Source: Anthopleura xanthogrammica
Taxonomy: Eukaryota; Cnidaria; Anthozoa; Actiniaria; Actiniidae
Assembly (NCBI GenBank): GCA_964019055.1
Contig: OZ025223.1
Span: forward strand, 1,858,625-1,922,624
Reading direction: 5' to 3'
DNA: 64,000 nucleotides
A model generated the notes under the pieces. The model did no database searches, was not told the DNA's origin, and saw only the letters and a program-made list of their open reading frames with translations. Positions 1 through 64,000 of the stretch are shown here, piece by piece (the first letter of the stretch is position 1; every line of letters begins with the position of its first letter). The position numbers and the translations under genes are program-made.

Positions 1-699
1 CAATCCATGTCAACTATATTACTGATTAACGTCTTAAAAATTCTACACCTTGAATTTAGGGAACTATTCTGAATGATGTTATCACCGGTTTAATAGCAGA
101 GTGTCATAAAACAAAAATTAGGCTTCCTGTGGTTTCTATTGTCGTATATGAGAGACTGAACATAAATCAGTCCTTCATATATGTCAGTATAATGGAGCTT
201 TCATTTTAATATTAGTATATATGGGGGGGGGGGGGTCGGCAATATTGGGGGGGGGGGGGTCACGTTATTTTGGGAAGCTATATAGGGGGTTGTTACTAAT
301 TGTATGCAGCTTTATAGAGGGTTAGTAATAAACTCGACGAAAAGGGGGGGTTAGATATTTTTGCCAACGAGGAAGGGGGGGGTGGTTGGGAAATATTTGG
401 AAAAGACAACAAGTGATTTCACCCCCTCCCCCACATACACTAATAAATGAAAGCCCCCTAAGTACAAAAATGGCGTCTGTATCAATTAAATTGAGATTCA
501 TTTTGGTTTTAGAAAATAATTTTCAAAAATTATAAAAACCCTATTAAAAATTTGGAATTCATTAAAATTCAGCGCTATCATTTTTAATTTGATAAGTAAT
601 TAAGAAATTGAATCGTGCAATAATATTGATGTATGTGTGTGTGTACCGAATATAAAATGAAAGTATAGATAAAAAATCGAATCCGATATTGCTCACTCT

Positions 700-1220
700 A
701 ACAGGTCACGTGATCCCTTCCGCCATATTGGTTCTTGGTGATCACGTGACCCGTGTCGAGGCGCTAATCACATGCATCACGCTACCTGCCCTGATATGTT
801 AAAGGCTTACGCGACCCCCAATATGGAATGAGGTAGTCACGTGCTTTTGATCCAAATATGGCAGGATAATCACGTGACATTCCCTTATACGGTAGATTTA
901 TAGTCACGTGCGTGCTTTTTCAAAAACGGACAGTGGATGTTAACGTGGATCGAATCAATAGATCCCTAGCAATGCGCGTGACTTCAAAGCAGCTCAATTT
1001 ATTGGACGTCAAAACAAAAGAATTTAATTCTCCTGAGAATTTGGAACTATTGTTTTGTCCTCCAAATTGACCTGCATTCCGACGTGCTGCAATGGGCCGG
1101 GTCTATACCGCAGGATAATCACGTGACACCCCTTTTAAGGTAAATTGAGTCATGTGCTTTTTCAAAAATCGAGCAAATGCTCACGTGCTCACGTCAATAC
1201 AAAAACTAGCGATCACGTGA
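700..1220. repeat. CACGTG-rich repeated segment
   Basis: About eight CACGTG palindromes lie within about 520 bp. Two diverged copies of one unit, both starting CAGGATAATCACGTGACA, begin near 863 and 1112. A foldback element (about 990-1073) sits between them, so the segment looks like an old duplication later split by an insertion. CACGTG is the bHLH E-box core, but here it may simply be part of the repeat. Confidence 0.6.
990..1073. mobile_element. Foldback MITE (CAGCTCAATTTGGAGGAC family), copy 1
   Basis: A short imperfect hairpin: the left arm begins CAGCTCAATTT and the right arm ends TCCTCCAAATTGACC. A better-preserved copy is at about 43381-43462, sharing the central motif CTCCTGAGAAT. 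Confidence 0.55.
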
Positions 1221-1302
1221 TTTGTTGGTGCATCGGTTACAAATGAGCTGGAGTATTCTTAAGTCATACTCAGACCTATAGATTTCCCGTTAAACTGAGG
1301 AG

Positions 1303-4300
1303 TTAAATCTCAGACTCCTTGCCAATCAACTGAGTATCTTCTGTGGCGCCTGGTGACTGTGGAGGTGATTCACTTACAGGTGAGCCCAGCTCGATGTTGT
1401 CGTTGTCATCCTCTTGCTTCTTCTCTTTTAGTTCAATCAGTGCCTCGTCCATGGCCAGTTGCTCGGGCCCCTCGGTCAAGGGTTTGAAAAACCAGAAGGA
1501 CAAGAAGAAGAACGTTATCACCAGCACTGAGAACATTAAACGATGGAAAGGAAGCTTTAGTTGAGGGTATTGTTGATCAACATTGTCTATTTCTGATTGG
1601 ACAGTTCCGGGGTAGGTGAACAGTTTGCAATGGATACTATTCCCCTCCTAAGGAATCAAGGGCGATGGCGTAGCGGTAGCCGCATGCAATTAGTCCTCAG
1701 CCACTGATCATGAAGTCTGGGGTTTGATTCCTGACTTCGATCATGCTGCATCCAATGTGAGTAGATTTATTGGATCTCTCCCTGGGTTTTCTGGTCTTCC
1801 TCCCTCGAAAACTCATGGTGTATATTGAATTTCATTTCGATCTGTGACTAGTTATGGGCGAACCCTTGCTAGAGGTTGTTTCAGAGTTCAATCTGTGAGT
1901 TAGCCGTGCCCTGACTTAGATCAGCCCAGAGGTTGTTTCAGGGTTTGTTCTGTGAGTTAGTCATGCCCTGACTTAGATCAGGGTTCTCTACTGAACTACT
2001 TGTTTCCCATGATGCCCAGACTACAAGTACTAACCTCCTACTAAGCAACCAATTCCAGCTAAAAAGTACGAGAGACTGTCGATGTCATACACAAAACATC
2101 GTCCAACCTCGTCGCAGCTCTCCCCCCACAAGATGCAATTCTTGTCAAACAAGAAGCCGTAGAAGATTGGGCTAGGAATCGAACCCAGGCCACGGAAAAA
2201 CACGAACTGAAGACCCAACGCGAACGCCCGCTGGTTGTAAGGTACACACCTGGAATGGAAATGGTTAGACAGTTAAATGCTAACTGGTCAAGCTTTAGTA
2301 TAAATTTGCATTCTTGGCACTTTAGATGTTTTGGGTTTCCTGTGTCAATAGCCACAGGCAGCCCAAATTGGAATAAAACTGAGTATGTAACCAAGAAAGT
2401 CGTTTGATCTAGAGTGAACGGAGTCTCGTTAGAGTGTGGATTATTGAGACTAAAGCAGAATGGTTTCCGATCCCAAGTTCTACTTTAAGAGATACTATAC
2501 TGGGTTCCCTGTGTGAAAGCAGGGACCACAGGTATCCCAACTCGGAAAAAATATTTTATTTTCAAATATTATTTTATGTCTACGTGTGCAGTTTTTTTGT
2601 GTTTGTTTGTTTGGTTTGTTTTTGTTTCCACTAAAATACTGACCTGAGAACAACAGTTTTTGATGGGATGGCCTTCAGGAACACTGTTAACAGTAGAATA
2701 AGTATAACCCCTAAGAACCAAATAAAATTCGAACATCCGTCACCACGATCGCAGTACCCTTTTTTCGCGATGCTCACTGTTTGATTGATCAGCGGAGGAA
2801 TACAACTGCAGCTGCTGTAATTCTGCAACATTGAAGAGCAAAATTATTTTAATTTGTTCAAAATGTAGCTCATATTTGAATCCAAAGAATAGTCCCCTTC
2901 ACAGTTCCCTGCGCCATCTTGAAAGGTAGTTGTGCCTTTGCATCGAAGCGAGACCTTGCAATGACAGAGACCTTTTTTAACACCTTGGACAATTATTCGT
3001 ATGTCTCTTTCTATGCAAGCTCACTGTTCGTCTCGCTACGATGCAAAGCCCCGGCTACCTTTCAAGATGGCGAAGGGGAACTGTGAAGGGGACTATTCCA
3101 AGGTGTTAAGAAAGTCTCTTATGTCTCGCTTTGATGCAAATAGACCATTTTCGAGATGCGCGAGCGCTTTCAAAAATATCGCAGGCGCAGACATGATCTC
3201 GAGGCATTTTCGGGCAGAGTCAATATATAGCGCGCGTGATCTTGCCCGAAAATGCCTCTTTTTCATGTCTGCGCCTGCGATATTTTTGAAAGCGCTCGCG
3301 CATCTCCAAAATGGTCTATTTAGCCGCGACTACATTTGAAGGTCGCTGAAAATGGAGCAAGAAACTGTGAAGGGGACGTTTACTTTTCTGGTAAGTTTTT
3401 AAGTTTAAGCAACTCTCCACTAATTTTCATTAATTTTCATCCCTCCCTCTCAGGATATTTCTTAATACTTACTCCAGGTCCTTTCTCCAAGCATCCCGCG
3501 TGACAAGGCGACATGTACGTCAAGCTATCAGATCCACACACTGGGTTGAAGTATTCCTTGGAGCATGCGCAGTCCAGGTTACACAAACTGCTGACCCCTA
3601 AAGCAGTGTCTAAAGTTCTGGTAAGACATAAACCACATGAAACCCACTTTAGAAAAAGCATTTTTGGCACCTTCACTTCCAACATGGCCGTCATGTTGGT
3701 TGATATGACAACAGAAAGCAAGATAAATATTTTTGTAAGATTAAGAATTCCGCGGACTATAGGCCCCGCAGGCGCCATGAATAAATTAACATCTAGGAAG
3801 CAGTCGAGCGTGCATCATTAACTTGTAAGTAGTTTTCTTTTTCCTTTTTGTTATTGAATTTGTCCCTTTTTATGAAGTTAATTGTTGGTAAATTGTTTGT
3901 TGTAGCGAATCGTATAATCTTCTGTGTAATAGTGGAATAATTGTCAAACTGGAGTTAATAAATACGCATGCTGGAGTCAATGTGTACGAAGGCTCGACTA
4001 TTCATGTAGTTGGAGACTACAATTTTGTTGAAGTCATTCAACATGGCGGTACATACCTGTTATTATACGGTTGTGTCACGCCAGCGATATTCACAGGGTC
4101 ACAGCCAGGAACAAACCAGCTTAACGGTCCAAACAACCCGATACACGAGAAGATCACACAAAATTTGGCCGCCAGTTTGCAGGATTCTCGGACTTTGAAC
4201 CGACGCACGATCAAACTACCGATCAATACGCCACCTAAAACACAAAAGATGGATTGTTGAATTCTGGTTCTTTTGGAGATTCTACGGGTTAGGGCCATTG

Positions 4301-4556
4301 GGGAACCCTATGGGTCAAGTAGGAATAAACACTTTGCAGCACGTTGGTATGCAGAGCTCAGCTGCGTTCAGTGGAAGCAGGGCATATGGAATATATTAGT
4401 AAAGAAATATATGGCCGCCAAGTTGTTACAGTACTAATTTGGGCGGGCCTACCTAAAAACAAACAAGGCAAAAGACAGACAGACAGACAGACAGACAGAT
4501 AGATAGAAAGACAGACACAAAGACAGACACAAAGACAGAAAGACAGACAGACAGAA

Positions 4557-4590
<34 letters not shown>

Positions 4591-7531
4591 ATAGAAAGAC
4601 AGAAAGACAGACAGACAGACGGACAGACAGACAAATAGAAGCTTCACACGCAAATGCGTACCACACGTCAATACTCACAGAACATTCCCGGGACGAGAAT
4701 GACTCCTAAGTAAACGCCAGTTTCAGTAAGATTAAGCCCAAACTTATCCTGAAGGATTTTGGGTAAGAATGAGGATATTCCAGCTGAGAAGAACCCGCAA
4801 GACGTGGCGAGAGTGTTGAAGATGTAGGTCCTGTTCATTACGAGCTCTTTGGTAGCAGGGATAATATCCTATGGACAGAAATACACCTCTTTATCTTGGG
4901 CATAACGTATTTGCTCGAATAAACGTCGCGGCGCTTATTAAATTTTTCGCGCCTCAAAGCGGCGCCCATTCGAGGGCGGCGCTTATTCGAGTAAATACGA
5001 TAGACTTTTCCATTTGTAAAACTTTGTAAAACTTTGTAAAACAAGTTTGTATTCCATTCCGTGTGACGGTCCAGTGTCTCCAGTGTCCGTGTTTATTTCC
5101 ATGTTTGTTTGTTACTATAATATTTCTATCTTGCTTTGCGCGCATGTATATCAGCTTGCTTAGATGTGGTGTTTGTGTGTATATATCGTGTGCTGTGTCG
5201 TCGTCGACCATTTCTGCTGCTTTCTCTTTTCGTGCCAAAATACTTGCTCCCCTCTCAATTAAGTCAGGAACACTCGCTGCACTACTCTCTTTAATTTCCT
5301 ATATTTCCGGATAAATCCGCAGCATTTCGCATTACCTTAAGATTTCCACGGAGTTGTTCGTTATTCTTCGGAATGTCACCGGCTTTCATGGCTTTGGCTC
5401 TCGTCTCTCGTGCTCCGGGTAACTCTCTCGGGAAAGCAAGTAAGCCAATCCCACTTAAGACGAGAAAGACCGCGCCAAAGACGTATCCTAGCCACCAAGC
5501 CCCTATCCAACGTGGGTCATCGGAATTGAGATCCATGCCCACTGGCTGTTAAAAATAAAAAATAAAAATACCTTATTAGGAGCGGATATGTGATCACTTG
5601 AAGGTAGCAATGTTGGATGAAAGCAAAACTAGAAATTGTTAACTTGAGAAAGAATTTAACAAGCTAATGTGAGCAAGTGTGGCTTGGTTGGTTAGTGTGT
5701 TGCCTGCTAAGCAAGAGGTCTATAGTTTGATCCTCAGTGACCTCACACACACTTGTTTTAAGGAGCAAGTGTGGCTTGGTCGGTTAGTGTGCTGCCTGCT
5801 AAGCAAGAGATCCATAGTTTGATCCTCAGTGACCTCACACACTTGTTTCAAGGAGCAACTATGGCTTGATTGGTTAGTGTGCTGCCTGCTAAGCAAGAGA
5901 TCCATAGTTTGATTCTCAGTGACCTCACACACTTGTTTCAAGGAGCAAGTGTGGCTTGGTCGGTTAGTGTGCTGCCTGCTAAGCAAGAGGTCCATAGTTT
6001 GATCCTCAGTGACCTCACACACCTGTTTTAAGGAGCAAGTGTGGCTTGGTCGGTTAGTGTGCTGCCTGCTAAGCAAGAGGTCCATAGTTTGATCCTCAGT
6101 GACCTCACACACTTATTTTGCAAGTGTGGCTTGGTGGGTTATTGTTTAACCTGCTAAACAAGAGGTCCATATTTTGAATTTTACACAGGTAGCCCAGTCA
6201 CAAATTACACTAACCTGCTTGAGATCAACGAACACACCAAGTACCAGTCCCCCGAACACAAATCCAAGGCCAGGCCCCATAATAGACGATGCAAACCAGA
6301 CCCCAAGATATAAAGGCATATTCTTAGGCTTTACGTTCTCATCGATGTACGCGGGCCCAAGAGAGTACAGCGGTGTCGTCCCTGCGCCCATGAGCAGCTG
6401 ACCCAATACGAAAATAAATATATAATACCACTCTGAGTCGTAACTAGAAACACACATTGCATCATCCATCCCTGTCTGGTTCTTCAGGCTGCAGAGATCT
6501 TGTTTTGTAAAGCTTATGTTTTGATTTTTGTTGCTTGAAGGGAAATATGCACCGATGAGGGCATGGGGAAGAGCGAAGACTAAACAGCCAATAGCTGTGG
6601 GGGAGAAAAGACAGAGATGTCAGAAAGTTGTTAGTTGGAACTCATATGTTGCAATGATAGGGCTTTTGAGTTTGACGTCAATTCATGGTAATATAGTCCA
6701 ATATGAAAATTTTAAAATATCGCAGGCGCAGATATGAAAAAGTGGCATTTTCAGGCGCGAAAACGCGCCTGCGATCATGTCTGCGCCTGCGATATCTCAA
6801 AAATGGTCTAATAAAGATTTCCTTACTTTTTCTTCGTGAAAGGATTTGTTGTCCAAATATGCCCTAATTATTTCAGGTGGAGGTTAAATCATTGAGAACA
6901 TTTTTCGTTCTATTTTAGTGGACAAAAATCCTCTACTTAGCAACTCTATTCGTGCACTAGATTTACCTGTGATGAACGCTCCGTAGCCCAACCAACGGAT
7001 CTTGTTGCCAAAACCACCGTAGAAGCTCACAAAACAGACAAGAATCAACGCCGAGACGTCATTCCCAGCAGAAATGATTCCTAGCTCTGTGCCTGTGAAC
7101 TGAAACCGCTTTTCGATGGAGGGCAGGATTAGCTTGGTGATACCATTCACTGCGATACCTGCAAATGGATGGTTGATTCTATATGATTAGTGCTTAGTTT
7201 GGGGATCAAGGTTGACGTCGTAGCGGTAGTAAACTCGTCTCCAAACTCTGGGATCTCGGGTTCGAGTCTTGCACTCGAGATGTGAGTAGAATTTGTTAGG
7301 TCTCTCCCTTAATTCAAGGGTTATGCTCCGTGTCCTGACTTACATCAGCCCAAAGGTTATTTCAGGGTTCTATCTCAGTGTGAGTTAGCCATGCCCTGAC
7401 CGGCGCAGATCAGCCTAGAGGAAATGTTTCAGGGTTCGATCCGCTTTGAACAACGCTTGCTAGGTCTCTCCTTTGATCAAGGTTCGAGGGTAACGTTTTC
7501 TCTGGTTTCCCTCAATCTTAACCAATCACAA

Positions 7532-7597
<66 letters not shown>

Positions 7598-7997
7598 CAC
7601 AGCGTCCAATCACACTGCTAGCATTAGGAAACACGTATAAAGAGAACTAATTCTGGTCTCTTAGCATGGAACTTAACACACAAAGCACGGCACGGTCACG
7701 GTACAATTATCCGTTAGACCAATCACAGCGAGCGAGATTAGTGCTTATCCAATCAAAATCTTCGTATAGGGAAACGTCATTGTCACGTCAAGAAAATTCC
7801 ATACCGTAATTTTTTCAGTCACGCAACGTCTTATCTAGTGTCACGCGTGACTTACCTTGCATGACGGAGAATATGACCAGGCATACCATGAAGCATATTG
7901 GGCCGTTGAAACACTGGAGGCAGTCAGGTCTGAACTTTCCCCATCCAAGACGAAGGTTGTATTCCTTGGCCTCTTTCTTTTCTTTTTTCTCTTTCAT
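1303..7997 (-). CDS. SLCO: Organic anion transporting polypeptide (SLCO/OATP), complete
   Basis: A plasma-membrane carrier for bulky organic anions such as steroid conjugates and hormones; the substrate cannot be read from sequence. Ten coding exons (5' to 3'): 7997-7856, 7158-6967, 6594-6215, 5545-5336, 4868-4679, 4234-4057, 3617-3473, 2822-2644, 2249-2035 and 1526-1303. They join in phase to 684 aa, a usual family length. The protein begins with a Lys/Glu-rich tail followed by CLQCFNGP. The OATP signature DPRWIGAWWLG lies at about residues 248-258. The Cys-rich Kazal-type loop (CNLDCACS, NPVCGSD, CHAGC, CSCIPP) is at about 440-490, before the last membrane helices. The tail is acidic. An AG acceptor directly before the start ATG implies a noncoding upstream exon. 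Introns carry SINEs and foldback elements. The subfamily was not resolved. Confidence 0.93.
1655..1990 (+). mobile_element. tRNA-derived SINE with repeated tail
   Basis: The head (about 1660-1745) has a tRNA-like A box (TGGCGTAGCGGTAGC) and B box (GGTTTGATTCC). A body with CAATGTGAGTAGATTTATTGG follows, then about two copies of the 57-bp tail unit (CAGAGGTTGTTTCAGGGTT). It lies in the last OATP intron, opposite to the gene. Confidence 0.7.
3141..3318. mobile_element. Palindromic MITE, TAGACCATTTTCGAGATGCG family
   Basis: A near-perfect foldback of 178 bp beginning TAGACCATTTTCGAGATGCG and ending CTCCAAAATGGTCTA, with arms over 70 bp containing ATCGCAGGCGCAGACATGA. It lies in an OATP intron. 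A TA target site is possible, since both ends read as TA plus GACC/GGTC. A second copy is at about 6694-6810. Confidence 0.8.
4473..4633. repeat. (GACA)n microsatellite
   Basis: An imperfect GACA/GATA/GAAA tract in an OATP intron. The Cys/Leu/Ser-rich frames across it on the minus strand are not genes. Confidence 0.9.
5665..6170 (+). repeat. 90-bp tandem repeat with tRNA-like boxes
   Basis: About five to six units of about 90 bp in an OATP intron. Each carries GTGGCTTGGTCGGTTAGTGT, resembling an A box, and TAGTTTGATCCTC, resembling a B box, about 35 bp apart, then GACCTCACACACTTG. It looks like a tRNA-derived SINE head that became tandem. Because 90 is a multiple of 3, a spurious repetitive ORF runs along the minus strand. 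Confidence 0.7.
6694..6810. mobile_element. Palindromic MITE, GCAGGCGCAGACATG family, copy 2
   Basis: A shorter, eroded copy of the 3141-3318 element in another OATP intron: arms with ATCGCAGGCGCAGATATGA and TCATGTCTGCGCCTGCGAT, right end AAAAATGGTCTA, left end degenerate (TAGTCC). Confidence 0.75.
7205..7445 (+). mobile_element. tRNA-derived SINE with repeated tail
   Basis: Head with GTCGTAGCGGTAGTAAAC (A-box-like) and GGGTTCGAGTCTTGC (B box). Then come the GTGAGTAGAATTTGTTAGG body and about two tail units (GGTTATTTCAGGGTTC, GAAATGTTTCAGGGTTC). It lies in the first coding intron of the OATP gene. Confidence 0.65.
7534..7595. repeat. (GA)n microsatellite
   Basis: About 30 GA dinucleotides in the first coding intron of the OATP gene. 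Confidence 0.95.
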
Positions 7998-7999
7998 GC

Positions 8000-10824
8000 T
8001 AAAATAATAAAAATTGGTTAACAGAGTTAACTAGTTGTTGCTACTACTGTTATTGCTGTTGTTGTTGCTGTTGCTTCTGCTGTTGTTGCTGCTGTTGCTG
8101 CTGTTGTTGCTGTTGTTTTGAAAGTTATTCATCAGCTCGCGCAACGTCCTGTTTCGCGTCCAAAATTTACACTTTTTTAACTGGGACAACATTGAAAAGA
8201 TAAATGCATAAAGAGTATACGAGTGGCGAAAAGGGAGACAAAAAATTGAGAAGAGAACTATTTGAGACGAGACATATGTTCAATCGATGAAAACTGAATG
8301 GTGATTACGTCTACCACCTTTCACTAAAAAAAAAACAGCTAGTTGATAAAATATCAGGTTTTGAAAACAGTTTTAAATTTCTACCAAAACACGGTCATGG
8401 TTTGACACTACACGGTGATGCTCTACGTTAGACCCTACAAGGAGCTTTTTTCAATTATATGTATATTGTGAACTAAAACATCGAGAAAAAGGCGCAAAAA
8501 TACAGGCATTAAAATCATCTTCAAACAAGGTTTAATCCAGGAAAAGATTTAAGGAAAAAAAGCTGCGAAACACGACACTAAATGGCTTATTTTCTCCATT
8601 TCACTTGAGAGTCCTTGACGTTTTGTATTCACAGTGTACAATTACAACACAGATTGCAACATATATGACAAAAAAAGGTCAAAGAGTGGTATACCGAGAC
8701 TCGTTTTTCCAACAACAAAATTATCTCTCAATTCATTGACACGAAACAAGTATCGTTCTGTTTGACGTCCTTCAAAAACAATTCAAACCGATAAGAGTTT
8801 TCTTATTTACAACAAGTATAAGTGCTACAAGCCAATTAAAAAAGTTTCCATACTCTATCTTTTCATTCATTTATTTGATTTGTTTATTCGTTCGTCCGTC
8901 CGTTCGTTCGTTCTTCATTCACTTTTGTGGAACTTCATTTTGCCAAAGTTTGATCAAAGAAAATCGACTTCCAACATCGATCACTTCGATGAAACTCAGG
9001 GTAACTTCCCATGAACACACTTTTCTAAAGTATAGCCTTCACCGTATCTTTGGATATTATGATAACCTCAATAACCTCTCTAAAACTATTAATACAGTTA
9101 ATTATAATACGGTAACAAGCACAGACTTGTACCGAAGAGTCAAATTCTATAGCATTCTTCTTCGGCCTTGAAGCAGAACTTAATAAGTTTGTGTTCTCAA
9201 AATTTATTCAAAAAAATTGTAAAAAAACTTTGTAAAAATGTCCAACGTACATTGTAAAACAAAATTGGCCAAAGAAACTAACGCTTCAAAAATAATAAAT
9301 ACTGTGGAAAAATTGTCCCTTATCAAAAGTATTCAAAATTCCTAATTAAATTTAATATTTGAAAGGTGGTGGGGTTTTTTTTTACATTAGTGTATATCTG
9401 TACAACCAATGATGCATAACTACTCTTTTCCTCTTAAGAACTTTAATAACCTTGGAACTTATCCATGTCTAAGTTGCATTGTCCCCGATGAATTGAAGTG
9501 GCTTTTCCATTCAAAAAGAATCACACATTTTTTATCCACAATTTTCGACTTTTTATTTATATTTTCAGTGCTTTTACTGAGGATTAATTCGTCGAATATA
9601 TCTTCAGCACCTCTAAAGAAGTTTTAAATTAAAATCACTAATTAGATCTAATGATTTATTAAAGTTTAGAATTAGAAAAAAATGTTTAAACTTTGATACG
9701 CATTAGTAGTTTAATTGACTTTGATTCTGCAAACATTGTCTACAAAGCTCTTCTTACGTAATCATATATATCTAAAACTACTAAATCACAGCTCCCTCTC
9801 TCGACAAACTCTTTAAAAGTAAAATGCACTATTGCCTCTTAAACAAGAAGCTTATAAAACCCTTGAAAATCCTTGGGAAATTATTTTAGTTAAAATTATT
9901 TCATGGATGCTGGAATTTTTTAAGGTTAAAGTGGCCGCTGTGCAAAGCCACCATTCCGAATTTTACACTCGCAAAAAAAAAATTAATTGGCATTTTATAT
10001 CTTCCCTTATGCACAAAAATTTACGAACTATTCTTGTGTTATGAGATGTAATTTATAAGGGATTTGATGTGAAACTACTTTTATAGAAACTTTGTTCAAT
10101 TTGAAAGAAAAGCAAGCAGTTTTGCTGTAGTTTATGACATCAATATTTTAGTAGTGCGTTAAATTTTACAGTTTATCAACATTAAATTTAATTACATATT
10201 TCACACTTTCAGTGCCATTTACCGTCATAATTGCTTCGCAATTTGAAATGGTGAAACTACTGCTACCCAGGAAAGCTATAAATTTCATTATTCTTGTAAA
10301 AAACTGAGTGCTCGTTTTGGAATATTAATTGGCTGCTTTCATAGCGTTTAAACCTTTTTAAAGCAAAGAAGGTCAAGGCAAAAGCCATCGCTCATCCCGA
10401 CACAGTTTAAAAAGAGAATAGAAAGCTTCCTTGAAATTTCAAATTCAAAAATAATTCCTGAGTAAAAAATAAGGTTATTTACCTGGTTTGAGGCTTGTAA
10501 ACTTGGAGGTTTTCAAGGTGAAGAGTTTGTTTTGCTTCTATGAGTTCTTCTGTAACGAAGATCTTGATAACACCTCAAGCGGAGAGGAATTTTAAAACAC
10601 AATAGGAGTCAAAATTTTAAATGGATCCAGGAATCTGGAATCTACGGATCATCAAATACTGAAAGGCTCATAAGCTCTGTAAGAAAATAAGTTATGCGAA
10701 AACGTACGTGTGGCGAGCTCTATTCTAATTTAAAATTTGTTGAAACTCAAGGAAAATAAATTATCATTTCAGCGCATTCTTTGAGGTCAACTTTTTAAAT
10801 GTCTTTTTTCGAGTTCGATCAGGT
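8000..10824. other. OATP 5' flank and presumed 5'UTR intron
   Basis: AT-rich, with no convincing coding exon. A CTG/GTT triplet tract lies at about 8035-8116. On the minus strand a donor-like site (CAACCAG followed by GTAAATAAC in reverse complement, exon end at 10483) could end a noncoding first exon for the OATP gene. That exon is only a suggestion. Confidence 0.4.
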
Positions 10825-13800
10825 AACATTCCACGTTGTGTTCATCAGCTGCAGAGATGGTCACACGGTGCAATTGTGGTGTGACATTCCACGTTGTGTT
10901 CATCAGTTGCAGAGATGGACACAAGGTGCAATTGTGGTGTGACATTCCACGTTGTGTTCATCAGTTGCAGAGATGGTCACACGGTGCAATTGTGGTGTGA
11001 CATTCCACGTTGTGTTCATCATTTGCAGAGATGGACACACGGTGCAATTGTGGTGTGACATTCCACGTTGTGTTCATCAGTTGCAGAGGTGGACACTCGG
11101 TGCAATTGTGGTGTGACATTCCACGTTGTGTTCATCAGTTGCAGAGATGGTCACACGGTGCAATTGTGCTGTGACATTCCACGTTGTGTTCATCATTTGC
11201 AGAGATGGACACACGGTGCAATTGTGATGTGACATTCCACGTTGTGTTCATCATTTGCAGAGATGGTCACACGGTGCAATTGTGCTGTGACATTCCACGT
11301 TGTGTTCATCAGTTGCAGAGATGGACACACGGTGCAATTGTGCTGTGACATTCCACGTTGTGTTCATCAGTTGCAGAGATGGTCACACGGTGCAATTGTG
11401 GTGTGACATTCCACGTTGTGTTCATCAGTTGTAGAGGTGGACACACGGTGCAATTGTGGTGTGACATTCCACGTTGTGTTCATCAGTTGCAGAGATGGTC
11501 ACACGGTGCAATTGTGGTGTGACATTCCACGTTGTGTTCATCAGTTGCAGAGATGGTCACACGGTGCAATTGTGGTGTGACATTCCACGTTGTGTTCATC
11601 AGTTGCAGAGATGGGCACACGGTGCAATTGTGGTGTGACATTCCACGTTGTGTTCATCATTTGCAGAGATGGACACACGGTGCAATTGTGGTGTGACATT
11701 CCACGTTGTGTTCATCAGTTGCAGAGATGGTCACACGGTGCAATTGTGATGTGACATTCCACGTTGTGTTCATCATTTGCAGAGATGGTCACACGGTGCA
11801 ATTGTGGTGTGACATTCCACGTTGTGTTCATCAGTTGCAGAGATGGTCACACGGTGCAATTGTGGTGTGACATTCCACGTTGTGTTCATCAGTTGCAGAG
11901 ATGGTCACACGGTGCAATTGTGCTGTGACATTCCACGTTGTGTTCATCAGTTGCAGAGATGGTCACACGGTGCAATTGTGGTGTGACATTCCACGTTGTG
12001 TTCATCATTTGCAGAGATGGACACTCGGTGCAATTGTGCTGTGACATTCCACGTTGTGTTCATCAGTTGCAGAGATGGACACACGGTGCAATTGTGGTGT
12101 GACATTCCACGTTGTGTTCATCAGTTGCAGAGATGGACACACGGTGCAATTGTGCTGTGACATTCCACGTTGTGTTCATCATTTGCAGAGATGGACACAC
12201 GGTGCAATTGTGGTGTGACATTCCACGTTGTGTTCATCATTTGCAGAGATGGACACACGGTGCAATTGTGCTGTGACATTCCACCGTTGTGTTCATCAGT
12301 TGCAGAGATGGTCACACGGTGCAATTGTGGTGTGACATTCCACGTTGTGTTCATCAGTTGCAGAGATGGTCACACGGTGCAATTGTGGTGTGACATTCCA
12401 CGTTGTGTTCATCAGTTGCAGAGATGGTCACACGGTGCAATTGTGGTGTGACATTCCACGTTGTGTTCATCAGTTGCAGAGATGGACACACGGTGCAATT
12501 GTGGTGTGACATTCCACGTTGTGTTCATCAGTTGCAGAGATGGACACACGGTGCAATTGTGGTGTGACATTCCACGTTGTGTTCATCAGTTGCAGAGATG
12601 GTCACACGGTGCAATTGTGGTGTGACATTCCACGTTGTGTTCATCAGTTGCAGAGATGGACACACGGTGCAATTGTGGTGTGACATTCCACGTTGTGTTC
12701 ATCAGTTGCAGAGATGGACACACGGTGCAATTGTGGTGTGACATTCCACGTTGTGTTCATCAGTTGCAGAGATGGTCACACGGTGCAATTGTGGTGTGAC
12801 ATTCCACGTTGTGTTCATCAGTTGCAGAGATGGTCACACGGTGCAATTGTGGTGTGACATTCCACGTTGTGTTCATCAGTTGTAGAGGTGGACACTCGGT
12901 GCAATTGTGCTGTGACATTCCACGTTGTGTTCATCAGTTCCAGAGGTGGACACACGGTGCAATCGTGGTGTGACATTCCACGTTGTGTTCATCAGTTGCA
13001 GAGATGGACACTCGGTGCAATTGTGCTGTGACATTCCACGTTGTGTTCATCAGTTCCAGAGGTGGACACACGGTGCAATCGTGGTGTGACATTCCACGTT
13101 GTGTTCATCAATTGCAGAGGTGGACACTCGGTGCAATTGTGCTGTGACATTCCACGTTGTGTTCATCATTTGCAGAGATGGACACACGGTGCAATTGTGG
13201 TGTGACATTCCACGTTGTGTTCATCAGTTGCAGAGGTGGACACACGGTGCAATTGTGCTGTGACATTCCACGTTGTGTTCATCAATTGCAGAGATGGACA
13301 CTCGGTGCAATTGTGCTGTGACATTCCACGTTGTGTTCATCAGTTCCAGAGGTGGACACACGGTGCAATCGTGGTGTGACATTCCACGTTGTGTTCATCA
13401 GTTGTAGAGGTGGACACACGGTGCAATTGTGCTGTGACATTCCACGTTGTGTTCATCAGTTCCAGAGGTGGACACACGGTGCAATCGTGGTGTGACATTC
13501 CACGTTGTGTTCATCAGTTGTAGAGGTGGACACACGGTGCAATTGTGCTGTGACATTCCACGTTGTGTTCATCAATTGCAGAGATGGACACACGGTGCAA
13601 TCGTGGTGTGACATTCCACGTTGTGTTCATCAGTTGCAGAGATGGACACACGGTGCAATTGTGGTGTGACATTCCACGTTGTGTTCATCAGTTGCAGAGA
13701 TGGACACACGGTGCAATTGTGGTGTGACATTCCACGTTGTGTTCATCAGTTGCAGAGATGGACACACGGTGCAATTGTGGTGTGACATTCCACGTTGTGT

Positions 13801-15213
13801 TCATCAATTGCAGAGATGGACACACGGTGCAATTGTGGTGTGACATTCCACGTTGTGTTCATCAGTTGCAGAGATGGTCACACGGTGCAATTGTGGTGTG
13901 ACATTCCACGTTGTGTTCATCAGTTGCAGAGGTGGACACACGGTGCAATCGTGGTGTGACATTCCACGTTGTGTTCATCAGTTGCAGAGGTGGACACACG
14001 GTGCAATTGTGGTGTGACATTCCACGTTGTGTTCATCAGTTGCAGAGATGGTCACACGGTGCAATTGTGGTGTGACATTCCACGTTGTGTTCATCAGTTG
14101 TAGAGGTGGACACACGGTGCAATCGTGGTGTGACATTCCACGTTGTGTTCATCAGTTGCAGAGGTGGACACTCGGTGCAATTGTGGTGTGACATTCCACG
14201 TTGTGTTCATCAGTTGCAGAGATGGTCACACGGTGCAATCGTGGTGTGACATTCCACGTTGTGTTCATCAGTTGCAGAGGTGGACACACGGTGCAATCGT
14301 GGTGTGACATTCCACGTTGTGTTCATCAGTTGCAGAGGTGGACACACGGTGCAATCGTGGTGTGACATTCCACGTTGTGTTCATCAGTTGCAGAGATGGT
14401 CACACGGTGCAATTGTGGTGTGACATTCCACGTTGTGTTCATCAGTTGCAGAGATGGTCACTCGGTGCAATTGTGGTGTGACATTCCACGTTGTGTTCAT
14501 CAGTTGCAGAGATGGACACACGGTGCAATTGTGGTGTGACATTCCACGTTGTGTTCATCAGTTGTAGAGATGGTCACTCGGTGCAATTGTGGTGTGACAT
14601 TCCACGTTGTGTTCATCAGTTGTAGAGATGGTCACTCGGTGCAATTGTGGTGTGACATTCCACGTTGTGTTCATCAGTTGCAGAGATGGACACACGGTGC
14701 AATTGTGCTGTGACATTCCACGTTGTGTTCATCAGTTGAAGAGGTGGACACACGGTGCAATTGTGCTGTGACATTCCACGTTGTGTTCATCAGCTGCAGA
14801 GATGGACACACGGTGCAATTGTGCTGTGACATTCCACGTTGTGTTCATCATTTGCAGAGATGGACACACGGTGCAATTGTGCTGTGACATTCCACGTTGT
14901 GTTCATCAGCTGCAGAGATGGACACACGGTGCAATTGTGCTGTGACATTCCACGTTGTGTTCATCATTTGCAGAGATGGTCACACGGTGCAATTGTGCTG
15001 TGACATTCCACGTTGTGTTCATCATTTGCAGAGATGGACACACGGTGCAATTGTGCTGTGACATTCCACGTTGTGTTCATCAGCTGCAGAGATGGACACA
15101 CGGTGCAATTGTGCTGTGACATTCCACGTTGTGTTCATCATTTGCAGAGATGGTCACACGGTGCAATTGTGCTGTGACATTCCACGTTGTGTTCATCAGT
15201 TGCAGAGATGGAC
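10825..15213. repeat. 58-bp minisatellite array, 76 copies
   Basis: The CCACGTTGTGTTCATCA core recurs from 10831 to 15182. The distance of 4351 bp equals 75 periods of 58 bp plus one base, and that base is an extra C in the unit near 12282 (CCACCGTTGTG). Units vary at a few positions: GGTCAC/GGACAC, CACACGG/CACTCGG, GTGGTG/GTGCTG/GTGATG, CAGTTGC/CATTTGC/CAGCTGC and AATTG/AATCG. Each unit has a CAATTG palindrome. Units with GGTCAC have TCACAC and GTGTGA flanking the centre. Since 58 is not a multiple of 3, every frame soon meets a stop, so it does not encode a repeat protein. Confidence 0.97.
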
Positions 15214-16818
15214 AAATGGGGAAACGAGTTGCGCACACGAGAATATGTTTTCTTAAAATATCGAACATCTTAAAGAACTTGTTTTTAATATTAAGACTAG
15301 TTTTTGCTACAATATTGAGGTTTTAAATTTTTACAGGAAAGATCATTTTGACAAATTAAATGCACAATTCAAAGGTTGGGGGAAAGTTTGAAAAATTGAA
15401 CAAAATCCATATTATTTGCACCAGGCCTGAACACTATTTACTTTCATAAAATTATTATAATCCTTTTTTCCAAATCTTCTTCATCTTCCCTCCCCTCTTC
15501 CAAAAGAAATTATTTAATGAAAGGTATGTTTTTGTGGGGGTGATGAGTGGGGGATTTTGACCAATTAAATTGATTAACTACTTGTCTCTCCACAAAAATA
15601 CAAAGAAACAAAAACATTGTCTAAAGTCTTGGGAATGGCACCTCCTCAACTCAATGACACAGCCTCCCCACCCCCACCCACACCCAGAACAAAAACATAC
15701 CCTTCCAAGTAGGCTCCATATAACTAGAGTAGGAACTTTAATTACATGAGTCAACAGAATTACTATGATTACTATTCATTTGCTATGTGCAATCTGATTG
15801 GTCAAGAACTGTGCTGTATTAGGAAATAAGGAGTGCATGCCGTGCTGGATCCATCCACGCATTCAACGCAGTCCGCTTCACAAAAAGTGTAAGAAAACAG
15901 CATTGAAAACTGCAATGCATTTTTCTTTCTACATAATGTAACAAATAAAACAGCTTTTTCTGTGCTCCGTTAAATAATACAGCACTTAATTAGGAAGCAC
16001 GGAAAGCACTCAAGAAGTTTTTAAACTTAAAAGAAGCACACATCTACAAAATCATGCTTCTCTTCTCACTTCTTTCATGTATTCATCATTTCCTGTATAT
16101 TGTGTTAATCAGACAAAACAAAGCACGGATAATAATTAAGCAATTATTGGACGAGGTTGAGCAGAGGCAAATAATTGCTTGCGAGACACTAACAAATCAT
16201 GATATTTTGAGATAACAGAGTTTCAATAATTGTTTTATCATTCAAATTATTTTTTTCATATTTTGGCTGTTTCTGCTGTCTAGAAAACTTGCCAAGTCAT
16301 TTCTGACAGCTCAGAGAGGCGAGCATCAAAGTGAGCCATATTGACAAATGCAACATTACTGCAACATGAGCAGACCATTATTTGCAGCAAAACAGCTTTA
16401 CACCGTAATGCGCATGAGCAGAACATTATTTGTAGGCAGTTATTTGCAGTTCTCTCGGCTGATCAAAATGATGGAAAAAATCATTTGAATTTAAAGCTGT
16501 TTTTTTACTTACTTAATCATACTCCACTGACAAAATTACTAATTTCCAAACATAATTTTTGTTTTTATTTTATGGCATTTTTGGAAGGTGCATGTTTATT
16601 AAGTTGATATTGTGACAAAAATGTGAAATGCTTTTTCTTATATTAAAGGATTCAACAATTGTAAATATTTACTGGATCTTACAAAGTATAAATTGGTTGA
16701 TTGTTAATGTTATCTTAATAGTTTTTATAACCTTGTATTAATTCAGTCGCATGAGTCTTCCATTGTTGTTCTTCATTCTGCAACTACTTGCTGTTATTGT
16801 TTGAAACACATGCAATTC
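15214..16818. other. Intergenic, AT-rich
   Basis: No gene, RNA or well-defined repeat recognised between the minisatellite and the last exon of the minus-strand SH3BGRL3-like gene. A short inverted or direct motif (GAGCAGA(A/C)CATTATTTG) occurs twice at about 16365-16435. Confidence 0.5.
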
Positions 16819-19683
16819 TCAAATCTGTAAAAATCCTTTTATGTTCTCGTCTTCAACTGCATTATCGAAAGCATTAAAGTCCTTTAGGAATAAAAAACAA
16901 AAATACTTTAAATTCTAGAAAGATAGTGCTGCTGTAAAGCAATAAAAACGGCTTTTTTTGGGAGTAAAATAAAAACCGCTGATTTACAGAGCGTGTGCTC
17001 TATCGATAATTCAAATTCGAGCATGCTCCCTGTGATTATGCAGATTTGGAGCATGGGCATTACGCCCAGTCGCCACAATTTTGGCTACCGTGCACTAGGG
17101 TTTCCTGGAATTCTCTGACTTTTCACCGAGCATGTGCAGTAAGAATGACTGAGAGTGTCAGTCGAGAGTGAGTTGTAATAAAACAACACATGTATTTTAC
17201 AAATACGAAAAAGATCTATAACAAGTTTGCACTTTGACTAACACACCTGAGAATGCATTAATAAAATTTGCATACACATTATGTTAAGATTAATTACTTA
17301 TTGAGGCTTTCAGTTGAAACTTGTGCAAGACAGGTTTTAGAAGGGTTGCTGATATAGAAGCTTTCGTTGCACCACCAATAGATGGCACCTGTGACAGGAG
17401 GCAGAAACAATTGAATCTGGTCTAATCTGATTTACATGAGAAAGAATTTGGTTTTCCTGGGGGAAAAGACTCTATTGTTGTGTCTCCTGTCACGGCTGCC
17501 ATCACATGATAGTGCAAAGTCTCTATAGACCTTTTCTGAGTAATTTGATAAACAGGATGCATTGTGGTCTAGCTTGGGTACAAACAACACCATATAAAGC
17601 ATCACAAACTAAAGATGTTTGTTCCCATTAAACCACAATGCAATCTGTTTACTATTTCATAAAAGGTCTACCGAACGGTAACCTTTTAGCTGCAGCTTGT
17701 AGGTGCATTAGAAAAAAAAAATTGTTATTGAAAGTTTCAAAAGATGGTGAAATTTTAGTTGAAACTCTTCTCTCGTAATTCATCTCCATGTACTGTACAT
17801 TAGCATGGCAGGAATCATGGTGTGAATTCATTAACTGGTTTATCATATTGTGGTTTCAATATGAACAGATGTTGTCTTAGATTTTTTTTTTATTTATTTT
17901 TATTATTATTTAAACATATTTTTTCTCTGTGCTCTCTTCAAGATGTTGTTATCATGCACAATCATAGGATTAAGCTAAAGTTCAACAATTTGAATTCCAT
18001 TAATAGACTTTTTGGCTTGTGTCTAGTGCTATCCTATTTCAGACCACGTATCACTCTCTTGAGAATAAACTTCTTTGTTTGAGTTGTATTCAAATTCATG
18101 TGTCTTCTCATGCACAAACGTTAAACAAAGAAATGATACTCTAGGGAATGACACATGGTCTGAAATGGTAAAAAACATTAATTATGCCCAAGCTAAAAGT
18201 GTATATTTATGAAGTATACTTACCCCAAGATATTTGTCTCCTTTAGCAAACTGTGGTGGGAGTGCTTTCGAATCACCAGCTACTTCTCTCATTTTTTGTT
18301 TCAGGTCTACTGATGCGGATATGTCGATATATTCAATGTCACATCCTTTGTAGTTTGTGCCAAGTATGTCTTCAATCTTTTTTTGATGCTTCTTTAACTG
18401 TAGATATAAAGAAATAATATTCATTATATATCTTAAATAGGTAAAAATAAGATATGTAATTAAGCAGTAGTAGCTATTCATTCACTGAAATTTCAATTTT
18501 AATTTAGAAGATGGTTTTTGCAGAGGGAGGAAAACTGGAGAACCTGGGAAAAAAACCCTTGAAGGACAGGAAAGAACCAACAAAGAACTCTATACTCACA
18601 TACAACACCAAGCCCAGTAGGATATTTTGTTTATAAAACAATAAAATTTAATAATAAAATCTAATAAAATTTACTGTCTATAGTTAAAAATATCTTTTCA
18701 TGGACCATTAATCACAAAGCTATAATTTAACAAGCTTTGCAATCACAAAAAAATGATCCTTATCAAATGATTATAAGCTGGAGTACTACTCAAACATCAT
18801 AATGTAACCAAATATCAGATATATAGTTTCACATAATTCCAAAGAATTAAACTATCATGCTTCAAAAATTTATGTATATTTGTAGACTTCTTATTCCAAA
18901 ATACCAGCTAGTCTCTAAAGGACAAAAAGCTATTAACTAATGATGAATTATTAATATCTCTGTATAAAAATCATTCTCATATCCATAAGAAAGAATAGTT
19001 GTTTATGGCAACCTTTCAAAAGCACAATTATTAATTTATAAAATCCTTTTTTATACATGATAATTTTGTATAAATTTTGGCCAACTGCTTCAGCAATCAA
19101 TAAAATCGAAAGAGATACATGAATTTTTGCCTCGGCGTTTCAATATTCTTGAAATTCGTAGTGATTGATGACAAGTAGCAATTATAAACGCACCAGTAAA
19201 CAGGGATAATAACTCAGTTTGATAATATTTGCAATTTAAGAAATCTTTCAATGGATAGCAGCACTCTTTTGGAAATTTTTCAAAAATACAAGTAAGCTGA
19301 AAGCATAACTATTCGTGACATGCTGTTTAAAAAAGGTGTTTTGCAGAATAAAAACAAGATCCTAAGAGATCAAGAATGATATTGTTTTGCCAATGTAGTT
19401 CTGTTTTAGAAAGGGAATATTTGGTATCGATCCTACGGTTTAGATCTCAGCAATAATACTTGAATTCCAGACACATTCGGCTCTATTTCCACGGCAAAGG
19501 ATTGAAGTTTTTGATAGTTAGAAGTGAGCCAACACAGACGTATAGATAAATTTCAGATAAAAGATTCGAGCTGAAGTGCAACCAAAAAAGGACAGGAAAA
19601 AAGTAAGGATTGGTGAGGGAAAATCGTCATCTTACCTCCAAAGTGCTTGAAATCGAGGAAACATAGACTGTGATTTTAGACAT
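16819..19683 (-). CDS. SH3BGRL3-like thioredoxin-fold protein, copy 1
   Basis: A small cytosolic glutaredoxin-like protein. Three exons (19683-19636, 18397-18224, 16881-16819) join at phase 0 to 94 aa, close to the 93 aa of vertebrate SH3BGRL3. The start MSKITVYVSS is the first beta strand. Conserved features are the cis-proline motif ALPPQFAKGDKYLG and the C-terminal helix FDNAVEDENIKGFLQI. The glutaredoxin CxxC active site is absent, as in the family: the loop reads SSISST. It is therefore expected to act as a binding or adaptor protein, not an oxidoreductase. The head-to-head neighbour at 20265 has the same length and intron phases, so the two arose by inverted duplication. This copy is the more diverged. 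Confidence 0.88.
17526..17670. mobile_element. Palindromic MITE, TAGACCTTTTCTGAG family
   Basis: 145-bp foldback from TAGACCTTTTCTGAG to CATAAAAGGTCTA, with inner arms GCATTGTGGTCTAGCTT and AAACCACAATGC. Related copies are at 26247-about 26575 and about 32334-32478, and an arm fragment lies near 52665-52710. It lies in the last intron of SH3BGRL3-like copy 1. Confidence 0.8.
18004..18203. mobile_element. Palindromic MITE, TTTCAGACCACGTGTCATTC family
   Basis: Foldback element with arms CTATTTCAGACCACGTATCA and GAATGACACATGGTCTGAAA and outer arms TAGACTTTTTGGCTTG and CAAGCTAAAAGTGTATA. It ends about 20 bp from a splice donor of SH3BGRL3-like copy 1. Confidence 0.75.
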
Positions 19684-20264
19684 TTTGTGGTGATTTTGGA
19701 AGAAGAGACGACAAAATGATAATACCGAAGAAAAATGTTTAGAAGACGAAGACTACACCCTGGCACTTCAAAGGCTAATCTTACTAATGCTTTCTCATTG
19801 GCTATTGAACATTTTGTTATTTTTATAAATAATTGTCACGCAATCTCTCAACATCCCTAATCCTCAACTAATCTTCTTTGAAGATAACGGCAACTCAATA
19901 AATTCGTCTAAAAAATAACTAAAATAACTATAAACGTAACTATGAAATAAATAAAGCAATTCTTTTCTCTTAAATGAAAATAGTGTTTTTGGGCTTTCTG
20001 TGTTGTCATGCCCGAGTTGAGATTGGGTAAAGATAGTAGTTCCAGTCTTTTTCGATTCTTTTAGTCGTCTGTAAGTAACGCCTGGTTAATATTATCTTTC
20101 ATACTCAGTCCTACTCGGGGTAAAAAATGCTTGACGAGCAACGCCTGGTGAATTCTATCAGGGCGTGTAAAATTAAGTAATAAATTAGAAATTGTTATTG
20201 TTCAAGAGAGGAGTTTAATAAGTATTCTCTTCCTTACACATCTTGTTTTTAACAATTTTCAACC
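19684..20264. promoter_or_regulatory. Shared intergenic region of the SH3BGRL3-like pair
   Basis: 581 bp separate the two divergent start codons, so the region must hold both 5' ends and may act as a bidirectional promoter. The motif AACGCCTGGT(T/G)AAT occurs twice (about 20077 and 20140). No convincing TATA box could be assigned to either gene. Confidence 0.45.
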
Positions 20265-22166
20265 ATGTCAGGCAAGATAGTACTTTATTTCTCGTCCGCT
20301 TCGGGCAGTCAAGAGGTAAGTCGATTTGTGGTGAAAATTTGGTGGCGGTTCTTGTTGGGTCTTGCGTTTTTCAAATTGACCACAGTCGAGGTCAATCTTT
20401 ACGAGGAAGGAAAACTGAGCTGAAATTGTTCGAATTTTTTGGCTTTGGCAGCTTGTTCGCCACTAAACAATCGTGCCAATGAGATCTTGTAATTTTTTTG
20501 GCGTTAGGGAACTTGAGTTATCGGGTTTAGCGAGCTAAATTTTTCGAAAATTAGAATTTCCATTTTGTTTTTGAGACTTCAGAGCTCAAAGCGAGACAGA
20601 AGCTACAATATGCAAATCACGCTTGCTTAAAATTGTAAATGAAGTACATTGAATAATTGTTTAATTTTTTATTCTTGAAAGCGTTCCAAAAATATTAATT
20701 ATTAAAGTTGAGAGTTCCTTTCTGACTTTAAAACAACAAAAGACGCGAACTCTTTCCTTTACTTTCAAAAAAGAAAAATATAAATGTATACGTGAAAGGA
20801 ATAAGCCTATTTTCAAAAAAATCACGCGTATCCTTAAACTAAATAATCTTAAGCACGTGTGAATTTTGTTATATATTGTGTAGTATCAGAAAATATCCAT
20901 ACCTTTTCCACAGAGTGGGATTGAAATTTCCAAGGTTGGGGAGGGTCTGAGGAAGGTATATTGTGTAGTTCCAGTAAATATCCATACCTCCCCCACAGAT
21001 CTAGAGGGGGATTGGAATTTCCAAGGGGTGGGAAGGGTCTGCGGAGGTTGTAGGCTATATGGATAGTTTATACATCTATTGTGTTGTTTCATAAAATATC
21101 CATACCTCTCCCACAGAGGGGGATTGGAATTTCCAAGGGGTGGGGAGGGTCTGAGGAGGGTATAGGGTATATGGATAGTTTATACATCTATTGTTCTCTT
21201 TTTCTTAAATCAGATCAAGAAGCAACAGATCAAAATCCAACAGGTATTGGATGGTAAAAAAGTAGCTTATACAGTGATGGATATTTCAAGTGATACAGAT
21301 CTTCGAACGAAAATGAGGGAATTAATGGATGATGAAAAAGCATTGCCGCCACAGATTTTTAATGGAGATCAATACTGTGGGGTATGATAAGTATTCAAAA
21401 TTATTGTTACTATTATTATTATCACTATTATTTAAAATTATTGTTTTTATAGTCGTGTAGTGTTACATTTACTGATGATGATGATGACCATGATGCTAAA
21501 ATCATCTTCTGCTTCTGTTATATTAAATATTTTACTGATGATGATGATGATATTGATAATCATTGGTGGTGATGCTACTGATGTTTGTGATGAGGGTCAT
21601 TGATTATGATAATTGGTGATGGTTGTTGTGTCCTGTTACATTTACTGGCAATTACAGTATGACTATAATGGTGCTAATGTCATCTGCTGTGGATGATGTT
21701 GGTGATGATGATGATGCCAGTTGTGTTGTGTTACATTTACTGATGGATGATGATGACCATGGTGCTCATGTCAGCTGCTGTGGATAATGTTGGTGATGAT
21801 GATGATGGTTAATGGTTGTCGTGTTACATTACCTGATGATGATGACTATGGTGCTAATGTTATCTGCTGCTGATGATTGGTGATGCCAGTTGTGTTGTTA
21901 CATTTACTGATAATGACGAGTGCTAATGTCATCTGCTGTGGATGATGTTGGTGATGATGATGATCATTGTATAGTGTTACATTTACTGATAATGATACGG
22001 TGCTAATGTCATCTCTGTTGATAACATAGATATAATTATTTTCAATTTCATATTGCTTCAGCTCTAAATGATCTGCCTTATCTTTTCATCTAATTTACAG
22101 AATTTCAAAGGATTTGAAGAGGCCATTGAGGACGAGATTCTGGACCAGTTCCTTAAGCTAGAATAG
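20265..22166 (+). CDS. SH3BGRL3: SH3BGRL3-like thioredoxin-fold protein, copy 2
   Basis: Three exons (20265-20315, 21214-21381, 22101-22166) join at phase 0 to 94 aa. The sequence follows the SH3BGRL3 pattern closely: MSGKIVLYFSSASGSQEIK, the strand VAYTVMDIS, the cis-proline segment LPPQIFNGDQYCG and the acidic helix GFEEAIEDEILDQFLKLE. The active-site loop is SSASGS, so no CxxC redox pair is present. A single Cys lies in the DQYCG loop, as in vertebrate SH3BGRL3. Intron 1 carries a tandem repeat also found in the UPRT and spermine synthase introns. Intron 2 carries a TGATG-rich minisatellite. This copy looks like the orthologue, with copy 1 the derived paralogue. Confidence 0.93.
20885..21190. 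repeat. 85-115-bp tandem repeat (GGGATTGGAATTTCCAAGG), array 1
   Basis: About three units carrying AAAATATCCATACC, CCCACAGAGGGGGATTGG, TTTCCAAGGGGTGGG and AGGGTCTGAGGAGG, in intron 1 of SH3BGRL3-like copy 2. The same unit occurs at 25130-25650 and, inverted, at about 31030-31245. Confidence 0.85.
21455..22010. repeat. TGATG-rich imperfect minisatellite
   Basis: Several diverged units of roughly 80-120 bp containing GTGTTACATTTACTGATGATG, GGTGCTAATGTCATCTGCTG and TGGATGATGTTGGTGATGA, in intron 2 of SH3BGRL3-like copy 2. Confidence 0.75.
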
Positions 22167-22885
22167 GGTTTCTCATAGAAGAATGAGTAATTCCACATTT
22201 TTATCGCAATTTCCTTACTTTTGATCATTTTCAATTAACATGCACTAGTGACACATTTCTGATGCAATTTTTGCAGCACTTGCATGCCCCTCCAGTATGT
22301 ATTGCATGTTTTTCTTGCATAATTAGTTTTCAATAGTTTCATTAATGCAGGGAATTTTGAAAACAGTGTACTGCACAATGCATGCATTTCTATCTTCCGT
22401 TCTAACTCATTAGGTTTAAATATTAACAACAAAGTAATTTGCAGTCAGATCCAGATTAACGTACATAATTTTTCTCAAAGTTTTTTGGTCTGGAACTCAG
22501 TCCTTAAATTAATCGAAGAGCAGAAGAAATCTTCTTGCATAAAATATGATTCCAGAACAAGTAAAGTAAAACAGGTAGCGGCATTGCATACTAAATTAAT
22601 ATATAATTCTATGCATGTTTTTGAGGGAATTTTTCATCATAATTTGTTCTCTAAGGTATATTTTAAGTTTCTGCATTGATCAGAGAATGTACGTTATGTT
22701 GTTAGCATGTTACATCCAAGGGCATTTTCAGGACATTATGTGAAACATCCATGAATAAACCAGTTCATGAACAACTCGTGTGAATGTTCCTTTATCAACA
22801 GGGGGTGGGATGGGGACGAGGATGGTAATAATCAGGGGGGAGGGGGAGGAGGCTAAGACACCATGGCACTATTGCTTTTGTACAA

Positions 22886-23095
22886 TAGACATTTTTCAGC
22901 TTTGGCATGTTTTCCCATCCCATTTCAGACCATGTGTCATTCCCTAGAGTATCATTTCTTTGTTTAACAGTTATGCATGAGAAGACACATGAATATGGAT
23001 ACAACTCAAACAAATAATCTTATTCTGTAGAGAATGACATGTGATCTGAAATAGGAAAACATTACACTCAAGCTGAAAAATTCTATTGCAGAATG
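22886..23095. mobile_element. Palindromic MITE, TTTCAGACCACGTGTCATTC family
   Basis: Diverged foldback with arms CCCATTTCAGACCATGTGTC and GACATGTGATCTGAAATAGG and outer arms TAGACATTTTTCAGCTT and CAAGCTGAAAAATTCTA. Confidence 0.75.
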
Positions 23096-23839
23096 GTTGG
23101 TACTACACCCTATATATATATAAGTATATGGTAATATGTAGTAATTCAGGCAACAAATCCATGGAACATGTCTTACAACAATTTTGTGTTACAACTCGCA
23201 GACCGAATGGCCCATTGTCACTTGTATTACCACTCCATGCATGGCTCATTTTCATTATGACCATTACACGCACATCAAATTGTGTTTAGTATGCCCAGCA
23301 AGTTTATTTTCCTTTTATTGCTTAATGGATGTATGTTAATACATGTATCACTTACAGTGATGTCTGAGTATGATATTGTCCTATTTACACCTATCAAAAT
23401 CAATTGCTTCATTAGTTACTTATTACTTGTATGGGAAAAGGGAAAAAGTGGTGGGGCTATAGCCCTAACAGCTCCTCCCTCTCCACAGTCCATGTTACGT
23501 CACAATCATTATCATCAATACCATCACCATCAGTTTACAACCACTATTATCAACAACCACAATCGTCTTCTCCATTTTCTTATTTTGCTAACCATGCTTA
23601 TTAACAAATGTTACAAATTTTCAAACCATTACTCTTGATATAGTAAATAACCATTAATCCTGTCACTTGAGTGTTAAATATGATAAATGAAAAATAGTTT
23701 AAATTTTATTATTAGATTATTAATCCCCGATTAACTTACCATAAAGTTTTCAGCAAAAATAAAATATGATAAAATAAAATAAATGGCGCAAAGGAGACTA
23801 GAGTCAAAAGATGAACTAAAGGATTTTCCTCAGTTTGCT

Positions 23840-24155
23840 CACAGGGAGCCCAATTTAGATAAAAGTAAAAAGTGAAAATAAAATCGGGAAAAAATCGCGT
23901 TTAATTATTTTTTAAATTCCAGGTCAAGATAATGTCCTCTACAATACGAACAAGCAAAAAAATCCGTAAAAAATGAACTAAAACTTTCGCGCGCGCCTTT
24001 GTTTTTCAATGTAATTTCGCTATGGTATCCTACGTGTGGATTTATGTCAATATAATTTAAATTATCTTGACCTGGAATTTAAAAAATTAATTAAACGCGA
24101 TTTTTTTCCGATTTCATTTTCACTTTTTACTTTTATCTAAATTGGGCTCCCTGTG
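23840..24155. mobile_element. Foldback element with CACAGGGAGCCC ends
   Basis: Long terminal inverted repeats of about 100 bp: left CACAGGGAGCCCAATTTAGA, right TCTAAATTGGGCTCCCTGTG. GTTTGCT directly flanks both ends and is a likely target-site duplication. TSD length and TIR suggest a non-autonomous DNA transposon, possibly hAT-like; the superfamily is uncertain. Confidence 0.75.
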
Positions 24156-24679
24156 GTTTGCTCATCTGTACATTATGTCATATTATTCTTCTAGGAATGA
24201 CTGAAAGCCAGCAATACATGATTTTACAATGTTCTGGTGATACATCCCCCACTTCAATGAAGCCCTGTTAGGAGTAAATATATTCCGACAAGCTACATGG
24301 CCTTGGAACAGCGAAACGAGAGACATGAACTAGTAACGAACAACAGCCTACTTGTTGAAAATCTGACAAGCAGCACAAGAGCTTCTGAAATTGCAACAAA
24401 GGCAGTTGTGAAAATCAGACAGATGACATGGGTACCACCCCTAATAGGGCCTGTTCAGTTTTTTCTTATACTGCGAAGCAGCCCTTAGGAAGAGGGTCTG
24501 GGGAGGCCGAGGAGAGATGAAGATGGATTGGGGTAATGATCCAAAGTATACCCCAGTTCCTCATCCTCCTCCAACTAACCAGGCCCCTTCCCAGACAACT
24601 GCTTAATTTTAATAAATTTCAATTCTTTTTACAAATACTTATATATTTTACCTAGCCCTTATAAAACCAACCAAAAAAA

Positions 24680-29375
<4,696 letters not shown>

Positions 29376-29851
29376 TCGTATTCTTCCGAAGCTGTACGAA
29401 TAAACAACGACGATTTTCGAGAATCCTTTGCACGATGTAGAAAGCTTGAACTTTTTACCTGAATTGTGTAAAAATAATAATAAATGCAAAATTATCAAAG
29501 TCTCAAATAAAATTTCAATTGACTTTGCTCTCAAAAATCAACCGCTGAAAATCCAAAAAAAATCAAAAACTTGGTTGAAAACGTTATAAAGTTTTAAGAA
29601 AAAATACATGTCGTGCAGGAATTCATTCCATTCAAAGAATAAAACAGATTAAGATTTTAATGAAAATAACTTAATTTTAGTAAGTTTTTAGTATAAGTGA
29701 AAAGGACAAGTTACTCCGAAGATTTCCGAAGATTTCCGAACACACGTCGATTGCGGCGCGAAAATTCATAATCTCTAATTTCGACAAAGTTCTAATATCG
29801 TGTATAGCGACACCACGCTCGCGACACGTGAAGTATTTGAAGCGTGCAGTC
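29376..29851. promoter_or_regulatory. Shared 5' region of UPRT and spermine synthase
   Basis: 476 bp separate the divergent start codons, so both promoters or 5'UTRs lie here. Includes a short duplication (GAAGATTTCC twice, about 29717-29737) and CpG-containing sequence near the spermine synthase start. No TATA box could be assigned. Confidence 0.45.
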
Positions 29852-32063
29852 ATGTCCGTAACCCAAAGTTTGTTGGATTTTTATGGAACATCTTTAGATT
29901 TCTCTAAAGATGAAGACAGGACGAAGGTATTCGAGGTTCTGAGAAGTTGTAATGTGAAAGGACCGTTGGTAGCTACAGATCTTGGAGATAATCATGGGTA
30001 CATGTTCGTTTTTGTCGGCGTTGATGGAGGGTAAGATATTCAAGATCTTTTAGATTTATCTGGCAAGCTATAGTAAGCTTAATTGCAAGGTTGAATGTTA
30101 GCTTATAGTGATACTTCAGGTGAGTAAGCTTTGTCATGGCATGAGTCAACAAGAGATGGATTAGCTACTGGTAAAACGAGCCAACTTGTGAAGATCAAGC
30201 TTTTGTGAAAATTGCCATATTAACATCAAAATGCTATTGTTAGCAAAGTTAAAGTATCACTATACTCACCTGCTGGGAGCTATGCTATCCTCACTGAAAA
30301 AACTCGACGAAAGTTCAAATGTTTTCTAACCTTTAAGGACTTCAAATACTCCCCTAGTCAGCCCCTGCTGGGTATAGCTTGGCTTTCTCAATGACAAGGG
30401 GGGAGGAGAGGGGAGAATTTAACCCTTGTTTTATTTTCGCCTTTTTTACACAATGGTTAGAAGGTGAAATATTTATAAAAGATATAATAGCCTTTGGTGG
30501 CAATGATGCACTGTTGTGGCACTGTCTTTCATCATTTTGTAGTTCAATGCTTCGATTCTCTGAACTACATGTGAACTCTCTCCCTTGCCGCAAGACTTTT
30601 TCTCCATTTTCTCTAGTTTGTGTGAGTGAGTGACACATGATTCAGCCTTTTTTGGACTGTGATTTGTGAAATTAAAAAAAAAATAGGTCATTGATTCGTG
30701 AATTTCAGTCCCCCCAGTGATGCGTGATCTGCTTAATTCATATTATACCCTAAATCCTTGTATCAAGGTTATTCAGTAATCATATTTTTTGACTTGTGAG
30801 TTCATGAAAAAATTGTCTGTGATTCATGATCGATACCCCCCTCTCCTGTGCCCTCCTGGATGTTTGTGGTCCTCCTTGTCCATTCCCTGACTCATGCTTT
30901 CATTTTCAGGCACTGGACATTGAGAAGCTATTCCAATGGACTTGTATCTCTGGATATTGTACAAATCACCAAAGATGAAAAAACTGAACTTTTATCAAAA
31001 GAGGTGATACAATAATCAATGTGAATTTGGATATTTTCTGGTACTACACATCAATATACCCTACTTTGTCCCTCCCCACCCCTTGGAAATTCCAATCCCC
31101 CTCTGTGGGAGAGGTATGGATATTTTCTAGAACTACACAATATACCCTTCCCAGACCCTCCCCACCCCTTGGAAATTCCAAGAGGAGTGGAACCCTACCC
31201 AATATACCCCCCCTCCCTCCCCAATCGCTTGGAATATCCAGTCATTGTTTTTTAGGTATAAACATTTTGTGTGTAACATTTTTAATGATTTATATTATTA
31301 TATCATTAAAGGAAATAGAAACTCTAAGGATAACTCTTGAGGAAGTGTTTTCATGTAAGCGATCAAGAAGACTTCCAAGGGTCATACGGGATGGACATAT
31401 TGATCCATACTTGGGTACCATGGATGATCGTTTGATGGAGTATGACATTGACAAGTAAGGAATGATGTTGTTGTCATCATCAAGATCATCACAATCATCA
31501 CCGCGATATATTTAACTTCATCACCATCATCGTCACCATCATCATCATAGAGGAGATTTTCCACCCTATCCAGACGGAAGCGCCCTAAGGCTGGAGGAAA
31601 CATGCCAAATGGGAAAAATGATGATGATAATGATGATTCACCATCATTGTCAACATCATCAACATTATCATCACCACCAGCTGATCTGAGAAAAAATATT
31701 AGCCAATGAGAATTGAGAAAATTTGCAAAACTGAGGTGTCATCCTTAAATAGCCCATTGACTTGAAAAATGGTTATTTCTTTATTTTATTTTCCTACTCA
31801 ATAATGAATATCATAGTGATATATTAAAATATCAAAAACCTCCCCTACAAATCTAGATTTATCTCAGATATAAACTTTTATAAGCCAATTTACGCAGGCA
31901 TCATGATACCTCAGTTTTGCAGTGACGTCATTTCTACGTCACTATTTCAGATTAGCTGGAAGTCAAGACATCATTCATCATCACCACTACCTCGATCCAT
32001 CATTGTCACTTCGGATGATCTATGATGAAGTATGACATTGACAAGTAAGGAATGGTGTTGTTG

Positions 32064-32106
<43 letters not shown>

Positions 32107-32107
32107 G

Positions 32108-32140
<33 letters not shown>

Positions 32141-35100
32141 TCCCATCATCATCATCATCATCATCATGACCATCAATGTCATAATCAACATCATCACAAT
32201 CATTTTCAACATTATACTTAATCATTGTCATCATAATCATTGACACCACCATATCATCATCATCATCAACATGACCCAACATGACCATCAATGTCATTTT
32301 TAACCTCATCACAATAATTTCAAACATCTCAATTGGCCTTTTCTGAATTTAAAAAAACAGAATGCATTATGGTCTAGCTTGGGTACAAACAACACCATAT
32401 AAGGTATGGTGAACAAAAGAATCTTTGTACGGAAGCCAGACCACAATGCACCATGTTCGCTATCTCAGAAAAGGTCTATTGTCATCATCATCACCATCAT
32501 TGTCATCATCATGAACATTATCACTCACCAGACATCAACAACATTCATCATCATTATTACCACCACTATCCATCATTGCCAGGCCTAAAAAATAATGGCC
32601 AGTCATCTGACAATGTCTGGCCAGAATTAGAACTGGTCCATTCAAATCTTTGCATTGATGGGTCATTTTGAGACCAGTAATGTTGAGAAAGAATTAAGGT
32701 ATAACTGAGCTTAAACTTATTTGGCTGGTCATGATGACCAGCAACTCGATCTGTTGAAAGTTTGATTGATGGAAGCCAAGATGCTAGACGTCTAGAGTCA
32801 GCTAGGTCATAGAAATATGAAAAATGCTATAATCATGCATAAAGCAGGCCTCAAGTGTACAATGTAAAAACATCGCACTTATAAAATTCCTTTTTCCTTT
32901 AAACAGGGTGGTTGTTGATGAAGATTCTTCTTACCAGAATATCAAGATTTTACACTCCAAAAATTTTGGCAACATTCTTGTGCTGGATAATGATGTCAGT
33001 AAGTGTCATATGTTATACAGCGATAAAGATGACAACCAGTCATCTGACAATGTGTGGCCAGAATTAGAACTTGTCCGGTCAAATATTTGCCTTCCAAGTC
33101 ATTTTGACCAGTAACGTTGAGCCAGAAACGGGGTATGACCAAGCTAAAACTAATTTGGCCGGTCATCATGACTGGCGACTGACCAGCCGTTATTTCAAGC
33201 CCTGCCAGCTGGTCTAAGAAAAACTGTTATCCAATCAGAACGAGAAAATTCTCAAAACTGAGTTGTCATGCTTAGTACCCTGGCTTCTTGAAATTATAAA
33301 TTTCCAGGCCATCAAATGAAAAAAAGTAATGTTGCTTGCATGATAACATTGACGCAATAATTAAGGGGTTTGATATTTTTATTGCAATGTTTTTATTTTT
33401 CACTTGTGCCAGAAAGCAACACATCTCAATTTTGAAGTGATGTCATTTCTACGTCAATATTTCAGATCAGCTGATCTACTTATTCTGCTTTCTTGATTGG
33501 CTCTAATTTTCATTCTCTATCATGATTGGTTATTTATAAAAGCAGTCCGAGTTGGAATGTCCACCCAGTAATAGACCACTTTAGCTTGGGTATAATGTTT
33601 TGCCCATTTCAGACCACGTGTCATTCCCTTGAGTATCATTTCTTTGTTTGGATGCAAATGAAACAAAGAATCCTATTCTCAAAGGAATGACACATGGTCT
33701 GAAATGGGCAAAACTAAACCCAAGCTAAAGAAGTCTATTATGGCAATTCTCAATATTCTGTGAACTTAGACATTTCAAAGACTTGTTGTGAAATTGTTTT
33801 TTGCTGTTGTCAATGAAGAGTTATCAGTCGGTACCTTTCATATTTTTGACTTGCGACCGTGAAAAACCAAATTTCAGCAGAGAACTTGCAACTACTGAGT
33901 TAATTCATAGAATATTGAGACATAGTTTTGTTTTGTTATTTCAAGACTTGGCTGAGAGTGACATATCCTACACAAAAGCCATCACTGGTCAAGGCCAAGA
34001 AGATTACAAAGACAAGGCTGTGTTGATTCTTGGAGGCGGGGATGGTGGAATACTTCATGAACTGCTGAAGCAGAGTCCCAAGCAAATTGTTATGGCAGAA
34101 ATATCTTTTTTATACTCCTCTGTAATTTTTTTGTCTTTTTCTTGTACTGTTGGAGCCCAATAAGTGATTGACACAGTAGAATTCCAGGGCAGAAATAACA
34201 GGGGTTTGAGATATCCAGGATAAAATTGTTACTACCATATTTACTTGATTAAGCACTGCAGCATAAATTTTTAGTCTTTCAATTACAGCACTTATTCACG
34301 GGAAGTACTTATTTGAGGTGGCACTCTTGGATATTTTGCTCTCATATGCGGCACTTAATCAAGGATGGTGGTTAAACAAGTAAATACAGTATTGTTACAC
34401 TGGCACATGTGACCCCAAGTTTGAGATGGCAAAATATCCAGATGCTTAAAATAGGGACTGTTTATTATTTATTAGGGAGGGGATATTTTTCCAATCTGTT
34501 TATTGTAAAAGTGCTGTATGACTTGATTTTTCTAATGACCTCCTTCCCTAATTCCCACTGTCTCCCCTCCCCAGTAAAACGTGAACTGTCCCCAATGGGC
34601 TCCACTGTAATTGCTTCCCCTGCTAGCAGAGGAGGCTGTGTTCTAAATGAGAGTTGATTGATGTTCACTATGAAGTGTTTGTTAACTATCAGTCCTTAAC
34701 AGCTTTGAACATAGATGAAATAGTTGTTAACCATGCTAAAAAACATTTGAGAGGAATCTGTGGGGATTCTCTGGATTCTTTGAAAGGAGATAATTATGAG
34801 GTGAGGTGTAAGTGACTCGGAGACAATCAGTCAGTAAGTCAGTCATTTTTTATGATTGTTGGTCAGTCAGTCATTTCAAAAGTCAGTTGGTCATTTGTTC
34901 CTCCATTTGTTCTGGCAGTCACTTGGTCATTCAGGGGGCTTGTTGGTCAGCCAGTCGGTCAGTTGGTCGGTCGGTTGGTCAGTCCGTCAGTCGGTCAGTT
35001 AGTCAGCCATTCATTCAAACATTCATTTATTGTTAACATTTTTTGACCAGGTTATCATTGGTGACTGTTTAAAAGTTATGAATCAGTACATCAGTGAAGG

Positions 35101-36712
35101 CAAGGTCTTCGATTATGTAATCAATGACTTGACAGCAGTACCCATCACTACTGAACCTCGAGGTAAGCACCAAGTTATGCCATATAAATTATGCCCACTT
35201 CCCAGATATGCTTCGCTTGTCACGTAAAGGTTTCAGTAGGAGACTCTGTGCTAAACTAAATTAATTCTTTTCTCCGGTCACAAATCACTGAGCATCATAC
35301 ACAGAGCCTTCCATTAAAACCTTTTTGCATGGTAAGCAAAGCATCCTGTATCTCGGCAGTTGGCTATTACCGTAGTATAGATTATACACATGCTATAGCT
35401 ATTTTTCCACATGCTTCGGTAGTCCTTACATATTTTGTAACATGCTTCCATTTAGTAACATGTTAGTTATTTTATTGTGTAGCTTGAACAGTTAATTTTT
35501 TCACTCCCCCTGACGATGGGTCAATGACCTGAAAACTTTATATTTTATAGTAATAAAATTTCAACATTGAAGAAACAATAAATTTGAAAGCAAGTAATGC
35601 CATGTTGATTCAATACTTTGCTTCACTGTCCCTGAATTTCAATTTCTTTTCTTTTTTCTTCTAAATAGGCTCACAGTGGGATTTCATGCGGCTCATTCTT
35701 GACCTGTCTATGAAAGTCTTGTCTCCAAAAGGAAAATATTTCACACAGGTTTGTCCTCCTAACTGTACCAGTACACCCCCTTGTTTGACAAAAAACACTG
35801 TCCCCTCCCCCCACAAATGTCTGTCTAATGTTTCCTTGTCACTGATCTGTGTTCGCTCCTAATCCCCCCCCCCCCCTCAGCACCCTGTTTGCCATTCTGT
35901 TGTTTCTATCTTTTTTCTATTATTTTTAAGGGGAGTCAAGGGTGGCATTTTTGCCATGCCCTGATTTAGATCAGCCCAAAGGTTGTTTCAGGGTTCAATC
36001 TGTTATTTAGCCATGCCCTGACTTAGATCAGCCCAAAGGTTGTTTCAGGGTTCAATCTGTGAGTTAGCTGTGCCCTGACTTAGATCAGCCCAGAGGCTGT
36101 TTCAGGGTATACGTATTGAATTTGAATTTTTTTTATTTTCAACACAGGGGAATTCCTTCATCATGGTGGATGCTTTAAAGATGTACGAAGAACAGCTAGG
36201 GAAACTATCATGTCCAGTTGAATTTCGCAAAGAAAATATTCATGTGCCTTCTTACTTAGAACTGTATCCTTTGTAACAGATTACTTTATGAAACGTATAT
36301 ATATTATGCTCTCTGATTGGTTACAGGTTACTAATATATAAGATCTCTTTAGAACATGATTTCTTATTGGTTACAGACAACTTACCTTTAAGAACATGCT
36401 TTCTGATTGGTTCCAAGTTACTGTAAAAATCTCTATAGAACATGCTCTCTGGTTGGTTACAGATTACTATATGAAGCCTCTATAGAACAAACTCTCTTAT
36501 TGGTTACAGACTAACTGTACTTACCTCTATAGAACTTGCTCTCTGATTGGTTACTACATAAAACCTCTATAGAACATGCTCTCTGATTGGTTACAGATTA
36601 CCTCATCATTGTGTGCTGTCTAATTAAAGCTCCAGTATCTTAAATATTTTTTCTTAACGTTTTTTTTTCTAGCTGGGTATTTTATGAAATTTGGAAGAAG
36701 GATCAAGCTTGA
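29852..36712 (+). CDS. SMS: Spermine synthase
   Basis: Transfers an aminopropyl group from decarboxylated S-adenosylmethionine to spermidine, giving spermine and methylthioadenosine in the cytosol. Ten exons: 29852-30030, 30910-31003, 31312-31454, 32907-32998, 33946-34100, 34711-34800, 35051-35162, 35669-35748, 36148-36263 and 36673-36712. They join in phase to 366 aa, the human length. The N-terminal decarboxylase-like domain is residues 1 to about 115. The lid segment [13 protein letters not shown] follows, then [19 protein letters not shown] and the nucleotide-binding loop [11 protein letters not shown] (Asp202). The catalytic [10 protein letters not shown] has Asp277, and the end is PSYLELWVFYEIW. 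Asp202 and Asp277 match the two key human aspartates shifted by one. The introns after 34100 and 36263 have U12-type signals. Introns are filled with microsatellites and foldback elements. Confidence 0.95.
31030..31245. repeat. Tandem repeat (GGGATTGGAATTTCCAAGG family), array 3, inverted
   Basis: Two to three units in spermine synthase intron 2, inverted relative to arrays 1 and 2: CCTTGGAAATTCCAATCCCC, CTGTGGGAGAGGTATGG, ATATTTTCTAGAACTACAC. Confidence 0.85.
31462..32590. repeat. ATC/CAT microsatellite tracts in intron 3 of SMS
   Basis: Long imperfect (ATC)n runs at about 31466-31555, 31615-31680, 32056-32275 and 32477-32580. Near 32030 a stretch repeats the end of exon 3 (TATGATGAAGTATGACATTGACAAGTAAGG), so a piece of exon 3 with its donor appears duplicated inside the intron. 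Confidence 0.75.
32334..32478. mobile_element. Palindromic MITE, TAGACCTTTTCTGAG family
   Basis: Left arm GGCCTTTTCTGAATTT...GCATTATGGTCTAGCTTGGG; right arm CCAGACCACAATGC...CTATCTCAGAAAAGGTCTA. Inserted between ATC tracts in an SMS intron. Confidence 0.75.
32590..33200. repeat. Duplicated GGCCAGAATTAGAACT segments flanking exon 4 of SMS
   Basis: About 32594-32745 and 33033-33190 are diverged copies (CCAGTCATCTGACAATGT, GGCCAGAATTAGAACT, TCATTTTGA then CCAGTAA(T/C)GTTGAG). One copy sits on each side of SMS exon 4 (32907-32998). Both contain inner inverted motifs (TGGCCAG, CTGGTCA). Confidence 0.65.
33572..33737. mobile_element. Palindromic MITE, TTTCAGACCACGTGTCATTC family, best copy
   Basis: 166-bp near-perfect foldback: TAGACCACTTTAGCTTGGG, GCCCATTTCAGACCACGTGT, CATTCCCTTGAG, and the complementary arm ending CCAAGCTAAAGAAGTCTA. 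It lies in intron 4 of SMS. Confidence 0.88.
34101..34710 (+). other. U12-type AT-AC intron of SMS
   Basis: After GCAGAA the intron begins ATATCTTTTT, one base from the U12 AT-AC donor consensus ATATCCTTT. It ends GTCCTTAACAGCTTTGAAC, with a U12-like branch site (TCCTTAAC) about 11 bases before a terminal AC. Splicing here joins Glu221 to Ile222-Asp223 in phase 0 and restores the conserved EID motif. No GT donor nearby gives that protein. Confidence 0.85.
34812..35015. repeat. (GTCA/GGTC)n imperfect microsatellite
   Basis: Runs of CAGTCAGTCATTT and GGTCGGTTGGTCAGTCC just upstream of SMS exon 7. Confidence 0.85.
35935..36115 (+). repeat. 57-bp SINE-tail units, about three copies
   Basis: CAGCCCAAAGGTTGTTTCAG and GCCATGCCCTGACTTAGAT repeat three times in the SMS intron before exon 9. 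No tRNA-like head is visible upstream, so only the tail survives. Confidence 0.75.
36264..36672 (+). other. U12-type GT-AG intron of SMS
   Basis: The donor GTATCCTTTG is a perfect U12 GT-AG donor. The 3' end has TTTCTTAAC, a close U12 branch-site match, about 16 bases before TAG. Joining at 36263/36673 keeps phase 2 and yields the conserved YLELWVFYEIW end. Most of the intron is a tandem repeat. Confidence 0.85.
36285..36605. repeat. Tandem repeat GAACATGCTCTCTGATTGG
   Basis: About six diverged units of roughly 45-65 bp (AGAACATGCTCTCTGATTGG, TTACAGATTACT, CCTCTATAG) fill the last SMS intron. Confidence 0.8.
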
Positions 36713-38382
36713 ATTGGGATTGTTTTCGTGGCATCAGCATTAGGATATTCTCAAAGTACCTTATATATTTTTGAATTAAAGTGTGGTAATTACGTCTAGG
36801 TAATTTATTTATTTAATGTTAACTGGACTCAGAGATTCCATACATAAAAGGTTAATATTTTGTTCCCATAATGATTGAATAGATTTACGTTTTTCACGCG
36901 TAAAAGTTTGTAAGACATGCCGTTTCGACTGCGTATGTGGCAGTCTTTATCAGAATGAAGGAAAAAAGTTTGAAACTGTACTGAGTTTTCGGACGTTGGT
37001 CCTTCATCGGAGTAAAATTATTTTGACTCCCTTTCATTCTACTCCACTCCACTCTCTTTAAGTCTACCCCACTTCACTCCCTTTCATTCTACTCTCCTTT
37101 TTTCCACTCAGTCCCTTTCCATTCCAACTCCACTAGTCTTATATCTGGCGTCCGTTTTAAGCTATGTAGAAATATAATCCAATATGAATTTCAAGTATTT
37201 TTTAATTCTATAAGTAATATTTCTAATGTGATTCAATGCAGCCTAATAAAAAGCAATTTCAGAATTGTAGTTTTAGTCATGCGCAAATGTATTGTTTCCT
37301 TTTCCCTGATGTACTACTTGAATCATTGCCATCATAATACGATGACTGCCAGCGATATACTGCAAGAGCATTCGCGCTGTTACCTAATCCTAATGAGAAC
37401 GTTTCAAAAAAAAGAAATTGCACAAACTGAATTTGTAATCGTCTCTTGTGTAATTCAGTTCGCGGTTTCCGAATTTGGCGATGCTGAAAGAGCTAACCTT
37501 GGCCTATAAACTCATTGATAGCTGCCCTCAAGATTTTACCTCATTGCTGTTCTCAAATTTCTACAAAATCACAAATATCGATATTAGAATCTAGATTAGA
37601 GTTAGATATCAGGTAAAAGGTCATAAATAACGCAGTAAATTGAAGGTTTTTTTAAAGATAATAATAATATAGCATCAACACCCAATACACTATCATGACG
37701 TTAACCACATTTTATCAAAATAAAAATTAAAGAATGAAGCAATGACAACAGGCGGGGGTGACACGGGTCAACCTAAGCTGGTGAAAGTCGTCTGAGCTGT
37801 AGTTTCGCAATAAAATACGTGCAGAGCTGGGATAAGATTTCCTGGGGAAATCTCACGATAGAGACATGCCATATTATGGCGTGACCTTGGTGCGGCGTGT
37901 GGTGGAACGTGGGGACGAAGAGAGGGTCTAGATCATGACACGCGGATCCATTTTCCATACCTTTACAAATAAAACTATTACTTGGGATTAAGTGCACAAA
38001 AAATTACTGAAATTGCATGGATTTTTTGTCTCCAAATCCCATAAAACCACTCAAATTCTTCCTCAAAAATTCCTAAATTACGACTAGATTGTATTTATTA
38101 AAGATTTTTTAGAATGGTCATTTGGGCCTATTTGAATGCATATGAGCAAGCATTATTTGAAAACCATGCCGAACTCGCATTTTGATGTCCAGTAAGATTG
38201 TGTTACATGTCACGTACGTAACGTAAGCTATCAGAGCAGAATTACTAATTAGTAATACGTGACAACAACAACATTTTCGTTAGTGGCTGGTTCTCTTCAG
38301 ACCTAAACACGAATGTACAATGCAGTTATGAAAAAAAGCAGTGAAATTTAGCTAAAAAGATTTCTGATAACAGAATCACACA
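36713..38382. other. Intergenic between SMS and the SLC16 gene
   Basis: No gene recognised. About 37020-37140 has several imperfect CACTCCCTTTCATTCTACTC repeats. The 93-aa frame at 37228-37509 has no family resemblance or splice support. The SLC16 promoter should lie toward the right end. Confidence 0.55.
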
Positions 38383-41300
38383 ATGGCGGAGACTAAAGAT
38401 TCGGATCTTGATATAAAAGTCCTTGAAACGTCCGAAATTCGGGCTGACACTGACTCTCCATCGAAACACCCAGAGATCCCAGACGGTGGATGGGGGTGGT
38501 TTGTATGTGCAGGGACATTTATTGTAAATTTTATCGTATTTGGTATCCATAATTCTTTTGGAGTCGTTTATGCTAACCTGTTAGACGAACTAAAGATGGG
38601 AAAAGCTGAAACTGGTGAGTTTTTAATTCTTAATTTGAACTTGAAAAACATTGCTCACTTTGACAACAACGCCGGCTTGTAGACCGGCTTGTACAAATTA
38701 CAAACAGAACGTGCCGGTCTTGGACGAAAAATGTCAAAATTTAAAGCAATATCTTGCGACATTTAGATGTTAGGAAAAAAAACAAAATCTGGCATTCACA
38801 CATCATCTAATAGGATAAATAACTGAACGCAACAACATATCTGAAGTGTATTATATTTTAAGATATAATTACTATCGTAGAAGTTTGATGGAATATGACG
38901 ATTTCGAAATTAATAACTAAAAAAAATATTATGACTCGAACTTTTATCCGTTATTATTTTTTAAATTTCATGTTTTCAGCTTATTTTTCCTCTCAAAACG
39001 AATACAACTTTTTGCCTATTTTTCTACAACCTCTTGAAGTCGCTTATAAAATTACTTATGTAACGACAGACATTTTGCAGCAAACTTCGTAATTCTATTT
39101 TATTTTTTTTGCAGACATTTGTTTATAAATAATTAATAGTTATTTTTCTTACTTCTAAAGCCTAACTTCAAGGTGAAATAGTTCTTTTTGAACCACTTTA
39201 TAGTAAATATTAAATTTACTATAATATGCCACGAGTTACTCGGACTTTGAACTTTATAGTTTTCAAGGGATTAGTTATGCACGAGTTTGAACAAAGACAA
39301 AATACACTAAAGCTCGTTTTGAATTTTTTCGAGACTTTTTTCGTAAATAACATATCCGTAAAAAGAGTTATTTTACAAGCATTTTGACATGCAAGGTGTT
39401 GAGAACGCCAAATGTCAGGAAATGCTCAATGGACGCGCTCATTTTAGCGGCGAAAAATGGCTTCGCGCCAAAATGAATTTAAGCGCCAAAACTATCATTT
39501 TCTTCGTTGGTCCAGTATCAGACTCAAAGTCTATAATTTTCAGTACTGTTTCGGTGGCTTTTCTTGTAATTATCAAAGCCTTTCAATGAAAATGGGTTAA
39601 AACTTGACTTGCATAAAGTAACATTTTTTGAAACTCACAATCCATTCCTAAGGCAACTCGGTACTTGTACGTTGTACAATTAAAGTACAAAAATGCAGGG
39701 CAGGGGAGGGGAGGAGTAGAGGAATTATTATGATTTGGCTGTTGTATCACAGCGTGGGACACTCACAACAGAGCTAAGCTGCAATCACTGTGTAATGCAA
39801 CAGAATGTTAAGTTTTGTAACCGAGACTGTTTTGACCAGTTAAGTTCTACTTCAAGTGTAGTTTCCTGTTCCACAAACCTCTTTAGAATTAACCTATAAA
39901 CTACCAAGGTTAGTTTGTCCAGGTACGCGATGATCCCTCGCGTGCCGCCGTAGTCTTAGGCCCGGTTTAGACGTCGAATTTCACATGAAAACGTGCCGAA
40001 TCTTTATTGAAGTCAAACAATAGGTTTTGCTCATTTGCATTAGATTCGGCAAATGTGAAATTTGACGTCTAAACCGGGCCTTACAACTAGCTCTCGAAAA
40101 AACCCTCGAAGCACAGGAGAGAACCAACAAACAACTCTACTCACATACGACACCGAGCCAGGCGGGACTCGAACCCGGCCGCCTTGGTGAGAGGCGACAC
40201 ATTAGCAGCGCACGCCATCCGTGCTTTCCTAACAGGAGATGACAGGAGAGGACAGGGGAGAAGAGCAGAGGAGAGGAGAGGAGTCAAGAGGGAAGGTAGC
40301 CAGCAAAACAGCTGGACCTTCATGCTAACGCCAGCATTCTTCTAAAATTCTTTTTTTCGCTCCGTCTCTCCACAGCGTGGATCGGAGCGATGGCAATGGG
40401 TCTCAACTTCATGTTCGGGCCAATAACCAGCCTTCTTTGTGATCGCTACAGCTGTCGTGCCGTTGCTTTTGTCGGCGCTCTTCTTTCAGTTCTTGGCCTC
40501 TTCTTGACTTCATTCGTCCAAGAACCCACCAAGATGTACGTAACTTATGGACTTCTATTCGGTATTGGGTCGAGTTTATCCTTCGTTTCTTCGATTGTAG
40601 TGCTTGGAGATTATTTTCACAAACGCTTAGCTCTTGTCAACGGTCTAGCGACATCGGGTAGTGGTGTAGGATCGTTAGTCACTGGCCCTGTTATCAACTA
40701 TCTTCTGTCTACGACTGGTTGGCAGAATTCAATGAGGATACTGAGTGCTTTTGCTGTGTTGTTGTGGGTGGCAGCGTTCTTGTATCGACCGAACACGAGA
40801 ATTGATCGAACTAGAAAACAGAGAGCTAAACTGTTTGATTCCAGGATATGGAAGAACAAGGCTTATGTATTTTGGGTGGCAAGCGTGGCCATATTTCAGT
40901 TTGGATATTTGATCCCGTTTGTTCATTTGGTAAGTACTAGTCAGTGTCAACTATTACCATTAATAGTAAACGTGTCATTCCCTTGAGTATTACTTCTTTC
41001 TTTACCTAATGTTTGCCCATTTCAGTCCACGTGACATTCGCTTGAGTATGATTCTTTTTGACTTGGGGCATTCCAATCTTAGACCACGTGTCGTTCCCTT
41101 GAGTGTTATTTCTTTCTTTAGCTTTAATTGTTTGACGTTTTTCATTTCAGACCAAGTGTCTCTCCGTTTAGCATTATTTCTTCTTTAACTAAGCATGTTT
41201 ACCCATTTCAGACCACATGGCATTCTCGTGAGCAATAGCTTGCGCTAGCTAGTGTTCCATTCACTCCCCTTTAACCAAGCAGACTCGTATCGAATAGACC

Positions 41301-43029
41301 TCTTTAGCTAGAGCATTTGTTTTGCCCATTCCAGACCACGTGTCATTCCTTTGAGAATCTATAGGATTCCATTTGAGTCCAAACAAAAAATTAATAGTCA
41401 AGGGATTGACACGGGGTCTGCAAGGGGCAAAACATTACGCCCAAGCTGAAGAGGTCTATTCTCTGATATCTAAGGGACAAGGTCAAAACAATTGTCTAAA
41501 ATAGGGACCCGATTTTATTGATTTAGGTGGTGGGTTCCGATAGATACCCCCTCCCCCCTCAGAGACCTCTTGAAATGCTCGATATATACTGGATGTCTCC
41601 AGTGACTATTTCTATCCACATATACGTTGTTTAGAATACATGTAAACATACAGTACATTCATTTCTGTAATTTGACTTTCAGTTTTGGAGATATTTGAGG
41701 ACAAAATCCAGGATTTCACTTCCAGAGGTAGTGGGTACCGGGGAACCCCACCCCTCCCCCAGAATGGGGTACCGTAAGATGACAATTGTTTTGACCTTAT
41801 CCCTAATCCACTGTTTATTATCGCAGGTCAAATACGCAGAGGACCTCGGAGTGACCAAATCCAAAGGTGCCTGGCTCATAGGATTTTTGTCCATCATGTC
41901 AACCGTTGGCAGAGTCGTGTTTGGAAAAATAAGCGAATTTAAACGAATAAAGCGGCTTAATGTCTACCAGCTTTCCATCTTTGTGATTGGGATAAGTACC
42001 ATTCTGTGTCCGCTGGCCAAGTCATACGGTGGGCTCATCGGGTATTCCTTGACGTTTGGTTTCTTTGATGGATGTTTTGTTGGCCAAGTCGCTGTTATCA
42101 CGGCAGATATTGTGGGACACGAGAATCTGTCTCAAGGAGTTGGGAATCTCTTTGGTTGCCTCGCGATTCCCATGAGTTTTGGACCCCCAGTTGCAGGTAA
42201 GGATTTGATTCTGACTTCAAGTGGCATTCTCTTTGTCTGCGCTACTTGTGGTCAGCACCTATGGCTGATTGATTGTGCGCATGTTCACTAAGTTTAGTGA
42301 CTACATTCAGCTGACCTCATCCTTAGTGTCTGCTGTGCTTGTGATCAGTAGTTTTAACATGTTATTACGCATGCGCAGTTGAGGGAGTTCAGCTGACCAC
42401 ATCCTTGTCTACGTTATTTATGACCAGCAGTTTACATGCTGGCTGATTTGACTGGCTGATTTTTGGTCAGCATCATCAATGAAAAACATGACATTTTCTT
42501 GTTCCTGCTTCCCCTTTACCTGTACTCTTTTGTATATTTTGCTCTAGGGGCCATTAAGGCTTAAATAAATAATAATTTTCCCTTGATGTACCAGAAATCA
42601 TACCTCCAGGGCCCACGCTCTTATCTTCTAAGTGCTTCATCAAAATCTCTGACATTTTGTTCCTCAACAGGCTGGTTATACGACGGATTTGGCTCCTACA
42701 AAGTCGCCTTCTACTTGTCTGGAAGTGTCGCCATCTTTTCGTTTTTTCTCATTTTCGTCGTTGCTTTCCTGCTTCGACACAGGGAACCCAGAACTGAATT
42801 TGACGGTCGTCGACCAGTTTCAATAACAGACTCTAAAGAACCAGTCAACAGGAAGGGTTTTCCGAATCGAGAAAGTTCAGGATATTCGTCTTCTCGGAGT
42901 GGAAGTGAGGAATGTGATAGTCAACCACTTATTTACAAAGACGAGTTTGTGAGTCCAAAAGAAAATCATTTAACAGGACCAAAGCTGAGAGATTTGTTTA
43001 TTGAACTCGAAAGGGAAACTGTTCTCTAG
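38383..43029 (+). CDS. SLC16: SLC16 (monocarboxylate transporter) family carrier
   Basis: A plasma-membrane major-facilitator carrier. Family members move lactate, pyruvate, ketone bodies, aromatic amino acids or thyroid hormone; which one applies here is unresolved. Four exons (38383-38614, 40376-40929, 41827-42196, 42671-43029) join in phase to 504 aa. The signature DGGWGW lies at residues 34-39, entering helix 1. The second family motif YFHKRLALVNGLATSGSGVG lies at about 157-176. The central cytoplasmic loop is basic (RIDRTRKQRAKLF). Exon 3 starts the C-terminal six helices, and exon 4 holds the last helices and a charged cytosolic tail. The start ATG is followed by an acidic cytosolic N-terminus. 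Introns carry SINE and foldback copies. Confidence 0.93.
39956..40083. mobile_element. Palindromic MITE with GGCCCGGTTTAGACGTC ends
   Basis: About 128-bp foldback: TTAGGCCCGGTTTAGACGTC with AATTTCACATG, and its complement ending ACGTCTAAACCGGGCCTTA. TTA flanks both sides and may be a 3-bp target duplication. It lies in SLC16 intron 1. Confidence 0.85.
40085..40225 (-). mobile_element. tRNA-derived SINE (minus strand)
   Basis: On the minus strand: A-box-like GATGGCGTGCGCTGCTAATG, B box GGGTTCGAGTCCCGCC, then TATGTGAGTAGAGTTGTTTG. It lies in SLC16 intron 1. A 3' fragment with the same body (AAGAACCAACAAAGAACTC) occurs near 18560-18610. Confidence 0.75.
40967..41240. repeat. Tandem array of MITE half-arms
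   Basis: About four to five head-to-tail units of about 65-70 bp (CCCATTTCAGACCACGTGTC, ATTCCCTTGAGTATTATTTC). They match one arm of the foldback family at 33572-33737, without the opposite arm. It lies in SLC16 intron 2. Confidence 0.75.
41295..41458. mobile_element. Palindromic MITE, TTTCAGACCACGTGTCATTC family
   Basis: TAGACCTCTTTAGCTAGAGC, CATTCCAGACCACGTGTCAT and complementary arm CCCAAGCTGAAGAGGTCTA. Complete copy in SLC16 intron 2, next to the array of half-arms. Confidence 0.85.
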
Positions 43030-43380
43030 AAGTCTGGTTAATTAAATTTTCCCCTGACTTTGTTCTTTAACTTTTTATAAATTGGCTAGTGGTGTGTGAA
43101 GGGTTGATAAGTTTACTTGAATGCAATAGTATTTTTTATATTTTGCTATTTAAGAATTTAATTATTATATAGGTTAAAATGTTAAAATATCTTTTAAAAT
43201 CGTTATAAATTTATTTAAAAAAATTTTCGTAAAAAATAATCGTCTTCACGAAAACAATTAAAATAATGAATAAAAATGTTAATCCATCAAGTTGCTGCTG
43301 CTGTTGTTTTTGTTGCTGCTGCTGTTACTGTTAATTGCGAACTTTTTGTTCCTTTAGACTCCTTTCAAGTGCCGTCAAAG

Positions 43381-43462
43381 CAGCTCAATTTGGAGGACAA
43401 AACAGAAGAATTTCAATCTCCTGAGAATTGGAAACCTGTTGTTTTGTCCTCCAAATTGAGCT
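43381..43462. mobile_element. Foldback MITE (CAGCTCAATTTGGAGGAC family), copy 2
   Basis: 82-bp hairpin: CAGCTCAATTTGGAGGACAA ... TTGTCCTCCAAATTGAGCT. It lies in a 103-aa open frame with a hydrophobic start, which is therefore probably not a gene. Confidence 0.8.
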
Positions 43463-45073
43463 ACACATGCTGCGAGTGCAAGGGGATTATTCTCAGTGAC
43501 CCAAAGTATTTCGAAATCCCTTCACGTTTTACGGCTCTTCTAGGTCCTCTTTATAAGCGTTGGTCCATTAAGTTTGTATGTAAGTAGGTGGGGGCCGAAC
43601 CCCCTAGCTCAATCCATTTACTAACCGAACGTAACGCACAAACACTGAATACTAGTTTTGTCCCTCGAGGCTGTTACTTGATGAAAAGGACGTGCATTAT
43701 CAAAGGTAAGTGATATAACGTCACTCTAGTTTTGTCAAACTATGTCGAAAGGAGAAAAAAATCTGAAGATGATACTCGATGAACGATTCAACGGAGCCGT
43801 GGTTTCTCATTTCTCGTTATTCTTCCTTTTTTCCCCTCTTTAAAAGTTCGCTTCGGGTCATTTTTAGTATCATTAGAATTACCGCTGTCCAGCATCATGT
43901 CCGTAATGACTATCGTCTTAACGTTATTGACATTTTTATGATTTATGGTGTTATAAGCTTAGATAATGAATAAGAAAATCCTACCAAATTAGCTTAATGT
44001 TGCTATATTTTTGTAAGTTTGCACGTGTTTTTGCCCGATTATGCCACGTATCATTCCCTTGAGTATTATTCCTTTGTTTGCTCTTAATTTTTTTGAAGAA
44101 TCCCTAATATCGATAAAACTCGAATTTTATTCGCAAGAGGTTTATTTAAAATTGAAAAACGCTCAAAATAAAGTGATTTCTACGGTATATCAGTTCCATT
44201 TAAGTCTATCTGTACGACGACGAATTCTCGGTACAGCGTATTCCGTGTGAAAATACACGAGAGGCCCAGGTTTTTTTCCAAATACGCAGCGTGACTCGCA
44301 TTCAGGGTTGTGATTGGACGTTTGAGTTTTCGTATACTTTGATTGGTTCATAGGGAAGCCATTTAAGGAACTGGGAGAAACTAATTAAATTTTCCAATTT
44401 AATATTCAAAATGGCGTCTGTTCACATTTGTGTCGGAGAATTATGTCGGAGGATGATTGGTCGTTGCGGATACGAAATGACGTCATATTTTTTAACCAAT
44501 CACATTTTCATTAAAATATGATTGGTTGAGAGAAATCTAGAACTTTCGTTTCCAGAGTCCGCACTTCAAGCCTGAGGCATCAATTAAGGCCATGGTTAAA
44601 AATTCACTTGGCTAAAAATTCTCCTCGTCTCACAGTTCTTGGTCTTGACAGTTGACTGACTTTCATGTGTTTTCGTCAATTTTAACCCCTTAATTTATGT
44701 CAAGATATATTAATCCAACATAAGTTACTAGTTATTTCGTACTTTAGAACCTGACAAACGCTTGGATACTAGAAAGATTTACGAGACAAATTTCCGGCAT
44801 CTATAAAAAATGTTTTGCAAATTTAGAATTTTTGATTTTCATAGTTTTCGCCTTGAATTGACAACTGGTGTGATAGTCGGATTCCTCTGTTTAGATTCTT
44901 CGCGTGGGTTGTGTAAAAGATATTCTTTATTTTCAGTCATTTCACTGAGATAATCTTGTAATGTTTGGTGGTATCCTGCTGTTATCCGCTACTCTAAGAG
45001 TTTAAATTGTCACTTGTCGACAAATAAGACATAAAAACTCCATGAAAATAAGAATAAAAGCAAAAAAAAAAAA

Positions 45074-45320
45074 ATTGAAAGAGAGACAGAGACAGAGACA
45101 GAGACAGAGACAGAGACAGAGACAGAGAGACAGAGAGATAGAGAGAGACAGAGACAGAGAGAGACAGAGACAGAGACAGAGAGATAGAGAGAGACAAAGA
45201 CAGAGAGAGAGAGACAGAGACAGAGAGAGACAGAGACAGAGACAGAGACAGAGAGAGGAAGAGAAAGATAGAGAGGAAGAGAAAGATAGAGAGGAAGAGA
45301 AAGATAGAGACAGAGAGAGG
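45074..45320. repeat. (GACAGA)n purine microsatellite
   Basis: A GA/GACA tract of about 250 bp; all purine except scattered C and T. The Arg/Gln-rich frame across it is spurious. Confidence 0.95.
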
Positions 45321-47254
45321 TGACCTTGGAAGTACTGAGTTCGTAAAAAAATTAGCCTTGCTAATAATTTCAGAGCAATATCAAACAGCGAATGATCAAT
45401 CTAATATTTGTGGTAACGATTTTCTCGACCAAAAATTCAAACCTTTTCCGTGCACAAAATGAGTTTTTATCTAATGACAAATACAAAATTACGACCACAA
45501 TATATCATTCATCAAATACATCATGAATGGAAAAACAAAGCATGTGTTTTATGATTGATATTTCCTTACCAATTACAAGCCTTAATTTAAGTCCCACAAG
45601 TAATGAAAGACAGAAAAACGCTTGCAATATATATTAACGCTTCTTTATCATGCTTCCATGATGGCGTCCAGCAAATTCTATGACTGCTATTAAGCCACTA
45701 CGGTACTCAACTATATCGTACCTGAAGGGATGGAAGACAAGTTAATGAATTTTTGTTTTGAAAGAAATTAAGCCAGGCTAGGAGGTCGGTAACGGTGGAT
45801 ATAAAAAATAAAACAGCTCGTAAAATTGGGCCACGAATTATTGGGATGTCGTTTGTAAACGATTAGAGAGTGCTACTAGAGTTGTTGTTTTTTTTGCTGC
45901 AGAAACACCGCGCGTTTGGTAAAAAATTCTTCTTTGCTTGGGCGTTAAAAATAGAACAACTGAAATAGATAAAAAAAGGAACACACTTATTCTAATATTA
46001 GAAAGAGCACTTATTATTATATCCTCATGAGGAAGCCTTTTTAGCTTGTTTTAAAATCGACTGGAATATTCTTGAAAAAGTATGATTCTTGAATACAATA
46101 TTTCCAACTTCTTGAATGTCAGCACTTGCACGAAAACAAACGAAAAAAAGTCAAGTTATTTTCGCTTTATCGAAGTTTGAATGACATGATCTTAAAGAAT
46201 GATATATCTAAGGTCATAATATAAGAGCCCTAGATGTAAAATTGGTTCGAAAGCCAAGGAGTCGTGGCATTTCATGACACCGTTTCAACTTAAATAGTTC
46301 TAATCAGTATTTCGACAAAGGCACCGCTTCGCGAAAATGAATTCTTTATCAAATAAAACCATTATTTAATGTGCTTAAAAGTCCTAACAAATAGTTCCAA
46401 AAGAGTTTAATTTGGGTTTCTAAGAACGAACCATCATGTTCAATACCTTTTGCAAAATAAACGATCACTTTAGATCAGATCCGGTTTTACCGCGACCTGA
46501 AACAACGTGAACAGATGTTGTTTCTAAATATCTTTAAACGTTTTACGTATCGGAAGGATTCATTAACTCTGTTGCGAGCTATAAAATAAATAAGTGCTTC
46601 CTGTCTAGAACTACTTTGAATCCTAAATGATGGCAATAAACTTCTACGACGGCTTGCTTAACCAATAAATAGTTACGAATTCTGGGTAGAAAAACACTTG
46701 TCGTGGTTGAAGAGGAAAACAACGGCGAGTGTCATTTCAGGGGGAAAAATAAGGTAAGAGTTTCTGAACCAATTAGAATAGTAAAATAAACTTTGTAAGT
46801 CTTGGGGTATTTGACAAATTTGTCTAAATTTTATCTCTATAAAGTTTATTAACTTTGGGGAAAATTCTGCGAGAAACCTTCTAAGTGCTCTCGACTTGTA
46901 ATTGTCGAGACTTTGCTCCACGGGCTTGAACATCTTAAGTAATAGAAAAAAATTCCTCGTTTTGAACTTTTGAGAGAAAGCTTTTAGATGATTCACTAAT
47001 TTTCCTAAAAGGTTTAGCATACCTTCCAGCAAGAACTGTTCTTTGAAATAATTGAATTAAACTTAGGCGCGGGACGTGAAGGAACGACTTCTGGTTTTCA
47101 AGATGATTTACAAATACTGAAAAACTAAGTTTTCCTTGAAAACCGTTTCATTTCAAGGGGTTTAATTTACATATTTCAGTTTATTTTCATCAAGAAAAAT
47201 GCTTTTTCTGTTCTTCTGTTACATTTAATTGAAAAATAAGCGCATATTTTGAGA

Positions 47255-47340
47255 GACAATTTTTTCTCGCTTGATTAAATAAAAAATTTGAAAACAGACA
47301 ATTTTTTCTCGCTTGATTAAATAAAAAATTTGAAAACAGT
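47255..47340. repeat. 43-bp direct duplication
   Basis: Two adjacent identical copies of a segment with GACAATTTTTTCTCGCTTGA and TTAAATAAAAAATTTGAAAA. Confidence 0.85.
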
Positions 47341-48079
47341 TTTTGACTTGCTATGAGATTGCCGCTCGAGGCGACCTTAAAATTTTTACTAAAGATTAGC
47401 GGAACGGCTATTTTCGAACGCATTTTTTTTGTTTGTCCTAATATCGAAGGAATGGTGAGATTTACTAAGTACTTTATAGCCCACTGCTGGTCTTAAGTCA
47501 TCGAAAGAGTGGATATAAATAGAGTAAAATACTAGGTAGTTAAGTTCAGTATTGAAGGACCTGTTACCTTATTGTGTTCTCCAAGCACTTGAAAAGCACT
47601 CTCAATCAATATATATCAATATATATCAAGATATCAAGATAGATAAGCAAACAAGACAAGGTAAGAACCCGCCTCAAAATTCCTTTTTCAAGAGTTAAGA
47701 TTTTCAAAATTTTCCAAGTTGTATAATCGAATAAAACAATAAATACTCGCGGGCAACGGAAATTTTTGAAAACGTTTTTACGTAACAACGTGAGTTCGTG
47801 AAAATGCTTGAAAATGCGTGAAAATTCACAAGTTGAATACTGGAAATCTTTAAAAGCCACTAAGAAAAAATTCGGGATAAAAGGGCGTGCTCTTCAAAAA
47901 CAAGTTTTCTTTCGAGAAAAGAAAAACAAGAAAGAACACGAAAATGAGTTCAGAATACGTTTTTGGAACCAATGATAATTCAATGATCGTATAAATAGGA
48001 TAGCTCAAGTTCCTCTGGTCAGGAGTTAGCGAGGAGTAACTGAACGCAAAACCACTGAAGAGTCTCTCGAAGTAACATC

Positions 48080-48260
48080 ACATGTGAGTAGAGTTTGTTG
48101 GGTCTCTCCCTTGATTCAAGTATTTTTCTCAGTCCTGCTTCTCCGCATTTCTCCTTGAAAAAAACTTAGCACGCTAAATTCCTATTCGATCTGTAGTTAG
48201 CCGTGACCCGACTTTGTTCAGCTCAAGAGGTTGTTTCAGGGTTCAATCTTTATTTTCCGT
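48080..48260 (+). mobile_element. SINE remnant with one tail unit
   Basis: Body motif CACATGTGAGTAGAGTTTGT and one degraded 57-bp tail unit (TCAAGAGGTTGTTTCAGGGT). The tRNA-like head is missing. Confidence 0.6.
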
Positions 48261-48489
48261 ATCCCTTTCTTCAGGTATCTCTTTCACTCTTGGATTGAAA
48301 ATATACTAAAAATTTCAGCTAAAATCCTGTCCTGGCCATGTTGACGCATGCGCGGAATGGTACCTTGCACGAAGTTATTCAAATCTTTGATTAACCAATC
48401 AAAACCTACTCGTGTCAATCATATTTCTGAACAATCAAATATCATGCACTTTTCCCTGTTTTTCGCTGTAGATCAACCAACCTTTTGTC

Positions 48490-50356
48490 ATGGCAACACC
48501 ATTAATCACCATAGTTACTCTGTTGGTATTTTTATCAAGTTTACAAACAACTGGTAGGTGATGCAATAGTTTAAATAAATCGTTCTTTGGGTTTCCTGTG
48601 TGGGGGAGATTTTCACGAGTATGGGTTTCCTGTGGTTAGCTTCGTTACCAGTCTCTTCAGTGCTCAGTGTTCTGAGATACAGGAACCCCATTTCTTAGAT
48701 TATATTCGGTTATTTTTTATTGTCTTCAGAGTCCAGAAATACTCCTTTTCAAAATGAAAATTCTATAAGACAAGAACAGAGGGGATATCAGCCTGATGAG
48801 GAAGAATGCGTTCTACGCCGGCCAGACGGAACTTGTCACAACCAATGGCGAGTAGGAAAGAAAGGAAAAAATGGATTGGACATGCTGCAGAGAAGACAAG
48901 CGAAATGCAATAGAAAAATTTCGCCTAACTGTAGGGTAATGATAGGCAAAAAAAGGTAGGTAATATAGTCATGAAGAATTATCGGCTACTGCCACCACAG
49001 GGAGCCCACCACTATCACTGCCATTACCACTACCACTGCTACTCACTACCACCGCTTCTCCTGCTCCTACTACCACTACTACCACCACCACCACTATCAC
49101 TGCCATTACCACTACCACTCCTCCTCCTACTACCACTGCTACTCACTACCACTACCGCTACCACTCCTCCTCCTACTACAACTGCTACTCACTACCACTG
49201 CCATTACTACTACCACTACCACTGCTACTCACTACCACCACTTCTCCTGCTCCTACTACCACTACCACAACCACAACCACTATCACTGCCATTACCACTA
49301 CCACTCCTCCTCCTACTACCACTGCTACTCACTACCACCACTTCTTCTGCTCCTACTACCACTACCACCACTATCACTGCCATTACTACTACCACTACCA
49401 CTCCTCCTCCTACTACCACTGCTACTCACTACCACTGCCATTACTACTACCACTACCACTCCTCCTACTACTACCACTGCTACTCACTACCACTGCCATT
49501 ACTACTACCACTACCACTCCTCCTCCTACTACCACTGCTACTCACTACCACCACTTCTTCTGCTCCTACTACCACTACCACCACTATCACTGCCATTACT
49601 ACTACCACTACCACTCCTCCTCCTACTACCACTGCTACTCACTACCACTGCCATTACTACTACCACTACCACTCCTCCTACTACTACCACTGCTACTCAC
49701 TACCACCACTTCTCCTGCTCCTACTACCACTACCACCACCACCACCACCACAACCACTATCACTGCCATTACCACTACCACTCCTCCTCCTACTACCACT
49801 GCTACTCACTACCACCCCTTCTCCTGCTCCTACTACCACTACCACCACTATCACTGCCATTACTACTACCACTCCTCCTCCTACTACCACTGCTACTCAC
49901 TACCACCCCTTCTTCTGCTCCTACTACCACTACCACCACTATCACTGCCATTACCACTACCACTACCGCTCCTCCTACTACTACCACTGCTACTCACTAC
50001 CACCACTTCTCCTGCTCCTACTACCACTACCACCACCACAACCACAACCACTTTCACTGCCATTACCACTACCACTCCTCCTCCTACTACCACTGCTACT
50101 CACTACCACCCCTTCTTCTGCTCCTACTACCACTACCACCACTATCACTGCCATTACTACTACCACTACCACTCCTCCTACTACTACCACTGCTACTCAC
50201 TACCACCACTTCTCCTGCTCCTACTACCACCACCACCACCACTTTCACTGCCATTACCACTACCACTACCACTACCGCTACCACTCCTCCTACTACTACA
50301 ACTGCTACTCACTACCACCACTTCTCCTGCTCCTACTACCAATACCACCACCACCA

Positions 50357-50391
<35 letters not shown>

Positions 50392-52014
50392 ACTATTACT
50401 ACTACAACAACAACGACGGGTACTATCACTACCACCACTACTGCCCTTACGACCACTCCTCCTCCTACTATCACTACTACTACTACTGTACTGCCACTAG
50501 CAGTACAGTAGCAGCACTAGCTGCTGCTACTACTACTATTATTAGCAGTTCAACTTCATTGTGATCGAACCTATACCTATGAACTCCTTCGAGCCATTTC
50601 CCTCTAAGGATTCATTTTGTCTTAGGGCTCCAAATAACATAGATTGTAGTCAGTTAGAAGGTCGACATAATCTCCTCTGCAGAAATGAATACTACAAACG
50701 ACTGAACCCTAACACGCCATGCGACAAGCGATCTGAAGAATGCGAGAATCTATACATGTACAAAACAGCTTTGAAAAGTGCAGACTTGGAGACGAAAGAA
50801 ACCCAGGGATGTGACTTGAAATCTCCCCTCTGCTACGTGCCGTTCCCTGGGAAACGAAAACCAAAACACAAAGATTTGAAAAAAAGAGTTAGTCCTGATG
50901 AATCTGGCTCAAGGTTTTCACTGCTCCCCGAAACAAGTGAATCAGAAGTGGAAGAAGAAGAAGAAGTTGAACATAAGGATAGCGTTACTGTGACAGAGAA
51001 CGATCTCTTGGGGGAGTTACTCGTCGCGCGTGGCACGACAAAGCTGCCATACGAACTGAGCGAGAGTGGAGAACAGAGAGTGGACGCGGTACCTACTGTC
51101 GCCGAGGACAGCGACAATTCCAAACCTACTTGTGATCCGAAGAGAGACTTTCAATGTCGCTATAGAGTATTTGGTGGAAAAAGAAACCAGGTAAAAACAA
51201 TGTACGGTAATATTTCAAATTATAAAATGACTGTTATAAATTTCTGATTGGTTGAGGGCGCGTGCATTATGAGAGCACACAGCACACGCGCGCATTTTTA
51301 TTAAATTAAAGATGAGCTTGTTGGGCTTTTTGAATTTATACAGCACTTGGGGACTGTCAGCACACTTGAGAAGTGTTGAGAAGCTCTCCGCTACACGTCG
51401 TGCTTCTTCTAATACTTCTCTCGTGTTCTGCCAATCCCTGCGTGCTTTACAACTGCACACAGCACACTCGCGCGTTTTCTATTTATTCATGCCAGTTCAT
51501 CAATCACTCATCACTTCGATCAACACCGCGCACACTAATATATGTTAATAAAATAGAAACCGCGCGCTCGCTGTTTGCAGTCACATAACAAGCGGTTAAT
51601 ACAGCAGTTTCCATATGACTTTGTAGAACGTACGGCGGGCACGCACCGCGCCTTGCCGTGACCGTGTCAGTGGTGTATAGAAAGGCATTTAAAATTCGGT
51701 GCCGTGTTCGCGTCGTGCCTAACCAAGCCGTGCCGTGACTTTTCACACTCGCGGTGCAGCACAGAAGCAAGGTTTTTATTTCTTTTATAAAATACAAGTA
51801 AAACAGCCGGATACGATTGATAAAAATGCGCGCGCATGCTATGTGCGCCGATAAAAATGCGCGCGCATGCTATGTGCGCCAACAAAAAGAACACTCGCCA
51901 ACAACCAATCAGAAAGCGAGATTTATGATGGTTATTTTATAACACATCCCTTAATGCAGTAATCTCCCTTTTTCTTCAAAGATCTTCAACAAGCCAACAT
52001 ACCTAAAGTCGTAA
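48490..52014 (+). CDS. Secreted precursor with six Cys-pair segments and GKR sites (candidate neuropeptide precursor)
   Basis: No family recognised. Four exons (48490-48553, 48730-48955, 50626-51190, 51982-52014) join in phase to 295 aa. Exon 1 is a signal peptide (MATPLITIVTLLVFLSSLQ). All 12 cysteines form six close pairs: 48/57, 81/89, 104/115, 129/136, 159/166 and 266/274. Four pairs are followed 4-6 residues later by Gly plus a basic pair: HNQWRVGKK, RVMIGKKR, YVPFPGKRK and RYRVFGGKR. A fifth is followed by EYYKR. Gly-Lys-Arg is the usual amidation and cleavage signal. An acidic run (EEE before Cys48; about 202-212) also fits a prohormone. The exon 2/3 splice completes GKKR, supporting the model. 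Inferred role: precursor of several disulfide-looped amidated peptides. Alternative: a Cys-rich extracellular protein. Exon 4 is the least certain; reading through exon 3 would stop at 51247. Confidence 0.7.
48996..50545. repeat. TACCAC/TCCTCC minisatellite in the precursor intron
   Basis: About 1.5 kb of imperfect CTACTACCACTGCTACTCAC, TACCACCACTTCTCCTGCTC and ATCACTGCCATTAC modules, almost lacking G on the plus strand. A 509-aa frame of His/Tyr/Leu/Pro and many reverse frames cross it; all are low-complexity. It fills intron 2 of the precursor gene. Confidence 0.92.
51219..51943. mobile_element. Foldback element inside intron 3 of the precursor
   Basis: Ends are inverted: TTATAAATTTCTGATTGGTTG at the left, CAACCAATCAGAAAGCGAG and GGTTATTTTATAAC at the right. 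Inner motifs GCGCGCATTTTTAT and ATAAAAATGCGCGCGCATGC also face each other, the latter as a 31-bp direct dimer near 51826-51880. It occupies nearly the whole intron. Confidence 0.7.
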
Positions 52015-53373
52015 AAATACAACTGAGAGTCAAGCTCCACGCAAGATATCATCACCGAAGCAACAGAATAAATAGAAAATATGAATTAAATTTACTTAAG
52101 ATTTCAATTGCAAATTATATATATTTTCACGGTTAATCAAGAGAGAGAAAAAAAATAGCTGAAAAAAAAGGGGTAAGGGAAAGGGATGTGGAATCGCTTA
52201 GAGCATCGCGCAGACTTAGTAAGACCTATTTTTGTTGGGCTAATGACGTCATGACCGCCATATTGGATGACTCCAACAGAAAACAATCTTCCGCCAATAT
52301 GGCTGCATAGAACATAGAAACCTGTTTTTGTTTGGGCTTGTGTTGTCATGACCGCCATGTTGGATGACTTTAACAGAAAACATTATTCCGCCAATATGGC
52401 TGCATAGAACATAGAAACCTATTTTTGTTTTGGGGTGTGACGTCATTACCGCCATTTTGGATAAATGAATTGTGGCTGCCATGCTTTGGTTTAGTTTGAT
52501 TTCAAAACTCTTTTGATTACGAAACTCTCTGAAGCTCAAAGAAAGACTGGGCACGAATGGATCTCCTCATGGAATTCTGGGGTACCTTAGATCTTTTATG
52601 AGCTATATAAGTGCAAATTAGAAGTACTCTGGAATACCTTGGGAATAAAGGTTCTGGTAATTCGTACCCAAACTAGACCACAATGCATCGCGTTCCTTAT
52701 CTCAAGAAGCTTCGAGGTAGTTAAGTCTTCATGCTGGATAATTGAAGCAGCTTTTAACGTTAAACGTAGCTAAAACATCGGAAGTACACTTAAAGATTTT
52801 ATCGTTTTTATCTTATTGGGTTTCCTGTGGTTACATCATTTCTTTCGCTTCTGCGCAAAACTCAATTTCCCCTTTATTAGAAGCGATAAAAATTAATATT
52901 TATTAAGATAATATTTATAATTTATCAAGATATGCCTTAAATGTAACGTGAGAAGAGCTAAATGGAAATAACTGAGCGGAATTAAATTGAGATTGAAAGT
53001 TTGGAGCACGTTCGATATAATATCCATTTTTCGTCCGAACATTTCATTGGCTTTTTTGCTCAATCTTTGTCTACCAATATTCCAATGGGTTTCTTGTCCA
53101 TCCCCCCAGCATTTGAATGGCTTTTATGTTCATCCTCTGTCTAACAACATTTCAATAGCTTTTCAATCATCTTTGCCATTATGAAGACTTCAATAGCTTC
53201 TTGGCCATTTCCTACTAATTTCAGTGGCTTTTTCATCCACGTATTTCACCAACATTCAAAAACACTCTAAGTGGCTTTAAGATGAATATCTTGATCAAAA
53301 CACTACATTGGGTTTTCCTATCTTATCAGTCTATCTACATCATTCCTACCGTGACGGTCAACAACATCACGAG
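52015..53373. other. Convergent flank between the precursor gene and TRAPPC10
   Basis: No gene seen. A tandem repeat lies at about 52240-52465, and a MITE arm fragment (ACTAGACCACAATGCATCG) at about 52670. A loose series of TTTCAATGGCTTTT-like motifs occurs at about 53040-53290. Confidence 0.6.
52240..52465. repeat. About 105-bp tandem repeat, 2+ copies
   Basis: Unit with GTCATGACCGCCATATTGGA, AACAGAAAACA, TTCCGCCAATATGGCTGCAT and AGAACATAGAAACC; two full copies and a partial third. Inner CCATATTGG and CCAATATGG are inverted. Confidence 0.85.
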
Positions 53374-56300
53374 TCATGAACATTCCTTGTTGCTTGGCAA
53401 CACAAGCACTTGAAGGGCTTGCGTGGCATTGTAAACCTGTCCACACTTAAATGGCTTCACAACGGGCGGTTCCTTCGGCGAAATCTTTGCGCTCGCCGTT
53501 TGTCCCGAGATTTTCTCCGAATCTTTATTATCCCCAGCCTCTGGTAACTCTTTTCCAGAATCCTTATCAGCAGTTCCTGATTTTTTCTCGCCCCCTTTCT
53601 CCTCATTATGCCATTCATACGATTTTAACTTTACGTCCGGCAACGGCAAATACCCTCCCGTCTGAGGTATGACGTCAAGGGTGACGTCACATGTCGCCAT
53701 GAAAACCATCGGCATGGCAACTACACCACTATTCTTGCCCGAAATCATCCACAAGTTAGTGTCTACGGCGACTTCGTATAAGAGTTCACGTTGTTGGTTC
53801 CCCGTGGGGGTAGGGGGTGAGAACACATGGTCGTTTACGTGGGTATTCATGATGGTAATGTTTAGTTTACATAGAGTTCCCTTGTGTAGTTTTTTGTCGG
53901 ATCCTGGGGCTTCTATTCTTGACTGGATCGTAAATAAGGTCTGAGTTGTTTAAAAAAAGAGGTATTTTAAAAGCAAGATTCCCTACTCCAAAAGATGTGC
54001 GCACGGCTTTGCCTGGGAGAAGATCAAGCTTTGCGAATCAGTTAGTTTCCGCATCAAAACGAAGCGAATATAAATTAAATTTGCTCGGAATATTCAATTA
54101 TTTTGAAGAAACTTTTGAAGAAACTGCCATTAATTAAAAAGTTTTTCTGTTTACCTCAGTACACTTAGATGATGCTCTAGTGTTAGGATAACCAAAGCTG
54201 GTCTCAGCTTATGGTGAGGGCATTTTTTCTCATTTTATTTTTTGTAAAATGACATGAATCACGTGTTTTTAATAAGGAGTTGGTGACGTAACATGACGTA
54301 ACTATGACAACGGTTTTTGACATAAAACATTTTTTTTAGCCATCAAAATAATCATTTTTTAAATTATTTTTTTAAATGAAAAGAAAGTAAGAAAAAAGAA
54401 AGAAAGAAAGAAAGAAAAAAAAAGCGATAAAAAGGAATAAACAAAAAAGAAATATAACGGAGGAAGTAAGTAATAATGGATGAAAGAGGGAAAAATTCAT
54501 TCACAGAAAGTAAAAGGAAGACACACAAAATCATAAATTTGTCACTTACGTTTGTATTTTCCCACTGAAAATCATAAAGGTAGCAGCAAAATTCATCCAA
54601 ATCATCAGCCTTCTGGGGAAAAACACACAAAGGCATTAAAAACTGGAATGAGACTTTCTAAAATTTCTTTTTAGACCTCAACGTACCTTGCTTCTGAAAT
54701 TCAACTTCAGTTGGCAGTCGAGAAGCTGTGGTAAAGATTCTGAAATTGAAATAAAAGAAGAAGAAAAAAGAGAATGAATTTTTTTTTCTTCAAATAACTC
54801 GGTCTAGTAAACCTTACTAATCTTACTAATTTTAAAATGCAAATTTTTAACGTAAATGTACATTTACATAAGACAGAGTTATAAATTTTGAGATATTTTA
54901 GCTAATTCGTTGAGTTTGTGGGACATAGCAACGGTAACTAAGGTAAAGGGAACCATGAATTTGGCTTGGAAGAGAGAATGGGATGTATCTAGGATATAAA
55001 TGGATTCAATGGTTGCTGTTAGTAAGGGGTGTAGGATGGAGGGGTGGGGTGGGGTGGGATGAGGGGTTGCTGCTACCTTCACTGTTTTCCACTTTCCACA
55101 GTAAAGACATCTCTTGTCCTTCACATAGACTCTAAAAAAAAGAAATAAAAAGATTAAGGTACAAATTACGTACAAAATACTTCAGTTATAGTTCTCTGTT
55201 GCTCAGGGTTGGCCTCAATCTCGTATTGAATTCTTTTGAATATTCATGTGTTCCAATGAAGGCCCGTGGGATTTCAAAGTGTCTGTATTGTTAAAGTTGT
55301 GCATTCTTAACTTTACCGTTGGTATTTGTGAACATTATGACACTGAAATGAGGCTAACCCTGTGTAAATAAGTCTGTAATCAAGAAACATAGCGGTATAA
55401 GGACGATTCGAAAAAGGTATAATCAGTGCAAACTGCAAATTTGCAAAAAGTTCGTAAAGCAATAAATTGTAAATAATGTACTTACAAATGAAGCGTCGTT
55501 ATGGATTGGACTAGTCTTAACCGCTGGACAATCGGCTATCGCGAATGCGGGCGCATCTACGTGTAGAGGCATGGGGCTTCGTCCAGATATTACTGTTTGA
55601 ACGAAACGACTAAAGAAAGAAAGGAAATGAAAAACAATTGGAAATGGCAATGAATAATATGATACACGACAACTTGCTAGAAGAGATGACTACACAGAGA
55701 TTGCTTGCATTCACTTGACGTCATTTCCTGTATCTCAAACGGAAGTCACCCGATGAGAATGCAAAAGGCTTGCGCATGCGTAGAACGCTTGTTCACGCCA
55801 TTAAAAAAGAATTGAAAGAAATGAATGGAATGAATGAAAAATAACTATGAAAGGAAACATTTTTTTGTATCAAAAATGGCTATATTTTTTTCACCCGCGA
55901 GACATTCTCCCGCCTTTTTTTCTATGTTTTCTCGTCACCACTTTCCATACATCGGTTCACTGCCCAAACACAAACCATCAAGCGAGGCTTCAAGGTAGTT
56001 TCAAAGGATTATTCAAATTTGAACTTTGCAGCCTCGACTGACTGCTTTGTATTTGACCAGTGAATCGATGTGTGATTGTATCGACTGACTGCTTTGTGTT
56101 TGACCAGTGAACCGATGTATGGAAAGTACCGCATCAATCTCGTACCCAAGTTAGTGAGATATCAAGTGCTTTACCTCTCATTAGAGCAGTGTACGATGTG
56201 CCTGACAGTGAAGGGCCGTCGAAACGAGCAAACAATCTCCGAGAACGAACATGGCTGAAGCCATTTGCAAGCGAACATCATCTGATGCTCCGTAATCTCC

Positions 56301-58334
56301 TCCATCTGACTCTGCTTACTCAACGGCGCCTGCACCACTAGATCGAACTCCATCTTCTCATAAGGTCCACAACGAGGTAGCGTCACTATAGCAACGGCGG
56401 ACGTGACGTCATCGCCCTCGTGGAACGATGGGAAGGTGACCTTATAAGGGTGCTCGGTTTTGGGACTGGTGTCTAGGTTGGATGAGATGTAGGCTGTCCC
56501 GGATGTGATCTGGTGGAACTGGAGATTGGTCTTTGAGGTTATTTCTAGTGTGGAGTCTGGGTCTATGGATCCTGGACCGACGGAGATGGTGATGTGTATG
56601 CGCTGGGATAGACCGGCTAGAAGATCTAAAGAGAATAAAAACAGCTTTAAGGACGTTCGCGGGCAAAAGCATTTCCCATAATTTTTTCTTCAAATTTCGC
56701 ATGGTGAAATAAGATCATAGAAGTTCCACGAGTAAATACAAAATAGGGCGCAAAAGGGGTTTGCTGGCCGTCAGAGCTTTGAGCGGGGAAAGGGGAGGGG
56801 GAGACCAAAGTCTTCAAGGCCATGCTGTCGTAGGGTACGAAAAAATGCGTCCAAAGATTCACTTCACCAGACCACTATGATATCACATGTGAAGCAGAAA
56901 TTCGAGGCATTTCTATATTGCCCCCATGTTGGAGGACAACCCTATGAAGAAACCCATTGGCAAGTACTGTGTTTCATTCATCCTCCAACACTTGACAGCA
57001 ATGCCATCATCTGCATATTGAACACAAGTTGATATCTGAAAGATGAGCTCAAAGGATGTCATACCTTTTCCATCACTAGACATGGTGATTTTAGGGGGGT
57101 CTGATACCACGGAGAATACGCTTGCCTCCCTGGAGAGGGTCATCTGCGGCCACACGAAGTTCAGCTGGCCGATCTCTACACAGAGCTGCTTCAAGAAGTA
57201 CTGGCCGTCCTCTGGGACCTGATACCAAAAATATAATTTTCTAGATAGGAAATTTTAAGTTCCGAAAATGTTTACTCTCCAATGTCACATTTAATGGTCA
57301 CGTAATATGTTTGGGTCACGTGATTGCATTCCATGTTACCCCATAATCGTATTGGTCACGTCACATTTAATGTTCACGTAATATGTTTGGGTCACATGAT
57401 ACCATTCCAAGTCACCCCATTATCGTATTGGTCACGTCATAATTATTGGTCACGCGATATATTTTGGTCACGTGATTGCATTCCATGTCACCCCATAATC
57501 GCATGAGTCACGCCACATTTAATGGTCACGTAATATGTTTTGGTCACGCAATCCATAGCAACCAATGTCACTCATAATCTTTTAGGTCATGTGACAATGA
57601 CTTCTAGAGTAGATTTTGTATGACGTGACCGTGACCGTGACCGTGACAGCTGCTAAATTATGGTAACAGAGAAATCGAAACAGGAATATTACCTGGACGG
57701 TAAGAGTGTAATGATTGATACCAAACAGTAAAGGCACATTACAGCACTCCAGAGTTGCATCAGACTCATCCCTCGCCATGGGAGGGTCCTCTGTACGAAC
57801 AGACTGGGCTGAGTCAACCCTTGTTAGATGAGGGGGGTCGAGTCCGTCATCATTGGATCCTACATCACTAGCATCTAACAAATATAAGCGATTATTAATA
57901 ATAACCTTTATTTATTAGAATGGGCATTACGTGTTAGGTTGTTAGGTTTCTCCATTGATTTAAGGGTTTTCTCCGGCTCGGTTCTCCGGTTTTCCTCAAT
58001 TCACAAAACCCAGAGGTTGTTTCAGGGTTCAATCTGTGAGTTAGCCATGCCCTGACTTAGATCAGCCCAGAGGTTGTTTCAGGGTTCAATCTGTGAGTTA
58101 GCCATGCCCTGACTTAGATCAGCCCAGAGGTTGTTTCAGTCGGATACCACTGGTCTCTTTACCTTCACTGGTCTTATCAGAGAGGTCCTCTTCAGACATT
58201 GCTGCAGAGGATATAACGTTTTCCTGGACGGTAGGAGACATGGCCCTGAGAGATCGCTTGCTCGAATGAAGACTACTGCCTCGCTTGAGGTCTGATGAAT
58301 CAAGATTGAAACTGACACGACGACATGTCACTTC
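53374..58334 (-). CDS. TRAPPC10: TRAPPC10, C-terminal part (5' partial)
   Basis: A subunit of the TRAPPII tethering complex, which activates Rab GTPases at the Golgi. Nine exons (58334-58163, 57874-57693, 57218-57065, 56625-56175, 55609-55486, 55131-55077, 54739-54687, 54612-54550, 53940-53374) join in phase to a 606-codon C-terminal half. The N-terminal about 650 residues of a typical about 1,250-aa protein are missing. Diagnostic segments: QLCVEIGQLNFVWPQMTLS, DLLAGLSQRIHITISVGPG, then LWMISGKNSGVVAMPM, GYLPLPDVKLKSYEW and, near the end, CGQVYNATQALQVLVLPS. These match the conserved C-terminus known for this family. The region before the end is a charged insert (Lys/Glu/Ser-rich). The preceding part is Ser-rich. 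Upstream exons would have to lie right of 58334, probably beyond the window. Confidence 0.9.
56035..56120. repeat. About 45-bp direct duplication
   Basis: CGACTGACTGCTTTGT(A/G)TTTGACCAGTGAA(T/C)CGATGT occurs twice in a TRAPPC10 intron, and its end (CATACATCGGTTCACTG) is also inverted near 55945. Confidence 0.75.
57296..57599. repeat. 76-bp tandem repeat, four units, GTCACGT-rich
   Basis: Units start at 57296, 57372, 57448 and 57524, exactly 76 bp apart. Each has GGTCACGTAATATGTTT, GGTCACGTGATTGCATTCCA and CCCCATAATCG. It lies in a TRAPPC10 intron and gives about three GTCAC motifs per unit. Confidence 0.93.
57930..58140 (+). mobile_element. SINE 3' part with two to three tail units
   Basis: Body GTTAGGTTTCTCCATTGATT plus 57-bp units (CAGAGGTTGTTTCAGGGTTC, AATCTGTGAGTTAGCCATGC). 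It ends about 25 bp from a TRAPPC10 donor. Confidence 0.75.
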
Positions 58335-59885
58335 CTAGAAAAGAGAAACAAGAGGAAACAAAAACATTAAAAATTATGAGGTATTAAGTGTCATTGTCAG
58401 TAAGGACCGGGCAGGAGCCACGGATCGGGGTCGGCCGATTCCCTCCAAATTTTCAGCATTTGTTCCCTATCCGATAAGATTACGATCAGTGTTTTTTTTT
58501 CGAAAAAATATCTAATCCTCCGGATTTTGACCACCCCCCCTCATTTTGGCGTTATTTTGACAGGACGAGAGGTGAAATTTGGGTCAAGTTCAACGGCTTA
58601 GTTGAACTACTTCGCATTAGCTTTGATTATTTATATGAATGTGTCATATACTTAGGTACTTAAACAGCATATATCTACAAGTTCAACAGTTTCGGATTAA
58701 AAGTTTTATTTTTGCCGTGGTTTCAAATATTACCATTTCGAGCTTTTTTGATTCAGCATAATTTTGTCAATTTTCAAAGCCTATTTTCTCCAAAGTGCGG
58801 CATTTCATTATTAATCTAAACCTGTTGTTTTGTAGTTCGAGTATAACCTCTAATAAATCAACAAACTCTAATTTGGCAAGTTATAATCCCGAAGCGTGAA
58901 CTTTCTCAAGATTTTGACTAAATTTGCATAATGCATATTTTCCCTGGAAAGTGTCACGCTTGATCGGCGAGATAGCAAACAGCCAAATAATAATCAAACA
59001 CATTCAGACACAAATTCTTGATGATTTAGTGATTATTTTCTTCTGATGGAGACATGCATGCGTTAATCTTTTTAATTTCTAATATATATACACCACATGT
59101 TTAGCATGAACAACTCAAATTTCTTCAGATCCTCCTACTACATAAATATATAATGGAGCAGGAAAAACTGATCTGTCTCAGCTTTGTAAAGTAAAACAAC
59201 AAGGCAGCACAATGCTCCTAATGAAGTCTAGTAATGTAGTATTACAGAGATATTTGTTTTACTTTGTTGACAAAAGTGCACAGGTAATTATTTTGCTACA
59301 TTCGGCCGATGCATAAATTGTTTACTTATCAATTTTTCGTTCTTACGTGCTCGCGCCATTCAGACACTAGCTTTGTTAACAATCTCGTGTGTACGTTTTA
59401 AGCATAAATACTTGTCCGTGTTTATGGTTCTTTCAGTTCTCTGGCCTGTTAATGACCGACCCAAACAACACAAATCATTGATTAATTTGCTAAAATGTAT
59501 ACATACATATAAATAATGGTTTTAAAATCAGCTGAGGAAAGTCTCATTCTCGAGTTCTGAAACTCATTATCTGCAAATGGTGGTCAAACACCGACTAATA
59601 CGTGCGGTAAACCAGAGAGAGACTTCTTATGAAATGTCATGAATTTTCAATGAAAAAGAAAATTACTGAAATCCAGAATAACGTTACTTTTCTCAGGAGC
59701 GGATCCAGGGGAGGGGTGAAGGGGGTACGCACCCCCCCCCCCCCCCCCGAGCAACTTTGTCCCACTATAAGGTTTTCTTTCATTGATTTTGAGGGTTGCA
59801 CTCCTCCCTAAACAAAATCCTGGATCCGCCCCTAGGTGGGTCTATTTATTTTGAAAATGTAGTTTTCTTATATGTAAATAAACAT

Positions 59886-60098
<213 letters not shown>

Positions 60099-60287
60099 CG
60101 ACATTTTTAAAAGCAGTCTGGAGAATTACGGACATTTTGAAACAAACATGAATTCTTTCCATAGCAATGTGATCTGCATCTCCATTATCGCAGTTTATAA
60201 GCTCCCATAAGTGTCGGTCCCAGATCCTCCCGAGACCTAACCAGCGTGGGGAGGTGCTGGGATGACCTGGGACTGACAGTAATGCGT
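60099..60287 (-). other. Unassigned exon-like open segment
   Basis: After a strong acceptor (CTACTCTCCTTCGCAG, exon start 60287), an open frame reads with ordinary composition: SVPGHPSTSPRWLGLGRIWD, RHLWELINCDNGDADH and MERIHVCFKMSVILQTAF. It then runs into the CAT repeat. It looks protein-like but no family was recognised. It could be a 3' exon of the integrase-like gene, an unrecognised exon of another gene, or a decayed copy. Confidence 0.35.
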
Positions 60288-60410
60288 CTGCGAAGGAGAG
60301 TAGAGAATTGTTAATATTTATGAAAAAAAGAAGCTCTCTTGCCAGATCGCCTTCCTTTGCTCCTCTTCCCACAGGGCTGTCACAGGTCTCGGAGGGAATA
60401 AAGTATTTCC

Positions 60411-63400
60411 TTATACCATGCATGTACAGCTGTTAGCATATACGTCTATAGCTTCACAGAAGGTTTTTTTCCTCGATAACGGACCACTTGTCGTCAGATG
60501 TAGCTCATTGTAGATTTCTTTGAGGACCGCCAGTTTCAGTGACACAAGCTTACTGCTTTTCACAAGCTCACATATATTGAAGGTGCCCACGGTGATCGGA
60601 TGGTTTGGTCTGTTCATGTCGTTCATCACTAGGTTTATAAGACTGTATAAAGCTTCTTCCGACTCTGCAGCTTCAATGTCTTCCTCTGGGACTTCCTCAG
60701 CATCGATACCCTTCTTACGCTGCGCAGCTTTCAGGCGCGAGAACAGGCTGCTGATTTGCTTTGATGTCCTCCACTCTTCGGGCTTAAAGGTGGGCCGCCC
60801 GTCTTCATTTCTGAGAGACTTCATCTCCCTCGCTAACTGCACAGGATCGGATTTGATTCCAGTTCTTATACCGTCAACAAACTTCTTCTTGAGGAAGGCG
60901 TTGACCTTGTCAGTCATTCTAGAGGAAGTTTTGGTTGTCTTAAGAGCCCATCCTGTCGGTCTGTGAGTTGCTTTGGTAGCACTACTGTTATCCTTAGCTT
61001 GAGGTACCCGCCCTGAGGTCGATGGCATATCTGGCGCAAACGTTACCCCTGTAACTACTCCCGCCCATTTCCTTCTAATGCGGTCATACATAGACTCACA
61101 GTCTGCCTCAAGACGATGCTTCCCCGTGTCCATGTGGGCGTCTGCCTCCGACTGGGTTTTGAACGTCAGGACGCATCCAGTTTCCTGGCAAGCGTAGATC
61201 TCAGACTTATGTCTGACACTCTCTCCCACTCTCCCTTTATTGGGGGCTTGACCAAAGGGCTGAATCACCTTTAATCCAGTTTCTCTTTGTGGTGCAATTG
61301 TGAGGTCGCTGTAAGCAATGAGACGTCCAGGACCGATGTCATACGCCTTCCATACGCGAATACCAGTTTTCTCGAACTGGAAATTGTTCAGCACACTAAT
61401 GCCTGGTATCTTATTACCTTTGTTTGTCTCTTTTGTTGTGTCCAACTCAACAACTGCAGCCCTGCACCCTTTGATGCCCGCATGTGATTCTAGAGCTGCC
61501 TTCATATCTTCAGCTGTGAGGACATTGTGCTTCTCATTGACCCACCGCTTTATGTGTGCCTTCATCGAAGCAGCCTTCCTGTCACAAATATCCTTGCCAG
61601 CCTGAGGGTCAGAGAAATCGTATCGCACTGGCTTGACACCGGTTCTCTCCCCTACTTCTCTTAGACTTAGCAAAAGAGGGCCATTGTGATAACACCCTGC
61701 ATTATCAGATCTGAGATAGGCTTGTGTCACAGCTGGATATTCCTGCTTGACTTTATGCAGCAAGTCCTCTATTATGGACAGTACTGCAAAGCTGTTTTGG
61801 GTGCAGCTGTTGAGGATATGGACAAAACACTCCACTTCATATTTACTGTCTGTGGCTGCTGCAGTAATCACAGCACTGATGTGCCAGCTCTTGCCTCTCT
61901 TTCCAAAAAAGTCACTCATTTGTTCTCTAAATTGAACAGGCAAGAACTTCATTGCCCAGTCCATGATCAAAAGGCACGACTTCTTATTTAGCTGCTTTAG
62001 GGCATGTTGCTTGGCTTCTTCCTGGTTAATTGTTCGTAGCAAATGCGCTTTCCACGCCTTTATGTTACGCACACTCTCTTTGTACTCAAACTTAAATCTA
62101 GCCCTCTCCTCTTCATCGATGTCCACATTAGCTAGAATCTCTGCTATATCATCTAGTACACTCTCTAGCCCTTCACAGCGTTCGCATTCATAGGTGTGTT
62201 TATGGTCACATTTGCGTTTGAACTCTTTGGCTTTATCACTTAGTGCATGAACACTGCAGTGATCACTACATTGTTCGTCTCTTCCGACATGGGTCTTGAA
62301 ATCTGTCTTAATATAGCGTTTTGCATCCCTTAGTTGCTTCTGTAGGTTAGTTACGTTGATGCCCTGACCTGCCAGTTTATCCAACAGAGACAAGACGTCA
62401 TCAAACGCCTCGGAACCCTCAGCAGTGGTACTGTCAAGTCCTTGAAGGGATTTTTGCATGGAAGCTGAACAAACTTCAATCATCCGGTAGAGAGAACGCT
62501 TACCCGCAGGCTCGACTTCTTGTTCTTCACAATATTCTAAATATTGACTTATAATGCGTGAAGGGATGACAGTCCTTATCACTGCTGGTATAGTGATTTT
62601 CTCTCCCGAGTCAAGCTTCATCGTTTTTGTCCCGAAAGCCATATCCTGGAGAAATTCTGGCTTGGAAATAAATTCAATAAAGTGGTCCACTTTTTCGCGG
62701 TCAATTTTTGTGCGGTAATTAGGCATTTCAGGGACTGGCTGACCTCTGCCAGCCTCGGTTGCATGCTGACGAGCTTGGTCAATGCGCCATTTTGAGAGTC
62801 CAGGAATCATTTCTTGCAAATCAGCTTTTGAAAAATCGTCTGCAAAGAGGGAAAGGATCTGTCGCTTAGTCCTCCAATGACCTGTTTGCTCATATGTTTT
62901 AACCAAAACACCCACCAGACTAGAGTTGGGATCAAAGCGCTTGCGTTTTCCTTGATTTTCGCCTTCTTCTTCAAAAAGTGCTTCAGTTTGTAGTGCCTTC
63001 CAGAACACCTCCTCTTGGCCAGGAGTGATAACAGACAGGGAGGTAGCTATGGACTCCTTGGCTTTGCGGATGTAATATCGTTGCTGAGTGTCAGACACAT
63101 CTTCCCACGCGGTATTCAGGGTGGACATCAGGGGGCTGTACCGCCCTTCTGAAATACTGGTAGTGGATTCGTTTAATTTTTGTCTTTTGCTGTTTTGCTC
63201 TTCCATCTCATCAAGCCATATACTAATCTCTTCTTCTGGTATCGAGGACTGAGATGACTGGGATTGTGAAGAGAGTGTCTGTGACTCTCCACCGGTACTT
63301 GCGACCTCCATAGTCTCCGTGGCTGGCAATGAACTGTCTTGAGAGATATTATGGGCTTCAGAATCTTTCTGCGTGAGGTCTACACTGATAGAGGTGTCTA

Positions 63401-63549
63401 AGTCAAGAGGCTAAAGATGTAAAGAGATGGATTAGCTAATTACTGACAAAATAATCTTTAGTTTCTGTCTCTTTATTGGCTAACCTGCTTCCCTGTCTTA
63501 TAGTTTGCATGGGCTTTGTAGTGGTCTCCACGGCAAGTTGCACACACCG
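60411..63549 (-). CDS. Integrase-like (DDE/RNase H-fold) zinc-finger protein, 5' partial
   Basis: Two exons seen: 63549-63485 ([20 protein letters not shown], zinc-finger-like) and 63410-60411, a long exon of 999 codons plus stop. They join in phase; the start is outside the window. Residues below are counted from the Leu codon at 63329. A Ser/Glu-rich start is followed by a helical region, then a Cys/His cluster ([22 protein letters not shown], about 353-385). An RNase H-like core follows: [10 protein letters not shown] (Asp457), [11 protein letters not shown] (Asp542) and [18 protein letters not shown] (Asp580 or Asp583). The Asp542-Asp580 gap of 37 residues is typical of DDE/D integrases. 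A C2H2 finger lies at about 714-738 and a helical C-terminus at about 920-965. I recall similar unnamed proteins in aquatic animals. No terminal repeats were found, so domestication is possible. The frame is intact. Confidence 0.72.
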
Positions 63550-63612
63550 CTGTAACACAAATAATAAATAAAATGAATAAAAAATGGATGCATGAATGCC
63601 GGGATGGAGGAA

Positions 63613-63970
63613 TGAATGGATGGATGGATGGATGGATGTATGAATGGATGGAAGAATGGATGGATGGATGGGGGATGGATGGATGGATGAATGGATGAAT
63701 AGATGGATGGGGGATGGATGGGTGGATGGTTGGTTGGATGGATGGATGGATGGATGGATGGATGGATGGATGGATGGATGGATGGATGGATGGATGGATG
63801 GATGGATGGATGGATGGATGGATGGATGGATGGATGGATGGATGGATGGATGGATGGATGGATGGATGGATGGATGGATGGATGGATAGTGAGTGAATGA
63901 GTGAAAAAGTGAATGGGTGAATGAATGAATGGATGGATAGATAAATGAGTGAGTGAATGGGTGAATGAAT
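63613..63970. repeat. (GGAT)n microsatellite
   Basis: About 275 bp of near-perfect GGAT followed by GAAT/GAGT-type units, upstream of the visible exons of the integrase-like gene. Trp-Met-Asp-Gly and Ile-His-Pro-Ser frames across it are spurious. Confidence 0.96.
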
Positions 63971-64000
63971 AATATCATAATATTATAACATAAATATACG

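Follow-up and report, generated by a model that had tools for sequence, protein, structure and literature searches.

Gene structure and surroundings

A gene of four exons occupies 48490-52014 on the + strand of the 64,000-nt window (the whole stretch of Anthopleura xanthogrammica DNA analyzed here), and its joined frame gives an 888-nt coding sequence and a protein of 295 aa. Introns 1-3 of this precursor gene have GT-AG borders and are in phases 1, 2, and 0. Exon 1 (48490..48553) encodes a signal-like N terminus, MATPLITIVTLLVFLSSLQTT, where the best 11-residue hydropathy windows cover residues 3-18; this is the one strong hydrophobic stretch, with a best window mean of 3.09 versus 1.06 elsewhere. 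According to the spliced-frame translation, exon 2 (48730..48955) carries a pro-segment and the first two of six cysteine-pair units. Exon 3 (50626..51190) holds units 3-6 and an acidic spacer, and exon 4 (51982..52014) adds a short C-terminal tail and the stop codon, with a similar short tail in Actinia (5/12 residues identical). Upstream on the same strand are a TATA-box-like TATAAAT (47990..47996, about 500 nt 5' of the ATG), a second one at 47514, and, as judged by eye, a possible 5' untranslated exon (about 48022-48083) whose donor GTGAGT at 48084 would be joined to 48472. A candidate polyadenylation signal, recognized by its AATAAA motif, follows at 52067..52072 (+).

Two introns contain repeats. 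A tandem-repeat array of ACCACT/TAC units with a 97-nt higher-order period (49008..50487, +) occupies most of intron 2, and three open frames of >500 aa in this 1.5-kb array are probably repeat artefacts. Intron 3 contains, at 51267-51880, inverted arms of 38 nt (82%) as well as a 31-nt tandem duplication without mismatch, GATAAAAATGCGCGCGCATGCTATGTGCGCC, which together are possibly a small mobile element.

We consider it very improbable that the gene has decayed or that its joined frame is artefactual. The long tandem repeat filling intron 2 and a partial copy of the gene elsewhere in the genome would suit such a reading, whereas the splice sites are canonical and in phase, and both relatives found speak against it. 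The closest, LOC116303164 of Actinia tenebrosa, is an uncharacterized full-length protein of 289 aa that is 68% identical end to end; it was annotated independently, and it continues through the same three exon junctions. The second, P0002 (223 aa), is 93% identical over the exon 3 part, and its ends match introns 2 and 3 of the window, so that it was apparently translated from the genomic DNA of a close relative. The precursor gene is real and is conserved in one full-length relative. No other record at E<=10 was found in a set of 5.8 billion proteins with the whole protein, a profile, or Actinia residues 72-172 as query, in a search that relies on shared 5-residue words and whose profile version was restricted to the 8000 candidates with the most words in common; relatives in Exaiptasia or Nematostella may have escaped it.

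A Pfam scan of nine neighboring frames gave a match in 5/9: two frames of TRAPPC10 (53374-53949 and 56171-56689, both -), an MFS transporter (40300-40986, +), a spermine synthase domain (33792-34163, +), and an OATP transporter (6146-6619, -). Two further frames had no Pfam match at E<=0.01. One is an unbroken 999-aa frame at 60411-63410 (-), which could belong to a mobile element or be a domesticated gene, and the other, at 43270-43587 (+), begins MLIHQVAAAVVFVAAAVTVNCELF with a signal-like start and is a possible further secreted protein.

Cysteine pairs, Gly-basic sites, and their conservation

The sequence-only reading had described 12 cysteines that all fall in pairs, with Gly-Lys-Lys/Arg 4-6 residues after four of the pairs and Lys-Arg after a fifth, and the 295-aa translation confirmed this arrangement. 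The cysteines lie at residues 48, 57, 81, 89, 104, 115, 129, 136, 159, 166, 266, and 274, so that pairs 1-6 enclose 8, 7, 10, 6, 6, and 7 residues, respectively. Four G[KR][KR] sites occur in residues 23-295; they come 6, 4, 5, and 6 residues after the closing Cys of pairs 1, 2, 5, and 6, respectively, and Lys-Arg without Gly stands after pair 3. Among 200,000 shuffles of residues 23-295, all six gaps fell within 6-10 residues in 2e-5 and four or more G[KR][KR] sites arose in 0.00098, while three Cys-pair units with a site appeared in one shuffle and four in none; the pattern was defined post hoc from the sequence itself, so these figures overstate the surprise.

The units also resemble one another at the start of the loop, which reads C-x-x-[KR] in 5/6 and C-[DN]-x-[KR] in 4/6 in both the window protein and its Actinia homologue. 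The first five loop residues were more alike than when shuffled (P 0.001-0.012 across six sets of units, with two shuffles of 5,000 each, in a register chosen post hoc), and this likeness fits an origin of the units as old copies of one unit.

The Actinia homologue has the same architecture and carries no name or function. It keeps 12/12 cysteines and 4/4 of the amidation glycines versus 5/11 of the other glycines, a difference that is not significant alone (Fisher about 0.09, by hand), and 47/50 basic residues are still basic. P0002 likewise keeps all eight exon 3 cysteines and both Gly-basic sites. An orthologue that kept the cysteines and lost the Gly-basic sites, which the earlier reading had named as a refutation, was thus not seen. 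The Actinia protein has six G[KR][KR] sites, two of which are not behind a pair, and one of these two lies inside loop 3 (GRR). Identity to Actinia is 82/114 in the units (72%; single units 65-81%) and 72/113 in the spacers (64%; 50-85%), as summed by hand; that the units are barely more conserved than the spacers counts against the simplest hormone picture.

In a different reading, residues about 98-172 (six cysteines) or 48-172 (ten cysteines) would fold as a single secreted domain held by disulfides, with a disordered acidic tail and the last loop behind it, and the Gly-basic sites would be incidental in a Lys/Arg-rich protein. Units 3-5 and their linker match Actinia at 54/69 residues (78%, summed by hand), the linker KSADLETKETQ is unchanged in all three sequences (window, Actinia, and P0002), basic residues stay basic throughout, units 3 and 4 lack Gly, and dibasic pairs occur within loops, all of which would agree with a single fold. 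We nevertheless regard this reading as unlikely, since the Gly-basic sites are positioned after pairs and neither the whole protein nor its pieces gave a weighty match in Pfam, NCBIfam, or PDB. The partial gene copy, though maybe nonfunctional, also carries the exon 2 units as a short open frame.

In the domain searches, no Pfam or NCBIfam family scored above cut-off for the whole protein or pieces, and nothing in PDB was better than E 1.2. A known domain spanning several Cys pairs, the other refutation proposed earlier, was therefore not found in these three collections. We took the PDB match to AVR-Pik (E 1.2) as chance, and likewise the Pfam matches of precursor pieces, none of which reached the cut-off (best E 0.048). 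A GDNF-receptor-like Cys-rich domain, an idea formed by eye, gave no profile match at E<=10 with the whole protein or the 78-aa block, subject to the HMMER filters. Vasopressin/oxytocin peptides are marked by a Cys1-Cys6 ring and a neurophysin domain; we rejected this family because no Cys pair here encloses four residues and there was no Pfam match. We also rejected a ShK-type multi-peptide toxin precursor with six-Cys ShKT domains, since each unit has two cysteines and no ShKT Pfam match was obtained.

Predicted ring peptides and their relation to known cnidarian peptides

These sequence features suggest that the gene probably encodes a secreted multi-peptide precursor of the preprohormone type, from which amidated peptides with a single disulfide, three or four in number and differing from one another, would be released. 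After removal of the signal peptide, the precursor would be cut at the Gly-Lys-Lys/Arg sites, the basic residues trimmed, and the Gly converted to an amide. The products would measure about 15-22 residues, with a single Cys-Cys ring enclosing 6-8 residues and an amidated tail in each, and they may come from nerve or gland cells and signal through receptors. We infer secretion, cleavage, disulfide formation, amidation, and signaling of these products from the sequence.

Unit 1, CVLRRPDGTCHNQWRV-GKK (48807..48863, +), has the Actinia counterpart CAVRRPDGTCLNQWRVGKK and would give ..CVLRRPDGTCHNQWRV-NH2 with an uncertain N terminus. Unit 2, (RR)QAKCNRKISPNCRVMI-GKKR (48897..48955, +; its final codon is completed by exon 3), has a Gln after a dibasic site and corresponds to (KR)QAKCDRRMSMNCRMM-GRKR in Actinia; its predicted product is pGlu-AKCNRKISPNCRVMI-NH2. 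Unit 5, QGCDLKSPLCYVPFP-GKR(K) (50804..50857, +), has a loop identical in Actinia and would yield pGlu-GCDLKSPLCYVPFP-NH2. An acidic spacer (residues 176-261; 50861..51118, +) separates it from unit 6, SKPTCDPKRDFQCRYRVFG-GKR (51119..51184, +), where Lys-Arg lies in the loop and the product would be ..CDPKRDFQCRYRVFG-NH2, again with an uncertain N terminus; both assignments rest on the translation and the Actinia alignment. Computed monoisotopic neutral masses with one disulfide and an amide are 1839.938 for pGlu-AKCNRKISPNCRVMI-NH2 and 1645.763 for pGlu-GCDLKSPLCYVPFP-NH2, and, with guessed N termini, 2064.985 for ECVLRRPDGTCHNQWRV-NH2 (unit 1) and 2299.110 for SKPTCDPKRDFQCRYRVFG-NH2 (unit 6).

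The Nematostella peptidome, in the passages of PMC11087051 covered here, describes cleavage at KR, RR, and KK with Gln often as the first residue, and also cleavage before Gln when an acidic residue lies one or two positions upstream. Of the rules in these passages, the dibasic-Gln one fits unit 2 (RR|QAKC...) and the acidic-Gln one unit 5 (ET|QGC...), and both Gln residues are conserved in Actinia. The combination of Gln starts and Gly-basic ends leads us to predict ring peptides capped by pGlu and amide.

Some features run against this processing scheme. Dibasic pairs, which the sequence-only reading had not mentioned, lie within loops 1, 2, 4, and 6, and within loop 3 in Actinia, and if they were cut, the rings would open; these in-loop dibasics remain the main weak point of the processing reading. 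They account for 4/14 dibasic positions, versus about 16% of the mature protein lying in loops, which by hand estimate is no enrichment. Convertases often spare dibasic pairs that lie within a disulfide ring, and the in-loop RR-Pro of unit 1 should presumably resist cleavage. The predicted peptides also contain acidic residues, which counts against a neuropeptide identity inasmuch as such residues are described as unusual in cnidarian neuropeptides in the part of PMC7523074 covered. The two Actinia G[KR][KR] sites that are not behind a pair, and the occurrence of relatives in just two records, also count against the scheme. In its favor, if weakly, a probe of the genome for the amidating/monooxygenase domain PF03712 turned up two 29-residue matches (E 3.8e-4), with a stop in each frame.

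The earlier proposal of several looped, amidated peptides from one gene thus stands in part: four pairs have conserved Gly-basic sites, and no known domain was found in Pfam, NCBIfam, or PDB. The proposed six-unit scheme fares less well and appears too simple, with units 3 and 4 lacking Gly, dibasics inside loops 1, 2, 4, and 6, and spacers nearly as conserved as the units. Unit 3, DCSQLEGRHNLLCRNEYY-KR (50642..50701, +), and unit 4, LNPNTPCDKRSEECENLYMYK with Lys-Arg in its loop (50702..50764, +), both read from the translation, are better seen as nonamidated or linker sequence.

Among known peptides, a close likeness is to the cyclic FRamides of Scyphozoa and Cubozoa, such as CTSPMCWFRPamide and CKGQMCWFRamide, which passages of PMC6909153 report as absent from Staurozoa and Octocorallia. 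Like the gene here, the precursors in those passages are cnidarian and contain short, presumed cystine rings that are amidated and then followed by GR, GKR, GKKR, or GKRR; unlike it, they hold near-identical copies with four residues between the cysteines and a WFR tail. The peptides here differ from one another, and we rejected membership in this family (C-x4-C-W-F-R, amidated), since the loops hold 6-10 residues and there is no WFR. GPPCRWGCamide of the Clytia RWGamide precursors likewise has a presumed cystine ring and an amide, but in the passages of PMC8638164 covered it is one copy among linear RWGamides, with three residues between the cysteines and no sequence relation to the peptides here.

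In hexacorals, the part of PMC7523074 covered lists ten Actiniaria preprohormone families, including GRFamide, GLWamide, X1PRX2amide, and RPamide, which share with our precursor Gly-basic sites for amidation, starts at Gln, and (predicted here) cutting at acidic residues; their signal peptide would correspond to its signal-like N terminus. The script in that part sought at least three sites of GKR, GRR, or GR and, in front of them, three or more highly similar peptides, and the authors admit single-copy families through other searches. Our precursor has GKR twice, GR once (inside loop 3), and GKK twice, the last being absent from the literal list; with KK, KR, and RR counted as in PMC11087051, it has four Gly-dibasic sites, all kept in Actinia. 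The peptides before these sites have just the C-x-x-[KR] core in common and are not the highly similar set that the script demands. Having sought repeated similar peptides, the published script would probably miss single-copy, diverse ring peptides.

The covered part of PMC7523074 contains "cystine" once, in dismissing vasopressin, and has no "cystein," "disulfide," or "cyclic"; the passages of PMC9545775 on the topic hold no such anemone peptide, none of the terms cystein, disulfide, and cyclic occurs in the text covered of PMC6756747, and the neuropeptides named in the covered part of the Bunodosoma study PMC10058367 are Antho-RFamide and LWamide. LOC116303164 and four loop strings had no match in the literature searched, which comprised main texts. 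We found the precursor in none of these texts, although it may have an entry in a supplementary list (e.g., that of PMC11087051); that its family had not been recognized from sequence fits the literature examined.

We raise tentatively, and at well below even chances, that the gene represents an anemone-specific class of four different amide-capped cystine rings, two of them pGlu capped, built on a C-x-x-basic core and the first such in Hexacorallia, with the conserved in-ring dibasics as a possible switch. If so, the in-ring dibasic pair of three of the four amidated rings would allow a later cut to open the ring and end or change the signal. If real, the peptides would give the many orphan peptide receptors of anemones as many as four candidate ligands and would suggest that the known peptide catalogue is biased. 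Short ring peptides are easily made and suited to anemone receptor panels like that of PMC11087051.

A partial duplicate and the possibility of venom, mucus, or defense peptides

We searched the genome (289.8 Mb, 125 contigs; the window is C20:1858625-1922624) by scoring best candidates, and this yielded the precursor gene once in full and once in part. The partial duplicate comprises the upstream (promoter) region and exons 1-2, with its exons at C6:1347371-1347832 (-), and it reads a signal-like segment, units 1 and 2, GKKRKVN, and stop. Matching blocks are 90-92% identical, and identity is 95.3% in exon 1, 97.1% in intron 1, and 95.6% in exon 2. By hand count, 12 of the 13 exon substitutions fall in ten amino-acid-changing codons and one is synonymous (dN 0.050, dS 0.034, by NG86 only). 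These substitutions look like drift or divergence and offer no evidence of function.

The same processing could instead release venom, mucus, or defense peptides rather than neuropeptides, which we judge to be quite unlikely. Cnidaria do have multi-peptide toxin precursors, including one of 297 aa with five ShK-like peptides in the covered part of PMC11122761. Basic Cys-looped peptides would be suitable for such a role, relatives occur in few records (two), and the differences in the partial duplicate are mainly amino-acid changes, albeit over 13 substitutions only. In contrast, two cysteines per unit are unlike a multi-disulfide toxin scaffold, an N-terminal Gln with amidation is the usual neuropeptide pattern, and the best-candidate search found just one full copy in the genome.

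Two other genome matches were taken as chance. The C2 match (E 7.96; 28% over 102 aa), in a frame that we take to be pentraxin-like, retains the unit 4 pair and one unit 5 Cys and has no Gly-basic site, and the C21 match (E 0.037, Actinia query) has no Cys-pair pattern by eye.

Beside the duplicate, in the region C6:1342500-1350500, the scanned start of a reading frame about 1.9 kb downstream on the same strand was not recognized by Pfam or PDB. We take this frame to be CAPS/CADPS, which primes dense-core vesicles, and the same strand carries four MUN-domain matches beyond it (C6:1330434-1333927). A shared or fused transcript of the duplicate and the CAPS-like frame is conceivable.
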